Positions 1-54,625 of a stretch of DNA of 54,625 nt are shown here, in pieces; positions within the stretch are counted from its first letter, which is position 1, and each line of letters begins with the position of its first letter. Both the position numbers and the translations under genes were made by a program. This DNA comes from a virus, in the IMG/VR virus record IMGVR_UViG_3300008113_000089, positions 1-54,625 of that record; one strand, written 5' to 3'. The notes under the pieces are model-generated. The model was not told where the DNA came from and did no database searches. It saw only the letters and a list, made by a program, of their open reading frames with translations.

Positions 1-47
1 AACTGTTCGAACGTGAACGAAACAACATCAGTACTCTTATATGCCAT
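1..47 (-). CDS. 5' part of a small protein running off the left edge
   Basis: A minus-strand ORF starts with ATG at 47 and stays open to position 1 (15 codons; begins MAYKSTDVVSFTF). An AAAGG lies seven bases before the start. It sits directly downstream of the lipoprotein gene, so it belongs to the same leftward operon. No function recognised. Its missing 3' part may be the fragment at the right edge (54536-54625); see findings. Confidence 0.5.
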   Translation of the reverse strand, partial: MAYKSTDVVSFTFEQ

Positions 48-50
48 ACT

Positions 51-173
51 CTAACCTTTACCCTTTACAGAATAATCAGATGCATTCTCAACCCTGCCAT
101 CCGAGCAACCGCATCCGAGCAAAAGCCCGGATGCAATCACAACAACGATAATGAACTTAAGAAGTGGATGCAT
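51..173 (-). CDS. 40-residue predicted lipoprotein
   Basis: The minus strand reads a 40-codon ORF whose N-terminus is a lipoprotein signal peptide: a short basic start (MHPLLK), a hydrophobic core (FIIVVVIASG) and a lipobox LLGC at residues 18-21. Signal peptidase II would leave a mature peptide of about 20 residues beginning CGCSDGR, anchored by its lipid. The ATG overlaps the stop of the upstream gene as TAATG, so translation is probably coupled. In phages, very short lipoproteins can be outer-membrane spanin subunits, but the mature part here is shorter than usual and no inner-membrane partner is visible, so that role is only a possibility. The lipoprotein call is based on the motif alone. 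Confidence 0.65.
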   Translation of the reverse strand: MHPLLKFIIVVVIASGLLLGCGCSDGRVENASDYSVKGKG

Positions 174-604
174 TACCATTCCACCACCATAACATATGGT
201 GATATCTCGAGTGCGTCATTATCAGAGCGTAGCAAACGCAGAGCTTCACGCCAAGAAGCAAACAATGCATCCCGGATATCCACGCCGCCAAACTCATCCG
301 AGAACTCACGCCACTCTACAGAATCGAGAACGTCCAGAACCTTTGCAAACTCAGTGACTACCATGTCAGAATCTGGAACCGTGATGGAACCCTCGTCTAC
401 GATGTAGTTATAAATGAACGATGTAAGGCCATGACCTGCTAAGTCTGGCACGATATTCGAAATCAACTCGGCTACGTTGTCGATTGTCAAGTAGCTTAGA
501 GTATTTGGGGGAAATGATAATCCTAACATTCTAAGTGAATCCTTCCAAGTCCACCGCCGTAGTGGTGGTGGATTATTGTATCGAGATATGCAAGTGTTGA
601 ACAT
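173..604 (-). CDS. hypothetical protein, first gene of leftward operon
   Basis: An open frame of 143 codons from ATG 604. A TTG two codons upstream (610) would also open the frame, but AGGA at 611-614 sits six bases before ATG 604 and would abut the TTG, so ATG 604 is preferred. The product is acidic and mostly helical, without signal peptide, membrane segment or recognised motif. Its stop overlaps the ATG of the lipoprotein gene (TAATG). It is the first leftward gene beside the structured control region 605-1017. Function unknown. Confidence 0.6.
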   Translation of the reverse strand: MFNTCISRYNNPPPLRRWTWKDSLRMLGLSFPPNTLSYLTIDNVAELISNIVPDLAGHGLTSFIYNYIVDEGSITVPDSDMVVTEFAKVLDVLDSVEWREFSDEFGGVDIRDALFASWREALRLLRSDNDALEISPYVMVVEW

Positions 605-630
605 GAACAATCCTACGATTGATTTGTACT

Positions 631-636
631 ATTATC
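631..636 (-). promoter_or_regulatory. possible -10 of leftward operon
   Basis: The minus strand has GATAAT about 25 bases before ATG 604, leaving room for a leader that contains the AGGA ribosome site. No convincing -35 hexamer is seen. It is the only good -10-like hexamer between the gene and the hairpin-rich region. Confidence 0.3.
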
Positions 637-639
637 CGA

Positions 640-692
640 AAAAATTTTTCCGGCGCTGGCGCGCCGGGAGTTCGATCTCGCTAAAGCGAGAC
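640..692. other. cluster of short hairpins beside the leftward promoter
   Basis: Three palindromic elements follow each other: an A-tract/T-tract palindrome (AAAAAATTTTT), a GC-rich stem CCGGCG/CGCCGG with a six-base loop, and TCTCGC-TAAA-GCGAGA. No T-run follows in either direction, so they are not classical terminators. They occupy the upstream side of the leftward promoter and could be operator or origin elements. Confidence 0.45.
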
Positions 693-762
693 CATTCATT
701 GCTGTGTTCGTGACATATTGTTGTTATGTGTACGTTATCTGCACATTATATGAACGTGCTTA

Positions 763-788
763 TGCATCTTCGCATAAAGCTCGATGCA
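763..788. repeat. covarying stem-loop, copy 1
   Basis: The inverted repeat TGCATC/GATGCA encloses the 14-base loop TTCGCATAAAGCTC. A second copy with the identical loop and a compensated stem lies 77 bases downstream (840-865). A conserved loop on a stem that varies in a base-paired way is the signature of a selected structure rather than a plain direct repeat. Confidence 0.6.
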
Positions 789-839
789 GTAGTGGAAGTC
801 CGTGGCGCTGTGCCAGCCCTCCCTTCCTTCCCTTGAGGG

Positions 840-865
840 TGCGCCTTCGCATAAAGCTCGGCGCA
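840..865. repeat. covarying stem-loop, copy 2
   Basis: The stem is TGCGCC/GGCGCA with the same 14-base loop as copy 1. Relative to copy 1, two stem positions are changed on one arm and both are matched on the other, so pairing is kept. It abuts an 8-bp hairpin at 866-893. Confidence 0.6.
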
Positions 866-893
866 GTACGCCCTCCTATCCAGTCGGGCGTAC
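866..893. repeat. 8-bp perfect hairpin GTACGCCC/GGGCGTAC
   Basis: A perfect 8-base inverted repeat with a 12-base loop directly adjoins copy 2 of the covarying stem-loop. No T-tract follows. Further weak pairing (TTCCCT/AGGGAA enclosing AGTAC/GTACT, around 918-952) continues rightward. Apart from these structures I see no gene in 605-1017. Confidence 0.5.
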
Positions 894-993
894 GCTGTGT
901 TTTTCCACACTATCTTCCTTCCCTCTTTAGTACTATGTGTACTTGCAGGGAAACTCTTCTCCCGCCGTAGAACCTATCCCCATGCAGGTATGA

Positions 994-999
994 TATACT
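994..999 (+). promoter_or_regulatory. -10 TATACT for the Tad2-like operon
   Basis: TATACT within TGATATACTTGCGGGGAGG has an extended -10 TG. Essentially the same block (GTATACTTGC) precedes the genes at 2772, 4093 and 9628, so it looks like the phage's shared promoter type. GGGGAGGAG at 1003-1011 serves the following ATG. No clear -35 is seen. Confidence 0.5.
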
Positions 1000-1017
1000 T
1001 GCGGGGAGGAGATAAAT

Positions 1018-1221
1018 ATGACAGGACTTGAAGCGTTGGCTGCGTTGCGTGAGGGTAAACACGTTCGTCGTGTTGACTGGAAGCCTGGTGATTACATTAG
1101 AGCGTCACGCCAACTGAAGAAGATTTCATACGTGCGGGGAAACATTATTTCTGTATTGATCGTTGCAGACCACTTCCTGAACGATGACTGGGAAGCTACT
1201 GATGCAAAGGATGGTGAGTAA
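1018..1221 (+). CDS. Tad2-like (DUF2829) small protein, copy 1
   Basis: A 67-residue protein with a strong ribosome site (GGGGAGGAG) seven bases before the ATG. It has the layout of the DUF2829 family: an N-terminal EALAALREGKHVRRVDW block and an acidic end with DDWEA. Members of that family include Tad2, phage proteins that bind the cyclic ADP-ribose-type signal of Thoeris defence and so block NAD-depleting effectors. The sequence shows only the family-like start and end; the middle differs. It is the first of three neighbouring genes with the same layout (1221-1616 and 1619-1888). Ligand binding is inferred, not shown, and DUF2829 proteins may have other roles. Confidence 0.5.
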   Translation: MTGLEALAALREGKHVRRVDWKPGDYIRASRQLKKISYVRGNIISVLIVADHFLNDDWEATDAKDGE

Positions 1222-1616
1222 TGGACGGTAGGCGTAAGTTAACCGACGAGCAGATTGCTTGGATAAGAGAGCGTGTCAAAGAAGGTGTCAAGCAGGAGAC
1301 TATTGCTCGAGAGTTTGGCATTAGCCCACAGCACGTATCCAAAATCAAACTCAAGCAACGACACGCTGCACATATAAAACAGACCGTAGGTAAGGCATTG
1401 GACTGGTTACTTGCAGGTAAACCTGTAACCCGTGAGTGTTGGCAGACTAACGAATACTTGCGGTATTCCGTAGCGACGATGACGTTTGAACTGTGGACTG
1501 GTTACGAGTGCGACATACTCGAGGCATTTGAGATTAGTGGCTACGACCTCTTCATAAGAGATTGGATACTAGGTGAGTTCGACGCAGATCGTGAGCCAAT
1601 CTGGCCGGAGGAGTAA
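1221..1616 (+). CDS. helix-turn-helix fused to Tad2-like domain, copy 2
   Basis: A 131-residue protein whose start overlaps the previous stop (TAATG). Residues 7-47 are a helix-turn-helix of the kind seen in phage homing nucleases and resolvases, with an LTDEQIAWIRERV helix and IAREFGISPQHVSKI as the HTH core. Residues 56-120 repeat the DUF2829-like layout: ALDWLLAGKPVTRECW at the start and RDWILGE at the end. The fusion suggests a DNA-binding form of the same small domain, perhaps an autoregulator of the cluster or a ligand-responsive switch. Both domain calls are by eye; the second is the weaker one. Confidence 0.5.
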   Translation: MDGRRKLTDEQIAWIRERVKEGVKQETIAREFGISPQHVSKIKLKQRHAAHIKQTVGKALDWLLAGKPVTRECWQTNEYLRYSVATMTFELWTGYECDILEAFEISGYDLFIRDWILGEFDADREPIWPEE

Positions 1617-1618
1617 CC

Positions 1619-1888
1619 ATGACGTTTGGTGATGTACTCAAAGACTTGATTAATGGGCTACCTGTCTACCGTGAAGGATGGAAAGACGGTCACTTTATCT
1701 ACTATGAGAAGGACTGGAATATGTTTACTGAAGCACATCCCGGTCGTGACTGGCATACGTTGTGTTCAACGGCTCCTCTACGTGGAACTGATATGGCAGC
1801 TGATGACTGGCAAGTAGATGAGTGGGACGGTGAAGAAGATAAGCCAGACCATATTCGTGGTGTCACGAAAAAGGAGGTAGTGGAATGA
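1619..1888 (+). CDS. Tad2-like (DUF2829) small protein, copy 3
   Basis: An 89-residue protein with GGAGGAG upstream. It starts MTFGDVLKDL, followed by NGLPVYREGW, and has the closing MAADDWQV that resembles the conserved end of DUF2829/Tad2 proteins. After that comes a charged tail of about 25 residues. Of the three copies this looks closest to the family. It overlaps the next gene by four bases (ATGA). Context: third member of a tandem set, directly downstream of the divergent control region, a typical place for early anti-defence genes. Confidence 0.55.
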   Translation: MTFGDVLKDLINGLPVYREGWKDGHFIYYEKDWNMFTEAHPGRDWHTLCSTAPLRGTDMAADDWQVDEWDGEEDKPDHIRGVTKKEVVE

Positions 1889-2079
1889 CCTTTAAGATTT
1901 CAACTGAAGACGATATGTACCTGGCGGTTACCGCTATACATAAGCGAGATGGAAAGAGGGAAGTTGTCGGTAGAATCAACAACCCAACGTTCACTCAGCT
2001 CATATATGATGTCACTTACCATCTGGGTAAATTAAAGCGTGACAACGCTGAACGCACGGTACAGATAAACACGAAATAA
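1885..2079 (+). CDS. hypothetical 64-residue protein
   Basis: It starts at an ATGA overlap with the Tad2-like gene and has AAGGAGG eight bases upstream. It is a small mixed-charge protein (starts MTFKISTEDDMYLAV) without membrane segment, cysteine cluster or recognised motif. Last gene before the tRNA-like element. Confidence 0.55.
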   Translation: MTFKISTEDDMYLAVTAIHKRDGKREVVGRINNPTFTQLIYDVTYHLGKLKRDNAERTVQINTK

Positions 2080-2100
2080 AACACGATATAAACACAATGT

Positions 2101-2172
2101 AGCAACATAGTTTAATTGGTAAAACGCGTGGCCTGCAGCACGAGGATTGGTGGTTCGAGGCCGCCTGTTGCT
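2101..2172 (+). tRNA. tRNA-like gene with abnormal anticodon arm (Cys GCA?)
   Basis: A cloverleaf can be drawn. The acceptor stem is AGCAACA/TGTTGCT (7 bp). The D stem is GTTT/AAAC around AATTGGTA. The T arm is GGTGG/CCGCC with the standard loop TTCGAGG. The anticodon arm does not fit: only CGTG/CACG pairs, leaving an 8-base loop GCCTGCAG, one base short overall. If the T is taken as U33 the anticodon is GCA (Cys), but then the stem mispairs. A73 is followed by TAT, so no CCA is encoded. It is either a decayed tRNA or one with an unusual loop. Confidence 0.55.
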
Positions 2173-2173
2173 A

Positions 2174-2179
2174 TATACT
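2174..2179 (+). promoter_or_regulatory. possible -10 TATACT behind the tRNA
   Basis: TATACTT directly follows the tRNA-like gene and matches the hexamer shared by the promoters at 994, 2750, 4068 and 9615. It would start a short transcript ended by the terminator at 2245-2275. Confidence 0.35.
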
Positions 2180-2185
2180 TTCTGT

Positions 2186-2275
2186 GCCGCCCTAGTAAGG
2201 CGAGCATCCTAAAGGATCTCCAGACACCCGGGCTACTAACCCATAAAAGACCAGTACGCCATGCTGGTCTTTTTC
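2186..2275 (+). ncRNA. candidate small RNA between promoter and terminator
   Basis: This 90-base stretch has no convincing ORF but is bracketed by a TATACT hexamer (2174-2179) and an intrinsic terminator. It holds small hairpins CGCC-CTAGTAA-GGCG and ATCC-TAAA-GGAT. It could be an independent sRNA or simply the 3' trailer of the upstream operon and tRNA. Confidence 0.3.
2245..2275 (+). terminator. intrinsic terminator after tRNA region
   Basis: The stem AAAGACCAG/CTGGTCTTT with a nine-base loop is followed by a T-run. It closes the 1018-2172 transcription unit. Confidence 0.8.
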
Positions 2276-2281
2276 ATTTGT

Positions 2282-2287
2282 TAGAAT
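2282..2287 (+). promoter_or_regulatory. -10-like TAGAAT five bases before the nuclease start
   Basis: TGTTAGAAT lies just after the terminator, with its TAGAAT separated by only five bases from ATG 2293. There is no Shine-Dalgarno in between, so the transcript would be (nearly) leaderless. Confidence 0.4.
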
Positions 2288-2292
2288 GCGTT

Positions 2293-2637
2293 ATGAAAGC
2301 AACTCTATATCAATACGCTCTAAAGAATATCTCCGTGGTAGATGGAGATACGCTAAAGGCTGACATTGACCTTGGATTTGGTGTGGCTATAACCAATAAG
2401 AAGATTCGCTTGGAACACATCAACTGCCCAGAGAAGAACACTCCTGAAGGTGTTGTAGCAAAGCAATTTACAGAAGCGTGGATTGTAGAACACAACGAGG
2501 CTGTAATCAGCGTAAAGAATCACCGTGAAGATAAATACGGCCGCATACTAGGTTCAATCACTGGTGATGGTCAAAGTCTGGCTGATGCACTAAAGATTGC
2601 CGGTCATGGCGTAGATTACGAAGGCGGTAAACGCTAA
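2293..2637 (+). CDS. staphylococcal-nuclease-like (TNase) protein
   Basis: A 114-residue calcium-dependent nuclease of the SNase fold. Visible are VDGDT (residues 16-20), R39 in the IRLEHINCPE strand, E52 and R84 in KYGRILG. These are the counterparts of the catalytic Arg-Glu-Arg of staphylococcal nuclease, so it is probably active. No signal peptide, so it would act inside the infected cell on host or phage nucleic acid. The frame is open upstream into the tRNA-like gene, but that part is non-coding. ATG 2293, just after the terminator, is the sensible start. It stands as a single-gene unit between two terminators. Confidence 0.85.
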   Translation: MKATLYQYALKNISVVDGDTLKADIDLGFGVAITNKKIRLEHINCPEKNTPEGVVAKQFTEAWIVEHNEAVISVKNHREDKYGRILGSITGDGQSLADALKIAGHGVDYEGGKR

Positions 2638-2642
2638 AAAGG

Positions 2643-2674
2643 AAAAGACCCCTCTGTGAAGGGGTCTTTCTTTC
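2643..2674 (+). terminator. intrinsic terminator after nuclease gene
   Basis: The stem AAGACCCC/GGGGTCTT is followed by TCTTTC and preceded by an A-run. It closes the single-gene nuclease unit. Confidence 0.8.
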
Positions 2675-2749
2675 GCTCGTCTTAATTGTCAAAGGCATGA
2701 TGGGCGGACTTTTAAGATGTCATCGCGTCTCAATTACTCTACCATGCTG

Positions 2750-2755
2750 TATACT
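2750..2755 (+). promoter_or_regulatory. -10 TATACT of the nucleotide-metabolism operon
   Basis: CATGCTGTATACTTGCGGTGG repeats the promoter block seen at 994. It is followed by the ribosome site GGTGGAGG and ATG 2772. Confidence 0.5.
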
Positions 2756-2771
2756 TGCGGTGGAGGATGTT

Positions 2772-2957
2772 ATGAAAAAATCATTCATCGATGCAGTTAT
2801 GAAAGCGTTCGGTATTCCGAAGGTTGAGGTAGAAAAAATCCCTCTGCAAGACCTTCTCCGTGGGAGAGATTTGGAAAAAGACGTAGAGCAATTAGACTTG
2901 GCTACACTCAAAGCATTGTTTCGTCGGTCTGGGATGGAATTGAGGAAACGCCTTTAA
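2772..2957 (+). CDS. hypothetical 61-residue protein
   Basis: Start chosen at ATG 2772, behind GGTGGAGG; the frame is open farther upstream but that part overlaps the promoter. The product is charged and helical with LKALFRRSGMELRKRL at the end. No domain recognised. Its stop overlaps the dUTPase start (TAATG), so the two are translationally coupled. Confidence 0.65.
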   Translation: MKKSFIDAVMKAFGIPKVEVEKIPLQDLLRGRDLEKDVEQLDLATLKALFRRSGMELRKRL

Positions 2958-3421
2958 TGTACTTTGAACTTATTGACGGTGCTTTGGGTATTTTGCCGGT
3001 AAAAAGCACATCAAAAGCAGCTGCTTATGACTTGTTTGCTAGTCAATCCTGTGTTGTTGGAGGTGGTCAGACAACACTCATTAGAACTGGTGTGCGCACT
3101 AAACTCCCTGATCATGTCATTGGTTTGGTGTGTAGTCGTTCCGGATTGGCATTAAAAAGTTCCGTATTCGTACTTAACGCACCTGGTGTTATTGATGCCG
3201 ATTACGACCAAGAAATTGGCGTAATTTTGTGCAACGCTAGTTACAATCCATTTCATGTTGATGCAGGTATGCGCATAGCACAGATGCTGTTTGTACATAA
3301 CGCAACATATGCCGATACAGGCTCTGATATCGTCCGTACAGGCGGTTTTGGTAGCACAGGCGTAAGTAATATGTGCGTAGATAACGGCTTGATGTATGAC
3401 GAATTGGATACACCTAAGTAA
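2957..3421 (+). CDS. dut: dUTPase (deoxyuridine 5'-triphosphate nucleotidohydrolase)
   Basis: A trimeric-type dUTPase of 154 residues that hydrolyses dUTP to dUMP, feeding thymidylate synthesis and keeping uracil out of phage DNA. All five motifs are present in order: AAAYDLFAS (about 21-29), SRSGLA (60-65), GVIDADYD (77-84, with the catalytic Asp), RIAQMLF (106-112) and the C-terminal RTGGFGSTG (127-135). About 16 residues follow the last motif. It sits directly before thyX, its metabolic partner, with overlapping stop/start (TAATG). Confidence 0.95.
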   Translation: MYFELIDGALGILPVKSTSKAAAYDLFASQSCVVGGGQTTLIRTGVRTKLPDHVIGLVCSRSGLALKSSVFVLNAPGVIDADYDQEIGVILCNASYNPFHVDAGMRIAQMLFVHNATYADTGSDIVRTGGFGSTGVSNMCVDNGLMYDELDTPK

Positions 3422-4059
3422 TGGCAGCAACCCTTAAATACATTCAGCCAGACGCTGAACAGTTTATGATTCATCTTGCTCGAGTATCGTCCAATAACGA
3501 GGATAATCCAGAGTACGAGCGGTTACTAACCTACTGTATGAAGGGTGGTCACTGGTCAGTTTTCCAAATGGTTGATGTGACCATAGAAATCTTCACATCA
3601 CGGGCTATTGCCGCTCAGATTCTCAGACATCGCAGCTTCAACTTCCAAGAGTTCAGCCAGCGGTATGCAGACCCATCTAAGATTGAGATGGACTTACCAA
3701 CTATGCGTAAGAAAGGCTCTTCCAATAGGCAAGGCAGCGTCCCCTTTACTGACAAGGAAGACCAGTTGAACGCTGACAATACAGCACTATCGGCTATATT
3801 GCACTCAATCAGGACATACAACCAACTTGTAGAGAGTGGTGTAGCCCTAGAATCAGCTCGTATGGTGCTTCCACTCTGTATGGGTACACGCCTGTATATG
3901 AAGGGTACGGTACGGGACTGGTTACACTACTGCCGTGTGCGAATGGACGAGCATACGCAGGAAGAACACAGGGAAATCGCAACAGATTGCTGGAATGTTC
4001 TAAAGGAAGTTCTGCCAGTTACAACAAAATCCTTTGAGAAGTACTACCTAAATCAGTAA
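3421..4059 (+). CDS. thyX: flavin-dependent thymidylate synthase ThyX
   Basis: A 212-residue enzyme that methylates dUMP to dTMP using methylene-tetrahydrofolate and reduced FAD. The ThyX signature RHR-x7-S is seen as RHRSFNFQEFSQRY (residues 69-82). The C-terminal part ends in a region for the second substrate site with RMDEHTQEEHREIA. Together with dut it forms a dTTP supply pair. The start overlaps the dut stop. Confidence 0.95.
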   Translation: MAATLKYIQPDAEQFMIHLARVSSNNEDNPEYERLLTYCMKGGHWSVFQMVDVTIEIFTSRAIAAQILRHRSFNFQEFSQRYADPSKIEMDLPTMRKKGSSNRQGSVPFTDKEDQLNADNTALSAILHSIRTYNQLVESGVALESARMVLPLCMGTRLYMKGTVRDWLHYCRVRMDEHTQEEHREIATDCWNVLKEVLPVTTKSFEKYYLNQ

Positions 4060-4067
4060 AACGCCGG

Positions 4068-4073
4068 TATACT
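4068..4073 (+). promoter_or_regulatory. -10 TATACT of the ssb operon
   Basis: CGCCGGTATACTTACAGGG matches the shared promoter block. It is followed by GGGACAGGAG and ATG 4093. No clear -35. Confidence 0.5.
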
Positions 4074-4092
4074 TACAGGGACAGGAGTTGTT

Positions 4093-4254
4093 ATGGAAAC
4101 AAAAAACACGGACAAGGAACCTATTGTCTTCACAATGGAGATGATGGTTCAACTCATTGAGCAGCTGAACGCTGTGACAACATATTTCGACTTGATGAAC
4201 GTCAAGATGAACAAGTTGCAAGAACGAATCAAGGAACTTGAAAAGAAAAAATGA
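4093..4254 (+). CDS. 53-residue coiled-coil-like protein
   Basis: A small gene with ACAGGAG upstream and a stop overlapping the next start (ATGA). After a short acidic N-terminus the sequence is one amphipathic helix with heptad-like leucine/methionine spacing, ending KLQERIKELEKKK, typical of a short coiled coil. No function recognised. Confidence 0.6.
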   Translation: METKNTDKEPIVFTMEMMVQLIEQLNAVTTYFDLMNVKMNKLQERIKELEKKK

Positions 4255-4520
4255 CAACGATTATCACTAAAAGTCGTGATTGTAATGTGGATATCAAGCT
4301 GTCTTACAGTGATGGTATCCAGTATCACATCACAATTGATGATACTGACCCATACGTTGGAACACCGCTACAGGCTTGGAACTACCTTTATTCCCAGCGC
4401 AATGACGGTGTCTGTGTACCCAACCGGGTAATGCTTGAATTGGCAGAGACTGTTATTCAGTACCTTGCCCCAAAGAAGCCATATCGCCCACTCAGCGAAA
4501 TGACTACGTTTGACGAATAG
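4251..4520 (+). CDS. hypothetical 89-residue protein
   Basis: Begins at an ATGA overlap with the coiled-coil gene and ends 11 bases before ssb. A mixed alpha/beta-looking acidic protein with no recognised motif. Operon position suggests an accessory role in DNA replication, which is inference. Confidence 0.6.
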   Translation: MTTIITKSRDCNVDIKLSYSDGIQYHITIDDTDPYVGTPLQAWNYLYSQRNDGVCVPNRVMLELAETVIQYLAPKKPYRPLSEMTTFDE

Positions 4521-4531
4521 AGGAACTACGG

Positions 4532-4930
4532 ATGCTTAATAGAGTTGTATTAATCGGAAGGTTATGTGCTGACCCTGAGATTCGCACCACGAATGCAGGT
4601 AAGACTGTTGCAGGACTGCGTATTGCAGTTGATCGGAAGGGACGAGAGAAAGAAACAGACTTCTTTGAAGCATCTGCCTTTGGTCAATCTGCCGACTTTG
4701 CTGGCACGTATCTTAAGAAGGGGCGATTGGTTTCCGTCGATGGCAAGCTGCGTGTACGTGAGTTTGAAGCCAAAGATGGTACTAAGCGTAAGGTCTACGA
4801 AATCATCGTAGATGACATCTCTGGCCTTGACCGACCTAAAGATGGAGAACCTGGTGGCTTTACAGAGTCATCGGCTGGCATCAAGAAAGCTGCACCTATG
4901 CAGGATATTGATGACCCATTTGCAGAATAA
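4532..4930 (+). CDS. ssb: single-stranded DNA-binding protein
   Basis: A 132-residue SSB with one OB fold: start MLNRVVLIGRL, then the DPEIR strand and core ETDFFEASAFGQ. A disordered linker leads to an acidic tip DIDDPFAE, the counterpart of the DDDIPF tail that docks replication and repair proteins. It coats phage single-stranded DNA during replication and recombination. RBS GAGGAAC before the ATG. The gene ends at a bidirectional terminator shared with the opposing DUF3310 gene. Confidence 0.93.
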   Translation: MLNRVVLIGRLCADPEIRTTNAGKTVAGLRIAVDRKGREKETDFFEASAFGQSADFAGTYLKKGRLVSVDGKLRVREFEAKDGTKRKVYEIIVDDISGLDRPKDGEPGGFTESSAGIKKAAPMQDIDDPFAE

Positions 4931-4948
4931 GACACCAAATAAAACAAG

Positions 4949-4980
4949 AAACACTCCCTCAACTAAGGGAGTGTTTTTTT
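4949..4980. terminator. bidirectional terminator between ssb and the leftward operon
   Basis: ACACTCCCT/AGGGAGTGT with a six-base loop has an A-rich side on the left and seven Ts on the right, so it can terminate both converging operons. The leftward DUF3310 gene reads into it: its last codons and stop lie within the hairpin. Confidence 0.85.
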
Positions 4981-5186
4981 ACTCTATCTACAATCTCATC
5001 TGAAAGTTCTTCATCGTCAGTCAGTTCTACAACCAGATACCAGATTGCTTTATGTAGGTCTTGATTCTTGTACTGCTTGTGATTACATCTAGCCACGTAC
5101 TTGATGACGTTGAATAGATGTGGGTTCAACCCCCAGTCCATTGCAAACTTCCTTGGACTGGGGCCTTTACGATAGTGTTCAACCAT
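4959..5186 (-). CDS. DUF3310-like small protein
   Basis: A 75-residue protein with the hallmark of DUF3310 phage proteins: an N-terminal HY..G region, then FNVIKYVARCNHK and a closing DLHKAIWYL helix. Proteins of this family are often annotated as nucleotide-kinase-like, but the function is not established. Start chosen at ATG 5186, overlapping the methyltransferase end by eight bases; upstream in-frame codons lie inside the methyltransferase gene. Last gene of the leftward operon. Confidence 0.7.
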   Translation of the reverse strand: MVEHYRKGPSPRKFAMDWGLNPHLFNVIKYVARCNHKQYKNQDLHKAIWYLVVELTDDEELSDEIVDRVKKHSLS

Positions 5187-6795
5187 GTCGTTCTTTGCTT
5201 TCTTGGATACGTCTTCCAATCCATCCCATGACAGGCACAGCCATGGAGTTACCAATTGCTTTATAACGGGGACCATCAGGAGTATCCTTGCGTATATCTG
5301 TCCAGTTGTCTGGGAAACCTTGAAGCCGCTCACATTCAATAGGCATTAACCGGCGAACAATCCAGTTGTCTTTATTGGCAAATACAATTGATTCAACAGG
5401 TGTTCCATCTGATCGGAATCCACTACCGGGATTAGCACGTAGCGTATTGGCTACATCGTGAGCAACGTATTGATCTTGTGATGCAGCTACAGTAAAAGCC
5501 ATCTCATCTTGTCCCAAGTATCCCGTGCCTCCTGTCCCACCAACGGGACCGCCACGGCTACCATCACCATTTCCACCACCACGCATCTTGAATGCATGAC
5601 TGTGGGCAATGCCGTGTACGCCTGTAGCATTTAGAGTGTACATGGGACCACCAACTGTAAACCCATCTCCGTTACCGCCGTTGAGCGGTTGGCGGCCAAT
5701 AGTGTTCTCAGCAAGAGCAATAGGTTGCACGGCAAGATTAGTGCTTTGGATGTCACCAATATCAAAGCAGTTCAACGTGTTTGCGATACCGTCATCTACC
5801 CACGTCTCTTCACCGTCTTTGCATCGAGGGCGTGTACTCTTACGGAAGATGTGCTGTACTAGCGGAACATTACCACCACCTGTACCCATATGGGCAGTCA
5901 GCGTCCCACTAGTCTCTGGTTCTTCGATTACCCGACCATCACTAGGATGATGGTTGTACAGAACGCATTGTTGGTTATCACCATTCTTATGGGATGATGC
6001 CAGTATGGTTCCTGTTTTCTCCGTAAGATTAAGATTACCTGTTCTGGCTAATGCTGGATTGAAACTTGCAGGGACAAAGAGAGTTGCACCACCATCAATA
6101 TGCTGGTTTTCCAAACCCATCTTGTCCCCGTAGTGAGCATCTAAGGTTCCTGCGATTCTTGCTGGCCAAGAGCCACCCTCCGCATCAGCGCTTGCTTCAG
6201 TACTGGAGGAAGTTTTTTGCCGCGACTTTCGGCTCTTCTGAGGATACCCTCGCAAGCTTTCGGACTCAAATAGTATTTCTCCGGCACGTCTTGAATCTCC
6301 ACTAATATGTCCGACAAGAAAGACTCGACGGCGGCGCTGGGGGACTCCAAAGTATTGAGCGTCAAGCACTCGGTAGGCCCACCCATACCCGATGTACCCC
6401 ACCGCCGTGAGGAGGGAACCAAAATCCCTTCCTTCGTGGGATGACAAAACACCGGGTACGTTTTCCCAGACAAAGAATTCTGGCTGATAGTACTCAACCA
6501 TTGAAACGAAGGTGAGGCTAAGATTTCCTCTGGGGTCATCGAGTCCTTTACGCAATCCTGCAACGGAGAAGGACTGACAAGGGGTTCCTCCGACAATAAG
6601 GTCAACTGTATCTCGGTCAAGATTCCACTCCTTAAACTTAGTCATATCTCCAAAATTGGGCACATCCGGAAAGCGTTTTGTTAAACTTTCTGAAGGAAAT
6701 TTTTCAATCTCCGAATACCCAACTGGAGTCCAACCTAAGTCATGCCAAGCAACTGACGCTGCTTCTATCCCACTGCATACACTTAGGTAACGCAT
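5179..6795 (-). CDS. dcm: DNA (cytosine-5-)-methyltransferase
   Basis: A 538-residue C5 cytosine methyltransferase with all main motifs: SAM-binding SVCSGIEAASVAW (5-17), catalytic GGTPCQSFS with Cys73, ENV (111-113), PQRRRRVF (152-159) and, near the end, ECERLQGFP and the GNSMAVPV motif X. Between motifs VIII and IX lies an unusually long, glycine-rich variable region of about 300 residues that contains the target-recognition domain. It probably protects phage DNA from restriction by methylating a specific site. The frame is open upstream, but ATG 6795 overlaps the LuxR gene stop (TAATG) and starts exactly at the conserved N-terminus. A second C5 methyltransferase domain occurs inside the giant protein. 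Confidence 0.93.
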   Translation of the reverse strand: MRYLSVCSGIEAASVAWHDLGWTPVGYSEIEKFPSESLTKRFPDVPNFGDMTKFKEWNLDRDTVDLIVGGTPCQSFSVAGLRKGLDDPRGNLSLTFVSMVEYYQPEFFVWENVPGVLSSHEGRDFGSLLTAVGYIGYGWAYRVLDAQYFGVPQRRRRVFLVGHISGDSRRAGEILFESESLRGYPQKSRKSRQKTSSSTEASADAEGGSWPARIAGTLDAHYGDKMGLENQHIDGGATLFVPASFNPALARTGNLNLTEKTGTILASSHKNGDNQQCVLYNHHPSDGRVIEEPETSGTLTAHMGTGGGNVPLVQHIFRKSTRPRCKDGEETWVDDGIANTLNCFDIGDIQSTNLAVQPIALAENTIGRQPLNGGNGDGFTVGGPMYTLNATGVHGIAHSHAFKMRGGGNGDGSRGGPVGGTGGTGYLGQDEMAFTVAASQDQYVAHDVANTLRANPGSGFRSDGTPVESIVFANKDNWIVRRLMPIECERLQGFPDNWTDIRKDTPDGPRYKAIGNSMAVPVMGWIGRRIQESKERHG

Positions 6796-7031
6796 TAGTC
6801 GATAAGCCCAAGGGATTGAGCCTTCTTCACAGCACGGGTACGAGCATCCATGCCACTGACGTTCAACTTCCAATACATATTGTCAGCGTGAAACTGGACT
6901 GTCCTAAAAGAGATTCCCAGTGCCGCTCCAATCATCTTGGCTGTCCGACCCTTTGCGAGATGCGTCAAAATCTCCAACTCCCGCTCCGACAGCGGATACT
7001 GCATTTCTTCTGCCTTTTGCTCTAATTCCAT
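6795..7031 (-). CDS. LuxR/GerE-type helix-turn-helix regulator
   Basis: A 78-residue protein that is almost only a LuxR-type DNA-binding domain: LSERELEILTHLAKG, then the turn IGAALGISFRTVQFHADNMYWKL and a final helix. It lacks a receiver or sensing domain. Start ATG 7031 has a good AAGGAG six bases before it; the longer frame upstream is less likely. It probably regulates phage transcription. A TGTACC/GGTACA inverted repeat (7044-7061) just upstream could be its operator. Confidence 0.8.
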   Translation of the reverse strand: MELEQKAEEMQYPLSERELEILTHLAKGRTAKMIGAALGISFRTVQFHADNMYWKLNVSGMDARTRAVKKAQSLGLID

Positions 7032-7311
7032 TCTCTTCTCCTTTGTACCTTTTTTGGTACATTGCAAAATTCCGACTGGCCCGCAGTTCATCTTTGAAGA
7101 ACTCAAGGCTAACACGGTCATCCTCTGTATTAACTACAAAAAACTTCCACGTCTTATCTGTAAGTATCTGCACATACCAGCATTCATACGTGTGCAACGT
7201 ATCGTCTGTATATGTCCCAGATATATGCTCTAAATGCTTCCCGTTAGGTAGCACACAGTAGGCAAGCAACGCATTAATAATCAATGGTTCATACACTACT
7301 GTAGAGAGCAT
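6904..7311 (-). CDS. hypothetical protein overlapping the LuxR-type gene
   Basis: The open frame runs 135 codons from ATG 7311. Residues 1 to about 88 look like a real protein (for example THTYECWYVQILTDKTWKFF). The last 45 or so are basic, glycine/alanine-rich and coincide with the LuxR-type gene in another frame over 128 bases, which is unusual in this tightly packed but little-overlapping genome. Either the overlap is real, or the gene ends by a frame change near the six-A run at 7050-7055. TAGAAT five bases before the ATG suggests a leaderless start. Function unknown. Confidence 0.5.
   Translation of the reverse strand: MLSTVVYEPLIINALLAYCVLPNGKHLEHISGTYTDDTLHTYECWYVQILTDKTWKFFVVNTEDDRVSLEFFKDELRASRNFAMYQKRYKGEENGIRAKGRRNAVSAVGAGVGDFDASRKGSDSQDDWSGTGNLF
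7044..7061. promoter_or_regulatory. inverted repeat TGTACC-N6-GGTACA, possible operator
   Basis: A perfect 6-bp inverted repeat around a run of six T (six A on the coding strand) lies immediately upstream of the ribosome site of the LuxR-type gene and within the end of the preceding gene. A symmetrical site suits a dimeric regulator. The same A-run could be a slippage site. Confidence 0.35.
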
Positions 7312-7316
7312 AAATC

Positions 7317-7322
7317 ATTCTA
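7317..7322 (-). promoter_or_regulatory. -10-like TAGAAT of the leftward methyltransferase operon
   Basis: On the minus strand ATGCAGGTATAGAATGATTT precedes ATG 7311, with five bases between TAGAAT and the start codon. The ATGCAGGTAT part also occurs in front of the promoter at 994. Confidence 0.45.
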
Positions 7323-7365
7323 TACCTGCATATCTGCGGTCGCAAGTGTCTCCAATGCCATGATG

Positions 7366-7371
7366 TACAAT
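7366..7371 (+). promoter_or_regulatory. -10-like TACAAT seven bases before ATG 7379
   Basis: TGTACAAT is followed by a seven-base spacer without Shine-Dalgarno and then the ATG. It is divergent from the promoter at 7317-7322, both lying in the 67-base gap. Confidence 0.45.
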
Positions 7372-7378
7372 CCTATTT

Positions 7379-7630
7379 ATGGGTGTTGTAAAAAAATATC
7401 AGAATCCTAAAGGTGGATTAAATGCAGCTGGTCGCGCGCACTTTAAAAAGACCGAAGGGTTAAATCTGAAGCCACCCGCACCTAGTCCTAAAACACCCAA
7501 GGATGCAGCTCGACGTAAATCGTTCTGTGCTCGGATGGAAGGTATGAAGCGAGTGAATACATCCGCTAAAACTGCCAAAGATCCAAATAGCCGAATCAAT
7601 AAAAGCCTTCGTGCATGGAACTGTAACTAA
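7379..7630 (+). CDS. small basic protein (DUF6321-like)
   Basis: An 83-residue, strongly basic protein. It resembles a family common in environmental phages with the pattern KGGLNAAGRAHFKKTEG, then LKPP and RRKSFCARMEGMK. The family's role is unknown; the charge suggests nucleic-acid or virion-DNA association, which is inference. The stop overlaps the next start (TAATG). First gene of a rightward unit ending at the terminator 9580-9608. Confidence 0.7.
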   Translation: MGVVKKYQNPKGGLNAAGRAHFKKTEGLNLKPPAPSPKTPKDAARRKSFCARMEGMKRVNTSAKTAKDPNSRINKSLRAWNCN

Positions 7631-7875
7631 TGAATAAGAATATCAATCACGCACAATTGTTTATGCGAGACCTTCCAGATATCGAACGGCGTGAGCATGG
7701 TCTTAAAAAGGCTCCAACTAAAGCACAAATGCAACAGATGGAGAAGAAGGAACATGGTCTCAAACGTACACCAAGTATGGCTGAGATAATGAAAATTGAA
7801 ATGAAGGAACATATTAAACCTAACGGCGATGTAGTAATCGGTCGTGGGTTTAAAGGAAGGGCTAGAGCTAAATAA
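7630..7875 (+). CDS. small charged protein with internal repeats
   Basis: An 81-residue protein holding a duplicated unit: REHGLKKAP and KEHGLKRTP, followed by similar helices (about residues 21-34 and 39-52). It ends in a basic tail (GRGFKGRARAK). Starts at a TAATG overlap. No family recognised. Confidence 0.6.
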   Translation: MNKNINHAQLFMRDLPDIERREHGLKKAPTKAQMQQMEKKEHGLKRTPSMAEIMKIEMKEHIKPNGDVVIGRGFKGRARAK

Positions 7876-8297
7876 TGGGTAGTGGCAAGAAAGATCTGAC
7901 ACCTAGTCAGCAAGCACTAAGTGATGTAAAGCACGTTACTGAGCATGCCGCAGTAGAAAAAGGGATTCATGGTGTTGCTCACGCTATTAGTAAAGCCGGC
8001 CCTGCAGCCGCAAAACTAGTGGGTAGCACTGTAGGTAAAGTGCTTCCTATTGTAGGTGGAGGTATTCCAGCCGCAATTAGTGCAGTGATGGGTGACGGAA
8101 CTCGCGGATCTAACGAACAAGCGGCAATGTACAAAGACCCTGCAATGCAAAAAGCTTTGCAAGATAGAGCCAGACAAGGGCGTATGAAAAATATGATTAC
8201 AACCAAAATGGCTTCTACGACAGTAAAGAATCCAGCATATTCAGGACAGTCCACTATGGGTAAGGCACTCATGGCTAGTGCAAAGAAACGAGGTTAA
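7875..8297 (+). CDS. hypothetical 140-residue protein with hydrophobic Gly/Ala core
   Basis: Starts at a TAATG overlap. A charged N-terminus leads to an alanine/glycine-rich stretch (about residues 33-70, with VGKVLPIVGGGIPAAISAVMG), then a basic tail. Such composition is typical of small phage virion or membrane-interacting proteins. No family recognised. Confidence 0.6.
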   Translation: MGSGKKDLTPSQQALSDVKHVTEHAAVEKGIHGVAHAISKAGPAAAKLVGSTVGKVLPIVGGGIPAAISAVMGDGTRGSNEQAAMYKDPAMQKALQDRARQGRMKNMITTKMASTTVKNPAYSGQSTMGKALMASAKKRG

Positions 8298-8299
8298 TT

Positions 8300-8398
8300 A
8301 TGGCTAAATCAGTAAAGACAATGTCGCAAATCATGGGCGTTAAGAAGCCTCATCCTGCTGGATGCAAGTGCGCTGGATGCAAGAAGGGTAAGTGCTAA
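8300..8398 (+). CDS. 32-residue cysteine-rich mini-protein
   Basis: ATG 8300 has GAGG six bases upstream and sits two bases after the previous stop. The C-terminus is AGCKCAGCKKGKC, four cysteines spaced C-x-C-x2-C-x4-C, which could hold one zinc ion. The rest is basic. No family recognised; it fills the space between two tightly packed genes, which supports it being real. Confidence 0.55.
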   Translation: MAKSVKTMSQIMGVKKPHPAGCKCAGCKKGKC

Positions 8399-8400
8399 TT

Positions 8401-9567
8401 GTGAGTACATTCCCAACATATAAACAATGGCTTGGCGGACGTGAAAGCACGGACGCTATGAAAAAAGCTTATTTCGCAGCAAAGGACGCATACACTCCCT
8501 CTCGACCACCTGGTTCTGGCAGTACTTCACCTACACCATCACGTGGTCCGTGGGGTAAACCGGGGGCTGGTACTCCTAGGCCGGGTGCTGGTATTACTGC
8601 CGAACAATCGATGAAAATCAGTGGAGCCGGTTCACGCACTGCATGGAATGCTAGACCATCCGGTGGAACTCCCACTGTGCCTTCTCGTGAGTCAACGATT
8701 GACGCACGAATGGCAGAAGCCGCTAAGAAGCTTGCCTCACGTAGAGCTGCAGCCAAACCCGGCATGCCTAAGCCTGACACTAATTTTGGCCGTAACCTAA
8801 AAGGCGGCATTGTGGGTGCCGTAGTTACCCACATGCTAGAAGATGCTGGCAAAGCAGGTTCAGCCGCGTTATCAGGTGACTGGAAAGGTGCAATGCAACG
8901 TGGACTTGACATAGTTCATCACACACCTCTAGGGTTTGGGCAAAGCGCTGGGGATGCTGCCGCATTTGCAGCTGGGCAAAAAAGCTTTAGGGATGCACCA
9001 GATGGAATGCTTGACCGAGTGCTTCATGGCAAGTATTTACCATCTGATAGGTATGCTGGGTCTGAAAAAAAGCCTACTGCCGCACAAATGCCACCTAACC
9101 CTATCCCAGCAAACCCCAAGGATAAAGGTCAAAAACCATTAAACCCAGCACCTGACCAACCTAGTTCTATTCCTGATATGGGTAGGCAAGGAAGAGCACA
9201 AGGTAAAGCATTGCGTGACCCTGAGTCTTATTTAGGTTCAGCATTTGATGCTACGCTTCGTAAAGGTATTGCCACAGGGCGTAACTATCTGCAAAGCCAA
9301 ATGAATAAAGATGGACTTGACTCAGATATGCAATCGAAAATCATGGCTCGTTACAACGACAAGATTGCCGGTGATAAGTTGCTAAGTGCCAAAGGTAACG
9401 AAGAAGGTCTTGTTGGTGCTATTAACCGCAATGATGCTAATCGGCCAGGTGCAACAGCAGGCCGTGGTGAACGTACTCTTGATGCATATCGACAAGTAAG
9501 CCCTCAAGGTAAATATGGCAAGGGTGCACAAGCTTCCGAGATTCAGCGTAAATTTGTAAAGCAGTAA
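8401..9567 (+). CDS. large low-complexity protein, possibly virion-associated
   Basis: About 388 residues, rich in Pro, Gly, Ala and Lys, with a disordered proline-rich N-terminal half and longer helices near the end. Two GTG starts are possible, 8392 and 8401. The only ribosome-like site, AAGAAGGG, is too close to 8392, so 8401 is used with moderate confidence. Last gene before the strong terminator and directly upstream of the packaging genes. No family recognised. Confidence 0.65.
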   Translation: MSTFPTYKQWLGGRESTDAMKKAYFAAKDAYTPSRPPGSGSTSPTPSRGPWGKPGAGTPRPGAGITAEQSMKISGAGSRTAWNARPSGGTPTVPSRESTIDARMAEAAKKLASRRAAAKPGMPKPDTNFGRNLKGGIVGAVVTHMLEDAGKAGSAALSGDWKGAMQRGLDIVHHTPLGFGQSAGDAAAFAAGQKSFRDAPDGMLDRVLHGKYLPSDRYAGSEKKPTAAQMPPNPIPANPKDKGQKPLNPAPDQPSSIPDMGRQGRAQGKALRDPESYLGSAFDATLRKGIATGRNYLQSQMNKDGLDSDMQSKIMARYNDKIAGDKLLSAKGNEEGLVGAINRNDANRPGATAGRGERTLDAYRQVSPQGKYGKGAQASEIQRKFVKQ

Positions 9568-9579
9568 ATTTACAAAAAC

Positions 9580-9608
9580 GGAAATGGGGCTTCGGCCCCA
9601 TTTTTTTA
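9580..9608 (+). terminator. strong intrinsic terminator
   Basis: AAATGGGGC-TTCG-GCCCCATTT with a stable UUCG tetraloop and a T-run. It separates the small-gene unit from the late operon promoter seven bases further on. Confidence 0.92.
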
Positions 9609-9614
9609 TGCCTG

Positions 9615-9620
9615 TATACT
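9615..9620 (+). promoter_or_regulatory. -10 TATACT of the late (structural) operon
   Basis: GCCTGTATACTTGTAAGTATG: TATACT ends seven bases before ATG 9628, so a normal start site would place the mRNA 5' end at or next to the start codon. No Shine-Dalgarno fits. It directly follows the terminator, so it probably drives the whole 9628-46929 block. Confidence 0.55.
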
Positions 9621-9627
9621 TGTAAGT

Positions 9628-10425
9628 ATGAATTACATCCAAGAGGTCAATGGGAACTACATTGAAAGAGACGGGCGCGTCTATCGTAAGACTCCTCATG
9701 GTGAAGCCCTTGTCTGTAGTGCTTTGGTTGATAAAGATGGCGTAAAACGTAGGTGTCGTGCATTGGCTCTTTCTGGGCAGGATTATTGCATGGCACATGG
9801 CGGGGCACATTTACGCAAAGCAGAAACACCTCGATACCTTGGGCATCTATTCCAAGCAAACCGCAAACGTTTTAGTAAGGTAGGTAAAGAACTTCTTGAA
9901 AAGGTAGATTCTTACCGGGATGACCCAGACCTATTCAGTCTTCGTGATGACACTGCCTACGTGACAGCGTTACTTGACCAACGTGCAGAGGCGGCATCAG
10001 AAGGTGTAGGTATTGAGCAGTATCGCAAGATTGAATCTGCGTATAACCTTGCTCGTTCTAAACTAGGGTCACCAGACTTCATCGATGCATTTGAGCAGAT
10101 AGGTGATTTGCTTAAGGAACGCCTCGATGAGTACGCAGCCAGTAAAGATGTACTTGACCTGATTAACCGCCGCACTGACCTTGTAGAAGCCGAGCAACGC
10201 ATGATGCAAACAAAGGCCTATACACTGGAAGCAGATCAGGCGTTTATGTTGATAATGCAAATTGTTGAAGTAGTAAAGTCAAGTGTTCGTGATGCCGACG
10301 AGCTGACGGCTATTAAATCGGGTATCAACAAACTGCTACGTCAACACAAGCAAGATACAAGCGAAGATATACAAGACGCAGAAATTGTAGAAGATGTCGA
10401 ACAACCTCAAACGAACAACACCTAA
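9628..10425 (+). CDS. putative terminase small subunit
   Basis: A 265-residue protein directly upstream of and overlapping the large terminase by 32 bases. Near the N-terminus is a zinc-ligand-like set, C30, C43, C54 and H57. Residues from about 80 onward are mostly helical with long coiled-coil-like stretches and an acidic C-terminal tail. This architecture and position fit a small terminase, which recognises phage DNA and delivers it to the motor. No small-terminase signature can be read directly, so the call rests on context. Confidence 0.6.
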   Translation: MNYIQEVNGNYIERDGRVYRKTPHGEALVCSALVDKDGVKRRCRALALSGQDYCMAHGGAHLRKAETPRYLGHLFQANRKRFSKVGKELLEKVDSYRDDPDLFSLRDDTAYVTALLDQRAEAASEGVGIEQYRKIESAYNLARSKLGSPDFIDAFEQIGDLLKERLDEYAASKDVLDLINRRTDLVEAEQRMMQTKAYTLEADQAFMLIMQIVEVVKSSVRDADELTAIKSGINKLLRQHKQDTSEDIQDAEIVEDVEQPQTNNT

Positions 10426-12121
10426 AGAATTTAGACATCTCACTAGTGCTGATAAACCGTTGTCAGTTGCTCTTCTTGAAGCACTCGAAGAGCAAATTGG
10501 ACAGGTTATAGAGACTGGTGATTACGACTCTGGTCGAGCATTTGCGATTGATGGAGCACAATTGGACTACAAACATTGGTTGAAAACATTTGCTCCACAC
10601 GCAACGTCGAGTGCACTTGGTGTGCATCACATTCGTGCATGGGAATGGGCTGAGAGTATCAAAGCAGGTGCACCTCCTCCTGCTCTAATTGAGTGTTGGT
10701 TCCGTGGTGGTGGAAAGTCTACTACGATGGAACACATTGCAGCTCGTATTGCAGTCAAAGGCTCTCGTCGATTTCTTCTGTATGTATGCTCAACACAGGA
10801 AGCTGCTGACCGTCACGTATCGGACATTGCACACACAATGGAACGGTGCGGTATTGAAAGGGCTTTGAACCGATATGGATTCTCTAAAGGATGGAATGCG
10901 TCCAAGCTCAGGACTGCCAATGGGTTTAACGTTCTTGCGTTCGGTCTGGACACTGGCGCGCGCGGTGTTAAACTTGATCACCTACGTCCTGATTTCATTA
11001 TACTTGACGATATTGATGAGCTCGATGATAGCGTTAATCGCGTTGAAAAGAAGATAGCAACTATCACCCAAACTATCCTCCCGGCTAAAAGTACAGACTG
11101 TGCAATCGTATTCGTCCAGAATAAGATTCACGCTAACTCAGTTATGGCCCAAGTCCTTAGCGGTGAATTGGATATGCTACAAAACCGTATACAGTCACCT
11201 ATTGTTCCCGCTATTGAGGATTTGCAGTACGAACCAATTGAGCGTGAGGATGGACGTGTTGGTTACAAGATAACCGGCGGTACGCCCACGTGGGAGCATA
11301 AGAACATTGAAGTATGCCAACGTGAGATAGATGACTACGGAATCATTTCATTCCTACGTGAATGCCAGCATGAGGTTGGTGTCGGTGGTATGTTCTTCCC
11401 CGACTTTAAAGAATACGACCTACAGGGTAAACCGTGGCACGTTGTCGATAGCGTAGACGTTGCACCGTGGTGGCGTATATGGGCAAGTCACGACTTTGGT
11501 ACTGGTGCACCAGCAGCTAGTTTAATTTACGCCAGCGACGAAAACGAAGACATATACGTCATTGGCGAATGCTACGAGGCTGGACTTGTATCGTCTCATC
11601 AGGCAATGCGATTGCTGGAAGCGTTAGAGAAACGACAGTACGCAACACCTGTAAAGAAGAATGTTCGTGACGGTTTATGGCAGACCCGATTGGAAGCAAT
11701 TGCTTTTGACTATGCTAATACTTTTCCTCCGGAGAATGTTGAGCAGAGGGTAGGTGAATATCCAGTAGAAGTGTGGTGGAAACGAGGACTCCCAGCGGTA
11801 CGTGCTGTAAAAGACCGTAAGGCTGGATGGAGGAGATTAAAGGAATGGCTTGTTGCAAGTCGTGTGAAAGAAGGGAATATAGTTCCAAGATTCCGCATAG
11901 TACGTGGAGCATGCCCCAATCTTATCCGTGAACTCAAAGGTGCAATGGCTAACCCTAAAGACCCGGAAGACCTTGATCCAGGTACTAAGAGCGACCACGC
12001 TCTGGATAGTCTTCGGTATGGAGTTATGTGGCGTGAATACCCTGTTCAATGCCCTCACACCAACGCTAAGTCAAACCGGCCTCATTGGCTTGGTAGTAGC
12101 GAGGAAGACAAGTTCGTATGA
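10394..12121 (+). CDS. terL: terminase large subunit (ATPase and nuclease)
   Basis: A 575-residue packaging motor that pumps DNA into the prohead through the portal and cuts concatemers. The ATPase domain has Walker A WFRGGGKST (102-110) and Walker B FIILDDID (201-208). The RNase-H-like nuclease domain follows with SHDFGTG (about 366-372), IAFDY (about 435) and a closing DHALDSLRYG. All key acidic positions appear present. It starts inside the end of the small-subunit gene. Confidence 0.93.
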   Translation: MSNNLKRTTPKEFRHLTSADKPLSVALLEALEEQIGQVIETGDYDSGRAFAIDGAQLDYKHWLKTFAPHATSSALGVHHIRAWEWAESIKAGAPPPALIECWFRGGGKSTTMEHIAARIAVKGSRRFLLYVCSTQEAADRHVSDIAHTMERCGIERALNRYGFSKGWNASKLRTANGFNVLAFGLDTGARGVKLDHLRPDFIILDDIDELDDSVNRVEKKIATITQTILPAKSTDCAIVFVQNKIHANSVMAQVLSGELDMLQNRIQSPIVPAIEDLQYEPIEREDGRVGYKITGGTPTWEHKNIEVCQREIDDYGIISFLRECQHEVGVGGMFFPDFKEYDLQGKPWHVVDSVDVAPWWRIWASHDFGTGAPAASLIYASDENEDIYVIGECYEAGLVSSHQAMRLLEALEKRQYATPVKKNVRDGLWQTRLEAIAFDYANTFPPENVEQRVGEYPVEVWWKRGLPAVRAVKDRKAGWRRLKEWLVASRVKEGNIVPRFRIVRGACPNLIRELKGAMANPKDPEDLDPGTKSDHALDSLRYGVMWREYPVQCPHTNAKSNRPHWLGSSEEDKFV

Positions 12122-12261
12122 GTGCCAGTGATATCATTCTGTATCTGTTGTTAGCAGGTATTCTCGTGTTTTTAGGATTAATAACATGGGAATTGCGGTG
12201 GTGGAGACAAATGCACGACGAACTACAGGCGTTTATACGCAAGGATGACAGGTACTTGTAA
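12118..12261 (+). CDS. 47-residue single-span membrane protein
   Basis: It lies between terL and the portal gene with coupled overlaps on both sides (ATGA with terL, TAATG with portal). A hydrophobic helix (residues 5-23, IILYLLLAGILVFLGLI) is followed by a tryptophan/arginine-rich juxtamembrane stretch and a charged tail. N-out/C-in topology is likely. It could be a lysis or membrane accessory protein; no family recognised. Confidence 0.65.
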   Translation: MSASDIILYLLLAGILVFLGLITWELRWWRQMHDELQAFIRKDDRYL

Positions 12262-14537
12262 TGGCAATTCAATTTCCACGATTTGGCAAGAAGAGACCTA
12301 CCCTGACATCTAGTATGTACAACCTTTCTACGGCTGTGCCTATGGAGCCACCCGGAATGGCGGAAATCCAACAAAGCATTACTGCTTTAAAGATGCCAGA
12401 CAACACAGGAACTAAAGGGTCATTTGATGTAGGCGATTTACGTCTTACTGACAAAGATGACCTTACCCTTGACCACGATGCCAATAAGTGGGAAGTTGAC
12501 CCAAAAGAACAACCTGAAGAAGCAACACGTGTAGTCAATTACGTCAAGGAACAATTTGATACTGCTTACCGCGCCCGTCAGGAAATGGAACTTGAATGGG
12601 CACAAGCGCTTGCATTCTTTGAAGGCCGGCAATGGTTCCGCATCAACAGCCAGACACGTAACCTTGTCCAACTACAAAACCCAGCAGAGCCAAACCGCTA
12701 TGTAACGGTCAATAAGATGCGGCCGCTTATTGATGGTGTTGTTGGTAAGTTGACGCAAGTTGCACCTGACGCAAGAGCTGTCCCGCTATCACAGAATCCA
12801 AAAGACCAAGCCGCTGCCGACGAAGCAAACTTTATTGCTGGCCATTACACACGTAAGTTTGACCGAGAGACTCAGACTAAGGAACGTGTTCGTTGGGCGT
12901 GTATTACTGGCACTAGCTTTGTAAAGATTTACTGGAAAGCCAACGCCGACATTATTGTCCCTAAGATGTCTATTGACGATGGTTCAATCAAAGGCTACGA
13001 ATCTCTACCGCTGGGAGATGTTGAAGAAGAAATCATTCCATGTTTCAACATGATGATTGACCCTACGGCACAAAGAGATGCTGACGTACGCTGGATGATT
13101 CATGCATCCATTAAGCCACTGAGTTGGTTTACGGACAACTATGGAGAAGCCGGTAAGGCAGTATCCCCAGATGCTATTGCTGGTCAAAACGCAGGTTATG
13201 TTGACGCATATCTTGAAGGTGCTAACGGCTCCGGTAACGGCTGGGTTCAACCGTCGAGTGCACGTCTCAACAACATTGATAGCCGCAAGCACTGTGCTAT
13301 CGTTTATGAATACTGGGAACGACCAACTGCACAGTACGAAAATGGACGCTACATCGTAAGCACTAACCGTGCTTTGTTGTACGCTGGAGACTGGCCATAC
13401 AAGAAGAAGGACACATTCCCATTCATCCCACTTCGATGGCAACCTCGATCAGGCACACCTTATGGACATAGCCTATGCTTTGACCTATGCCCACTGCAAC
13501 AGACATACAACCGCATCTATAGTCGTTGGCTAGAGCAGTTTGAGACCAACAAAGACTACTTGATGATTGAGCGTTTGTCCCGTGTTGGAGCGGATGCGTT
13601 CGATAAAGCCGGTGATGACCTCGATGACAATAGTCGCATTTACCGAAAGGTTTACTACGACCGTGGTGCACATCCACCACAAATCATGCGCGCACCCGGA
13701 ATTTCACAAGACTTAATTCCGTTTATGCAGTCCCTTGAAAAGGACATGGCAGATATTGCTGGTCTACATGATGTGAGCCAAGGGCAAGCACCGGCTGGAA
13801 CACCTGCTGAGGCGGTGACATTACTGCAACGTGCAGATAACACGCAACATAGTTACATCCGTGCAGATATTGAAATCTCTATTAGCAAAATCAAAGAGTG
13901 GGAAATTGCACTAGTAGAACAGTATGCAATCACTCCATTCATCGGCTCTGTTGATGACCAAATCAATCCACGTAACGAAATCAAACAGGGTGTTATTACA
14001 TTTGACCAGATTCGTGAAGGTGGTCAATTCCGTATCGTCTATGTTCCCGGAAGTTCGATGCACGATACTCCAGAACAGAAGATGCAGAAGATTCTTCTAT
14101 TGCGTCAGATGGGTCTGTTTGGTGACCCGCAAGATGCTGATACCAATGCACTTGCAGTCAAGATGCTTCAACTACCGGAAACATCTGACATTCTTGAGGT
14201 TCTTGGCTTGTACAAGATGAAGCAAGAGCAGATGCAACAGCAAGCAATGGAACTACAGCAACAACAGATTCAGGCACAGATGGCTCCAAAACAGGAAGCG
14301 TTCAACCCTGAGGCTGAGCAAATGCGGTCGCAACTCGACCTGCAAAAACAACTAGCATTACAGGAAGCCAAGACTCAAGGTGACCTGATGAAGATTCAAG
14401 CACAGACGGCAGCTGCTGGTGAGCAATATGCTCAAAAGCATGTAGCCGACATTGCTAACAGTGTGATCTCTGGAACAGATCGCAACACACCCAAACCACC
14501 TAGTGGTAAATCAACGAAAAGTGGTGTGCTAAAATAA
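12261..14537 (+). CDS. portal protein (podovirus/P22-like)
   Basis: A 758-residue portal, the dodecameric ring through which DNA enters and leaves the head. Its length and layout match P22-like portals. There is an N-terminal variable part, a core starting about residue 85 with EWAQALAFFEGRQW, and VTVNKMRPLIDGVVG. A helical channel region with DIAGLHDVSQGQAPAGTPAE follows, then a glutamine-rich coiled-coil barrel-like C-terminus (about residues 655-740). It follows terL and precedes scaffold and capsid genes. Confidence 0.85.
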   Translation: MAIQFPRFGKKRPTLTSSMYNLSTAVPMEPPGMAEIQQSITALKMPDNTGTKGSFDVGDLRLTDKDDLTLDHDANKWEVDPKEQPEEATRVVNYVKEQFDTAYRARQEMELEWAQALAFFEGRQWFRINSQTRNLVQLQNPAEPNRYVTVNKMRPLIDGVVGKLTQVAPDARAVPLSQNPKDQAAADEANFIAGHYTRKFDRETQTKERVRWACITGTSFVKIYWKANADIIVPKMSIDDGSIKGYESLPLGDVEEEIIPCFNMMIDPTAQRDADVRWMIHASIKPLSWFTDNYGEAGKAVSPDAIAGQNAGYVDAYLEGANGSGNGWVQPSSARLNNIDSRKHCAIVYEYWERPTAQYENGRYIVSTNRALLYAGDWPYKKKDTFPFIPLRWQPRSGTPYGHSLCFDLCPLQQTYNRIYSRWLEQFETNKDYLMIERLSRVGADAFDKAGDDLDDNSRIYRKVYYDRGAHPPQIMRAPGISQDLIPFMQSLEKDMADIAGLHDVSQGQAPAGTPAEAVTLLQRADNTQHSYIRADIEISISKIKEWEIALVEQYAITPFIGSVDDQINPRNEIKQGVITFDQIREGGQFRIVYVPGSSMHDTPEQKMQKILLLRQMGLFGDPQDADTNALAVKMLQLPETSDILEVLGLYKMKQEQMQQQAMELQQQQIQAQMAPKQEAFNPEAEQMRSQLDLQKQLALQEAKTQGDLMKIQAQTAAAGEQYAQKHVADIANSVISGTDRNTPKPPSGKSTKSGVLK

Positions 14538-14552
14538 AAGGAGAACTCTTTA

Positions 14553-15443
14553 ATGCCTGAAGAGATGGTGACACGAACCACTGATTCACCAGCAGTGGAT
14601 TCTGGCGATATGGGGTTAGGTAACGCAGTAACAGACTTTATTCGGGAAAACGCCGGTCCCGATGATAACTCACAATGGGCGACAAGTGAGCTTGCAGGTC
14701 AAGATGCGGAATATGGTGGTTATGATTCTTCGGAACCAGATTACACGGATGTTGTAGATGACATTCTTGGAGTCCAGTCGAATAACTATGACCAATATCA
14801 GGCGGAGCCTACCACTCCTCAACCTGTTCCATATGAGCGCTTTCGTGAGGTAAACGAACGTGCTCGAGCGGCTGACGAACTCGAAACAAAACTCAACCGT
14901 TGGGGTCGAGTCATTGAACAATTCGAGCAACAGGGATATCAGTCAGCGGATGACATTGATCGAGTCATGGAGCAGCAACAACAAACTGCTTATGAAAATC
15001 AAATCCGCCAACGATATCAACAGTTAGCTGATTCGCAGATTATTGATCCAGCTGTTGCTCAGATGCAGCAAGAGGCAGAGATTGCCAAATACCGCTACGA
15101 GCAACAGATGTCTCAAGTTCAGGGATATATGTTGATGCAGCAACGTGATGTTGCAGTACAGCAATTTCCACTGGCACAACGCGCACCAGGTTTGGTGGAC
15201 AACTTGATTCAGGCGGGTTTCGACCCAATGGAAGCAGCTCAAGCAGTTCACGAACAGGTTCGCACAATCGCACAGTCTTTGGCTCCTGAGATTGCAAGTC
15301 GAATGAATCAAGGTAAACGCGCTCCACAACCTATGGGCAATGGACAAACCGCAAGGTCTGCTCCTACCGGCGGTGGCAACGGGCAGCAGCGTACAAGTCT
15401 TGGTTCTCTACTAGGCATTACCAGAGGCCGTGGAACTCTATAA
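14553..15443 (+). CDS. putative scaffolding protein
   Basis: A 296-residue acidic, glutamine-rich, mostly helical protein between portal and capsid genes. It has an acidic disordered N-terminus, a long coiled-coil region (about residues 95-185) and a basic C-terminal tail with PMGNGQTARS. Scaffolding proteins have this composition and position, and a basic tail that contacts the coat protein. AAAGGAG lies ahead of the ATG. No sequence signature, so called by context. Confidence 0.7.
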   Translation: MPEEMVTRTTDSPAVDSGDMGLGNAVTDFIRENAGPDDNSQWATSELAGQDAEYGGYDSSEPDYTDVVDDILGVQSNNYDQYQAEPTTPQPVPYERFREVNERARAADELETKLNRWGRVIEQFEQQGYQSADDIDRVMEQQQQTAYENQIRQRYQQLADSQIIDPAVAQMQQEAEIAKYRYEQQMSQVQGYMLMQQRDVAVQQFPLAQRAPGLVDNLIQAGFDPMEAAQAVHEQVRTIAQSLAPEIASRMNQGKRAPQPMGNGQTARSAPTGGGNGQQRTSLGSLLGITRGRGTL

Positions 15444-15456
15444 GGAATAGAACAAA

Positions 15457-16506
15457 ATGGCAATTGCAGCTGGTGCAGTCCTGCTTGATACACAGGCTAT
15501 GACCCTTGCCGATCAGGCAATCATCTCGAATGACCCTCTCGTAAAAGAAATTACGAAGGCTCTACACAAAACGTGGAATGCTCTTAAGGACATCCCGCTG
15601 ACCACGTCTCCATCGCTTCGACAGGTTGGTGTTCGCTTTACTAACCAAGCTGGCTCTCTTCCAACAATTAACTGGGCAACAGTTAACGAAGAACCAACGG
15701 TTTCTAAAGGTAAGCCAAAGCAGTACGAAGAATCCATGTATCTTGTCCGTAACAAGATTCAGATTGACCACGTACTCCTCGATCAGCCGAACAACATCGT
15801 AGATCCGATTGAGGCTCAGGTTCAGATTTTTATGGAAGCATTTGCATATGACTTCAATACGAAGTTCATTTCGAATGACCCAACCTCTGCAACTGGTGAT
15901 GCTGACTGTTTCCCTGGCCTTCGCTACCGCTTGGCAAATCCTGATCAGTTTGACATCCCTGGTGAAATGTCTGTTAACGGTAACGGTGTTGACCTCCTAA
16001 CGGCTGGTACTGCATCTGCACAGGCAAACAACCTCATGGCGTACCTCCAGCAGTTGCTTGACAACATGAACAGCCCAGATGGTGACGGCGTTACCCTTTA
16101 TGTATCGGAGCTTATGAAGCGCCGTATTGAATGGGCTATCCGTGCAATGGGTATTGGTGCTGGTTTTGATATCACCAAGGACTCGTTTGACCGTCCTGTT
16201 GAAAAGTACAAGGCCGCAACAATTCGTTCCGTTGGTCGTAAGGCTGATGGTGTGACTCCTGTACTTAGCAACGAAACCGCAGCTGGTGTTGAAACATCAT
16301 CCGCTACTGGGCTTCAGTCCATCTACGCTGTTCGCTATGGCAATGGCTACTGTACTGGTTGGCAGAGTGGACCATTCAAGCCAACGTACCTTGGTCTCAG
16401 CAAGGAAAACGGCGTTCTTCACAACATCGTCTTCGATTGGGGCGTAGGTATGTGGGTTCCACACGTACGTGCTATCGGTCGTGTTTACAACATCAAGGTA
16501 GCGTAA
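15457..16506 (+). CDS. major capsid protein
   Basis: A 349-residue protein in the capsid position, directly after the scaffold gene and before adaptor genes. It has an N-terminal helical arm, then an alternating helix/strand core, consistent with the HK97 fold in size and layout: for example the spine-helix-like EAQVQIFMEAFAYDFNTKF and a C-terminal beta segment with GVGMWVPHVRAIGRVYNI. Codon use looks more regular than in neighbours (few rare codons), as expected of a highly expressed gene. RBS AAGGA. Confidence 0.85.
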   Translation: MAIAAGAVLLDTQAMTLADQAIISNDPLVKEITKALHKTWNALKDIPLTTSPSLRQVGVRFTNQAGSLPTINWATVNEEPTVSKGKPKQYEESMYLVRNKIQIDHVLLDQPNNIVDPIEAQVQIFMEAFAYDFNTKFISNDPTSATGDADCFPGLRYRLANPDQFDIPGEMSVNGNGVDLLTAGTASAQANNLMAYLQQLLDNMNSPDGDGVTLYVSELMKRRIEWAIRAMGIGAGFDITKDSFDRPVEKYKAATIRSVGRKADGVTPVLSNETAAGVETSSATGLQSIYAVRYGNGYCTGWQSGPFKPTYLGLSKENGVLHNIVFDWGVGMWVPHVRAIGRVYNIKVA

Positions 16507-16518
16507 GGAAGGTAAGTT

Positions 16519-17001
16519 ATGGCAAGAGATTTTCTGCTTCAGTTCGGTAGTTTTGCTGGTGGCGCGGCTATTGCACACGCGGCAGCACAAACTAGCGCTG
16601 CACTGACAATTGAACCACTTGTAGGCGGTGGACGTAGGAATCTACTCGTTCGCTTCAATGTTGGGCAAACAGCAACTGGTGGTACTGCACCGGCAACTAT
16701 TCGCTGGAACTTTGCGGTACAGATTTCCAAAGACAATTCAACTTGGACAACTGTATCTGCAAACCCATCCGATGCAGCCGCTTTGGTTACTACGGTTACA
16801 TCAACGGTTCCTGCTGACCAGTCAATTCAGTATTTCCTAGATGTTATTACACCCAACGCTTATGTTGATGCCAGTAACGTAGTACAGGATAACTACAAGT
16901 ACATTCGTGTACAGGCTACTCCTACAATGGGAACAGGTGCGACACTCAACTGTACTCTTAGTGCAGCTATCGTGTCTGGACGTGACGGAGCCTACTCGTA
17001 A
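16519..17001 (+). CDS. virion-associated beta-rich protein, possible head decoration
   Basis: A 160-residue Thr/Ala/Val-rich protein of mostly beta character with good AAGGAAGG upstream. Directly after the capsid gene, where head-decoration proteins are often found. No family recognised; stop overlaps the adaptor start (TAATG). Confidence 0.55.
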   Translation: MARDFLLQFGSFAGGAAIAHAAAQTSAALTIEPLVGGGRRNLLVRFNVGQTATGGTAPATIRWNFAVQISKDNSTWTTVSANPSDAAALVTTVTSTVPADQSIQYFLDVITPNAYVDASNVVQDNYKYIRVQATPTMGTGATLNCTLSAAIVSGRDGAYS

Positions 17002-17648
17002 TGACTAGAGGCGAGATCAAGCGGAGAATACGTCTTTTGGGACGGCATTACTTTGGTTCTGATTCAGACCAAGACCCGTTTGGTCTCGACCTCCTCATTA
17101 TTGAGGTTGCTAATCAGATTGCTAGGGCAACTGACTGCTTTACAGGCAGAAGGTATCTTGACCTAGTTGCTGATACTTCTGAGTATTGTGCTCCCGATAT
17201 CTACCGTGTTCGTAACGTTCAAGTTAAAAACACTGGTGGGAATTGGGAGCGCATGCGCATTTTTGATGCTTATAACCGCAAGGTAGACATGGTCCGCAAT
17301 GACGGGTCATCCGCATATCCAACGCTTGCTGTATTCACTGGTATGAACAAGGTGTCCGTATATCCACCACCAGCATCAGCAATCACAGAAGGATTAATGC
17401 TTGAGGGTTACGCTATTCCCGGTGATTACTGGCAATACGATGTAAACGGCAATGCACAGACAATGACGGACGCTACAGAATGTCCTCTTCCTGATATTGC
17501 CCATGATTGTCTTGTTTATGGTGTTCTGGCACAGCGAGCAATGCAATCCAAAGACGCTGACGGTTTTCAGATGTATCAGGCTCAATATGTAGACCGACTA
17601 GGTATGGTTGAGTCATATGCAGCCACGTACGCACGGAGAGCAGTGTAA
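17001..17648 (+). CDS. head-tail adaptor-like protein 1
   Basis: A 215-residue protein in the position of T7 gp11/P22 gp4-type adaptors, which form the ring below the portal. The N-terminal helix (TRGEIKRRIRLLG) and internal beta elements fit this class. The size is close to T7 gp11. It overlaps neighbours by single bases (TAATG on both sides). Confidence 0.6.
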   Translation: MTRGEIKRRIRLLGRHYFGSDSDQDPFGLDLLIIEVANQIARATDCFTGRRYLDLVADTSEYCAPDIYRVRNVQVKNTGGNWERMRIFDAYNRKVDMVRNDGSSAYPTLAVFTGMNKVSVYPPPASAITEGLMLEGYAIPGDYWQYDVNGNAQTMTDATECPLPDIAHDCLVYGVLAQRAMQSKDADGFQMYQAQYVDRLGMVESYAATYARRAV

Positions 17649-18400
17649 TGGCACAGACAATCGCACAACTCCGTAAGGAAGTTTATAAACTTCTCAACGA
17701 AGCAACAAACACAACTCTTGGTGCTGTAAGCTCCGGCACTGGAACAATTGCTGTCGGCAATGAAAGTGATGCGACCATCAATCAGTTTTTGATGGAAGCC
17801 ATAGCAGAGATGTGCAGAACGTGCGTTGCAGTTCCAGCATCTGGAACACTCTCGTATGGTGCTAATACACGTACAGCATTTCTTAGTGCTGTATCTGTCA
17901 CAAACCCAACGTCTGGAGCGATATGGTTTCCAACAGACGTTTATATTGGTGGCACACGTCTTATCCACGCTTCTGAATCAAGTGTACGGGCTAATGACCT
18001 TTTGTACGCTAGTACTGTAACGACATTAGAAGCAAACGTGCAGTATTGGTATCGTCACGACAACTACGCTATTAGTCTGTACCCATACAACTCAACGTCA
18101 TCTATGTCAGCAACCGTATATGGTTATGGTGTGCCTAACGTAGACCTCAGTGGTATTGCTGGTACGGATGACCTCAAGTCTTATTCGTTTATCCCCGATG
18201 ATTTACTTAGGCAGACTATCCCCGCTTATGCGGCCGTAAAACTGGTAATGAAGAATATCGATGACCCAACACTCGTAGACAGGTTGTCATGGCGCAACTG
18301 GTATAACGAAGGTCGAATGAAGTTGTATTTGCAATTAGATGCAGGACTCAAACAAGCAGGTGGTCCGTTTGCGGTTCCGCCTGTTATAGGGCAAGGTTAA
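17648..18400 (+). CDS. head-tail adaptor-like protein 2
   Basis: A 250-residue protein starting MAQTIAQLRKEVYKLLNEA, a helix typical of neck or adaptor proteins, followed by beta-rich central and helical end regions (SWRNWYNEGRMKLYLQL). It resembles the preceding gene in general layout, so a two-protein connector is possible. No specific family recognised. Confidence 0.55.
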   Translation: MAQTIAQLRKEVYKLLNEATNTTLGAVSSGTGTIAVGNESDATINQFLMEAIAEMCRTCVAVPASGTLSYGANTRTAFLSAVSVTNPTSGAIWFPTDVYIGGTRLIHASESSVRANDLLYASTVTTLEANVQYWYRHDNYAISLYPYNSTSSMSATVYGYGVPNVDLSGIAGTDDLKSYSFIPDDLLRQTIPAYAAVKLVMKNIDDPTLVDRLSWRNWYNEGRMKLYLQLDAGLKQAGGPFAVPPVIGQG

Positions 18401-18696
18401 TGAACATTGCATGGGGTCGCTTAATTCTAATTGCAATAGCCGCATTCATGGCTTCAGCTGCACCAGAATTCGACGCTGCATGGAAACAATTACATATTGC
18501 CGATGATGCAACATATGGAACGGTGACTAAAGCCCTACTTCTTTCTGGCATAGAAGGACTCCGTGCTGGTATACCCGCTATGACAACCGCGTTGATTGCT
18601 TTCTTTATGAGACAAGATAGCACTCTGCCTGTCTTTTCGGCAAAACTCCCGGAGGTAACTAGAGTCAGTGAAACGACGAGGGACATCGATGGATAA
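18400..18696 (+). CDS. small membrane protein, holin-like
   Basis: A 98-residue protein with a hydrophobic N-terminal segment (ILIAIAAFMASAA, residues 9-21) and a second segment (about 58-70, GIPAMTTALIAFFM), then a polar tail. Size and topology suit a holin or its antagonist, which sets the time of lysis. It is paired with a second membrane gene that starts inside its last codons. Confidence 0.5.
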   Translation: MNIAWGRLILIAIAAFMASAAPEFDAAWKQLHIADDATYGTVTKALLLSGIEGLRAGIPAMTTALIAFFMRQDSTLPVFSAKLPEVTRVSETTRDIDG

Positions 18697-18973
18697 GTTG
18701 CATCTCGACTGGAATCAACTTCTTGCAGGTTTTATTGGTGCTGTTATCGGTACAGACTGGCCGAAGGTAAAGACAGTTATCCAAGGAATCATTACGGTGC
18801 TTTCTGGCACTGCATCGGCAATATACTTGACTCCGCTTGTTGCAAGACAACTTGGATGGGACAAACCACATGAGATGATTGGTTTGTCATTCTTGCTCGG
18901 TACATTGGGGCTTCGAACCGTACAAGCATTCAACACAATTATTGAGAAGACTCTTAAAAAGGTAAGTGAATGA
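18689..18973 (+). CDS. small membrane protein, holin-like
   Basis: Start chosen at ATG 18689, behind GACGAGGGA, overlapping the previous gene by eight bases. The 94-residue product has three hydrophobic stretches: LLAGFIGAVIG (about 11-21), a longer central one (about 34-55, VIQGIITVLSGTASAIYL) and MIGLSFLLGTLGL (about 65-77). This fits a holin. The endolysin lies 27 kb downstream, so the lysis genes are split. Confidence 0.55.
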   Translation: MDKLHLDWNQLLAGFIGAVIGTDWPKVKTVIQGIITVLSGTASAIYLTPLVARQLGWDKPHEMIGLSFLLGTLGLRTVQAFNTIIEKTLKKVSE

Positions 18974-19230
18974 CTTACTCCGAATCAGCACAGCTACTAA
19001 GAGTTGACGAGATGCCTGATGGCCGTGTGATTCTTTGGTGGAATGAAACAGAGTCGTTGAACTTTGAAAACGACCAATTATTCCAAGATTACTGCAACTC
19101 ATTAATACCCAACATTAAAATGCTATTACGCACACTGTTGATTATGGACTATTCGGAACAGCGTGTTGATGGCAAAACGGCATCGTTGTCTATTAGTGAT
19201 CCAGACAACGTATGGGTAACAGCAGAATGA
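18970..19230 (+). CDS. cassette 1, gene A: small protein
   Basis: An 86-residue acidic protein starting at an ATGA overlap. It is paralogous to the gene at 21568-21819: both have a W/F-rich strand followed by an F-x2-DYCNSL / F-x-QYCDESF helix and end with an ISDPDN / INDPNG turn. It is the first member of a duplicated A-B-C cassette. Possibly a small tail or chaperone protein; no family recognised. Confidence 0.6.
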   Translation: MTYSESAQLLRVDEMPDGRVILWWNETESLNFENDQLFQDYCNSLIPNIKMLLRTLLIMDYSEQRVDGKTASLSISDPDNVWVTAE

Positions 19231-20333
19231 TAATCAATCCATTAGGTCGTTATCAAAATGCGTACCAAACAGCATTTTCGTATTCCGCGTTTACGTTTAC
19301 AGCTGCAAGTCAATATGTAATTCAAATATTTACTGCGGAAGAAGACATGACCATCACTCAATTTGGCATGTGCGTATCCGGATCTTCTGGAACTCCACCG
19401 ATACGAATTGCTATGTATCAGTACGTAAAAGGGTTATCTATACCAAATCCACCAACGACTAAAACATACACTGACGCAAACCCTGTTAGTACACCGTCTG
19501 GTATTACTACGCCTACCTTTACATGGTGGAACCTCACAACACCTCAGACAATAGTGCGAGGGACAACATATGCAATAGGTATTGAGTCGTATGGCACATG
19601 GTCTGGCAGTTTATCGGTTGTTCAGAATCAAGATCAAAGTAAACGTGACTATACATTAATATCTGGGCAGCCATTTTCACGCACGAGTTCCACTAATGAC
19701 CAATACTCGTTTAGATGGGGTATTGCATCAACGACAAAAACTTATGGATACCCAGTCCAGACTAGTGGTTCTGAAAACATAGGTAGTTTTTCTACAAACA
19801 CATTTAGTGGCAACTCATTTATAATCCCCACTTCAATGGGTGCTAGTTGCACATTAGAAGGCATCCTGGCCCCAATAGCTCAAAACGCAAACTTTGTCAA
19901 CGCAACACTCAGGTTGTATAACGCCACGTCATATCCACCTACGCTAATAACTTCTAGGACATTATCTGATGGAGGTGTACCATCAGCATTGAATGCGTAC
20001 TATCAAAACCAAGGTGGTCAAGTGTACTTACCATTCACCACACCTCAAATATTAACAACTGGGGTCAAATATTTAGTTGGTATACAGAACACCGGAGATG
20101 CTTTCGCTGTAGGTAAATTTACATATGCACGAGCGCAGGACGCTAACTGCCTCAGCGATGTGCAAACGTATGGCGTTAATGGAGACATAACAGCAAACAC
20201 ATGGACTGAGTCCGGTACGATCAGATATGTGATTGGATTGGATGTGTCCTCGTTTACGCAAGGAAGTGGCCCAACTCCACCTAGCACATTGACGGCGGCC
20301 CCTCGGTATACAATAAACCCAGGTATTAATTAA
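19227..20333 (+). CDS. cassette 1, gene B: beta-rich tail appendage protein
   Basis: Start taken at ATG 19227 (ATGA overlap), though an upstream in-frame start at 19212 exists. The protein, about 368 residues, is Ser/Thr/Asn-rich beta material with two jelly-roll-like halves joined by the block TTKTYGYPVQT. Its paralog at 21819-22931 has STKSYGLPIET at the same place. Probably a tail fibre or receptor-contacting appendage; no enzymatic motif. Confidence 0.6.
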   Translation: MIINPLGRYQNAYQTAFSYSAFTFTAASQYVIQIFTAEEDMTITQFGMCVSGSSGTPPIRIAMYQYVKGLSIPNPPTTKTYTDANPVSTPSGITTPTFTWWNLTTPQTIVRGTTYAIGIESYGTWSGSLSVVQNQDQSKRDYTLISGQPFSRTSSTNDQYSFRWGIASTTKTYGYPVQTSGSENIGSFSTNTFSGNSFIIPTSMGASCTLEGILAPIAQNANFVNATLRLYNATSYPPTLITSRTLSDGGVPSALNAYYQNQGGQVYLPFTTPQILTTGVKYLVGIQNTGDAFAVGKFTYARAQDANCLSDVQTYGVNGDITANTWTESGTIRYVIGLDVSSFTQGSGPTPPSTLTAAPRYTINPGIN

Positions 20334-21571
20334 TGCAGAAGCTCAAACAGAACGAAACAACAGCAACATACAGACGTATCTATATGTTTCTGGCTTCCTC
20401 TGCTGACGGATACACCCCTGTAACTTCATTAGTTGGTGCTACCGTAAACCTGTTTAAGAATGGTGTAGCATTTTCATCACAACCAACTACACCTGCTTCA
20501 TTGACACACATAAGTCAGGGGCATTGGTATTACGAGATACCGCAAAGTTATCTTTCAGACCTTGGTATTCTTACGCTTACGGTTCAAGATACGAACATAC
20601 GACCAGTTGTCCTTATGGGTGAAGTAGTCGATTACAACTGGTATTCATCGACAGGTGCAACCGCACAACAAGTTTGGGAGTATGCAGATAGGCAACTCAC
20701 TGCGTCCCTCGATCCGACTGCTACGCAGATATGGGCAGCTGCAACTAGGACGCTTACCAATGGTGCTATTACCAACTCAACTATTGCTAATAACGCTATT
20801 GTTCTAAGGCTTGCTAATGATGCTCTTCCATCTAACGCTAGGTTCACGACTTACGACACGTTTAGTGGTTACCCGTTGCTATCGCAATCCGCACAGCATC
20901 AAGTATCGATAACTGGTGCTCATCACGCAGCCGCAGACGTACATGAATTCCAACCAGACGTTATTACGAACACTGCAACGGATGTCAGTTTTGTAACTGA
21001 AATGGTCAATGCTATATGGGATGAACTGACTACAGGACACAACGTAGTTAACTCGTTTGGCAAGCTCCTTAAAGACTTGCGGTTATCTACATATGTAACT
21101 AGTGGGCTTGTTACGTCCGCTGTAAGTCCTACTGCTGATGTTTTTTCCACAAACTTAGTAGCCCTTGATGGTACATATGATCATCAAACTTTACTATTTA
21201 TAACCGGTGACTTGGCGGGTGAATCTAAGCCCGTATTATCCTCCTTGCAATCTTCTGGTCAAATAACTTCTGAAGAAGCATTTACTGGTATTCCGCAAGT
21301 TGGCGATGAGTTTTACATTCTTCCAACTCATGTTCATGCTATCGAGTCTATAGCAGACGGAATACTAAGCCGATTACTAGATAGTTCAGGTAGTAGCAAT
21401 GATGTATTTAATGAACGCACTGTTCGATCCGCACTACGAGCAATGCGTAACAAAGTAATAGTTAGTAGTGGGAATATATCTGTGTATAAAGAAGATGATT
21501 CTACAGCAGCTTGGGAAGGCACAGTTAGTAACATTACTGATGTCACGGTAAATCCGGATGGTGGAGCATGA
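20333..21571 (+). CDS. cassette 1, gene C: tail-fibre/baseplate-like protein
   Basis: A 412-residue protein starting at a TAATG overlap. The C-terminal third has the block often seen in phage fibre and upper-baseplate proteins: ESIADGILSRLL, TVRSALRAMRNK and VYKEDDSTAAW. The same block ends the paralog at 22928-23716. The N-terminal part is a beta-rich domain with GHWYYEIPQSYL, absent in recognisable form from the shorter copy. Confidence 0.65.
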   Translation: MQKLKQNETTATYRRIYMFLASSADGYTPVTSLVGATVNLFKNGVAFSSQPTTPASLTHISQGHWYYEIPQSYLSDLGILTLTVQDTNIRPVVLMGEVVDYNWYSSTGATAQQVWEYADRQLTASLDPTATQIWAAATRTLTNGAITNSTIANNAIVLRLANDALPSNARFTTYDTFSGYPLLSQSAQHQVSITGAHHAAADVHEFQPDVITNTATDVSFVTEMVNAIWDELTTGHNVVNSFGKLLKDLRLSTYVTSGLVTSAVSPTADVFSTNLVALDGTYDHQTLLFITGDLAGESKPVLSSLQSSGQITSEEAFTGIPQVGDEFYILPTHVHAIESIADGILSRLLDSSGSSNDVFNERTVRSALRAMRNKVIVSSGNISVYKEDDSTAAWEGTVSNITDVTVNPDGGA

Positions 21572-21819
21572 CACAACTAGAATGTACTTTTGCCGGGCAA
21601 GATGCTGGCGGTGTATGGATGCTTATCTTTTCGGATGGTAACGGTATTGAGTTTCCAGACGAAAGTTCGTTTGCTCAATACTGCGATGAGTCGTTTATAG
21701 ACGTTATTGCAGTTGAGTCATTACGGCGTGTTACGGCAGCCCGTAAATACAACCAACAAATAGCATCTGTAACGTTTGATATTAATGATCCTAATGGCAA
21801 TTTACTGAAGGTGAATTAA
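21568..21819 (+). CDS. cassette 2, gene A: small protein
   Basis: An 83-residue paralog of 18970-19230, starting at an ATGA overlap and ending at a TAATG overlap. Shares the aromatic strand (GGVWMLIFSDG), the SSFAQYCDESF helix and the closing INDPNG. Confidence 0.6.
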   Translation: MTQLECTFAGQDAGGVWMLIFSDGNGIEFPDESSFAQYCDESFIDVIAVESLRRVTAARKYNQQIASVTFDINDPNGNLLKVN

Positions 21820-22931
21820 TGGCAGACTTTAAATTTACATACCCAGAAATACCAATGCCTTACAACGGCGCACCTGCATTTCAAACACATCCACTTGATG
21901 CTGAAACAGATAGATCTGCTGTTGTGTTTCGTGCGTGGGAACCTATGACAGTGACTACTGTGTCATTTAGGCAAGGTACGGTTACGGGAGGACCGGATGT
22001 ATTACGGGTTGGATTACAAGAAGTTGATGTAACAACTGGACTACCAAACGGAACCTGGTTAGGAGGTGTTAGTAATTACGGAACTGTGTCTGGAACATCT
22101 CTTGCCACTGGATGGAATACAGGTAATAACAACTCCTTCCTAACGCGCACATTACCAACGTCTGTAACTTTAACTCGTGGACAGACAGTTGCTCTTGTTT
22201 TAGATCCAGTTGCGGACGGAAGTGGAAATGGTTGGGATGCGTCTGACTTAGTAAACATTTCACGTTCAATGACAACATCTCACGGATTCCGTGGCCCTTA
22301 TGTTGTCGATAATGCAGCCAAGGGTACTGTCCAGAATCCCGTTTTTAAAATAAGCACTAGTACAAAGTCTTATGGATTACCTATTGAGACCGTAACATCT
22401 CGGAGCGTTGGTACTGGCACAAGCCCAGCTGTTAACGAGTGGGGTAATAGATTCAGAATACCAACCACTGTATGTTCAACATACAAAATTGAAGGTGTCC
22501 GAATAGGTGGTGTGCCTTCTTCTGCTGACTGGCGTTTACGGTTGTATGACACTGATGGAACAACAGTTCTACAAGAAGTACTTGTAGACAAAGATGAATT
22601 AAATCTTGGTACTGCTTATGTTGCGAACATTTATTGGGAAGATGCTACGCTCGCAACATTGAATGCAGGTAGTTATTATCGCATTGCATTTGCGCCAACA
22701 ACTGCAACTGCTACTGGTGCTATGTATGCATTTGATTTAGATGCAGCTCTTGACCGAGGGTGTTTTGTTGGTGATCCAGCTGATATATCTGCAACAGAAC
22801 GCAGAGATCCGGGAGCATGGACAGAGACAGATACACGCATCTGGGCAATGCAAGCACTAATATGTGATATTACTGCGCCGGTTGGCGGTGGCGGTTTGGC
22901 AGCTAATCCGTTAGCGGGGTATGTACGATGA
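21819..22931 (+). CDS. cassette 2, gene B: beta-rich tail appendage protein
   Basis: A 370-residue paralog of 19227-20333, strongly diverged except for layout and the mid-protein STKSYGLPIET block. Beta-rich, Thr/Gly-rich, ending in GGGGLAANPLAGY. Likely receptor-binding or appendage role by context. Confidence 0.6.
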   Translation: MADFKFTYPEIPMPYNGAPAFQTHPLDAETDRSAVVFRAWEPMTVTTVSFRQGTVTGGPDVLRVGLQEVDVTTGLPNGTWLGGVSNYGTVSGTSLATGWNTGNNNSFLTRTLPTSVTLTRGQTVALVLDPVADGSGNGWDASDLVNISRSMTTSHGFRGPYVVDNAAKGTVQNPVFKISTSTKSYGLPIETVTSRSVGTGTSPAVNEWGNRFRIPTTVCSTYKIEGVRIGGVPSSADWRLRLYDTDGTTVLQEVLVDKDELNLGTAYVANIYWEDATLATLNAGSYYRIAFAPTTATATGAMYAFDLDAALDRGCFVGDPADISATERRDPGAWTETDTRIWAMQALICDITAPVGGGGLAANPLAGYVR

Positions 22932-23716
22932 GTAAATATATCGGAGACTTCAGTAAGAATGACACTATCACCTTTATGTTTACGACATTTAGGCCATCAA
23001 CAGGTGCGCCTTTCCTTTTGGCAGGAACGCCTGTTGTGTCTGTATACAAGGATAACAACACAACTCAGGATACGGCGGGAGTTACACTTACAACTAACTA
23101 TGATGCTGTAACAGGATTAAACTTTGTTTCTATTAGTACAAGTGGAGCATTCTATGTTGATGGCTCATCATATGAGTGCGTTATTACTACAGGAACTGTT
23201 GATTCTGTAAGTGTTGTTGGTTCGTGTGTCGGGCGTTTTACAATGCGTGATCAAGCCTGTTTATATCCAACGACATCCGGTCGCACACTTGATGTTAGCA
23301 CTGGTGGTGAGGCTGGCGTTGACTTGGCAAACGTTGGTTCGCCAACCACAACGCTTGCATTGACAGGTACTACTATCTCGACATCTCAACAAGTAGCATC
23401 TGTGTCGGGGTCAGTCGGATCAGTTGCGTCCGGCGGTATTACAGCAACTTCTATCGCTACAGGTGCTATTGATGCGGACGCACTTGCAACAGATGCCGTT
23501 GATGAAATTGCAGACGGCATACTTAATCGCAACATTGCTGGTGGAAGCAGCTCAGGACGCTTGGTGAAAGATGCGTTCCGTGCTATCCGTAATAAGTCAG
23601 TCGTATCCGCAGGAACATTGACTGTCTACCAGGAGGATGACACTACATCAGCTTGGACTGCTACTGTCGGTTCTGACCCAACCGCAGAGCCTATAATAAG
23701 TATTGACCCTGCATAG
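22928..23716 (+). CDS. cassette 2, gene C: tail-fibre/baseplate-like protein
   Basis: A 262-residue protein starting at an ATGA overlap. Its C-terminus (EIADGILNRNI, VKDAFRAIRNK, VYQEDDTTSAW) closely matches gene C of cassette 1. The N-terminal half is a different beta domain, so the copies keep the anchor or trimerisation end and vary the rest, as receptor proteins often do. Confidence 0.65.
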   Translation: MSKYIGDFSKNDTITFMFTTFRPSTGAPFLLAGTPVVSVYKDNNTTQDTAGVTLTTNYDAVTGLNFVSISTSGAFYVDGSSYECVITTGTVDSVSVVGSCVGRFTMRDQACLYPTTSGRTLDVSTGGEAGVDLANVGSPTTTLALTGTTISTSQQVASVSGSVGSVASGGITATSIATGAIDADALATDAVDEIADGILNRNIAGGSSSGRLVKDAFRAIRNKSVVSAGTLTVYQEDDTTSAWTATVGSDPTAEPIISIDPA

Positions 23717-23724
23717 GAGGAATT

Positions 23725-24156
23725 ATGTCAGCATTTTCGAACTACTTGGAAGACAAGATTATTGGATGGGCGTTTAATAACACGGCATTCCCTACACAGC
23801 TTGCCACTGTTTATGTGTCACTACATACTGCCGACCCAGCAGATACTGGAGCAAATGAAGTTGTAGTAGGTGCAACTAACTACGCTCGCATTGCGGTTGC
23901 CGCGGCAGGATGGACTAAAACTACAGCAGGTACTGCAAGTGCTACAAATAATGCAGATATTACATTTCCTGCAACAGGCACTGTCACTTGGAGTGCAACG
24001 ACTGGTAGTGGTATTACCCATGTTGGGATTTGGGATTCTGCAATTGGTGGCACTAATAACTTTTTATTCGGTGGTGCGTTGTCATCTTCAAAGCTTGTAG
24101 CGGTTGGTGACGTGTTTAAATTCACTAACGGTAACTTGACTATTAGTGTGACCTAA
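23725..24156 (+). CDS. phage tail-fibre-type protein
   Basis: A 143-residue protein with strong AGGAGG. It has the pattern of a widespread small tail-fibre family: NYLEDKIIGWAFNN at the start, then VYVSLHTADPADTG and a beta-sandwich with THVGIWDS. Probably part of the distal tail. Stop overlaps the repeat-protein start (TAATG). Confidence 0.7.
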   Translation: MSAFSNYLEDKIIGWAFNNTAFPTQLATVYVSLHTADPADTGANEVVVGATNYARIAVAAAGWTKTTAGTASATNNADITFPATGTVTWSATTGSGITHVGIWDSAIGGTNNFLFGGALSSSKLVAVGDVFKFTNGNLTISVT

Positions 24157-25598
24157 TGGCTACAAACCCACAGGGTTATCGTTCGTGGTGGGGTAAGTGG
24201 GCTTTTGGTAAGGCCAACCCCACAGGTGTCATATCAGCCAGTGCATCGCTTGTTGCACTGGCTTCAATTGCTTCAGTTGGCATAACAGAGAAGCAAGCGT
24301 CTTCTGCAATATCAGGCGTTGCAACCGTTACATCGGTAGGTACACCGAATAAGATTGGTCTATCGTCCATATCGGGCGTTGGTTCCATAGCAGCCACGGG
24401 TCAACTCAATAAGGTTAGCTCTGCTTCAATCAATGGTGTTGCAAGTGTAACGTCAGACGCAACACTTACACTTGTAGGTGCATCATCTCTTACTGGTGTT
24501 GCTTCTATATCAGCTGTTGGTCAACCCAATAAACTAGCATCATCCGCTATATCTGGTGTTGCATCCATCACTTCAACTGGTGTAACTCAAGAGTTAGGTA
24601 TTGCTTCTCTTTCTGGCATTGCGTCCATCACGGCTGTTGGCACACCTAACAAGTTTGGAGCAGCTTCCTTTAGCGGTGTGGCTACGATCTCGGCAACCGC
24701 ACTTGTCACGTCCACATCAACAGCAAACGCTGACTTGTTCGGTGTTGCTTCTATATCCGCAAGTGCGGTCAAGCAACTTAATGGAGTAAGTAGTATCAGT
24801 GGTGTAGCGTCCATTACAGCCAATGGCACTACATCCACAATAGCTCAGGCCACCGCAAACCTTATTGGTATTGCTAGTCTTACTGCTGATGCTACTGTTG
24901 GGTCATCAGTTACAGGATCTGCAAGTCTAATTGGTGTTGCATACATATCTTTAGTAGGCACTCCAGTAAAGATTGGTGCATCGTCTCTTATTGGCGTTGC
25001 AACATTATCTGCTCTGCTTTCAGAAGAGCATCAGGCAACGTCATCCATTGTCGGCGTTGGATCAATAACTAGTACTGGCATCATCGAAAAACAAGTTGAC
25101 GCTAGTATTACTGGTGTTGCTACCATCACTGGTACAGGACAACGTACTGCCACTGTCTCATCCTCTATTACCGGCGTTGCAACTATTGGAGCAACTGGCA
25201 ACGTCATTATTGATGCTGGCGCACCTAATCCACCTGGTGTAAAAACTACACTTACTGGTATTGCGACTATCACTGCTACCGCTACATCTGGTGCAGTCGA
25301 ACTCTGCGAATGCCCACCATGGGTTACTAAGCAAGAAACTGTATGTGGTTGGTTAGAGTCACCTACGCTTGGCTATACAACGACTGGTGGCTCTGAAAAG
25401 GTATTCCCATTCACATTACCCGTATTCCGATGGTATGACCTATCTACATCTGGTGGCGGTGGTACATCTACGTTTGACCCCGGCTACACTGAGCCAGTGA
25501 CGCTTCAGGATAATGCAGTACGGGATAATAGTTTGTCAGACACGTCAGTAACTCCAATGACGTTGCCAAGATTGTTCTCACGTAAAGGTTGCGGATAA
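24156..25598 (+). CDS. tandem-repeat tail protein
   Basis: A 480-residue protein. After an N-terminal segment with GYRSWWGKWAFGKANP, about 17 imperfect units of about 20 residues follow (residues about 27-375; consensus SSISGVASITATGTPNK). They alternate short strands in a way that suggests a regular beta stack or spike shaft. The end (about 380-480) is a separate domain with CECPPWV and a second cysteine (residue about 394). Probably a tail-fibre shaft with a C-terminal tip. Reading-frame shadows on the other strand are explained by the repeat. Confidence 0.65.
   Translation: MATNPQGYRSWWGKWAFGKANPTGVISASASLVALASIASVGITEKQASSAISGVATVTSVGTPNKIGLSSISGVGSIAATGQLNKVSSASINGVASVTSDATLTLVGASSLTGVASISAVGQPNKLASSAISGVASITSTGVTQELGIASLSGIASITAVGTPNKFGAASFSGVATISATALVTSTSTANADLFGVASISASAVKQLNGVSSISGVASITANGTTSTIAQATANLIGIASLTADATVGSSVTGSASLIGVAYISLVGTPVKIGASSLIGVATLSALLSEEHQATSSIVGVGSITSTGIIEKQVDASITGVATITGTGQRTATVSSSITGVATIGATGNVIIDAGAPNPPGVKTTLTGIATITATATSGAVELCECPPWVTKQETVCGWLESPTLGYTTTGGSEKVFPFTLPVFRWYDLSTSGGGGTSTFDPGYTEPVTLQDNAVRDNSLSDTSVTPMTLPRLFSRKGCG
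24230..25290 (+). repeat. about 17 tandem 60-bp repeat units in the fibre gene
   Basis: Degenerate 60-base units encode the 20-residue motif S-[SA]-[IL]-[ST]-G-V-A-[ST]-I-[TS]. They are too diverged for recent replication slippage along the whole length, although the core words GGTGTTGC and CATC recur strongly. Confidence 0.7.
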
Positions 25599-28500
25599 TG
25601 CCAGATACAACACGAAGTGCCCAAGCTGTAAGGCAAACATATACGTTTGGTGACCGACGATTTATCGGCATCAATACGAACATACAGCCAAACAACTTAG
25701 AGGATGGTTATCTACAGGTTGCTGATAATGTCTGGAATGATGGTGGTGCACTAGTAACTCGTCCGGGCTATCAGGCTCAATTAGATACCGCACACGCCGG
25801 TGAAATCCATGCAATGATTTCCTACCGCCGCCCAGACAACACGGCTACAGACATTATCTACGCAGTAGGAAACAGTAGTACATCTACGTCAACTATTTAT
25901 CGGTATACAAAAGACACTCCTACGCCCGTGTCACTAGGAAGTATTACTGGCTATGCGCCTAACGTGCGTATGGTTCAGCACGGCAAGTACATCTACGGCG
26001 TACCGGGTGTAGGCGGTGGTAGTTTATTCCGATATGACGGTACAAACCTTGAGTCGTTACCGCTTGTAAAGGCTCCATATAAAGATGGGTTAAATCTGAT
26101 AACGCCAGCAGCTTCCGTTCTGACTAATCCTATCAAGTCAATCACAGCCGGATCAGATATCAATAACACACCATCCGCTGGTGCGTTTGGTATGGCGTTC
26201 AGTAATCCTACAACTGGTATCTATGACCTTATTACAGGCACTAGTACTACTACTGGTTATACATTCGAATCTGACACTGATAACAGTAACCCAAGTTCTA
26301 CTACGTGGACATCGGCGGGTAGTCCGACAGTAAAGCAATATACAAACATCGACGCAGCCTTGGCTGGTGGTGAGAAGATTGCAAATTACCCAACTCAAAC
26401 TGGTAACAAAGCGTTGCTTCTCGACGGTGGTTCGGATGCTGTCACTAAGTCGATTACAACCCTGCCATCCTACACGTTTGACGGCTCAACAAAAACGGCC
26501 GCACTATATTCACTTAACTGTTTGATGTACAACAATGACACGTTGGACTCGAGGCGTAATCAAGGTGTGCTTATCACGGTAACTGGATACGCAAGTAGTA
26601 CTCCAATTCCGGGTGCAGTGTTTACGCAGGTGGTTAATCCAACAGTCGCACAATCTACGACCGACTGGAAAGTAGTCAGTGCTATTATTGATTTCCGTGC
26701 ATTCCAAGGAAACCTCACACGAATTGATGTAAAGTTCCAGACTGCAAACCAAGCACAATCAACAACTGCTGATAGTAAAGGTGTCTTTGTTGACAACATT
26801 GGGTTTTACGCAGTCCTGTCGGATATGTCTTACACAACCGGAGATGTGACTGATGGGCTAGGCTTAGTAAAAATCAAAGCCAAACAACAGAATACAAACT
26901 TGCAACCGAGTCACGCAGGATATCTCCGTGGAACTGCGTTACAGGTAACCGTATCCAGTGACTTGTCATCTAAAGACACAGTTAGTATGCGTATGGATTT
27001 TCCGGAGCAATACAAAACCAATCTACCTTACATGAGTCTGGGGTTGCGCAATACCGGAACAACGACGATTAACTGGACTGGTTACGGTATATACGATACT
27101 GCCAAAGGTTATATGAGTTGGAGGATATACGGCATCCCACCGGCTCAACGAAACAATGTTCAGTATGTCTATGTGCGTATGGAATCTGAGTATGAAGGCG
27201 TTACTCACGATACGTTATTGTTCTCAATAGGTGAGCTTACTACTGATGGTGGTCTTACTCCAGAGACAACATATGAGTACATCTACACTAAGTGGTACGC
27301 AAAGGACAACACAGGTAAGCCTCCATACTTCCATGAAGGTGATGTCTGGCAACAAGGTCTTGAGTCACTGCCAAGTGCTGTATCGAACAGTGCTGTAACA
27401 ACAGCTGCATTCAGTAAGGTATCCGTTGTCTTAAACCCTCGAGAATCAAGTACTGGTATTCCACTCAATCAGGTTTACGACACATATAGCATTGCCTCTG
27501 TGACAACTGCTGGTGAAACAATCACTCAGTTCGTACCAGCGTCTAATCAGAAGTTCGTTATGTCGGCAACTACAGGAAACCTTGTATATGTCGATGTATC
27601 CAACGTTACTAGAACTCTAAGTATTGCTACTGCTTACACTCCAGTGACTATTCCTAGTGGGCAGGAGATAAAAACAGTAACGTCATTTGCTGGTACATTC
27701 CCGGTTTGGATACAACACACTGCGTCTTACGGTGCTAGTGCGTATGAATACAGCCACCTCTGCGTATATCGTCGAGCACAAGGCGTATTTCCAGATGGTC
27801 GCTTTAGGTTAGTCGCTGTCGTTCCGATAGGTGCTAGTTCATCGGGCAAGGGTTGGACATCGACGGTCAACACAGTTTCTACGTGGAAAGAAATTACATT
27901 CAATGACTCCGTTCCAGATGGTGACATCTTCTATGAAGCTGGTCCTTACGATCCCGGATATTACTTCGAGCCGGGGCGCGATGTTATGCCTGTTGGGGCA
28001 TCGAGTATAGCAACGCATACCAAGCGGTTGTGGGTGGCGGTCAATAACACAGTCTATGCATCTTGGATTCTAAATGCTCTCGATGAATATGGGATGTACA
28101 CAACGTTAGTCCCAGATACATCCGACCCAAACATCTACACTAAGGGCACTTCGTTTACAGTATCTACTAAGAATGACAATGAAAAGATAGCTGCACTGTT
28201 GTCCTATGCAGGTGATGGGATGTTTGTAAACAACACAACATCTGCATCGTTGTTAGTACTCAGAGAAAACAGTGTTCTACCAATTCTTGGTTTTGACCCA
28301 ACAAACTTTACTATCCAGTCAATGGTTCGTGAATACGGCATTGGTTGTACAAGTCCTAAAGGTACTGCATCGTTCTATGGTCAAATGCTGTGGCAATCCC
28401 CGCAAGGCATGGTGCAGTTCAATGAAGGGCTACCTGTCAACAGAAGTTTTGAACTACGCAAACTGCTCTCACTAGACAAAACTAACGGAGCTCCTGATCT

Positions 28501-29380
28501 AACTCCGAGTGCGTATAGAAACATCTTCTATGCGACTCACAATCAAAGATTATATATTTTTGCACCGACTGTCACAGATACTCTCAATACGGCGATATAT
28601 GTATATGACCTCAAAACGCAGGGGTGGACGCGCTGGCGTTCTCCCCTAAGCGGTTCGACATACATAGGTTTCACATCTGGTGTTAGCCTTGCTACTGGTA
28701 ATGACACAGCAGACTTCTACGCTGGTGGTAGCAATGGACAGATATATAGATTACTTGGACACGTTGATCGTCTCACACTCAATGGTGCTGTCCAAGGTAT
28801 TCCTTATTCAATTGTAACTAGGCAATACGGTCAGACATATGCTGAGGGCATTGCCTATTACAACCAGAATCGTGTAACTCAACTTGATGTACATTACTGG
28901 AATATCAAACCTACGTTAGTTGTAACAACGTCTACTGGCACAGACATTACAGCCAACAACGACTTCACCGCTGGTGACACTATTGTTTTCAATACGACGA
29001 TAGGTGCATTGACGGCTGGAACGACTTATTACGTTATTGCAGCTGGCTTGACTCGTAATACATTCCGAGTAGCAACAGCCTCTGGCGGTACAGCAATTAC
29101 CATCGGTACTGCTGGTAATGTTGTTGCAACATACGGTTTTGACCACACGTTGTCTTGGCAGATACAGAATGAACTAGGTGTACCAGTGTTTACTCCGAAC
29201 GCTACGAGCCAATCATTTACATTTACATCTGGAATCAACAAAACGGTTGCTATACGGAATATAAACAGGGATACGTTGGCAACAGTAACACAGGTTAATC
29301 TGTCTGGTACTACAAAGACACCCGCTCGAATCATGTCTACGCACGTGCATTCGGCTGATGCGAGAATAGCGAGAGTCTAA
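25598..29380 (+). CDS. tail nozzle/tubular-B-like protein
   Basis: A 1260-residue structural protein. Start at ATG 25598 in a TAATG overlap. Its opening (FIGINTNIQPNNLEDGYLQV, then NDGGALVTRPGY) has the pattern common to podovirus nozzle proteins (T7 gp12-type), which begin with a loop about where the protein joins the adaptor. Beta-propeller-like repeats follow (YAVGNSS, KYIYGVPGVGGG, RLWVAVNNTVYASW, QRLYIFAPTV). Near residues 1105-1175 is an inserted beta domain with TAGTTYYVIAAGLTRNTF that also occurs in other phage fibre proteins. Confidence 0.7.
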   Translation: MPDTTRSAQAVRQTYTFGDRRFIGINTNIQPNNLEDGYLQVADNVWNDGGALVTRPGYQAQLDTAHAGEIHAMISYRRPDNTATDIIYAVGNSSTSTSTIYRYTKDTPTPVSLGSITGYAPNVRMVQHGKYIYGVPGVGGGSLFRYDGTNLESLPLVKAPYKDGLNLITPAASVLTNPIKSITAGSDINNTPSAGAFGMAFSNPTTGIYDLITGTSTTTGYTFESDTDNSNPSSTTWTSAGSPTVKQYTNIDAALAGGEKIANYPTQTGNKALLLDGGSDAVTKSITTLPSYTFDGSTKTAALYSLNCLMYNNDTLDSRRNQGVLITVTGYASSTPIPGAVFTQVVNPTVAQSTTDWKVVSAIIDFRAFQGNLTRIDVKFQTANQAQSTTADSKGVFVDNIGFYAVLSDMSYTTGDVTDGLGLVKIKAKQQNTNLQPSHAGYLRGTALQVTVSSDLSSKDTVSMRMDFPEQYKTNLPYMSLGLRNTGTTTINWTGYGIYDTAKGYMSWRIYGIPPAQRNNVQYVYVRMESEYEGVTHDTLLFSIGELTTDGGLTPETTYEYIYTKWYAKDNTGKPPYFHEGDVWQQGLESLPSAVSNSAVTTAAFSKVSVVLNPRESSTGIPLNQVYDTYSIASVTTAGETITQFVPASNQKFVMSATTGNLVYVDVSNVTRTLSIATAYTPVTIPSGQEIKTVTSFAGTFPVWIQHTASYGASAYEYSHLCVYRRAQGVFPDGRFRLVAVVPIGASSSGKGWTSTVNTVSTWKEITFNDSVPDGDIFYEAGPYDPGYYFEPGRDVMPVGASSIATHTKRLWVAVNNTVYASWILNALDEYGMYTTLVPDTSDPNIYTKGTSFTVSTKNDNEKIAALLSYAGDGMFVNNTTSASLLVLRENSVLPILGFDPTNFTIQSMVREYGIGCTSPKGTASFYGQMLWQSPQGMVQFNEGLPVNRSFELRKLLSLDKTNGAPDLTPSAYRNIFYATHNQRLYIFAPTVTDTLNTAIYVYDLKTQGWTRWRSPLSGSTYIGFTSGVSLATGNDTADFYAGGSNGQIYRLLGHVDRLTLNGAVQGIPYSIVTRQYGQTYAEGIAYYNQNRVTQLDVHYWNIKPTLVVTTSTGTDITANNDFTAGDTIVFNTTIGALTAGTTYYVIAAGLTRNTFRVATASGGTAITIGTAGNVVATYGFDHTLSWQIQNELGVPVFTPNATSQSFTFTSGINKTVAIRNINRDTLATVTQVNLSGTTKTPARIMSTHVHSADARIARV

Positions 29381-29805
29381 TGGCAACAGCAACACCAGTA
29401 ACACCACCAGAATCGACAGGCGGAGGCTCCACAGGCGCGTCAAAAGTATTCATTGACAATACGCCGATAACACCTGGTGGTTCAGTTGAGGTTTACAACT
29501 ACACGCTTAGTCGGCAGATTAACGTGACTGCGACGAAAACTATAGGTGACTACAACAGCATACTTGTATGTGATGCATCATCGGCTGCGATTGTATTGAC
29601 ATTCCCATCTGGCAAAGCTGCAGTTGGTAAGATGTTAATAGTTGCAAAAACGGATTCTACTGGTAACTCAGTGACTATCAGTGCGATATCCGGCGAAACA
29701 ATCTTTGCTCCCGCTGGATTCAGTGGGCTAACAACGCAATACGCAACAGTGACATTTGTAGGTGTCGTTGTTGGTACTACTGGTGGATGGATGAAGGTGG
29801 ACTAA
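29380..29805 (+). CDS. small beta-rich tail protein
   Basis: A 141-residue protein beginning with a disordered Thr/Pro/Gly segment (residues 1-22), followed by one beta domain with DYNSILVCDASSAAIVLTFP and a closing GGWMKVD. This resembles small fibre-tip domains of phages. TAATG overlaps on both ends. Confidence 0.6.
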   Translation: MATATPVTPPESTGGGSTGASKVFIDNTPITPGGSVEVYNYTLSRQINVTATKTIGDYNSILVCDASSAAIVLTFPSGKAAVGKMLIVAKTDSTGNSVTISAISGETIFAPAGFSGLTTQYATVTFVGVVVGTTGGWMKVD

Positions 29806-31157
29806 TGCCTAATAATCAAGTTGCTAATGGAATGCAGGGTAGAGTTGCAGGTCCGACAGGACAGTTTGCTGGTGTACAACGTGCACTCGGCTCACCTGCT
29901 GGACGCTTAGGTACGCAAGCCCTTATGGGTATGCTCAATGGTCAAAATCCCGGACAAGCCGCAATGGGTGCTGGTATGGACTTTGCTAAAGGCAAAGCAA
30001 TGGAATATGGAGCCAAGCAACTTCTAGGTGGTGCTTTAGGTGGGCAAGCAGCCGGATTTCTTGGTGGCCCATACGGAATGCTTGCTATGACAGCATTACC
30101 ATTTCTAGGTAAAGGCATGAGTAGCCTTGGACGGTCTTTAGGTATTGGGAAACGTAGTGGTCCGTCTGCACAAGAACTAGCCATGGGTGAAGCCAAAGGC
30201 AATCTTGCCGGTATGCGTGGAACATATGGCGCAGACATGGGCACAGGTCAAGCAATGCTTGATAAGTACAACCCAATGCTCGAAGCCCAGATTGGACGTA
30301 TGCAAGAACTTGCTGACCGTGGACTCTCAACAGAGTACAACACGAGGCAACTTGCTGGTGCAGCTACCAACACAGAGAATGCACGTCGAGCAGCCGAGGC
30401 TCGCATGAGGGCAACTGGTGGGATGGTTGGTGGTGGTCAAGCACTATCTGGTTACGGTGGTATTAATCAAGCAGCTGTCGGTGGTATAGCACAGGGTGCA
30501 TACAACGCAGCACAGACCAATATGAATAGCCAGCCGGGTTATATCAATCAGTTATCTGGCATGATTGGTGGTCAGATTAACCGTGGTCAAGGGCTGTTTA
30601 ATACTGGCCGTCAAGGAATGATGGGTCTTGACCAAACGCTTTATAATCTCAACGCTCAGGAAAAGGCTCGTGCTGATGCTAACGCACAGGCTAACCGTGC
30701 TCGAGAAGCACAAATGATTAGTGGTGTTGCCAACCTTGCCGGTACAGCCGCTGGCATGGAGCAGTCACGTAAACAGCAACGTGACTACATGAATATGTTA
30801 TTTGGTAATGATGGCACTAGTAGTGGTGGTGGTAACCGCGCCAGTAGTTTCAACGGAATCCCTGTAACTGCTGATGGTGAACCAGATTACGATGCCATGA
30901 GGTCTCAAGGAATGATTAGTACATTTACTGACGCACCATACAGTTCTCCGCCTATGGATACATCTATGTATGCTAATCCAGATTATATGGTTCCATTAAC
31001 TGGCTCTAATGCCGGTGGATATACTTATGACCCAAACCGTGGTCAAGTTTACAATCCCGGATGGGGTATGGAAGACCCAAGTCAAAATTATCAACAATCT
31101 GATAGTGGGTGGGGAATCGATCCTGTTACCGGCAGAAGAGTTTGGATGGGGTATTAA
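29805..31157 (+). CDS. internal virion (ejection) protein 1
   Basis: About 450 residues, rich in Gly, Ala, Met and Gln. A hydrophobic glycine zipper-like region (about 60-112, with GGALGGQAAGFLGGPYGM) is followed by long alanine-rich helices. Composition and position (after the nozzle, before two larger internal proteins) match T7 gp14-type ejection proteins that form a channel in the cell envelope. Called by context and composition. Confidence 0.6.
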   Translation: MPNNQVANGMQGRVAGPTGQFAGVQRALGSPAGRLGTQALMGMLNGQNPGQAAMGAGMDFAKGKAMEYGAKQLLGGALGGQAAGFLGGPYGMLAMTALPFLGKGMSSLGRSLGIGKRSGPSAQELAMGEAKGNLAGMRGTYGADMGTGQAMLDKYNPMLEAQIGRMQELADRGLSTEYNTRQLAGAATNTENARRAAEARMRATGGMVGGGQALSGYGGINQAAVGGIAQGAYNAAQTNMNSQPGYINQLSGMIGGQINRGQGLFNTGRQGMMGLDQTLYNLNAQEKARADANAQANRAREAQMISGVANLAGTAAGMEQSRKQQRDYMNMLFGNDGTSSGGGNRASSFNGIPVTADGEPDYDAMRSQGMISTFTDAPYSSPPMDTSMYANPDYMVPLTGSNAGGYTYDPNRGQVYNPGWGMEDPSQNYQQSDSGWGIDPVTGRRVWMGY

Positions 31158-31159
31158 AA

Positions 31160-32821
31160 ATGGCTCAAAACATGGGATTTGGAAGTGCTTTAACTGGTTT
31201 TGGTTCAGGTTATTTAAACGCCTTAAGAGCCGGTCGTTCAGAGCAAAACAGCCTACTCAATGCAAAACTGCGTAAAGATGCACTAGCACAAAAGAAGCAG
31301 GAGTCAGAAGCCGCAGGTCAACTCCGTGCGTTGCAAATGCAAGACATGCTTGATGCTCGAGCGTTTCGCCGTAAGGATTCAGAGAATAAAGCAAACTACA
31401 ATAACAACCGTTTGCTAGGAACTGCACAAGGTAAAGTCACTGACTTTTATACAAAGATGCAACCGTACTTGAAGGCTCAGACACCAGACCAACGAAAGAC
31501 AACACACGACTCTATGCGTAGTAGTGTACGCAGTATGTTGGTGGCTGGTGGTATGGATCCTAAACTTGCAGACCAGCAAGCCGAGCAGATGATTAAACCA
31601 TACGGTGCTCAACTACAGGATGAAACAGTTGACATCAACATGGGACCAAACATGACCGATGCCGGCCTTATGTCACAAGGTATAGTCCCGCAATCATCTG
31701 TAAATGCACAATTTGGCGGTAATGCACCTGCACCCGGAGCAAACACTGGTTGGCAAATGCAACCGGATGGTACTTGGGGTCGTGCCGGTAGTCAAAGGCT
31801 TGACCCTAACTTACGTGCAATGATGGGCATGCAGAATTACCTTGGTGACATTGGTAACAATTTAACACGCACCGCACTCGGTGGAAGAAATCCTGCTACT
31901 AACAACAAAGGTGGTTACGATTTTCAACAGTATCAAGACCCTACATACGGTGTTACAGAGCAACGTGAAGGTGTTACAAAAACTGTTCCAGCAACTGCTG
32001 CGTATGGCATGGATGAGTTAACTCGTTCTCAAGTCGGAAAAAATGACGCATCAACTAAACTGACAAATGTCAAAACTGATCAACTTGTTTCCTTGTTCCC
32101 AGACCAAGCGAAATTACTTAGAACAAAAATCGAATCACTTGCCGCTAACATGGGTTTAACCAAGGAACGTACTAAGTTCATCGGTCTTAACTACGACCTT
32201 GATTTACGCAAACATGCAGCACAGGTTGCTCATCAAAAGGCAATGGAATCTATTGGCAGAATGAATGCTGATACTGGCCAAAAGAATCTTGCATTGCGTA
32301 AAATTGGTTTACGTCTAAAGGCAATTATTGACCCTGAAAGAATTGTTGTTAATACATCCGCTATTATCAGTGACCTTGAAAGAGCCAAAGGTGTAAAGGG
32401 TGCAAATATACCTTTAATTGATCAACAGATAGCACGGCTCCAAAAAGAACAACGGACAATGAAGGAGTTCTCACACATTGCAACTAGTGACCCACGTAAG
32501 TTATCCGACATGAATTACATGGCACAAATATTTGCTGGGCAAGTTGGGCAAATGTCACCAGAGATGCAAGCTGATGTTGCTAGGTTTGGCCTTTCTCCAA
32601 GTCCATACAAAATGTACGACACTATGCTAGGTAACTCACAATATCAAAGTCCGTTTTGGGATACTGAAGACTGGGATAACGAAGATTACATGGATAATAG
32701 TGAACTCATTCCGGGATGGAACGGATTTGCTGGAGCGGCGGCGGCTAACCCACGCCCTAACCCATTGATGCGTAATCCTCTTACTATGTCAAACGGTGGC
32801 ATACCGGGCTTCACTTTTTAA
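31160..32821 (+). CDS. internal virion (ejection) protein 2
   Basis: About 553 residues, start at ATG 31160. It begins MAQNMGFGSALTGFGSGY, then a long helical, charged body with many Gln/Lys. It matches the gp15-like middle member of the internal-virion trio in position and character. The C-terminal 80 residues are low-complexity (GFAGAAAANPRPNPLM). No catalytic motif. Confidence 0.6.
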   Translation: MAQNMGFGSALTGFGSGYLNALRAGRSEQNSLLNAKLRKDALAQKKQESEAAGQLRALQMQDMLDARAFRRKDSENKANYNNNRLLGTAQGKVTDFYTKMQPYLKAQTPDQRKTTHDSMRSSVRSMLVAGGMDPKLADQQAEQMIKPYGAQLQDETVDINMGPNMTDAGLMSQGIVPQSSVNAQFGGNAPAPGANTGWQMQPDGTWGRAGSQRLDPNLRAMMGMQNYLGDIGNNLTRTALGGRNPATNNKGGYDFQQYQDPTYGVTEQREGVTKTVPATAAYGMDELTRSQVGKNDASTKLTNVKTDQLVSLFPDQAKLLRTKIESLAANMGLTKERTKFIGLNYDLDLRKHAAQVAHQKAMESIGRMNADTGQKNLALRKIGLRLKAIIDPERIVVNTSAIISDLERAKGVKGANIPLIDQQIARLQKEQRTMKEFSHIATSDPRKLSDMNYMAQIFAGQVGQMSPEMQADVARFGLSPSPYKMYDTMLGNSQYQSPFWDTEDWDNEDYMDNSELIPGWNGFAGAAAANPRPNPLMRNPLTMSNGGIPGFTF

Positions 32822-32827
32822 AATCAT

Positions 32828-32863
32828 GCTGTCCATAGTTGGTAAAATGCAATTATGGACAGC
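32828..32863 (+). promoter_or_regulatory. 10-bp inverted repeat overlapping the giant gene start codon
   Basis: GCTGTCCATA (32828-32837) and TATGGACAGC (32854-32863) are perfect complements around a 16-base loop. The right arm contains ATG 32855. In mRNA this would hide the start codon; in DNA it is a symmetrical operator-size site. Confidence 0.55.
32843..32848 (+). promoter_or_regulatory. -10-like TAAAAT six bases before ATG 32855
   Basis: GTTGGTAAAATGCAATT places a TANNNT hexamer six bases before the giant gene ATG, the same arrangement as at 7366 and 9615. It sits in the loop of the inverted repeat. Transcription from here would make a leaderless mRNA lacking the left arm of the hairpin. 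Confidence 0.35.
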
Positions 32864-35800
32864 AATTCGCGATTTTCCGTAAAAGGCAGTAACCCCGTTC
32901 GTGACTACCAAGGGCTTAAAGAGCGCAAAGGTCGTTACGCTCCGAACTCTAAAGAAGATGTTCGTGCTAAGCTTGGAGAGGGTGGTAAGTACGACGATAT
33001 TCTACTTACTAACGATTACGCTAACCTAAAAGCATTTGCCTTAGAAAAGGGCTTTATTACTCGTGGTGAAGCTGAGAGCATTGCCAAACATAAAGCAAAC
33101 CGTGTTGCTAGTCTGATTGCTGAGGGTAAAGCAAATCAGTTTGCAGGTCGTGAGTACCGACCAGATTTATCTCCTGAAGCAGCACAGACCAAACGTCAAA
33201 ACATTGGTGCTGAGTATGCCGCACAAGCGCCAATAGAGCGTCAAAAAGATATAGAACTTCTTGGCAAGATGGGTTACACACCCGAAGACGTACAGAAGTT
33301 TGGTACTGATAGATCCGGATTTATCCCTCAAGGTGTGCCGATTATTGGTGGCAATGAAGTACCAATTGCATCTCAATCATTCTGGCAAGACCCAATGCGT
33401 AACCTTGGCATCAGTGCGTACCAAGGTGGCGTAGGTCTCGGTGCTACAGCCGAAGGTATGGTTGCTCCTGCTCGAGCACTTGCTACTAGATTTACAGGCG
33501 GTGACCCGACACAGTTCTATGCTCCTAATGAAAACCCATTGGTTGAAGCAGGAACAATCTTTGGTTCCAATGCAGCTGAAAGTGCGGCTGGATTCCCTGC
33601 TCGTTACGCCGGTATGCGTATCGGTGGTGAGTTAGGATTCAAGGGCGGTATGGCACTCAGTGGTGGTAACCCACTCTGGGGCGGTGTAGGTGCTGTTGCT
33701 GGGGGTATGCTCGGTCAGCTTGGTATGGGTCACGCTATGGAGACCCTGAACGATGCGGCTATGAACCTTATTCTTGGACGTGAGAATGCAGCTAGACTGC
33801 AACAACGCAAACAAGAAATGTCTGCTCAGTATCCACTTGCCGCACGTATTGGTGAGGAACTTCCTGACCTTGCTATGTTTGGGCCGTCATTTAAGGTCAA
33901 GGGATTTAGCGGTAAGGCAGCACGTCAAGGTTTCAAGCAAGCCGGTATGAAGGGACTACGCCAAGGTGTAGTTGATTCAACTGAGTTTGCGGGTGACCTT
34001 GCCGAGCGTGGCGGTGAGTCTGCACTCAACATGGTGCTTGCTTACAAGCAATCAGAAGACGAAAAGAAACTCGGCATGCCGGGTAAGTCTGCTTGGGACA
34101 TCCTTGCTGAAGGTGCACTTGGCGCTGTTATGCAAGGTGACACTCGTGTAGGACGAGCTGTATACGGTGGATTAAACCGTCTTACTAGCCCACAGATGAT
34201 TCAGCAATCTATTGAACGTACCGCACCAGGTGCTATGCCAATGTCTCCTGCCGTAGATACTGGCTCTGCTATGCGCCCCGGTATGCGTCGATTCAACCTT
34301 GGTGGTCGTATTGAGAGTGGTGTTGATGAAGATGGCAGCCCAATTATCAAGGGCGCACGTTACGCTATCTATGACCCAGAAGCACGTAAGGCACAAGTCT
34401 ATACTGACAACGACTTTGCTCTAGAAGGTGCACGTACACGCAAAGCAGCACAGAGCCTTCAAGGCACACAGAATATCTTCAAGCGTCAGCCTGTCATTCA
34501 ATACGATGACACAGTAGTTGGTGGTCAGCGTCAGATTCTAGGCATCACTCGAGATGCTGGTGTCCTTGTGCGTGACTACACAAAAGATGGCAAGTCTGCT
34601 ATATCCGCTGTTCCTCTTAGCGAAATCCGCAACGCTAAGATTAGCAAGCGTATTAATGAGGTTATTGAGAATCAGGGTGTGCGACCGAACTCACGTCCTG
34701 CACCATTTATGCCAGAGGCATTTACCAACTTTAACCCCGTAGCATTCCCTGACACAGTGTCCCTGACAACGGATTCAGAGCCGATTCCTGCAAGAGTTGT
34801 AGAACGAATTGGAGGTAAAACGGATGCTTCGTATATTGTTGCGTTGCCTGATGGCACACACTTTCGCGCTCATGAATCACAGATTAATGTAGACAAGTTT
34901 ACTGGTGGTGAACACATCATCCGTGGAGCAATGAAAGACACTGACTTCCCACGGTCATTGGCTGACCTTGCTCCAAAGCGTGGTGGCTTGGACGGTCTTG
35001 TGCGTATCGGTGAGGGTTCGGATGCACCATTCGTTGAACTGACTCCTACCCAACGTAAAGACTATCAGGCTGTTGCTACGAAGTATCAAGCAGATATCGA
35101 CGCTATTAAACGAGAACCAGACAAGACCCGCCGTTCACAGATGTTGGACATTGTTCAAGGCAAGATTGCAAACGAGTATCTTGCTACAAATCCAATAGCA
35201 CCTCCGACCGGAACTTGGAAAGAAGGTGACGTAGTTGATGTTAACCTTTCACAGACGAAATTTGCCGGTAAGCCACAAACTGCTATTGTTACTGATGTCA
35301 ACGATTATGGTTATGCTGTACGACTGGTGGATCATCCCAACGTTGGCACATTTACAGTACAAGATGCAAACGTTATGGGTGAAGCTGTACCTGATGTACC
35401 AACTGCTCGTTCTAACAAGGGAGTTAAATCTCTAGCAGCCGGTCGTATTTCGACTGAGCGTTCTACGGCTACTGGACGTGATGGTGTACCTGCGGTGACA
35501 CGTGGCTATGCGTCCACTGGTATGGCAGCTACTGACGTTGCTACAGTCAGTGATAAGGCAAAGCACGTTGACTATGTAGAGTTACCAGAAGATGTCCAGC
35601 AATCCATCCAGAAGCGTTTCAAGAAGGCTGTAGATGACGGTGAGATTACCGCTGGTAATAGTATTGACTTTGTAGAAACAACCAAAGACGGTCAGGTGCA
35701 TGGGCAGATTCATGTTCACGCACTAGACAACATGACATTCCAAGTTGTTGCTACCAACTTCCCGGAAGGTGGCGGTGCAATTAAGGATCAGTACGTTTCG

Positions 35801-38800
35801 TCTTATAACGTACGCTACAACCCTGAGACTGATATGTGGGATGTCTACTCTGTAGATCCTGATACCGCTCGGCGTATGAGTGAATCTGACGAAGCCGCTT
35901 ACATGGCTATCAGTCACCTCAAAAATGTTGCGCCTGTAGAACAAGACGTAGAAAATTGGGATGTCCAGAACGTACCGAAAGCAACACAACGTCAAATTCT
36001 AAACACATACCTTGATGCTGTAAATGTAAAGTTTCCAATCAAACCGGAATACAAAACAAGTGACGATTTCAGCACATTGCTCGACGCAACTGAGTATGAC
36101 ATTATGGACGGCAAGTTCATAACTCCTTTTGATGTTAGTGCTTTTAACCCACGTCATTATTACGTTGATGTGTGGACTAATGAACAATTAGATATGACTG
36201 ACCCTTATCAATATGCACGGGCATCAGATGTAGGTCGTGACATATATGACAAGTTTAGTAAAGGTGATACTCATCTAATAGGAGGGTTAATTAATGAAAG
36301 ACGTAAAGAGGCATTAAAAGCACTCGATACATATCTATATAAAAACATAGATAGATCTAACTGGACAAGACCAGAGCATCAATTATTCTTATTGATGGCA
36401 TCTAAACATGCTGTCAAGACCGAATTAGACGCAAACAAAAACGTCATCCTTAAACTAACTGAGATCAGTAAGAATAATGAAGTCTTACCAGCCAGTTACA
36501 CACAAGTTGATTACGATGCATTTGTTAAGGCCCTACGCTCTGGCATTGCTCCTAAAAAGGCATTTTTGGCATCAGCCGAATATGCACAACAACAAAACAT
36601 CGCTAATCGAAACGTACCTGTTCATGGCTGGAAGACATATCCACAAAGTGACAGCAAAGAAAATCACGCAGAATTATCTCGTGACTGTGCTGGAACCGTA
36701 TGGTGTGTTGCTGGTACGGACATGGCTGCTCATTACATGAGTCAGGGTGATTTTTATGTCTACTTTGATAATTCCAAACCAACCGTAGCGTATTGTGGAA
36801 CCTACAGAAATATAGTTGAGCCACCACGCGGAACTAAATATTCCAGTCAAGCAGTTACAGCACATGAGCAACAAATTGCCTTACAGCACATGGCAGATAA
36901 TGGCATAGCACCAGATTACAAAGATGATGTTGCTGCTACAAAAGCTGCGTACGACATAATGATGGGTAATGGCACAACAGAAGATGTAGATAAAGTAAAA
37001 AAACGTCAAGCACGATTGTACAGTTCTGAAGACAAAGACACGCCATCTTCTATTTTAAAGAAACTTGAAGCTACAAATACACCAAAAGTTGACTGGACAT
37101 CTACGGCATTCAGAAATAGATACAATCGCCAAGGTGGAGGTAAAACACAACTAGAGGTTATTACAGAGCTACCAAACTTTAGAACTAACTATGAAAACCT
37201 ACTATCTGACCCTGAAGGCGTAAAGTATACCATCGATGACGTGCAATCAATAAGTGTTAGAAATGAAGCGGACATAAACACACTTGCTGAACTGTATCAA
37301 AAACACATTGCTAGCAAAGAACTAAAACATTCCATCGTAGTCCATATGTGGAATAACCAGTTCGACAATTTCGGTACGAATCTTTATGAAATTCAGCAAG
37401 GAGCTTATGTTGACCAAAAAGTAATTGATGACATTTACAAAAAGGATTCCAAGCAAGGACTTAATGCGTCAGCATTTAATAATGATTTTTCATGGGCTGA
37501 ATTCCCAAGTCATGCAGCACCTGTAATTAACATTGACGGTAAAGATGAAACCCAGACATTAAAAGTCAATGAGAAATCCACATATGCAATATTAAACAAT
37601 GCTGAATACCTTAAAGTTGAGCTTACGCCATATTCTGGTGGCGGGCAGTTTATAGGTTTTGCAAGTCCAGTTTTTGTCAACGCCAATAACAATCAGCAGA
37701 TTAATGTAACCGCAGATTTTAAACCAACTATTAGATTTAAACCTCGAGCAATTAATGGTCATGTATCAATAACAAACATTCCTACAGAAACATTGACCTT
37801 TGATATTGCCGATGCAGTGCTTGCGGATTCAACGAATACATATACACGCATTACGGCTAATCCTTGGGCTACTGGCGTAGCAACAATTATCAACAGTACA
37901 CCCGAACAGACGCGTATTGGGGAAGTTGATTTTACCGCCTCCGATGCTAGGTTAATTTATCAACCGTTTCAAAATCCTGAACCGTTAGAAATAGATGAGT
38001 ATAAAGGTGACCTAACAAGTATAAGCAACTCCGAAGTCAGGCATTATGTTGCCATGATGGAGGACTTTAGTGTAGATGGAAAAGTGGATACCATCTATAT
38101 GAATGGTCGCAAACACAATGTAACGTCAGGTCTTCGTGCGGACGTGCGTAAATTCCGCATCGGAGATCCAGATAGTAGGATTACCATCGATGTCCATAAT
38201 GATTACCATACGACATATATTGAAACAGACGAAACAAGTACAACCCCACTTAGAGATCAAGGCAACCTAACGTTACGACTTACTGGTGAAAAACCTCACG
38301 TATTTTTACAGAACGATGGTGTCTTCCATAACCTACAAATTAACAGTGTTAATCCACCTGATATTACACATGTTTTTGATGTTAACGGTATGGACACATT
38401 TGTGACTGGTACCTGGGGTGATGACGGGTTTAATATCAAAGCAGATGTTTATGCTCAGTTGCGTGGTGGTAAATCCATCAAAGCATTAGCTCAAAGTCTA
38501 ACAAGATTCGGTGTAGATTACATATCCGCAGATCAGCTGCTGTTTATAAAATCAATACGGCAAATGGTTACTGCTCAATTTTCTGTCAGTAAAACGTTGC
38601 AAGCGGACGTGTTCAACACGTACTTAAATAACTATGACACTTCCAATATACACATTGAAGCATTTGACCGTCTTGGACGATTAGATGCTGATAGTGTTCG
38701 AGCATTATTGACAGCAGAAATTGCGCCTGTTGAGCAATTTAAATCTGTTAGTGACCTCGCAAAACAAGACCCAACTAGAGTTGCTACTATCAAGTTACAG

Positions 38801-41800
38801 GATTCTGTTTTTGAGTTATCGCCTTTGTATTCTAGATACCATGCCAAGCAACAAAGTGATCTTATCGAAGCCCGACGAAAAGAAGCGTCGAAGAAATCTA
38901 TTACAACAGAAGATGAAGAGTATTACAGTGAGTTTCCGAATACTAACAATCTGGAATTGGAAAGCGATGTCATATCTTTTCCTGATGGGCCACCACCGCG
39001 CCCAGATAATCTCGGCGATGACGTTGCTTATCAAGAAATTGATGATGCTGGTACTACGCCATCTAAGACTCCTAAAAAGGTAGGTTCCGGATACAAACTT
39101 CAAGGTTCGTTCCGTATGTCTGTTCCAACTTCCCAGTTGCGTCGATATCGTGAGGAAGTAAACAAGCTTGCTATTCAGCATGGCGTTGACTCGGAAGCAT
39201 ACCGAAAGGGTATGAAGAAGCTTGAGAAGGAATACCGTGAGCTTATCAGTCAGGCTAGTGCACAGGTTTTGGCAATCATCAACAAGATTGCTACCGAACA
39301 GCGACCTAACGTAACCGGCTATCAACAGAAGGATACGACTGCGGCACGTATTGGTTATGCAATCAAGTCAGTAGACCGCAACTTCAACAACCTGCCTAGA
39401 CCTTCTGGGGATACTCCGGATAATCGTCTTGGAACATACAAGATGATGTTCAATGCACTCGGCGAAGATTATTCGGTAGATGCATTCCGTGTAAGTAATC
39501 GTGCTCAACTCAAGACTGTTTTACAGAAGCAGTACAAGTACGATGCTACAAACGCTGATCGTATTTCAGAAGTAGTTGACCGCTTTGCTCGAGCATGGGC
39601 GTTCGACAAGATGCAGTCTATGGGATTCCGCCCAACTGAAATCGTTGAGATTACAGGTAAGCTTGCTGAGAACCTTCTTGAGGCAGGTGCTTACAACACA
39701 CCGTCATCAGATATGCTGTTTCAGCACTTCCCTGGTAAGACACCTAAGGAAACGAAACTTGTCGCACAGTACATGCGTGAGTTCTACGAAGACAGGTTTG
39801 CTGCATTCGGTGTTCTCGATGACGCATACGACTTTACTAAGAAGTTCCGTGGAGCAATCTTCCGTACAAACAAAGCCAAAGATGATGCAGTTCTCAATGT
39901 CATCGTAGGTTTTGCTTCCCGTGATGAGACCACAGGTATTCACGAAATAGCACACGCTCTCTTCCGTGGTATGGGTTACCCATTCCAAAAAGCAATTGCA
40001 GAAGCAATGGGTGTGAACTCAATGACACTTAAGGCAATGGCTAAGGAAGGTAAATTTCCTATCTGGGTAGAGGAGAAATGGGCAGCCGCATTCGAAGGTT
40101 CACTCCGTGCAGGTGTAGCACCGCAAGCCAAAGATGCAACTGACCCTACACGTCCACGTCAACAAGACCCAACATTATCGAAACTATGGATGGAACTTGG
40201 TGACTTCCTGACAGGTGCACGTAATGCAACAATCAAAAAACAGATTGCAAGTGGCGAGATACCTGAGTGGGGTAAAGATGAAAAGGGAACCAGATGGATT
40301 GCTAGATTTAAAGCAACAGACAAACTTTATACAGGTAATGAACTTGAACTTGAGAATGGTCAGTTCGTCACGGTAAAAGCAACGCAATCAGCAGCCGGTG
40401 AACCCGTACAGGTAGTTGATGTTGATAGCGGAAAAGTATCTACAGTATCTGTTGATGAAATCAAAAGATACTCAGGGCGTGTTCCATCTGGATTCAATGC
40501 AGCAACTCTTGACACGTTATCGACATGGCTTCGTAGTTACTACGGAAACACCGAGCGTAACATCCGCACCACACTGCCTGACATGGTTGCTGACTACAGC
40601 GGTGGTGAGGTAGACCTTGGACAACTCAGGGCTGAATCAACTAAGCTTCAGAAGGTAGCATTCCAAGAGGCAATGGATGAGCCTCGCTCACCACTGCTTA
40701 GCTCACTGTCTAAGATGAGTAGCGTACAGACTGGAATCAAGTCTCTGCTGGCAAACAATCGTTTAGAGATTGGTAACAAGGGCACAGTCAAGAACGCATA
40801 CGACAGATACGGTAAACCATCTAACTCATTCCGTTTACTGCGTGATGTCTACGGTTTTGATGGGAATACCGCAGCTGCCTACTACGCTCAAACTGAAACA
40901 CCTGAGTTTAAGAAGTGGTCTGAAAACCTACCACTCCTTGAAGCAGTAAACAGCATTCAGGTTTCGCCTGACATCGACATGAATAAGATGTCACCAGAAG
41001 AGCGTAGCAACTATCGTCGCTATGAAACTGGACACGAGCTTGCTAACCTTGCATCAGAAATCCTACGTGATGGAGCTGATGACAATGACGTTGATAAGTT
41101 TGTTGATTTAGCAGATCAGTACTATCGTAATGACGGACGTAGCCTGAAAGAAATCCGTAAGGCTGTTGAGCAAATCGTTAATGCTAATGAAGATGAAAAC
41201 GTACAGCAACTCATGTCGTTTGAAACATCTTTGCGACGAGAGCTGGAGACATCCACAGACTTTGAACAGGCACGTGAGGTTTCGGTTTCATCCGATGTCT
41301 ATCGGAATGCTGCACATACACCTCGTACAGGTAAGGGATTCGTCACTGTTTCCTTCCCTGCTATGGAGTCATCAAACCTCATCCGTACAAAGAACGGTGT
41401 GGTTCTTACCTCTGGCATTACCTCATTCGATGGTAACCGCCAAGGTGGTGAGTACATCAAGTTTAAAAACCCACAAGTTGTAAACCTTGAAGGGCAAGGT
41501 ATTGACCAGAAGAAACTCGACCGCATCATAGCAAACGCCACTAAGGCAAAGCGTGATGGTGTTGTACTGCTTAACCTACGCCACAGTAATACAGTCAACT
41601 CTGCATTGCATAACGTAGCAGTGCCAATCACACGCTATCCAACCAAGTCTATTGTTGCAGTACCAGGTGTTGACCTTGGTACATACTTCAGTGGTGGTGG
41701 AACGCTCGAGGCAAGCGTATACGAATCTGTATTCCCTAAGATTGCAGTTGAGTACAACGCTGAGATTGCATCTGTCTATCGTGCTAACCACGGTGACCAT

Positions 41801-44800
41801 GTACAGGTAAAGGACGTACAAGAGGTTGACCCTACTAGCCTGAAGGATGTTCAGTGGTTCCACGCATCACCAGTATGCAAGAACTTCTCTGATGCTAACC
41901 CGAATGCTATTGAGACTGTCCTTGACAAGAAAACTGGCAAGGCAGTTGTCGATGCTATTGATCATAGCCGACCACCAATCGTTACCATTGAGAATGTAGC
42001 CAAGTATCGTGAGAGTGAAAGCTTCACGGCTATCTTGGATGCACTCCGCCGTAATGGTTATGAGTTTGACTACGGTGTCTACAAGACATCTAAGTATGGC
42101 GGTGGTACAAGCCGACAACGATTAATTGTTCGTGCTGTACGTGGCTTTGCACTTCCTCCAATCATCAAGACTGATGCATCGCAGCGTACTTGGTATGAGT
42201 CAATCAAGGACATCATTGACACATTGCCAGTCAGTGAGCTCGCACCAAATCAGTTGCGTAAATTGGAAGCATCCAAGATTGACGTACGAGCAATGAAAAC
42301 ACCTGTTCTCTTTACGCAGAACAGTTACCATGCGGTTGGTATTACAGCCGATAAGGTATTCCCATCATTCACAACATCAGGCGGAACGTATCGTATCCTG
42401 ATGCCGGGTGGACAGGTACGTGCTATCACTGGTGTTGCATTCCGTAGGATGATGGGTCTTCCGGATGCATATCTGCTTCCAGAATCCGAGCCACTGGCAC
42501 GTAAGATTCTGGCTAACGGAGTACCAGCTGAACTGTCGCAAGTTATCATGGCTCCTCTTGCTGATGCATATGCACGGCATAACATGAGGCGTTTAGTCCA
42601 AGAAGAAATGCGCCGCATGGATACTGAAGAGCAAGCAGCATATCAAGAAGTAGATGATGAACCACGCAAAACCGTTTACATCATGCGTGGTGTATCGGGT
42701 AGTGGAAAAAGCACACTTGCTAATAAACTTGTTGGTAAAACTGGTCGCATATTTTCAACGGACAATTATTTTGTCAACGCTGAAACAGGACAATATAAGT
42801 TTGACCCAACAAAGATAAGTGAGAATCATTCCAAGAATCTAAATGCATTTGTCACGCAACTAGAAAACTCTGAGGGGACACAAACACCACTTATTGTTGA
42901 CAACACTAATATGCAACAATGGGAGTATGCTCCTTATGTTGAAGCAGCTCGTAAGTATGGATGGGATGTAGAGTTTGCTGAAATCGACCCACGAAAATAC
43001 ACCGATGCAGACATCAAGCAACTGGCAAAACGCAACAAGCATGGTGTATCGGAAGACGTAATTCGCCAAATGATTTCTCGTTATGAGCCACGGGATACCG
43101 GAGGTGATGTTGCTTATCAAGAAGATGGTAAGAATCGCCGTGTATCTAATGCGGCCATGCTTTCCTATGTTGCTCAAACGGCAAACATTTCTGAATCTGA
43201 CGTACAGAAGTTGATTGATGATGGTTCTTTACCAAAGCCAATTGACGGCTATTACGACCCAATTACATTCCGTGCTTTGCAAGCAAGAGTATCTGTTGCT
43301 GTAAGAACGGGCAAAGACGGTAAGTTGAATTGGGATAATGCAGTAAAGTTTGTTCCAATCATCCGGGATTTGAACAAGAAACAAATCCCATTCGATACAG
43401 ATGGCGCTCTGGAATTCTCTGAACTTGTTCATTGGTTAAAGACTCGCAAGGGTGAGTTGTTCCCAATGCCAAATATAAGAGGTGAAAAGATTACCGTGGA
43501 GCGAATGATTAGAACGTTTACCAACTCTAATGTTGCTCCGTCTGAATACGTTGTTGGCGGTGACCGCTCTGGTCTGATGTATGACCCACGTATCCTTTCC
43601 GCTCTTGAGACATATACTAATATGCGACACAACGGTTATGCTGTTGAGTTCATCAAGGGTGTACTGAATCCAGAAGGTGAACAACGGACATTGGAGGGCG
43701 GTGTCGGAGTCAAGGAGTTCTTGGAGATACTCAATTCTGGTAGAGATAAGCCAATAACTCAGGACATCATCACTAACTGGCGAGTTAAAGGTGGCTACAT
43801 CCCAGCAATGCTTAATGACCCGGCACATGGAGTAGGCAAACTATTCACGCCTGATCACTTATTAATTGCTGAAAAGATTGCCGACCTAATTGACTCAGGA
43901 GTTAGTCAGTCAGTTACTAAAGGTCAATTGAAGGCGCGATTAATTGCGGACCCTGAATACGTCGAGGCATTTACTCGTATCGTTACCCATCCTTGGTATC
44001 AATCAACTTCGACAACTACGATGGCATCTATCAAAGAAGCCAAACCGATTATGCGTATGGCAGATGTCATTGCCGCCATTGCAAAAGAAGTTGAACCTAA
44101 TAAGTTCACAGTTGCAAATTACCAAGCACTTGAACGCAGTGGAAATATTCCAAAGGGTCTCAAGCCAAGTGATGGAACGACACGCCGACAGTACAACGAT
44201 GACTATGTCAAACTTGCAGTCATGGCACTCAATCCTAAGTATAGAGGTAAGACTGCTGAGTTCAGAAAGCAAGATCCTGAATACCTAAAGCTTTGGAACA
44301 AGATTAATGACGCAGTCAGAAATTCTGAATCTGGTTCTGAGGAAGCAGCATACCAAGAAGCAGATGACTTGTTCCCATCGCAACGCCGTACGGTCGAAAC
44401 GTCCGACATGCCGGGTGCACCAATGTACGTCGAGCGTATCCGTCCAAAGCAACTCCCTCCACGCAATGCATGGTTCTGGGGTGCGATTGACTTGTACAAC
44501 GACATCACCCGCCTCCCACTCTCTGGTGACCTTGCATTCCAAAACCTTCAGGGTGGAATCATTGGTTTGAGCAATCCACTTGTTGGTCTCAAGGCATTCA
44601 AGGCTGGTCTACAAGGCTTTGCTCCGAACATGCAAATTGAGGTCAATGGTCAGTTGTATGGTAGTCGTAAGTTTGGACGTGAAACCTACCACGCAGCCGG
44701 TGAAGCTATGCGCCGTAACCCAATGTACAAACTGGCTAAGGAAGCTGGTCTTCCTCTGGCTATGTTTGAGATTGACGCTCGGCTACAAGAAGCACGGGAG

Positions 44801-46150
44801 ATTGAACTACACAACCTGAAGATGACCAATCCAAACGCAACGATGAAGGATGTCAAGATTGGCTTGATGGACATCGATGAACTAGGTACGGTCGATGAGT
44901 GGTACAGCAAGAACCGTATCACTCGGCACTTGCCAATGCAGGGACAGTTTGAGCGGTTCAATAGTCTGGTACATGACACACTGCTTCTTACGCAGTTTGA
45001 TAACTGGGTAAAGGTATTGATGTCCAAGGGATATCAGCCAAACACTGCAATGTTCAACAAGGCACTCAAGGATGCGGCCCGTGTCTTAGCTGTATCAGTT
45101 GGTGATATCAAGTACTCAACCAATCCGGAGACTGACGCAGCTGCATCACGCATTGCTAAAATCTTCTTCACCGCTCCTCGGTGGTTGATGAGCCGTGCAC
45201 TTATTGACCCATTCATCAACCAGATGGTGAGCAATAGCAGTATCTTTGCAAGGTTGCGTGAAATCATGGGTGAAGACAACCCTGCATTCAACTTGTACAA
45301 CGGTGATAAGGAAGTTGCTAAACTTGGACAGAGTATGTGGCTCCGCATTGCCGGCCTCGAAGCAATGCTTGCAATCATGGCATGGGTGTTCTCTAACTGG
45401 TATCCAGATACAGAAGTAAACACCGACATTCAGCCCGGACGCATCCGTATTGGTGACTTCCAAATCGACCCAATGGCAGGTTTGATTGACCACTACAAGT
45501 TGGCTGGACGGCTTGCAAAGGCTGTGTTTAGTGTTGACCCACGAGACGCATCTAGGGCTGAGAAAGAAGGCATTCCACAGTGGATGATGGCTGTCAAGGA
45601 CATCAGTAAGGAACTGAGTTACAAGGCATCACCTGGTATCACATTCCTTCAGGCTATCAGTGGAACAAACGACCTCAAGGCACAGGCGGATAACTTCTTT
45701 ACTGCTCCTTGGGAAGCCAAAGCAATCAACGTAGTTGGCGAGCCATTGTTTGAACGCAGTGCGTCAGCCAAGATTTTCTACGACATGATTAAGCCGCGAT
45801 TGCGTGAACTCTTCGGTGATGCTGTAGCGGATGACATCCCAATCAGTAACATGATGATGGATCGTATTCCGATGGCTCTTCCCGGATTCATTGACTCGTT
45901 TGCTTCAGCCAAGGAATATAACCGTGACCCATGGGTGTATGCACTAGCTGATACGATTCCGAACTTCTTCGGATTCAAGGTTGACGTTATGCCAACTGAA
46001 GCCCGTAAAGACAGAGCCAAGAACAAGAATATGTCAACCGCAGAGGATTCACCAACCCTACTCCGGTTGCTTGCCGAAGGTAGAGCAAGTGAAGCATTCA
46101 CTGGTACAGTGAAAGCATCACCTCCGTCAGGAAATGTAAACCCTTGGTAA
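32855..46150 (+). CDS. giant multidomain virion/polyvalent protein (4431 residues)
   Basis: Fills the gp16 (last ejection protein) slot. Regions by residue: 185-300 are Gly/Ala-rich and hydrophobic (membrane-active, as in ejection proteins). About 1030-2050 is an AT-rich segment with a VWCVAG motif (W1283 C1284) and a beta-rich part. 2363-2367 is HEIAH, a zincin metallopeptidase motif with a later Glu candidate (EEKWAAAFE). 2940-3240 is a C5 cytosine methyltransferase with FSGGG (2945-2949), catalytic PVC (C3008), ENV (3046-3048), SRQR and NG (3221). 3272-3405 is a P-loop kinase (GVSGSGKS, 3279-3286; DNTN). 3836-4431 is like the conserved C-terminal domain of phage polyvalent proteins, with one membrane span (about 4166-4185). 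AYQE repeats at 2058, 3262, 3420 and 3832 mark module borders. Probably ejected with the DNA. Confidence 0.8.
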   Translation: MDSNSRFSVKGSNPVRDYQGLKERKGRYAPNSKEDVRAKLGEGGKYDDILLTNDYANLKAFALEKGFITRGEAESIAKHKANRVASLIAEGKANQFAGREYRPDLSPEAAQTKRQNIGAEYAAQAPIERQKDIELLGKMGYTPEDVQKFGTDRSGFIPQGVPIIGGNEVPIASQSFWQDPMRNLGISAYQGGVGLGATAEGMVAPARALATRFTGGDPTQFYAPNENPLVEAGTIFGSNAAESAAGFPARYAGMRIGGELGFKGGMALSGGNPLWGGVGAVAGGMLGQLGMGHAMETLNDAAMNLILGRENAARLQQRKQEMSAQYPLAARIGEELPDLAMFGPSFKVKGFSGKAARQGFKQAGMKGLRQGVVDSTEFAGDLAERGGESALNMVLAYKQSEDEKKLGMPGKSAWDILAEGALGAVMQGDTRVGRAVYGGLNRLTSPQMIQQSIERTAPGAMPMSPAVDTGSAMRPGMRRFNLGGRIESGVDEDGSPIIKGARYAIYDPEARKAQVYTDNDFALEGARTRKAAQSLQGTQNIFKRQPVIQYDDTVVGGQRQILGITRDAGVLVRDYTKDGKSAISAVPLSEIRNAKISKRINEVIENQGVRPNSRPAPFMPEAFTNFNPVAFPDTVSLTTDSEPIPARVVERIGGKTDASYIVALPDGTHFRAHESQINVDKFTGGEHIIRGAMKDTDFPRSLADLAPKRGGLDGLVRIGEGSDAPFVELTPTQRKDYQAVATKYQADIDAIKREPDKTRRSQMLDIVQGKIANEYLATNPIAPPTGTWKEGDVVDVNLSQTKFAGKPQTAIVTDVNDYGYAVRLVDHPNVGTFTVQDANVMGEAVPDVPTARSNKGVKSLAAGRISTERSTATGRDGVPAVTRGYASTGMAATDVATVSDKAKHVDYVELPEDVQQSIQKRFKKAVDDGEITAGNSIDFVETTKDGQVHGQIHVHALDNMTFQVVATNFPEGGGAIKDQYVSSYNVRYNPETDMWDVYSVDPDTARRMSESDEAAYMAISHLKNVAPVEQDVENWDVQNVPKATQRQILNTYLDAVNVKFPIKPEYKTSDDFSTLLDATEYDIMDGKFITPFDVSAFNPRHYYVDVWTNEQLDMTDPYQYARASDVGRDIYDKFSKGDTHLIGGLINERRKEALKALDTYLYKNIDRSNWTRPEHQLFLLMASKHAVKTELDANKNVILKLTEISKNNEVLPASYTQVDYDAFVKALRSGIAPKKAFLASAEYAQQQNIANRNVPVHGWKTYPQSDSKENHAELSRDCAGTVWCVAGTDMAAHYMSQGDFYVYFDNSKPTVAYCGTYRNIVEPPRGTKYSSQAVTAHEQQIALQHMADNGIAPDYKDDVAATKAAYDIMMGNGTTEDVDKVKKRQARLYSSEDKDTPSSILKKLEATNTPKVDWTSTAFRNRYNRQGGGKTQLEVITELPNFRTNYENLLSDPEGVKYTIDDVQSISVRNEADINTLAELYQKHIASKELKHSIVVHMWNNQFDNFGTNLYEIQQGAYVDQKVIDDIYKKDSKQGLNASAFNNDFSWAEFPSHAAPVINIDGKDETQTLKVNEKSTYAILNNAEYLKVELTPYSGGGQFIGFASPVFVNANNNQQINVTADFKPTIRFKPRAINGHVSITNIPTETLTFDIADAVLADSTNTYTRITANPWATGVATIINSTPEQTRIGEVDFTASDARLIYQPFQNPEPLEIDEYKGDLTSISNSEVRHYVAMMEDFSVDGKVDTIYMNGRKHNVTSGLRADVRKFRIGDPDSRITIDVHNDYHTTYIETDETSTTPLRDQGNLTLRLTGEKPHVFLQNDGVFHNLQINSVNPPDITHVFDVNGMDTFVTGTWGDDGFNIKADVYAQLRGGKSIKALAQSLTRFGVDYISADQLLFIKSIRQMVTAQFSVSKTLQADVFNTYLNNYDTSNIHIEAFDRLGRLDADSVRALLTAEIAPVEQFKSVSDLAKQDPTRVATIKLQDSVFELSPLYSRYHAKQQSDLIEARRKEASKKSITTEDEEYYSEFPNTNNLELESDVISFPDGPPPRPDNLGDDVAYQEIDDAGTTPSKTPKKVGSGYKLQGSFRMSVPTSQLRRYREEVNKLAIQHGVDSEAYRKGMKKLEKEYRELISQASAQVLAIINKIATEQRPNVTGYQQKDTTAARIGYAIKSVDRNFNNLPRPSGDTPDNRLGTYKMMFNALGEDYSVDAFRVSNRAQLKTVLQKQYKYDATNADRISEVVDRFARAWAFDKMQSMGFRPTEIVEITGKLAENLLEAGAYNTPSSDMLFQHFPGKTPKETKLVAQYMREFYEDRFAAFGVLDDAYDFTKKFRGAIFRTNKAKDDAVLNVIVGFASRDETTGIHEIAHALFRGMGYPFQKAIAEAMGVNSMTLKAMAKEGKFPIWVEEKWAAAFEGSLRAGVAPQAKDATDPTRPRQQDPTLSKLWMELGDFLTGARNATIKKQIASGEIPEWGKDEKGTRWIARFKATDKLYTGNELELENGQFVTVKATQSAAGEPVQVVDVDSGKVSTVSVDEIKRYSGRVPSGFNAATLDTLSTWLRSYYGNTERNIRTTLPDMVADYSGGEVDLGQLRAESTKLQKVAFQEAMDEPRSPLLSSLSKMSSVQTGIKSLLANNRLEIGNKGTVKNAYDRYGKPSNSFRLLRDVYGFDGNTAAAYYAQTETPEFKKWSENLPLLEAVNSIQVSPDIDMNKMSPEERSNYRRYETGHELANLASEILRDGADDNDVDKFVDLADQYYRNDGRSLKEIRKAVEQIVNANEDENVQQLMSFETSLRRELETSTDFEQAREVSVSSDVYRNAAHTPRTGKGFVTVSFPAMESSNLIRTKNGVVLTSGITSFDGNRQGGEYIKFKNPQVVNLEGQGIDQKKLDRIIANATKAKRDGVVLLNLRHSNTVNSALHNVAVPITRYPTKSIVAVPGVDLGTYFSGGGTLEASVYESVFPKIAVEYNAEIASVYRANHGDHVQVKDVQEVDPTSLKDVQWFHASPVCKNFSDANPNAIETVLDKKTGKAVVDAIDHSRPPIVTIENVAKYRESESFTAILDALRRNGYEFDYGVYKTSKYGGGTSRQRLIVRAVRGFALPPIIKTDASQRTWYESIKDIIDTLPVSELAPNQLRKLEASKIDVRAMKTPVLFTQNSYHAVGITADKVFPSFTTSGGTYRILMPGGQVRAITGVAFRRMMGLPDAYLLPESEPLARKILANGVPAELSQVIMAPLADAYARHNMRRLVQEEMRRMDTEEQAAYQEVDDEPRKTVYIMRGVSGSGKSTLANKLVGKTGRIFSTDNYFVNAETGQYKFDPTKISENHSKNLNAFVTQLENSEGTQTPLIVDNTNMQQWEYAPYVEAARKYGWDVEFAEIDPRKYTDADIKQLAKRNKHGVSEDVIRQMISRYEPRDTGGDVAYQEDGKNRRVSNAAMLSYVAQTANISESDVQKLIDDGSLPKPIDGYYDPITFRALQARVSVAVRTGKDGKLNWDNAVKFVPIIRDLNKKQIPFDTDGALEFSELVHWLKTRKGELFPMPNIRGEKITVERMIRTFTNSNVAPSEYVVGGDRSGLMYDPRILSALETYTNMRHNGYAVEFIKGVLNPEGEQRTLEGGVGVKEFLEILNSGRDKPITQDIITNWRVKGGYIPAMLNDPAHGVGKLFTPDHLLIAEKIADLIDSGVSQSVTKGQLKARLIADPEYVEAFTRIVTHPWYQSTSTTTMASIKEAKPIMRMADVIAAIAKEVEPNKFTVANYQALERSGNIPKGLKPSDGTTRRQYNDDYVKLAVMALNPKYRGKTAEFRKQDPEYLKLWNKINDAVRNSESGSEEAAYQEADDLFPSQRRTVETSDMPGAPMYVERIRPKQLPPRNAWFWGAIDLYNDITRLPLSGDLAFQNLQGGIIGLSNPLVGLKAFKAGLQGFAPNMQIEVNGQLYGSRKFGRETYHAAGEAMRRNPMYKLAKEAGLPLAMFEIDARLQEAREIELHNLKMTNPNATMKDVKIGLMDIDELGTVDEWYSKNRITRHLPMQGQFERFNSLVHDTLLLTQFDNWVKVLMSKGYQPNTAMFNKALKDAARVLAVSVGDIKYSTNPETDAAASRIAKIFFTAPRWLMSRALIDPFINQMVSNSSIFARLREIMGEDNPAFNLYNGDKEVAKLGQSMWLRIAGLEAMLAIMAWVFSNWYPDTEVNTDIQPGRIRIGDFQIDPMAGLIDHYKLAGRLAKAVFSVDPRDASRAEKEGIPQWMMAVKDISKELSYKASPGITFLQAISGTNDLKAQADNFFTAPWEAKAINVVGEPLFERSASAKIFYDMIKPRLRELFGDAVADDIPISNMMMDRIPMALPGFIDSFASAKEYNRDPWVYALADTIPNFFGFKVDVMPTEARKDRAKNKNMSTAEDSPTLLRLLAEGRASEAFTGTVKASPPSGNVNPW

Positions 46151-46929
46151 ACGAATACGGAAAACGCTTCGTCGAACTGGCATCTAAGTATGTCGGCGTA
46201 ACCGAAGAGCCACTAGGTAGCAACCGTGGCAAACTTATCGACCAATGGAACACCGCAGTAGGTGTTCCAGTTGGTTCATTCTGGTGTGCAAGTTTCGTAA
46301 GTGCAGTTGTACGTGACTTTGAAAAGTTAGGTATTGACTTCCCTTTACAGCAATCAGCAAGTTGTGATGTATGGCTGAAGCAAGCCAAATACAATGCAAT
46401 CACGTCGATTCAACCAACTACCGGCGCACTGTTTCTCATCTGCCCATCTCCAAACGATGCTACTCATATCGGTATCGTCGGCAATAAAGTAGATGGTGTA
46501 TGGCATACCATTGAAGGCAATTCCAATATGGGTGGCAGTCGCAATGGATACGCCGTAGTCAACAGACCCAACGGTATCAAACGCAATAACATCATCTATG
46601 TGAACTGGATGAATCGCATCGATGAATCTGACAATACGCCTTGGCATGTCGTATTCCCGAATAAGACCATTGAGGCAGTCAATGTAAGTGGAGCAACTTA
46701 CATTCCATTACGAGCAGCTATCGTAGCCTGTGATGGGGACGATAGCCTACTCACATACGATGGACAACCACTGTACAGAGGGAAGAAGATTCCATGTAAA
46801 TTGGTTGTCCTAAATGGCAAGACTCATGTGTTGGTGCGAGAGTTTATGAACTACGCCGACTTGGAGTTTGATGTCTACCCTGCCACACAAACTATCAAGG
46901 TGATGCCAGATGACTTACCTTGGGTCTAG
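46144..46929 (+). CDS. CHAP-domain endolysin with C-terminal domain
   Basis: A 261-residue lysin. The CHAP (Cys/His amidase-peptidase) domain has C48 in SFWCASFVSA, H108 in DATHIGIVGN and an EGNSN strand (124-128), the usual catalytic set for cutting peptidoglycan cross-links. The C-terminal 90 residues (YIPLRAAIVACDG ... REFMNYADLEFDVYPATQ) resemble the repeated copper-amine-oxidase N-terminal-like domain found on some bacterial wall proteins, here probably a wall-binding part. The only start is TTG 46144, overlapping the giant gene stop by seven bases, with no in-frame ATG until deep inside the domain. No signal peptide, so release needs a holin (18400-18973). Confidence 0.85.
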   Translation: MVNEYGKRFVELASKYVGVTEEPLGSNRGKLIDQWNTAVGVPVGSFWCASFVSAVVRDFEKLGIDFPLQQSASCDVWLKQAKYNAITSIQPTTGALFLICPSPNDATHIGIVGNKVDGVWHTIEGNSNMGGSRNGYAVVNRPNGIKRNNIIYVNWMNRIDESDNTPWHVVFPNKTIEAVNVSGATYIPLRAAIVACDGDDSLLTYDGQPLYRGKKIPCKLVVLNGKTHVLVREFMNYADLEFDVYPATQTIKVMPDDLPWV

Positions 46930-47258
46930 GTAGGTAAGTCACCAAACGTAACCCACTGGTCTTCCGGCTGACGCAAAGGTGCATCAATCTTCAGTGTCAT
47001 GCCGGGAGACATCATCACATCATCGACCTCAAGCCAATCTGGTAAGAGGTCGTAATTGATTTGTACCAACCCAAGCTTGACAGCCGCCCTGATCGGTGTT
47101 GGTACGTTTAGTATCTTGTAGACGTGCCACAACTCCTGTTGTAGCGTCTCCCTAGATATCCCCAACTTACGTGCCGCAGTATCTCTATCCTTGTTTAGGA
47201 TGGTCGTGATGACCACTGCTCGTAACCAAGGACTCATCTTCTTCTTCACTGTTTTCAT
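46926..47258 (-). CDS. LuxR-type HTH protein with C-terminal extension
   Basis: A 110-residue protein. Residues about 20-65 (DRDTAARKLGISRETLQQEL, then VYKILNVPTPIRAAVKLGL) are a LuxR/GerE-like HTH, the second such gene in this window. About 45 more residues follow, acidic and without motif. Start at an ATGA overlap with the helicase end. Last gene of the leftward replication operon; its stop overlaps that of the convergent endolysin (CTAG). A role in regulating early-to-late switching is inference. Confidence 0.7.
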   Translation of the reverse strand: MKTVKKKMSPWLRAVVITTILNKDRDTAARKLGISRETLQQELWHVYKILNVPTPIRAAVKLGLVQINYDLLPDWLEVDDVMMSPGMTLKIDAPLRQPEDQWVTFGDLPT

Positions 47259-48557
47259 AGCAGACTAAATTCCATATCTTTAAACCGTCCAGTACTAGGT
47301 GTGTACTCAAGGACAACGCTACCCACGGGGCCATTGCGATTCTTTGAAACTATGACCTCGCATTCATCGGTCTCTATGGACTCTCTCATACCTGCGGTGG
47401 CATAGTACGATGCACGATACAAGAACATGATGACATCTGCATCTGATTCGATGTCTCCAGACTCACGTAGGTCAGCCATCATCGGGCGTTTGTCATCTCG
47501 TTTGTCAGCAGCTCGGTTTAGGCTGGACAGTGCTACTGGCAAGTGCCTTCAGTCCTCGAGATACAGCACCAATCTCTTGTGTCCTGTTCTGACCTGCCGT
47601 TGCAACCATTTGCAGGTAATCAACCACTATGAGGTCAATCTTAGTGTTAGATTGCAACTTGATTGCCTTCCCACGGATGTCAGACATCGACATTGGATTG
47701 GCGGCAGCCAGATACAGATTGCTATCAAACAAATCGGCACGTGTTTTCTTCAGTGCCATCTTCTCTTCCAAGGTAAGCACACTGTTTGATATCGATTTAA
47801 GACTGATGCCTGTTTCGTGTGCAAGCAAGCGTTGACTGGTCATCTTCTCGGACATCTCAATGCTTGCGAACAGCACACACTTCTTTGCTTTGACCGCAGC
47901 CAGAGACAATGACAATGCAAACGCAGACTTACCCATCGATGGACGTGCACCAACAATGATGAGCTCACCCTTGCGCCATCCACCAACCATGTCATCCAAC
48001 TCTTGCCATCCAGAGGGCACACCAGACATCTTGAAGGTTGATGTACGACTCTCGATGTCATCTATGGCTTGCTTGATGCCATCGTCTACATGGTTGTATT
48101 CAACGCTGTTCTGCAACCCGGCAAGTGATTGACTTCCGAGCATGATGTCATTGGTGATTGATACTGGGTCAGCGTTGTCTTCTTGTATCTTATTGATCGC
48201 ATTGCTACATATCTCAATGACACGCCGCCGGTCGTACTCGTATCGCACAGTGTTGGCATAGGACATTGCATGGCTTGTCGTTGGGAGTAACTCACCCATC
48301 TGCATGATGTAACCCAAGCCACCAACACGCTCAAGGATTCCTTGGCGTTCGAGCTCATCCTTTGTGGTAACGATATCAATGTCCAACCCGACCTCACTCA
48401 CACGCATCATCGCATCGTAGATGAGACCGTTGGCTTCACGATAGAAACTACGTCCGTTCGGTACTGATACTTCTACTTTGCGTAGAACCTTCTCGCCGCC
48501 AAGAAGCACAGATGCAATGAGGGACATCTCGCTTTCAATTGAATAAGGTATCTTCAT
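47255..48557 (-). pseudogene. dnaB: replicative DNA helicase (DnaB family), frame broken
   Basis: Two frames make one helicase. The upstream part (48557 to about 47538) holds the N-terminal helical domain, Walker A GARPSMGKS (203-211), Walker B IDLIVVDYLQM and SRGLKALA (333-340), then runs out of frame to a stop at 47505. The rest (LPVALSSLNRAADKR, SDADVIMFLYR, VSKNRNGPVG) is in another frame to 47255. Compared with DnaB, about six residues are missing between GLKALA and LPVALSS, as if a short stretch between two CTTGCC words was lost. A sequence or assembly error, a true deletion or a programmed shift are all possible. If intact, it unwinds DNA 5'-3' at the phage fork. Confidence 0.8.
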
Positions 48558-48825
48558 AAAATCCTATCTCATCCCCATCATCTGGGTTACGTGCGAACCA
48601 CAGCCCGTGCTGTGCCGCAACGATGTCTAAGTGAAACTCTATCAATATCAGTGCGTCAGTATGTGACAACTCGGCTCGACCTAACAGGCGTACGAACTTT
48701 CGTCTCATTGACCGACTTATGTACTTTGCTACTAGAGGTAACAAGGCAACGACCAATTCTTCATCAGTCGCTGCCCCACGCACTAAGCACCCGCTAACTG
48801 GTGATTGCTTGAGCCTCTGTTGCAT
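48535..48825 (-). CDS. hypothetical 96-residue protein
   Basis: Lies between the helicase and the loader-like gene, overlapping both (23 and 32 bases). It is a small helical protein with KYISRSMRRKFVRLLGRAELSH. No family recognised. Overlaps suggest translational coupling in the replication operon. Confidence 0.55.
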   Translation of the reverse strand: MQQRLKQSPVSGCLVRGAATDEELVVALLPLVAKYISRSMRRKFVRLLGRAELSHTDALILIEFHLDIVAAQHGLWFARNPDDGDEIGFYEDTLFN

Positions 48826-49336
48826 TAAATATTTTACGAGAACTCTCTACCATTTGGTTATGCGGTGGATTGCGTAGCACCTCGTCGGTGATGTCACTGC
48901 ATAGAATCATCGGGAATACCTCTTCAATTAGTTTGATATTCTGTTCCTCTGAACGTCCTCCGCAGTTACTCCACCCTCCGATTGCTTCAACGAGTTTGTT
49001 GACTGCTGGATGTAACTTACCTTCTTTGACTGCCTTATTAGCATAGTCGGTACGAACACCAGGATGTACCCGCCGGATAATCTCACTGATCGTTGAATAG
49101 ATTTGCCTTGGGGACAAGTCTGGAATGAGATGGGACAGCACGAGTTTACGTAGCTCGGCTGGACTTGGTCTCCACTCACACATCTGTAGTGCCTTGGTGA
49201 TAGCCAACACAACTGTGTCATCGTGCCAATCAGTCATCACCAGAGCGTAGGTTACAGCCACACGCTCGTCCCAAGGTTGATTACTTGGCATCACTGCGAG
49301 GATGTTACTCGCATATTGGAATGTCTTCTCTGTCAT
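48794..49336 (-). CDS. possible helicase loader (G39P-like)
   Basis: A 180-residue helical protein with good AGGGAG seven bases before ATG 49336. The N-terminal region follows the pattern of phage helicase loaders of the SPP1 G39P type: WDERVAVTYALVMTDWHDD, then ALQMCEWRPSPAELRKL. It is next-but-one to the DnaB gene and just after an HTH replication protein, a classical arrangement of initiator, loader and helicase. The family assignment is by pattern and context only. Confidence 0.5.
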   Translation of the reverse strand: MTEKTFQYASNILAVMPSNQPWDERVAVTYALVMTDWHDDTVVLAITKALQMCEWRPSPAELRKLVLSHLIPDLSPRQIYSTISEIIRRVHPGVRTDYANKAVKEGKLHPAVNKLVEAIGGWSNCGGRSEEQNIKLIEEVFPMILCSDITDEVLRNPPHNQMVESSRKIFNATEAQAITS

Positions 49337-49358
49337 ACTCTAACTCCCTGCACGTATT

Positions 49359-50183
49359 CTAATCGCGCCCTTGAACAAAGCGCAATGCATTCGACGCTGA
49401 ATTGGAAATATCATTTGCCTTCCGCATCGCACTAGGCAATGTTGTCTGAGCTCGTTCTGCCGATGACCAATGCTTCCAGAGTGCCCGGAGAGTAACCATT
49501 GACTCACTCTTCCATTGACCCATCAGATTGTAGGTGCGTTGGTAAACCTCATCAGCCGTCACACCCGACCGAACCATCTCACGTAGGACAAGGTGAACAC
49601 CCTGCCATTCACCAACACTGTAGTCATCCTGCCATCCCCGTGCCCGTCGAAACATCACAAACAACTGATGTGCTGGGTCATCGGTCTTTGGCAGTTGAAC
49701 ATCCCTCTTCTTCCTTTGGGGGACTATAGGGGGAATTAGTTCTTTATGAGTCTTGTTCAATGTAATGGGGGGTATAAAATCTGTCCCCTCCTCGGATATA
49801 AAATTTGTCCCCTCCCCCTGTGATTCAAACTCTGCAACTTGCTCACCTGTTGGCATCACAACGTAGAGGTTACTTGTCTGCCGCCCAGATGCCGTCCGTC
49901 TTTCACAGACTGCAAGTACCCTCTGGTTGCCCACAGTGACCGTACAGAGCCGTTTGATGGCGGTCTTGACAGTTTGCTCACTAAGCCCTGTCTGCGTGGC
50001 TATTTTCGCCAAACTTGGCCAGCACACATTCGTTTGCCCGATGTGCATAGTTAGGCACGTCAAAACCATCCAGTCCGAAGGCTGGAAAAGGTGGAGATTC
50101 TCCACCAGTTCCGTTTCAATCCGAATGAATGTGACGTTCTCAACACGTTGTCCGTAAGAGCGTCCCGTGAACACACCAATCAT
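49359..50183 (-). CDS. HTH replication protein (initiator-like)
   Basis: About 274 residues from ATG 50183 (ATGA overlap with the upstream gene); two longer starts exist. The N-terminal half has a winged-helix of the HTH_36 type: DWMVLTCLTMHIGQ, then WPSLAKIATQTGLSEQTVKTAIKRL (about residues 37-80). This is followed by a disordered Pro/Lys linker and a helical C-terminal domain with YSVGEWQGVHLVLREMV. This is the domain order of phage replication initiators (lambda O / DnaD-like). Origin binding is inferred. Confidence 0.65.
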   Translation of the reverse strand: MIGVFTGRSYGQRVENVTFIRIETELVENLHLFQPSDWMVLTCLTMHIGQTNVCWPSLAKIATQTGLSEQTVKTAIKRLCTVTVGNQRVLAVCERRTASGRQTSNLYVVMPTGEQVAEFESQGEGTNFISEEGTDFIPPITLNKTHKELIPPIVPQRKKRDVQLPKTDDPAHQLFVMFRRARGWQDDYSVGEWQGVHLVLREMVRSGVTADEVYQRTYNLMGQWKSESMVTLRALWKHWSSAERAQTTLPSAMRKANDISNSASNALRFVQGRD

Positions 50184-50731
50184 CTGTATGGGCATCCTTC
50201 GCACAGAGATGTCTCTCCGTTGCATTCTTTATGGTTCTTCAGTATCCGTTCAGCGTCACGTGGTGTCATGCCATCCGGAACTTTCACGAGCTCCTGCACT
50301 CGAGGTGTGACAGGTTCTCCACGTATCGCACCAGTCAAGTCATCGATGGTCATGTCGGCAGCCTTAGCGGATTCCAGCCATGACTTCTGCTCTCCTGTGT
50401 TGAGACGTGCGACCACACGGTGGTGTGTCCAAGACAATCCCGGCATCCGGTTCTCGTGCGGCACTGATCGTGCCACCCAAGCGTAGTTTGCTAACGCCTG
50501 ATAAGAATGCCCAGTGCTTTCCATTGCTTGGCTGTACTTCTCACCGTAGGCGGATGACCCGTAGTTGAGAGCATCACCCAAGGCAAATTGAAATGCCGTC
50601 TCCATGCGTGACAGAGTGGACATCAGTCGTGCCCAATCATCAAAAGAAATATCCGACATGAACTCAATTCCCACATCGGATATTCGGACTGTGTCAGGCA
50701 TGCTTGCGATCCTGACTACTTCATTACTCAT
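50180..50731 (-). CDS. hypothetical protein, replication operon
   Basis: A 183-residue protein from ATG 50731, preceded by GTGGGA. The central part (DWARLMSTLSRMETAFQF, then GDALNYG and SWTHHRVVARL) resembles uncharacterised plasmid/phage proteins with a tryptophan-histidine helix, but I cannot name a family. Three cysteines near the C-terminus (C-x7-C-x2-C) could bind metal. Overlaps the small membrane gene by eight bases. Confidence 0.55.
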   Translation of the reverse strand: MSNEVVRIASMPDTVRISDVGIEFMSDISFDDWARLMSTLSRMETAFQFALGDALNYGSSAYGEKYSQAMESTGHSYQALANYAWVARSVPHENRMPGLSWTHHRVVARLNTGEQKSWLESAKAADMTIDDLTGAIRGEPVTPRVQELVKVPDGMTPRDAERILKNHKECNGETSLCEGCPYR

Positions 50732-50861
50732 CCCACTTGTTATCCTTGGTTTGTATCCACTTCTCAATTGACATTGCTATGTATGCAAACACCGCCACCG
50801 GAATGATGAATATCACTCCGATGACGGATGCAACGATTACTCCTGATGTGAAAGCACTCAT
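50724..50861 (-). CDS. 45-residue single-span membrane protein
   Basis: A short ORF in the gap between two longer genes, starting at an ATGA overlap with the Gam/Gp157-like gene. A strong hydrophobic helix (about residues 7-29, VIVASVIGVIFIIPVAVFAYI) precedes a charged tail ending NKWDE. Overlaps on both ends support it being real. Function unknown. Confidence 0.6.
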   Translation of the reverse strand: MSAFTSGVIVASVIGVIFIIPVAVFAYIAMSIEKWIQTKDNKWDE

Positions 50862-51457
50862 TCGTCTGCACCAACAGTCTTGATGACATACTTTGTCTCT
50901 TCAGGAGTGACATCAAAACCTTGGTAGACGGCAAGTGATGGGTTGTCAATCATCTCTTGCTTAAAGTCTTCAGGTATCAGGCTAACCAATACAGATGTCT
51001 TGACTTTGATTGACTCAGGACAATGTGTATGTGCCCAGATAGCCGCAGCCTCTTCATGTGCAACGCTGACCTTTGCCTTGCTTTGTCGGATGGCAATGTC
51101 ACCCCATGGTGTAGTCAAAGTCTTGACTCTAAGTGACCCATCAGCCTTGCGTGGAAGAGCACCTTCAGCGTATCGACCGAGTTGGTTTTGATACGTCTGC
51201 AGCAACCATGCCTCACGATTCTGCAACCGCTTGAGCTCACGCTCTTGTTGCTTCACGAGGAGGTTGTACTTTGCCTGTACACCAACCTGCTTAGACTTGA
51301 CATCGGCAAGTGCCCGGAGTACAGCCAGTGCTTCTTCTTCGTTGGTTACTTCAGGTGCAAGCCACCGAGACTTAGGCCCAGCGTACTCACCTGTGTCAGG
51401 GTGGTACAGATGCACCACCCCATCCTCTTCAATCTCTACCCATTCGATTGGTTCCAT
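50858..51457 (-). CDS. Gam/Gp157-like protein
   Basis: A 199-residue protein with a central coiled coil (about residues 55-95, NLLVKQQERELKRLQNREAW) followed by a strand-rich part, VKTLTTPWGDIAIRQSKAKV. This order, coiled coil then a short beta sheet, matches the siphovirus Gp157 and Mu Gam-type host-nuclease inhibitors that bind DNA ends. Placement just before an annealing protein gene fits a recombination cassette. Family choice between Gp157 and Gam is not settled. TAATG overlap at the start. Confidence 0.6.
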   Translation of the reverse strand: MEPIEWVEIEEDGVVHLYHPDTGEYAGPKSRWLAPEVTNEEEALAVLRALADVKSKQVGVQAKYNLLVKQQERELKRLQNREAWLLQTYQNQLGRYAEGALPRKADGSLRVKTLTTPWGDIAIRQSKAKVSVAHEEAAAIWAHTHCPESIKVKTSVLVSLIPEDFKQEMIDNPSLAVYQGFDVTPEETKYVIKTVGADE

Positions 51458-52101
51458 TAGACTACCTTCACAATCCGACCTTCGACTAGCCCGTTAATGA
51501 GCTCGTTTGCTTCGTCGAAGTTTGCACAATCACTCAGTGTTTTGGCAGCGTCATACACTGCATCCACTTCGTAGTCATCACGCCCAGATAGCATCTGATA
51601 GATACGGGCATTGTCCTCTTTGTCCATCTCACCCCACAGCCGCACAATCTCAGCCTTCAGGAGAGCACCACCCTCACGCATCGTCCGTTTGGTGACGGTA
51701 GGTGTTGCTGTTACCTGTACCTTTGGCTTTGTTGTGATAGGTGAGTCAACGATGCGTGGATTCTCTGCACCTTGGACTACCTCATCAAATTCTGGGGCAA
51801 ACTGCGTTCCGTAACCCAAGATACCAAGTGCCCTGCCGATAGCACCAGTCTCTGCCTTCTCAAGGAAGTCGGCAAAGCCACGAGCATCTTCCATCTTGGT
51901 TCCTTCAGCCTTGACTACACCATGCTGATCGGCAATCTGTGCCTTGCAGATGGCATACTTGGCATCGATGTCGAACTTGATAATCGATGTTGTGATTGCC
52001 CAGTCTGGATTCTCTTCCCTAAACCAGACAAGGCGATACTTGACCTCAAGGTAAGACTTCCCCTTCAAGGAAATCAGGTGGTCGTTAGGATTAAAACTCA
52101 T
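51457..52101 (-). CDS. Rad52/DdrA-like single-strand annealing protein
   Basis: A 214-residue protein with GGGAG upstream. The N-terminal domain (YLEVKYRLVWFREENP) leads to AETGAIGRALGILGYGTQ (about residues 84-101), a hallmark of phage Rad52-like/DdrA-like annealing proteins. A disordered linker and a small helical C-terminal domain follow. It would pair complementary single strands during phage recombination, with SSB and the Gam/Gp157-like partner. Confidence 0.7.
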   Translation of the reverse strand: MSFNPNDHLISLKGKSYLEVKYRLVWFREENPDWAITTSIIKFDIDAKYAICKAQIADQHGVVKAEGTKMEDARGFADFLEKAETGAIGRALGILGYGTQFAPEFDEVVQGAENPRIVDSPITTKPKVQVTATPTVTKRTMREGGALLKAEIVRLWGEMDKEDNARIYQMLSGRDDYEVDAVYDAAKTLSDCANFDEANELINGLVEGRIVKVV

Positions 52102-52337
52102 CTCACTACTCCCTTCACAAACCCAATCAAACCAACAGGCTTAGGCTTAGGCAGCCTGTCATTAATCTTTGCCAAAGTCTCACTCGCATTGCGCAGCTGA
52201 CGTGTTACATCCTCAATGTCTTTGCGTGTGTCGTGGTCAATGCAATCCAACTCCATCGACAGAGCATAGGCAACAGTGCCAATGCTCCGTGTGTTCACCA
52301 GCAATGTGCTGATGCAGTCCCTAGTTTCCGTTTTCAT
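52098..52337 (-). CDS. hypothetical 79-residue protein
   Basis: Small helical protein with two helices (RSIGTVAYALSMELDCI, then RQLRNASETLAKINDRL) ending in a basic proline-containing tail. Overlaps its neighbours by 4 and 17 bases. No family recognised. Confidence 0.55.
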   Translation of the reverse strand: MKTETRDCISTLLVNTRSIGTVAYALSMELDCIDHDTRKDIEDVTRQLRNASETLAKINDRLPKPKPVGLIGFVKGVVR

Positions 52338-53025
52338 TATTCATCCTCTCTATGATTGACTCTTCTGGGTCTTTACCAGCAACCCTCTCAAGGAAACTTG
52401 TATTGGCATACAGTGCTGTCCGAAGATTACATCGTGTCATAAGCAACTGGCAAAGTTCGAAGTCGATGCTCCACTCGAACAGTGGCTTGAGAATCCACTG
52501 CACATCACCATCTGTGTCAAAGCCATTCTCTTGTGCAATGAACAGCACCTGTGCGCTGTCACTGCCAAGCACTACAGCACCATCAACAGTGACAAGGGAG
52601 CCATTCAGGTTCATGCCAACAGCCATCGTGTATGGGTCGGACACAACATCGCCGTGCCCAGGTGACCATGTCAAGCTCTGAGCAAACCAACCCTGCCCAC
52701 CCATCAAGCATCGGAAGCGTTCCTTGTAGAAGACGCCACGCCATTCCATTCCAAGTGCAGCCCATGATACTTGGCGTGGTACAGATTTATCAATCAAATC
52801 CTCTGCGTCAATGTCTGCCTGTGCTTCTGCTTCAGTCTCGTAGAGTTTAATGAAGTCGATGCCTACATCAGTGCCTTCAGCCTTGCTACCGTAGCACAGC
52901 ACACCTTGAGTGCTACCATCAGTGATGCTTGCATCCTGAATGCACCAAACTGGTGCGGTGCTTGTCTTGTCTACTACAAACATCCAATCCTCTTTACGGA
53001 TTGGAAACATCTTTACTGTTCGCAT
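52321..53025 (-). CDS. hypothetical 234-residue protein
   Basis: AAAGG lies seven bases ahead of ATG 53025. Acidic, mixed alpha/beta with many aromatic residues (WAALGMEWRGVFYKERF). No domain or catalytic motif recognised. Overlaps the nuclease gene upstream by 32 bases. Confidence 0.6.
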   Translation of the reverse strand: MRTVKMFPIRKEDWMFVVDKTSTAPVWCIQDASITDGSTQGVLCYGSKAEGTDVGIDFIKLYETEAEAQADIDAEDLIDKSVPRQVSWAALGMEWRGVFYKERFRCLMGGQGWFAQSLTWSPGHGDVVSDPYTMAVGMNLNGSLVTVDGAVVLGSDSAQVLFIAQENGFDTDGDVQWILKPLFEWSIDFELCQLLMTRCNLRTALYANTSFLERVAGKDPEESIIERMNNENGN

Positions 53026-53401
53026 TTAAAAACCTTTCAACTCTGGAGACTTGCGTCTCTTCACCTATCTTCTTCTCTGCGTCAATGATGATATTCAGAA
53101 CACATTCCACTGATCTGCATATGGTAGTCATGCTCTGGTCAGCGAGGTGCTTTTGTTCAGTGCGTACTTTGCCAGTCTCTGTCTTCAATTCAATGGCAAT
53201 TCCGCAGGGTATCTTCCACCAAGGTGCATGGATGTATAAGTCTGGGACACCAACTGTGTTACCCTGCCATCCGGTTGCATAACTGTAAGACCCGCAGCGG
53301 GTGCATCTCTGCTTGCCCCGACTCTTGCCGACTTCTAAGACTGTGTAACCAAGTAACGCCAATGTAGAACGCACGATGTTCTGTAACTGTGCTTCTGTCA
53401 T
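52994..53401 (-). CDS. VRR-NUC-type nuclease
   Basis: A 135-residue protein of the VRR-NUC family (restriction-like fold), seen in phage Holliday-junction-type or accessory nucleases. Motif residues are GVPDLY (D54) and IAIELKTETGK (E71, K73), then the QKHLA helix (Q83). A CxxC (C33, C36) in the middle is common in some members and may bind zinc. Likely processes branched or stalled DNA in the phage recombination pathway. Confidence 0.85.
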   Translation of the reverse strand: MTEAQLQNIVRSTLALLGYTVLEVGKSRGKQRCTRCGSYSYATGWQGNTVGVPDLYIHAPWWKIPCGIAIELKTETGKVRTEQKHLADQSMTTICRSVECVLNIIIDAEKKIGEETQVSRVERFLNANSKDVSNP

Positions 53402-53444
53402 GGTATTATCTCTCTGTCTCGATGTTTAATACTCCTCTCAGACA

Positions 53445-53480
53445 GACCAGCATCTAACTCCCAAGGTGCTGGTCGTTTTT
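53445..53480 (+). terminator. rightward terminator-like hairpin inside the leftward operon
   Basis: GACCAGCA/TGCTGGTC (8 bp, 14-base loop) is followed on the plus strand by GTTTTTCTT. It faces opposite to the surrounding genes. In the leftward direction the hairpin has no T-run. The gap 53402-53500 otherwise shows no gene. Confidence 0.5.
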
Positions 53481-53500
53481 CTTCTCACGGTAGAAATGTA

Positions 53501-54034
53501 TCACCCGTAGGTATCGCTGTCAAGCATCTTAACGTTATGTCCCCAATGCCAGAGATATCGTGCGATTTCCCGTGTTACTGAGTACTTGTGTGCGTTCACG
53601 TATCCTGCCAGTTTCATTGCGATGAAGAGTGACCGTGGTTCCGGAGCTCTCACAATCAATTCACGCAGGTTCCCATCCTTGTACACAACGTCAATCCATG
53701 CAGCGTATGAGAGTTTCGGGTGGGTTGTTACATCCCACGCATCAAACTCAGGCTGTATGGGTTGCTTCAACCACTTACGCCATACGATCTGCCCGTTGCG
53801 GAACTTCCATTCCATCCGCCGTACACCGTTGTGTGTGCCATTCAAGAATGCACACCATTTGTCACGACCACCTGGAGCTTTGGGGCAGTCATACCCGTCG
53901 ATTGTTACAGCACCTGTGGCTTTGCTTCGACGCATCATGTTCACGTATTCCGCTGCCAGCAGCCGGGCTTGAGCAATCGTGGGTGACCACTCATGCTTGC
54001 CCGGTCGGCTGACTTTGTATATCCCTGTTACCAC
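53501..54034 (-). CDS. hypothetical 177-residue protein
   Basis: Starts at GTG 54034, overlapping the upstream stop (GTGGTAA). Basic and rich in Trp/Tyr with GYDCPKAPGGRDKWCAFLNG early and a helical C-terminus. No family recognised. Confidence 0.55.
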   Translation of the reverse strand: MVTGIYKVSRPGKHEWSPTIAQARLLAAEYVNMMRRSKATGAVTIDGYDCPKAPGGRDKWCAFLNGTHNGVRRMEWKFRNGQIVWRKWLKQPIQPEFDAWDVTTHPKLSYAAWIDVVYKDGNLRELIVRAPEPRSLFIAMKLAGYVNAHKYSVTREIARYLWHWGHNVKMLDSDTYG

Positions 54035-54462
54035 TTTGGTTTAGAGATGCCCTTGATGCGGTCACGGCAGAAGCCACAGCGCCAAGGTGGTGTCCATGTG
54101 GAGCGGAGAAACTCATCGAGAACCATCCACAGCGGAGCCTTCTCCATGTTGTCCCAGTCGCGTGTCCTATCGCCGTTGTTGTTACGGCTGATGATAATCT
54201 CATCGCCTTGTTCATTGCGTGTGACGTAGGTGCTGTCATTCACGCTGATCGTATGTGGCAATGCTTCCTCGTTAATGATGAAACTGCACAGGTCAAGACG
54301 CCAAGATGGCCACTGAACGGTTGCCATAGGTTTACCCTGCCATACGCTTACCTTGATTTCAAACTGAGCGTATCCGCCCTCGAGGTCAATATCGCCCTCT
54401 TCACCCAGCCGCTTAACTACGTGGTTTGCAATTCGTTGCAGCTCAAAGATATCTGTACTCAT
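54028..54462 (-). CDS. hypothetical 144-residue protein
   Basis: Starts ATG 54462 with a weak AGGG upstream. It has an acidic N-terminal helix (IFELQRIANHVVKRLGEEG), beta-rich middle and a C-terminal CGFC pair. No family recognised. Confidence 0.55.
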   Translation of the reverse strand: MSTDIFELQRIANHVVKRLGEEGDIDLEGGYAQFEIKVSVWQGKPMATVQWPSWRLDLCSFIINEEALPHTISVNDSTYVTRNEQGDEIIISRNNNGDRTRDWDNMEKAPLWMVLDEFLRSTWTPPWRCGFCRDRIKGISKPKW

Positions 54463-54493
54463 GTTCTAATTTTCCCTAAATGCCCGAAGGCGT

Positions 54494-54523
54494 ACCTGCG
54501 TGGGTTGTGTGCGCCACGCAGGT
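54494..54523. repeat. 10-bp perfect hairpin ACCTGCGTGG/CCACGCAGGT
   Basis: A perfect 10-bp inverted repeat with a 10-base loop lies in the 73-base gap between the edge fragment and the next leftward gene. No T-run in either direction. It may act as an RNA processing site, operator or weak terminator. Confidence 0.5.
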
Positions 54524-54535
54524 CGTGTTGCCTAT

Positions 54536-54625
54536 TTACCCAAAGAACCTTGGCAGGTCGTCCACGATGATGCTGTGAATCTTTGTGAGTGACCACTCAC
54601 GCTCTTTGGCATCGTATGCGGTGTT
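54536..54625 (-). CDS. 3' part of a small protein entering from the right edge
   Basis: The minus strand is open from the window edge to a TAA at 54538-54536 (29 codons, including AKEREWSLTKIHS and ending RFFG). Its start lies beyond the edge. It may be the missing end of the fragment at 1-47. Confidence 0.5.
   Translation of the reverse strand, partial: NTAYDAKEREWSLTKIHSIIVDDLPRFFG

Follow-up and report, generated by a model that had tools for sequence, protein, structure and literature searches.

A short peptide at the C-terminus of one protein predicts the class of the first domain of the protein encoded by the next gene, in an appendage locus found in a virus and its relatives. Every B protein of this locus ends in a glycine linker and a tag of about 13 residues, predicted to be disordered, and the class of the tag predicted the class of the N-terminal domain of the following C protein in 62 of 62 classified distinct pairs. 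All evidence is comparative.

The stretch of DNA that was analysed, 54,625 bases long and here called the window, makes up an entire IMG/VR virus record. It carries a podophage structural module with a large terminase, a portal protein (phrog_156), a major head protein (phrog_212) and a holin-like gene. The locus consists of six contiguous or overlapping ORFs in the order A1-B1-C1-A2-B2-C2, bounded by the holin-like gene and, on the right flank, by the gene of a gp80 family protein (podophage GP4 fibre I; 23725..24156). The six ORFs and all features for which coordinates are given lie on the + strand. The gp80 family protein matches PF23140, named 'Podophage GP4 fiber I protein' in Pfam (E=4.8e-32), and PDB entry 8jou_a (E=5e-14). 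Named relatives found with this protein include Bcep22-like phages, Burkholderia phage BcepIL02 among them, and in no case does identity reach 60%. The A-B-C region gave no match to named phages at the DNA level, tblastn of B2 and C1 against named phages found no homologues, and a scan of a genome collection with C found no relative.

Two paralogous gene sets in a two-slot locus

Set 1 (18970-21571) comprises A1 (18970..19230, 86 aa), B1 (19212..20333, 373 aa) and C1 (20333..21571, 412 aa), and set 2 (21568-23716) comprises A2 (21568..21819, 83 aa), B2 (21819..22931, 370 aa) and C2 (22928..23716, 262 aa). The A proteins are small, putatively accessory proteins, and B1 is a beta-rich and probably exposed protein of the same family as B2, for which a structure was modelled. 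The B1 ORF was taken from 19212; the start at 19227 given by a sequence-only reading of this DNA is an alternative in-frame Met. Both C proteins are built of an N-terminal domain, a spacer and a conserved C-terminal domain. In C1 the N-terminal domain is of gamma class (MQKLKQNETTATYRRI...) and the end (21335..21556; IADGIL...RNK...EDD) belongs to the first-slot cluster, and in C2 an Ig-like N-terminal domain of alpha class (residues 4-106) is combined with a last-slot end.

Pairwise BLASTP support was clear for B (23% identity, E=2e-7) and C (46% identity across the last 74 residues, E=5e-16), and weak for A (24% identity, E=0.001). Profiles from disjoint families of relatives, aligned with hhalign, linked all three pairs, with probabilities of 85.8% for A1/A2 (34 columns), 97.5% for B1/B2 (313 columns) and 99.4% for C1/C2 (66 columns, all in the last 66 residues), as compared with 0.1% for three unrelated cross-family control pairs. 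HMM iteration reached A2 from A1 and A1 from A2, and likewise within the B and C pairs. The sequence-only reading had described two paralogous A-B-C sets in the same order, with a TKxYGxP block in B and the IADGIL...RNK...EDD end in C. ORFs, BLASTP and hhalign bear this out, and the block is present as TKTYGYP/TKSYGLP in the B pair. Homology confined to C is rejected since the A and B profiles also align. As expected in that reading, the variability lies in B and in the N-terminus of C; no sequence homology could be detected between C1 and C2 in their N-terminal halves, and their N-domains fall in different classes.

Relatives were collected by scanning IMG/VR with the head protein, B2, C2, an alignment of C, a beta-helix protein and another B, which gave about 190 loci, many of them one contig seen twice. 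Pair counts were made after removal of identical sequences, and because the relatives are still not independent, tree-based contrasts are reported as well. Two C-closed modules were found in 11 of 14 distinct relatives spanning the full interval (bounded by the holin region on one side and by the gp80, repeat-protein or 1263-aa-protein genes on the other), and one was detectable in the other three; two modules are the normal state in these podophages. Since this is so, and since the copies are ancient (B about 21-23% identical), the locus is a two-slot appendage locus with deep paralogues and not the product of a recent duplication. The cassette had been called duplicated, which is right in so far as the sets are paralogous, but the arrangement is not particular to this genome.

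The content of the slots varies. B1 and B2 of the window sit in different old clusters (4 and 7), and B proteins of cluster 7 are found in the last slot (window and others) as well as in the first (four relatives), so that B proteins move between slots. In the second module of three relatives (L034, L083 and L016) C is retained and the places of A and B are taken by unrelated genes, whose products have 73 aa and about 374 aa, the longer one being beta-helix-like. In other relatives a beta-helix protein and C are joined as one ORF of about 530-680 aa, and in L044 one module is fused and the other split; such fusion speaks for B and C working together as a single fibre. Proteins of relatives were assigned to the beta-helix kind from the pattern and appearance of their sequences. 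An A' protein accompanied 12 of 12 beta-helix modules, and A was present in 35 of 52 beta-sandwich modules (none detected in 17). A thus follows the fold of B and is dispensable for the pairing of tag and C domain.

Pairing of the tag on B with the first domain of C

The AlphaFold2 model of B2 (pLDDT 84.8, pTM 0.82) is a tandem beta-sandwich, in agreement with the earlier description of B as beta-rich; the beta-helix fold occurs in relatives only. Nearly all residues of the tag (357-370) have pLDDT below 50. Among solved structures B2 came closest to chains of phage baseplates and central fibres (E about 1e-4, TM about 0.3), carbohydrate-binding modules ranking lower, and the top match in a viral structure library was a phage protein of equal length. 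For C2 the model quality was modest (pLDDT 69, pTM 0.40); a beta-sandwich at the N-terminus (4-106) is followed by a spacer that leads to a helix-helix-strand end. The fold search of C2 returned Ig-like matches only, led by weak matches to Ig domains (best E=0.0018). C gave nothing reliable against Pfam and PHROG, where no T4gp10-like docking domain was matched, and the B and C profiles matched no phage fibre in PDB. The match of the B profile to 7ona, an artificial Kelch design (E=8e-5), consisted of weak repeated matches and was not taken as homology.

When all pairs were sorted, the tags fell into five classes, namely alpha (AANPLAGYVR), beta (GPVIGGRLIN), gamma (APRYTINxGIN and relatives), delta (SASFTMFNG) and epsilon (VHPGMxGGxRG), and behind each of them stood a class of C N-terminus peculiar to it. 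In the window, B1 ends in a gamma tag (20286..20330, STLTAAPRYTINPGIN end), and B2 in a linker and tag of alpha class (22887..22928, GGGLAANPLAGYVR), predicted to be disordered. The C N-termini clustered by their own sequence agree with the tags, with alpha, beta and epsilon cleanly apart, and gamma, delta and two unclassified pairs in one cluster. Tag and C class shared 1.57 of 1.57 bits of mutual information (the entropy of the C class), and the B body and C class 0.59 bits. In a tree built from 49 B bodies with the tails removed, and with the C class read by pattern from the first residues of C, tag and C class agreed in 49 of 49 entries, and each changed 19 times, in parallel. The independent contrasts on this tree all agreed (epsilon 10/10, alpha 6/6, gamma 6/6, beta 4/4). 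Tags occur on both tandem beta-sandwich and beta-helix B proteins, and the GGLAANPLAGYVR end is common to B2 of the window and unrelated beta-helix proteins of relatives.

The pairing was also recovered when 2.9 million viral contigs were scanned for two of the tags as degenerate DNA patterns, blind to C. The 86 stretches found (65 + 21) were all located at the C-terminus of an ORF and upstream of the cognate domain, including three which the automatic pattern missed and which are plainly epsilon on reading. The proteins bearing these tags were B proteins, beta-helix proteins and three proteins matching neither profile, and some of the C proteins behind them were very diverged, with other C-terminal domains. 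The natural fused beta-helix-C ORFs, on the other hand, carry no tag, and an epsilon-like domain directly follows the helix in 34 of 34; a 35th listed ORF (L069) was a mis-started C and not a fusion.

Comparison with close relatives delimits the exchanged unit. The DNA of the window and L035 is about 96-100% identical from A1 through most of B1, and identity collapses to about 50% around the B1 tag and the start of C1. L034 and L041 have an unrelated B in the B2 slot, yet the B2 tag and first C2 domain form a block (22889..23294) that they have in common with the window, at 83-85% DNA identity; its edges are sharp and lie at the tag and behind the first C domain. Finally, L001 and the window have A1, B1, most of C1, A2, B2 and C2 in common, and module 1 of L001 carries a beta tag and beta domain.

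The opposite end of C follows another rule. When the last 80 residues of C were compared (37 first-slot and 36 last-slot sequences), all 37 first-slot ends fell in one cluster, and 29 of the last-slot ends in three others. The remaining seven fell in the first-slot cluster, where the displayed members form a visibly distinct group of the fused kind. Epsilon and gamma N-domains were found in either slot. As the ends cluster by slot and the N-domains cross slots, the two ends of C vary independently; the first domain follows the tag and the last domain follows the slot. The sequence-only reading had missed the tag, its strict pairing with the first domain of C and the slot-specific end of C.

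Proposed docking and its alternatives

Our reading, which we consider rather probable as a whole, is that each slot of the locus encodes its own kind of tail fibre or spike, two kinds in all. B would be the exposed, exchangeable and host-facing part, its tag plugging it into an Ig-like socket domain at the start of a C protein of its own class. The conserved, slot-typed alpha/beta domain at the end of C probably holds the fibre on the virion, and A, small and suited to the fold of B, may have an accessory role.

Because the tag adjoins the start of C, linkage alone would tend to keep both together. The two lie within about 40 bases of each other and could be one recombination unit, with the end of B kept for the ribosome-binding site or start of C and not for docking; Gly codons near the B stop are usable as a Shine-Dalgarno sequence, and the fused ORFs, which need no start site, likewise lack the tag. 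The tag is, however, constrained at the protein level: its residues hold while synonymous positions vary (full-tag pN/pS within classes 0.14-0.33, with 0.24-0.59 synonymous differences per site), the epsilon peptide is unchanged at three positions of the C start, 7 and 3 bases before and 2 after the end of the B stop (offsets +7, +3 and -2), and the tag peptide persists before very diverged C proteins. Since tagless fusions also fit a start-site role, the argument rests on pN/pS, the offsets and the blind scan, which together speak for selection on the tag as a peptide. We regard linkage alone as unlikely.

The sets could also be virion decorations, i.e. neck or head fibres without a role in host choice, and this would fit the naming of the neighbouring gp80 family, which PHROGs lists as 'head protein' and Pfam as 'fiber I'. 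Against it, B slots hold tailspike-like beta-helix proteins and are the most exchanged among the conserved structural genes, which makes decoration quite unlikely. That the tag binds a partner other than the first domain of C (A, a chaperone or the tail nozzle) is very unlikely: a C-terminal tail of B could serve folding or trimerisation, but the tag class follows the C N-domain and neither the slot nor the B body, and B modules without detectable A are still tagged.

The simplest reading of the slot-typed ends is that C contacts the virion through its last domain, at the end opposite to the usual N-terminal anchor; alternatively, it may be a slot-inherited chaperone or trimerisation domain. 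The location of the sets on the virion and binding to a receptor are suggested by context. The view of the region as a tail-appendage locus agrees with its position next to gp80, a GP4 fibre I homologue, with the baseplate and fibre matches of B2, and with the beta-helix proteins, typical of tailspikes, in the B slot of relatives. It had further been proposed that two receptor-binding sets could widen or switch host range. Widening is plausible. Switching is not supported: both sets are ordinary same-strand genes without strong flanking inverted repeats, and the only two weak pairs at the locus (75-77% complementary) flank neither module, so an inversion switch was rejected.

Exchange of fibres needs compatible joints, and here the probable joint can be read from sequence: a short peptide tells which domain will follow and is retained on putative receptor-binding folds that are unrelated to one another. 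There is, in our estimation, an even chance that the at least five matched pairs of C-terminal tag and Ig-like socket amount to a plug standard, by which unrelated receptor-binding folds swap across fibres, slots and lineages on C-terminally attached fibres. A virus could then exchange its bacterium-binding parts like fittings. If docking is true, the tag alone could point out, in environmental phages that lack annotation, which proteins face the host and which are their partners, and purified proteins would serve to test how fibre modules are shuffled with the virion kept intact.

Comparison with known fibre systems

The Bcep22-like fibre locus (BcepIL02 gp57-gp62, JC1; GP4 gp80) follows a related virion plan: it has a gene of the gp80 family and, behind the head genes, a tandem series of paralogous fibre genes, three in JC1 and four in BcepIL02 (PMC9144972). 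Those fibres have a common N-terminal domain (residues 3-101 of BcepIL02 gp58 match 8jov), and the A, B and C profiles matched none of the BcepIL02 fibres. Homology to the fibres of GP4 or BcepIL02 was rejected, the neighbour gp80 being the only match. JC1 gp55, a 92-aa protein encoded just before a fibre gene, is found in virions (PMC9144972); no homology was found between A and its BcepIL02 counterpart.

Beta-helix tailspikes resemble the beta-helix-like proteins of about 375 aa that relatives carry in the B slot, alone or fused to C. Unlike tailspikes, these begin with the helix at residue 1, without an N-terminal anchor domain, and have their attachment elements at or after the C-terminus of the helix; the B proteins of the window are, in further contrast, beta-sandwiches.

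Among open-licence papers we found none describing the pairing of a C-terminal tag with a C domain. The closest likeness is to phages K1E, K1-5 and SP6, where short N-terminal peptides attach a receptor-binding protein to an adaptor, as also proposed for Klebsiella phages (PMC6872550). In this group, which includes the anchor-branched receptor-binding proteins of the Klebsiella phages, the peptide has 7-11 residues or more and holds the receptor-binding protein on an adaptor or another fibre (PMC6872550). Both there and here, a short conserved peptide is carried by an otherwise variable protein with exchangeable binding or enzymatic domains. In those phages, however, the peptide stands at the N-terminus and docks to an adaptor or T4gp10-like domain, whereas here the tag is C-terminal, the gene order differs, and the partner would be the N-domain of the next gene product, Ig-like in the model, in at least five matched classes.

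Tags and sockets in other gene arrangements

Two tandem B genes precede a single C gene at two of the relative loci from viral contigs (L094:2090-4242 and L132:7015-9170), and the first B of each pair carries a conserved tail of its own (YVNASPMFTGGFSG and YINASSLFTGGFNG, respectively), which may represent a further class of the C-terminal tag. At three loci from the DNA-pattern scans (L208, L216 and L252), epsilon-tag pairs were found in which C ends in a different domain, possibly Ig-like or BppU-like, instead of the conserved IADGIL...EDD end. These loci probably belong to other phage types with the same tag-socket joint.

Epsilon-like sockets in GenBank phages

An epsilon-like socket was also present in the GenBank phages MW202621.1 and MW202627.1 (L277:1893-3100 and L278:2131-3375), both of which originate from Manatee Spring. 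In one of them the socket is split from the upstream protein, which terminates in a Gly linker plus a tail of diverged sequence (SVKRWPPQMQGGMRSLTGGMQ); in the other it is fused and lacks a tag.

Other window genes and BcepIL02

A C-5 cytosine DNA methylase of 564 aa (5179-6873, minus strand; PF00145, E=4e-55) is encoded on the strand opposite to the structural genes, and is distinct from a giant ORF of 4431 aa (32855-46150) whose domains include a C-5 cytosine methylase and an AAA domain. A 480-aa protein (24156-25598) is built from repeats of approximately 20 residues with 60-base spacing, and its counterpart in the podophage BcepIL02, as judged by position and appearance, is gp56. The giant ORF lies where BcepIL02 has its DarB-like giant protein.
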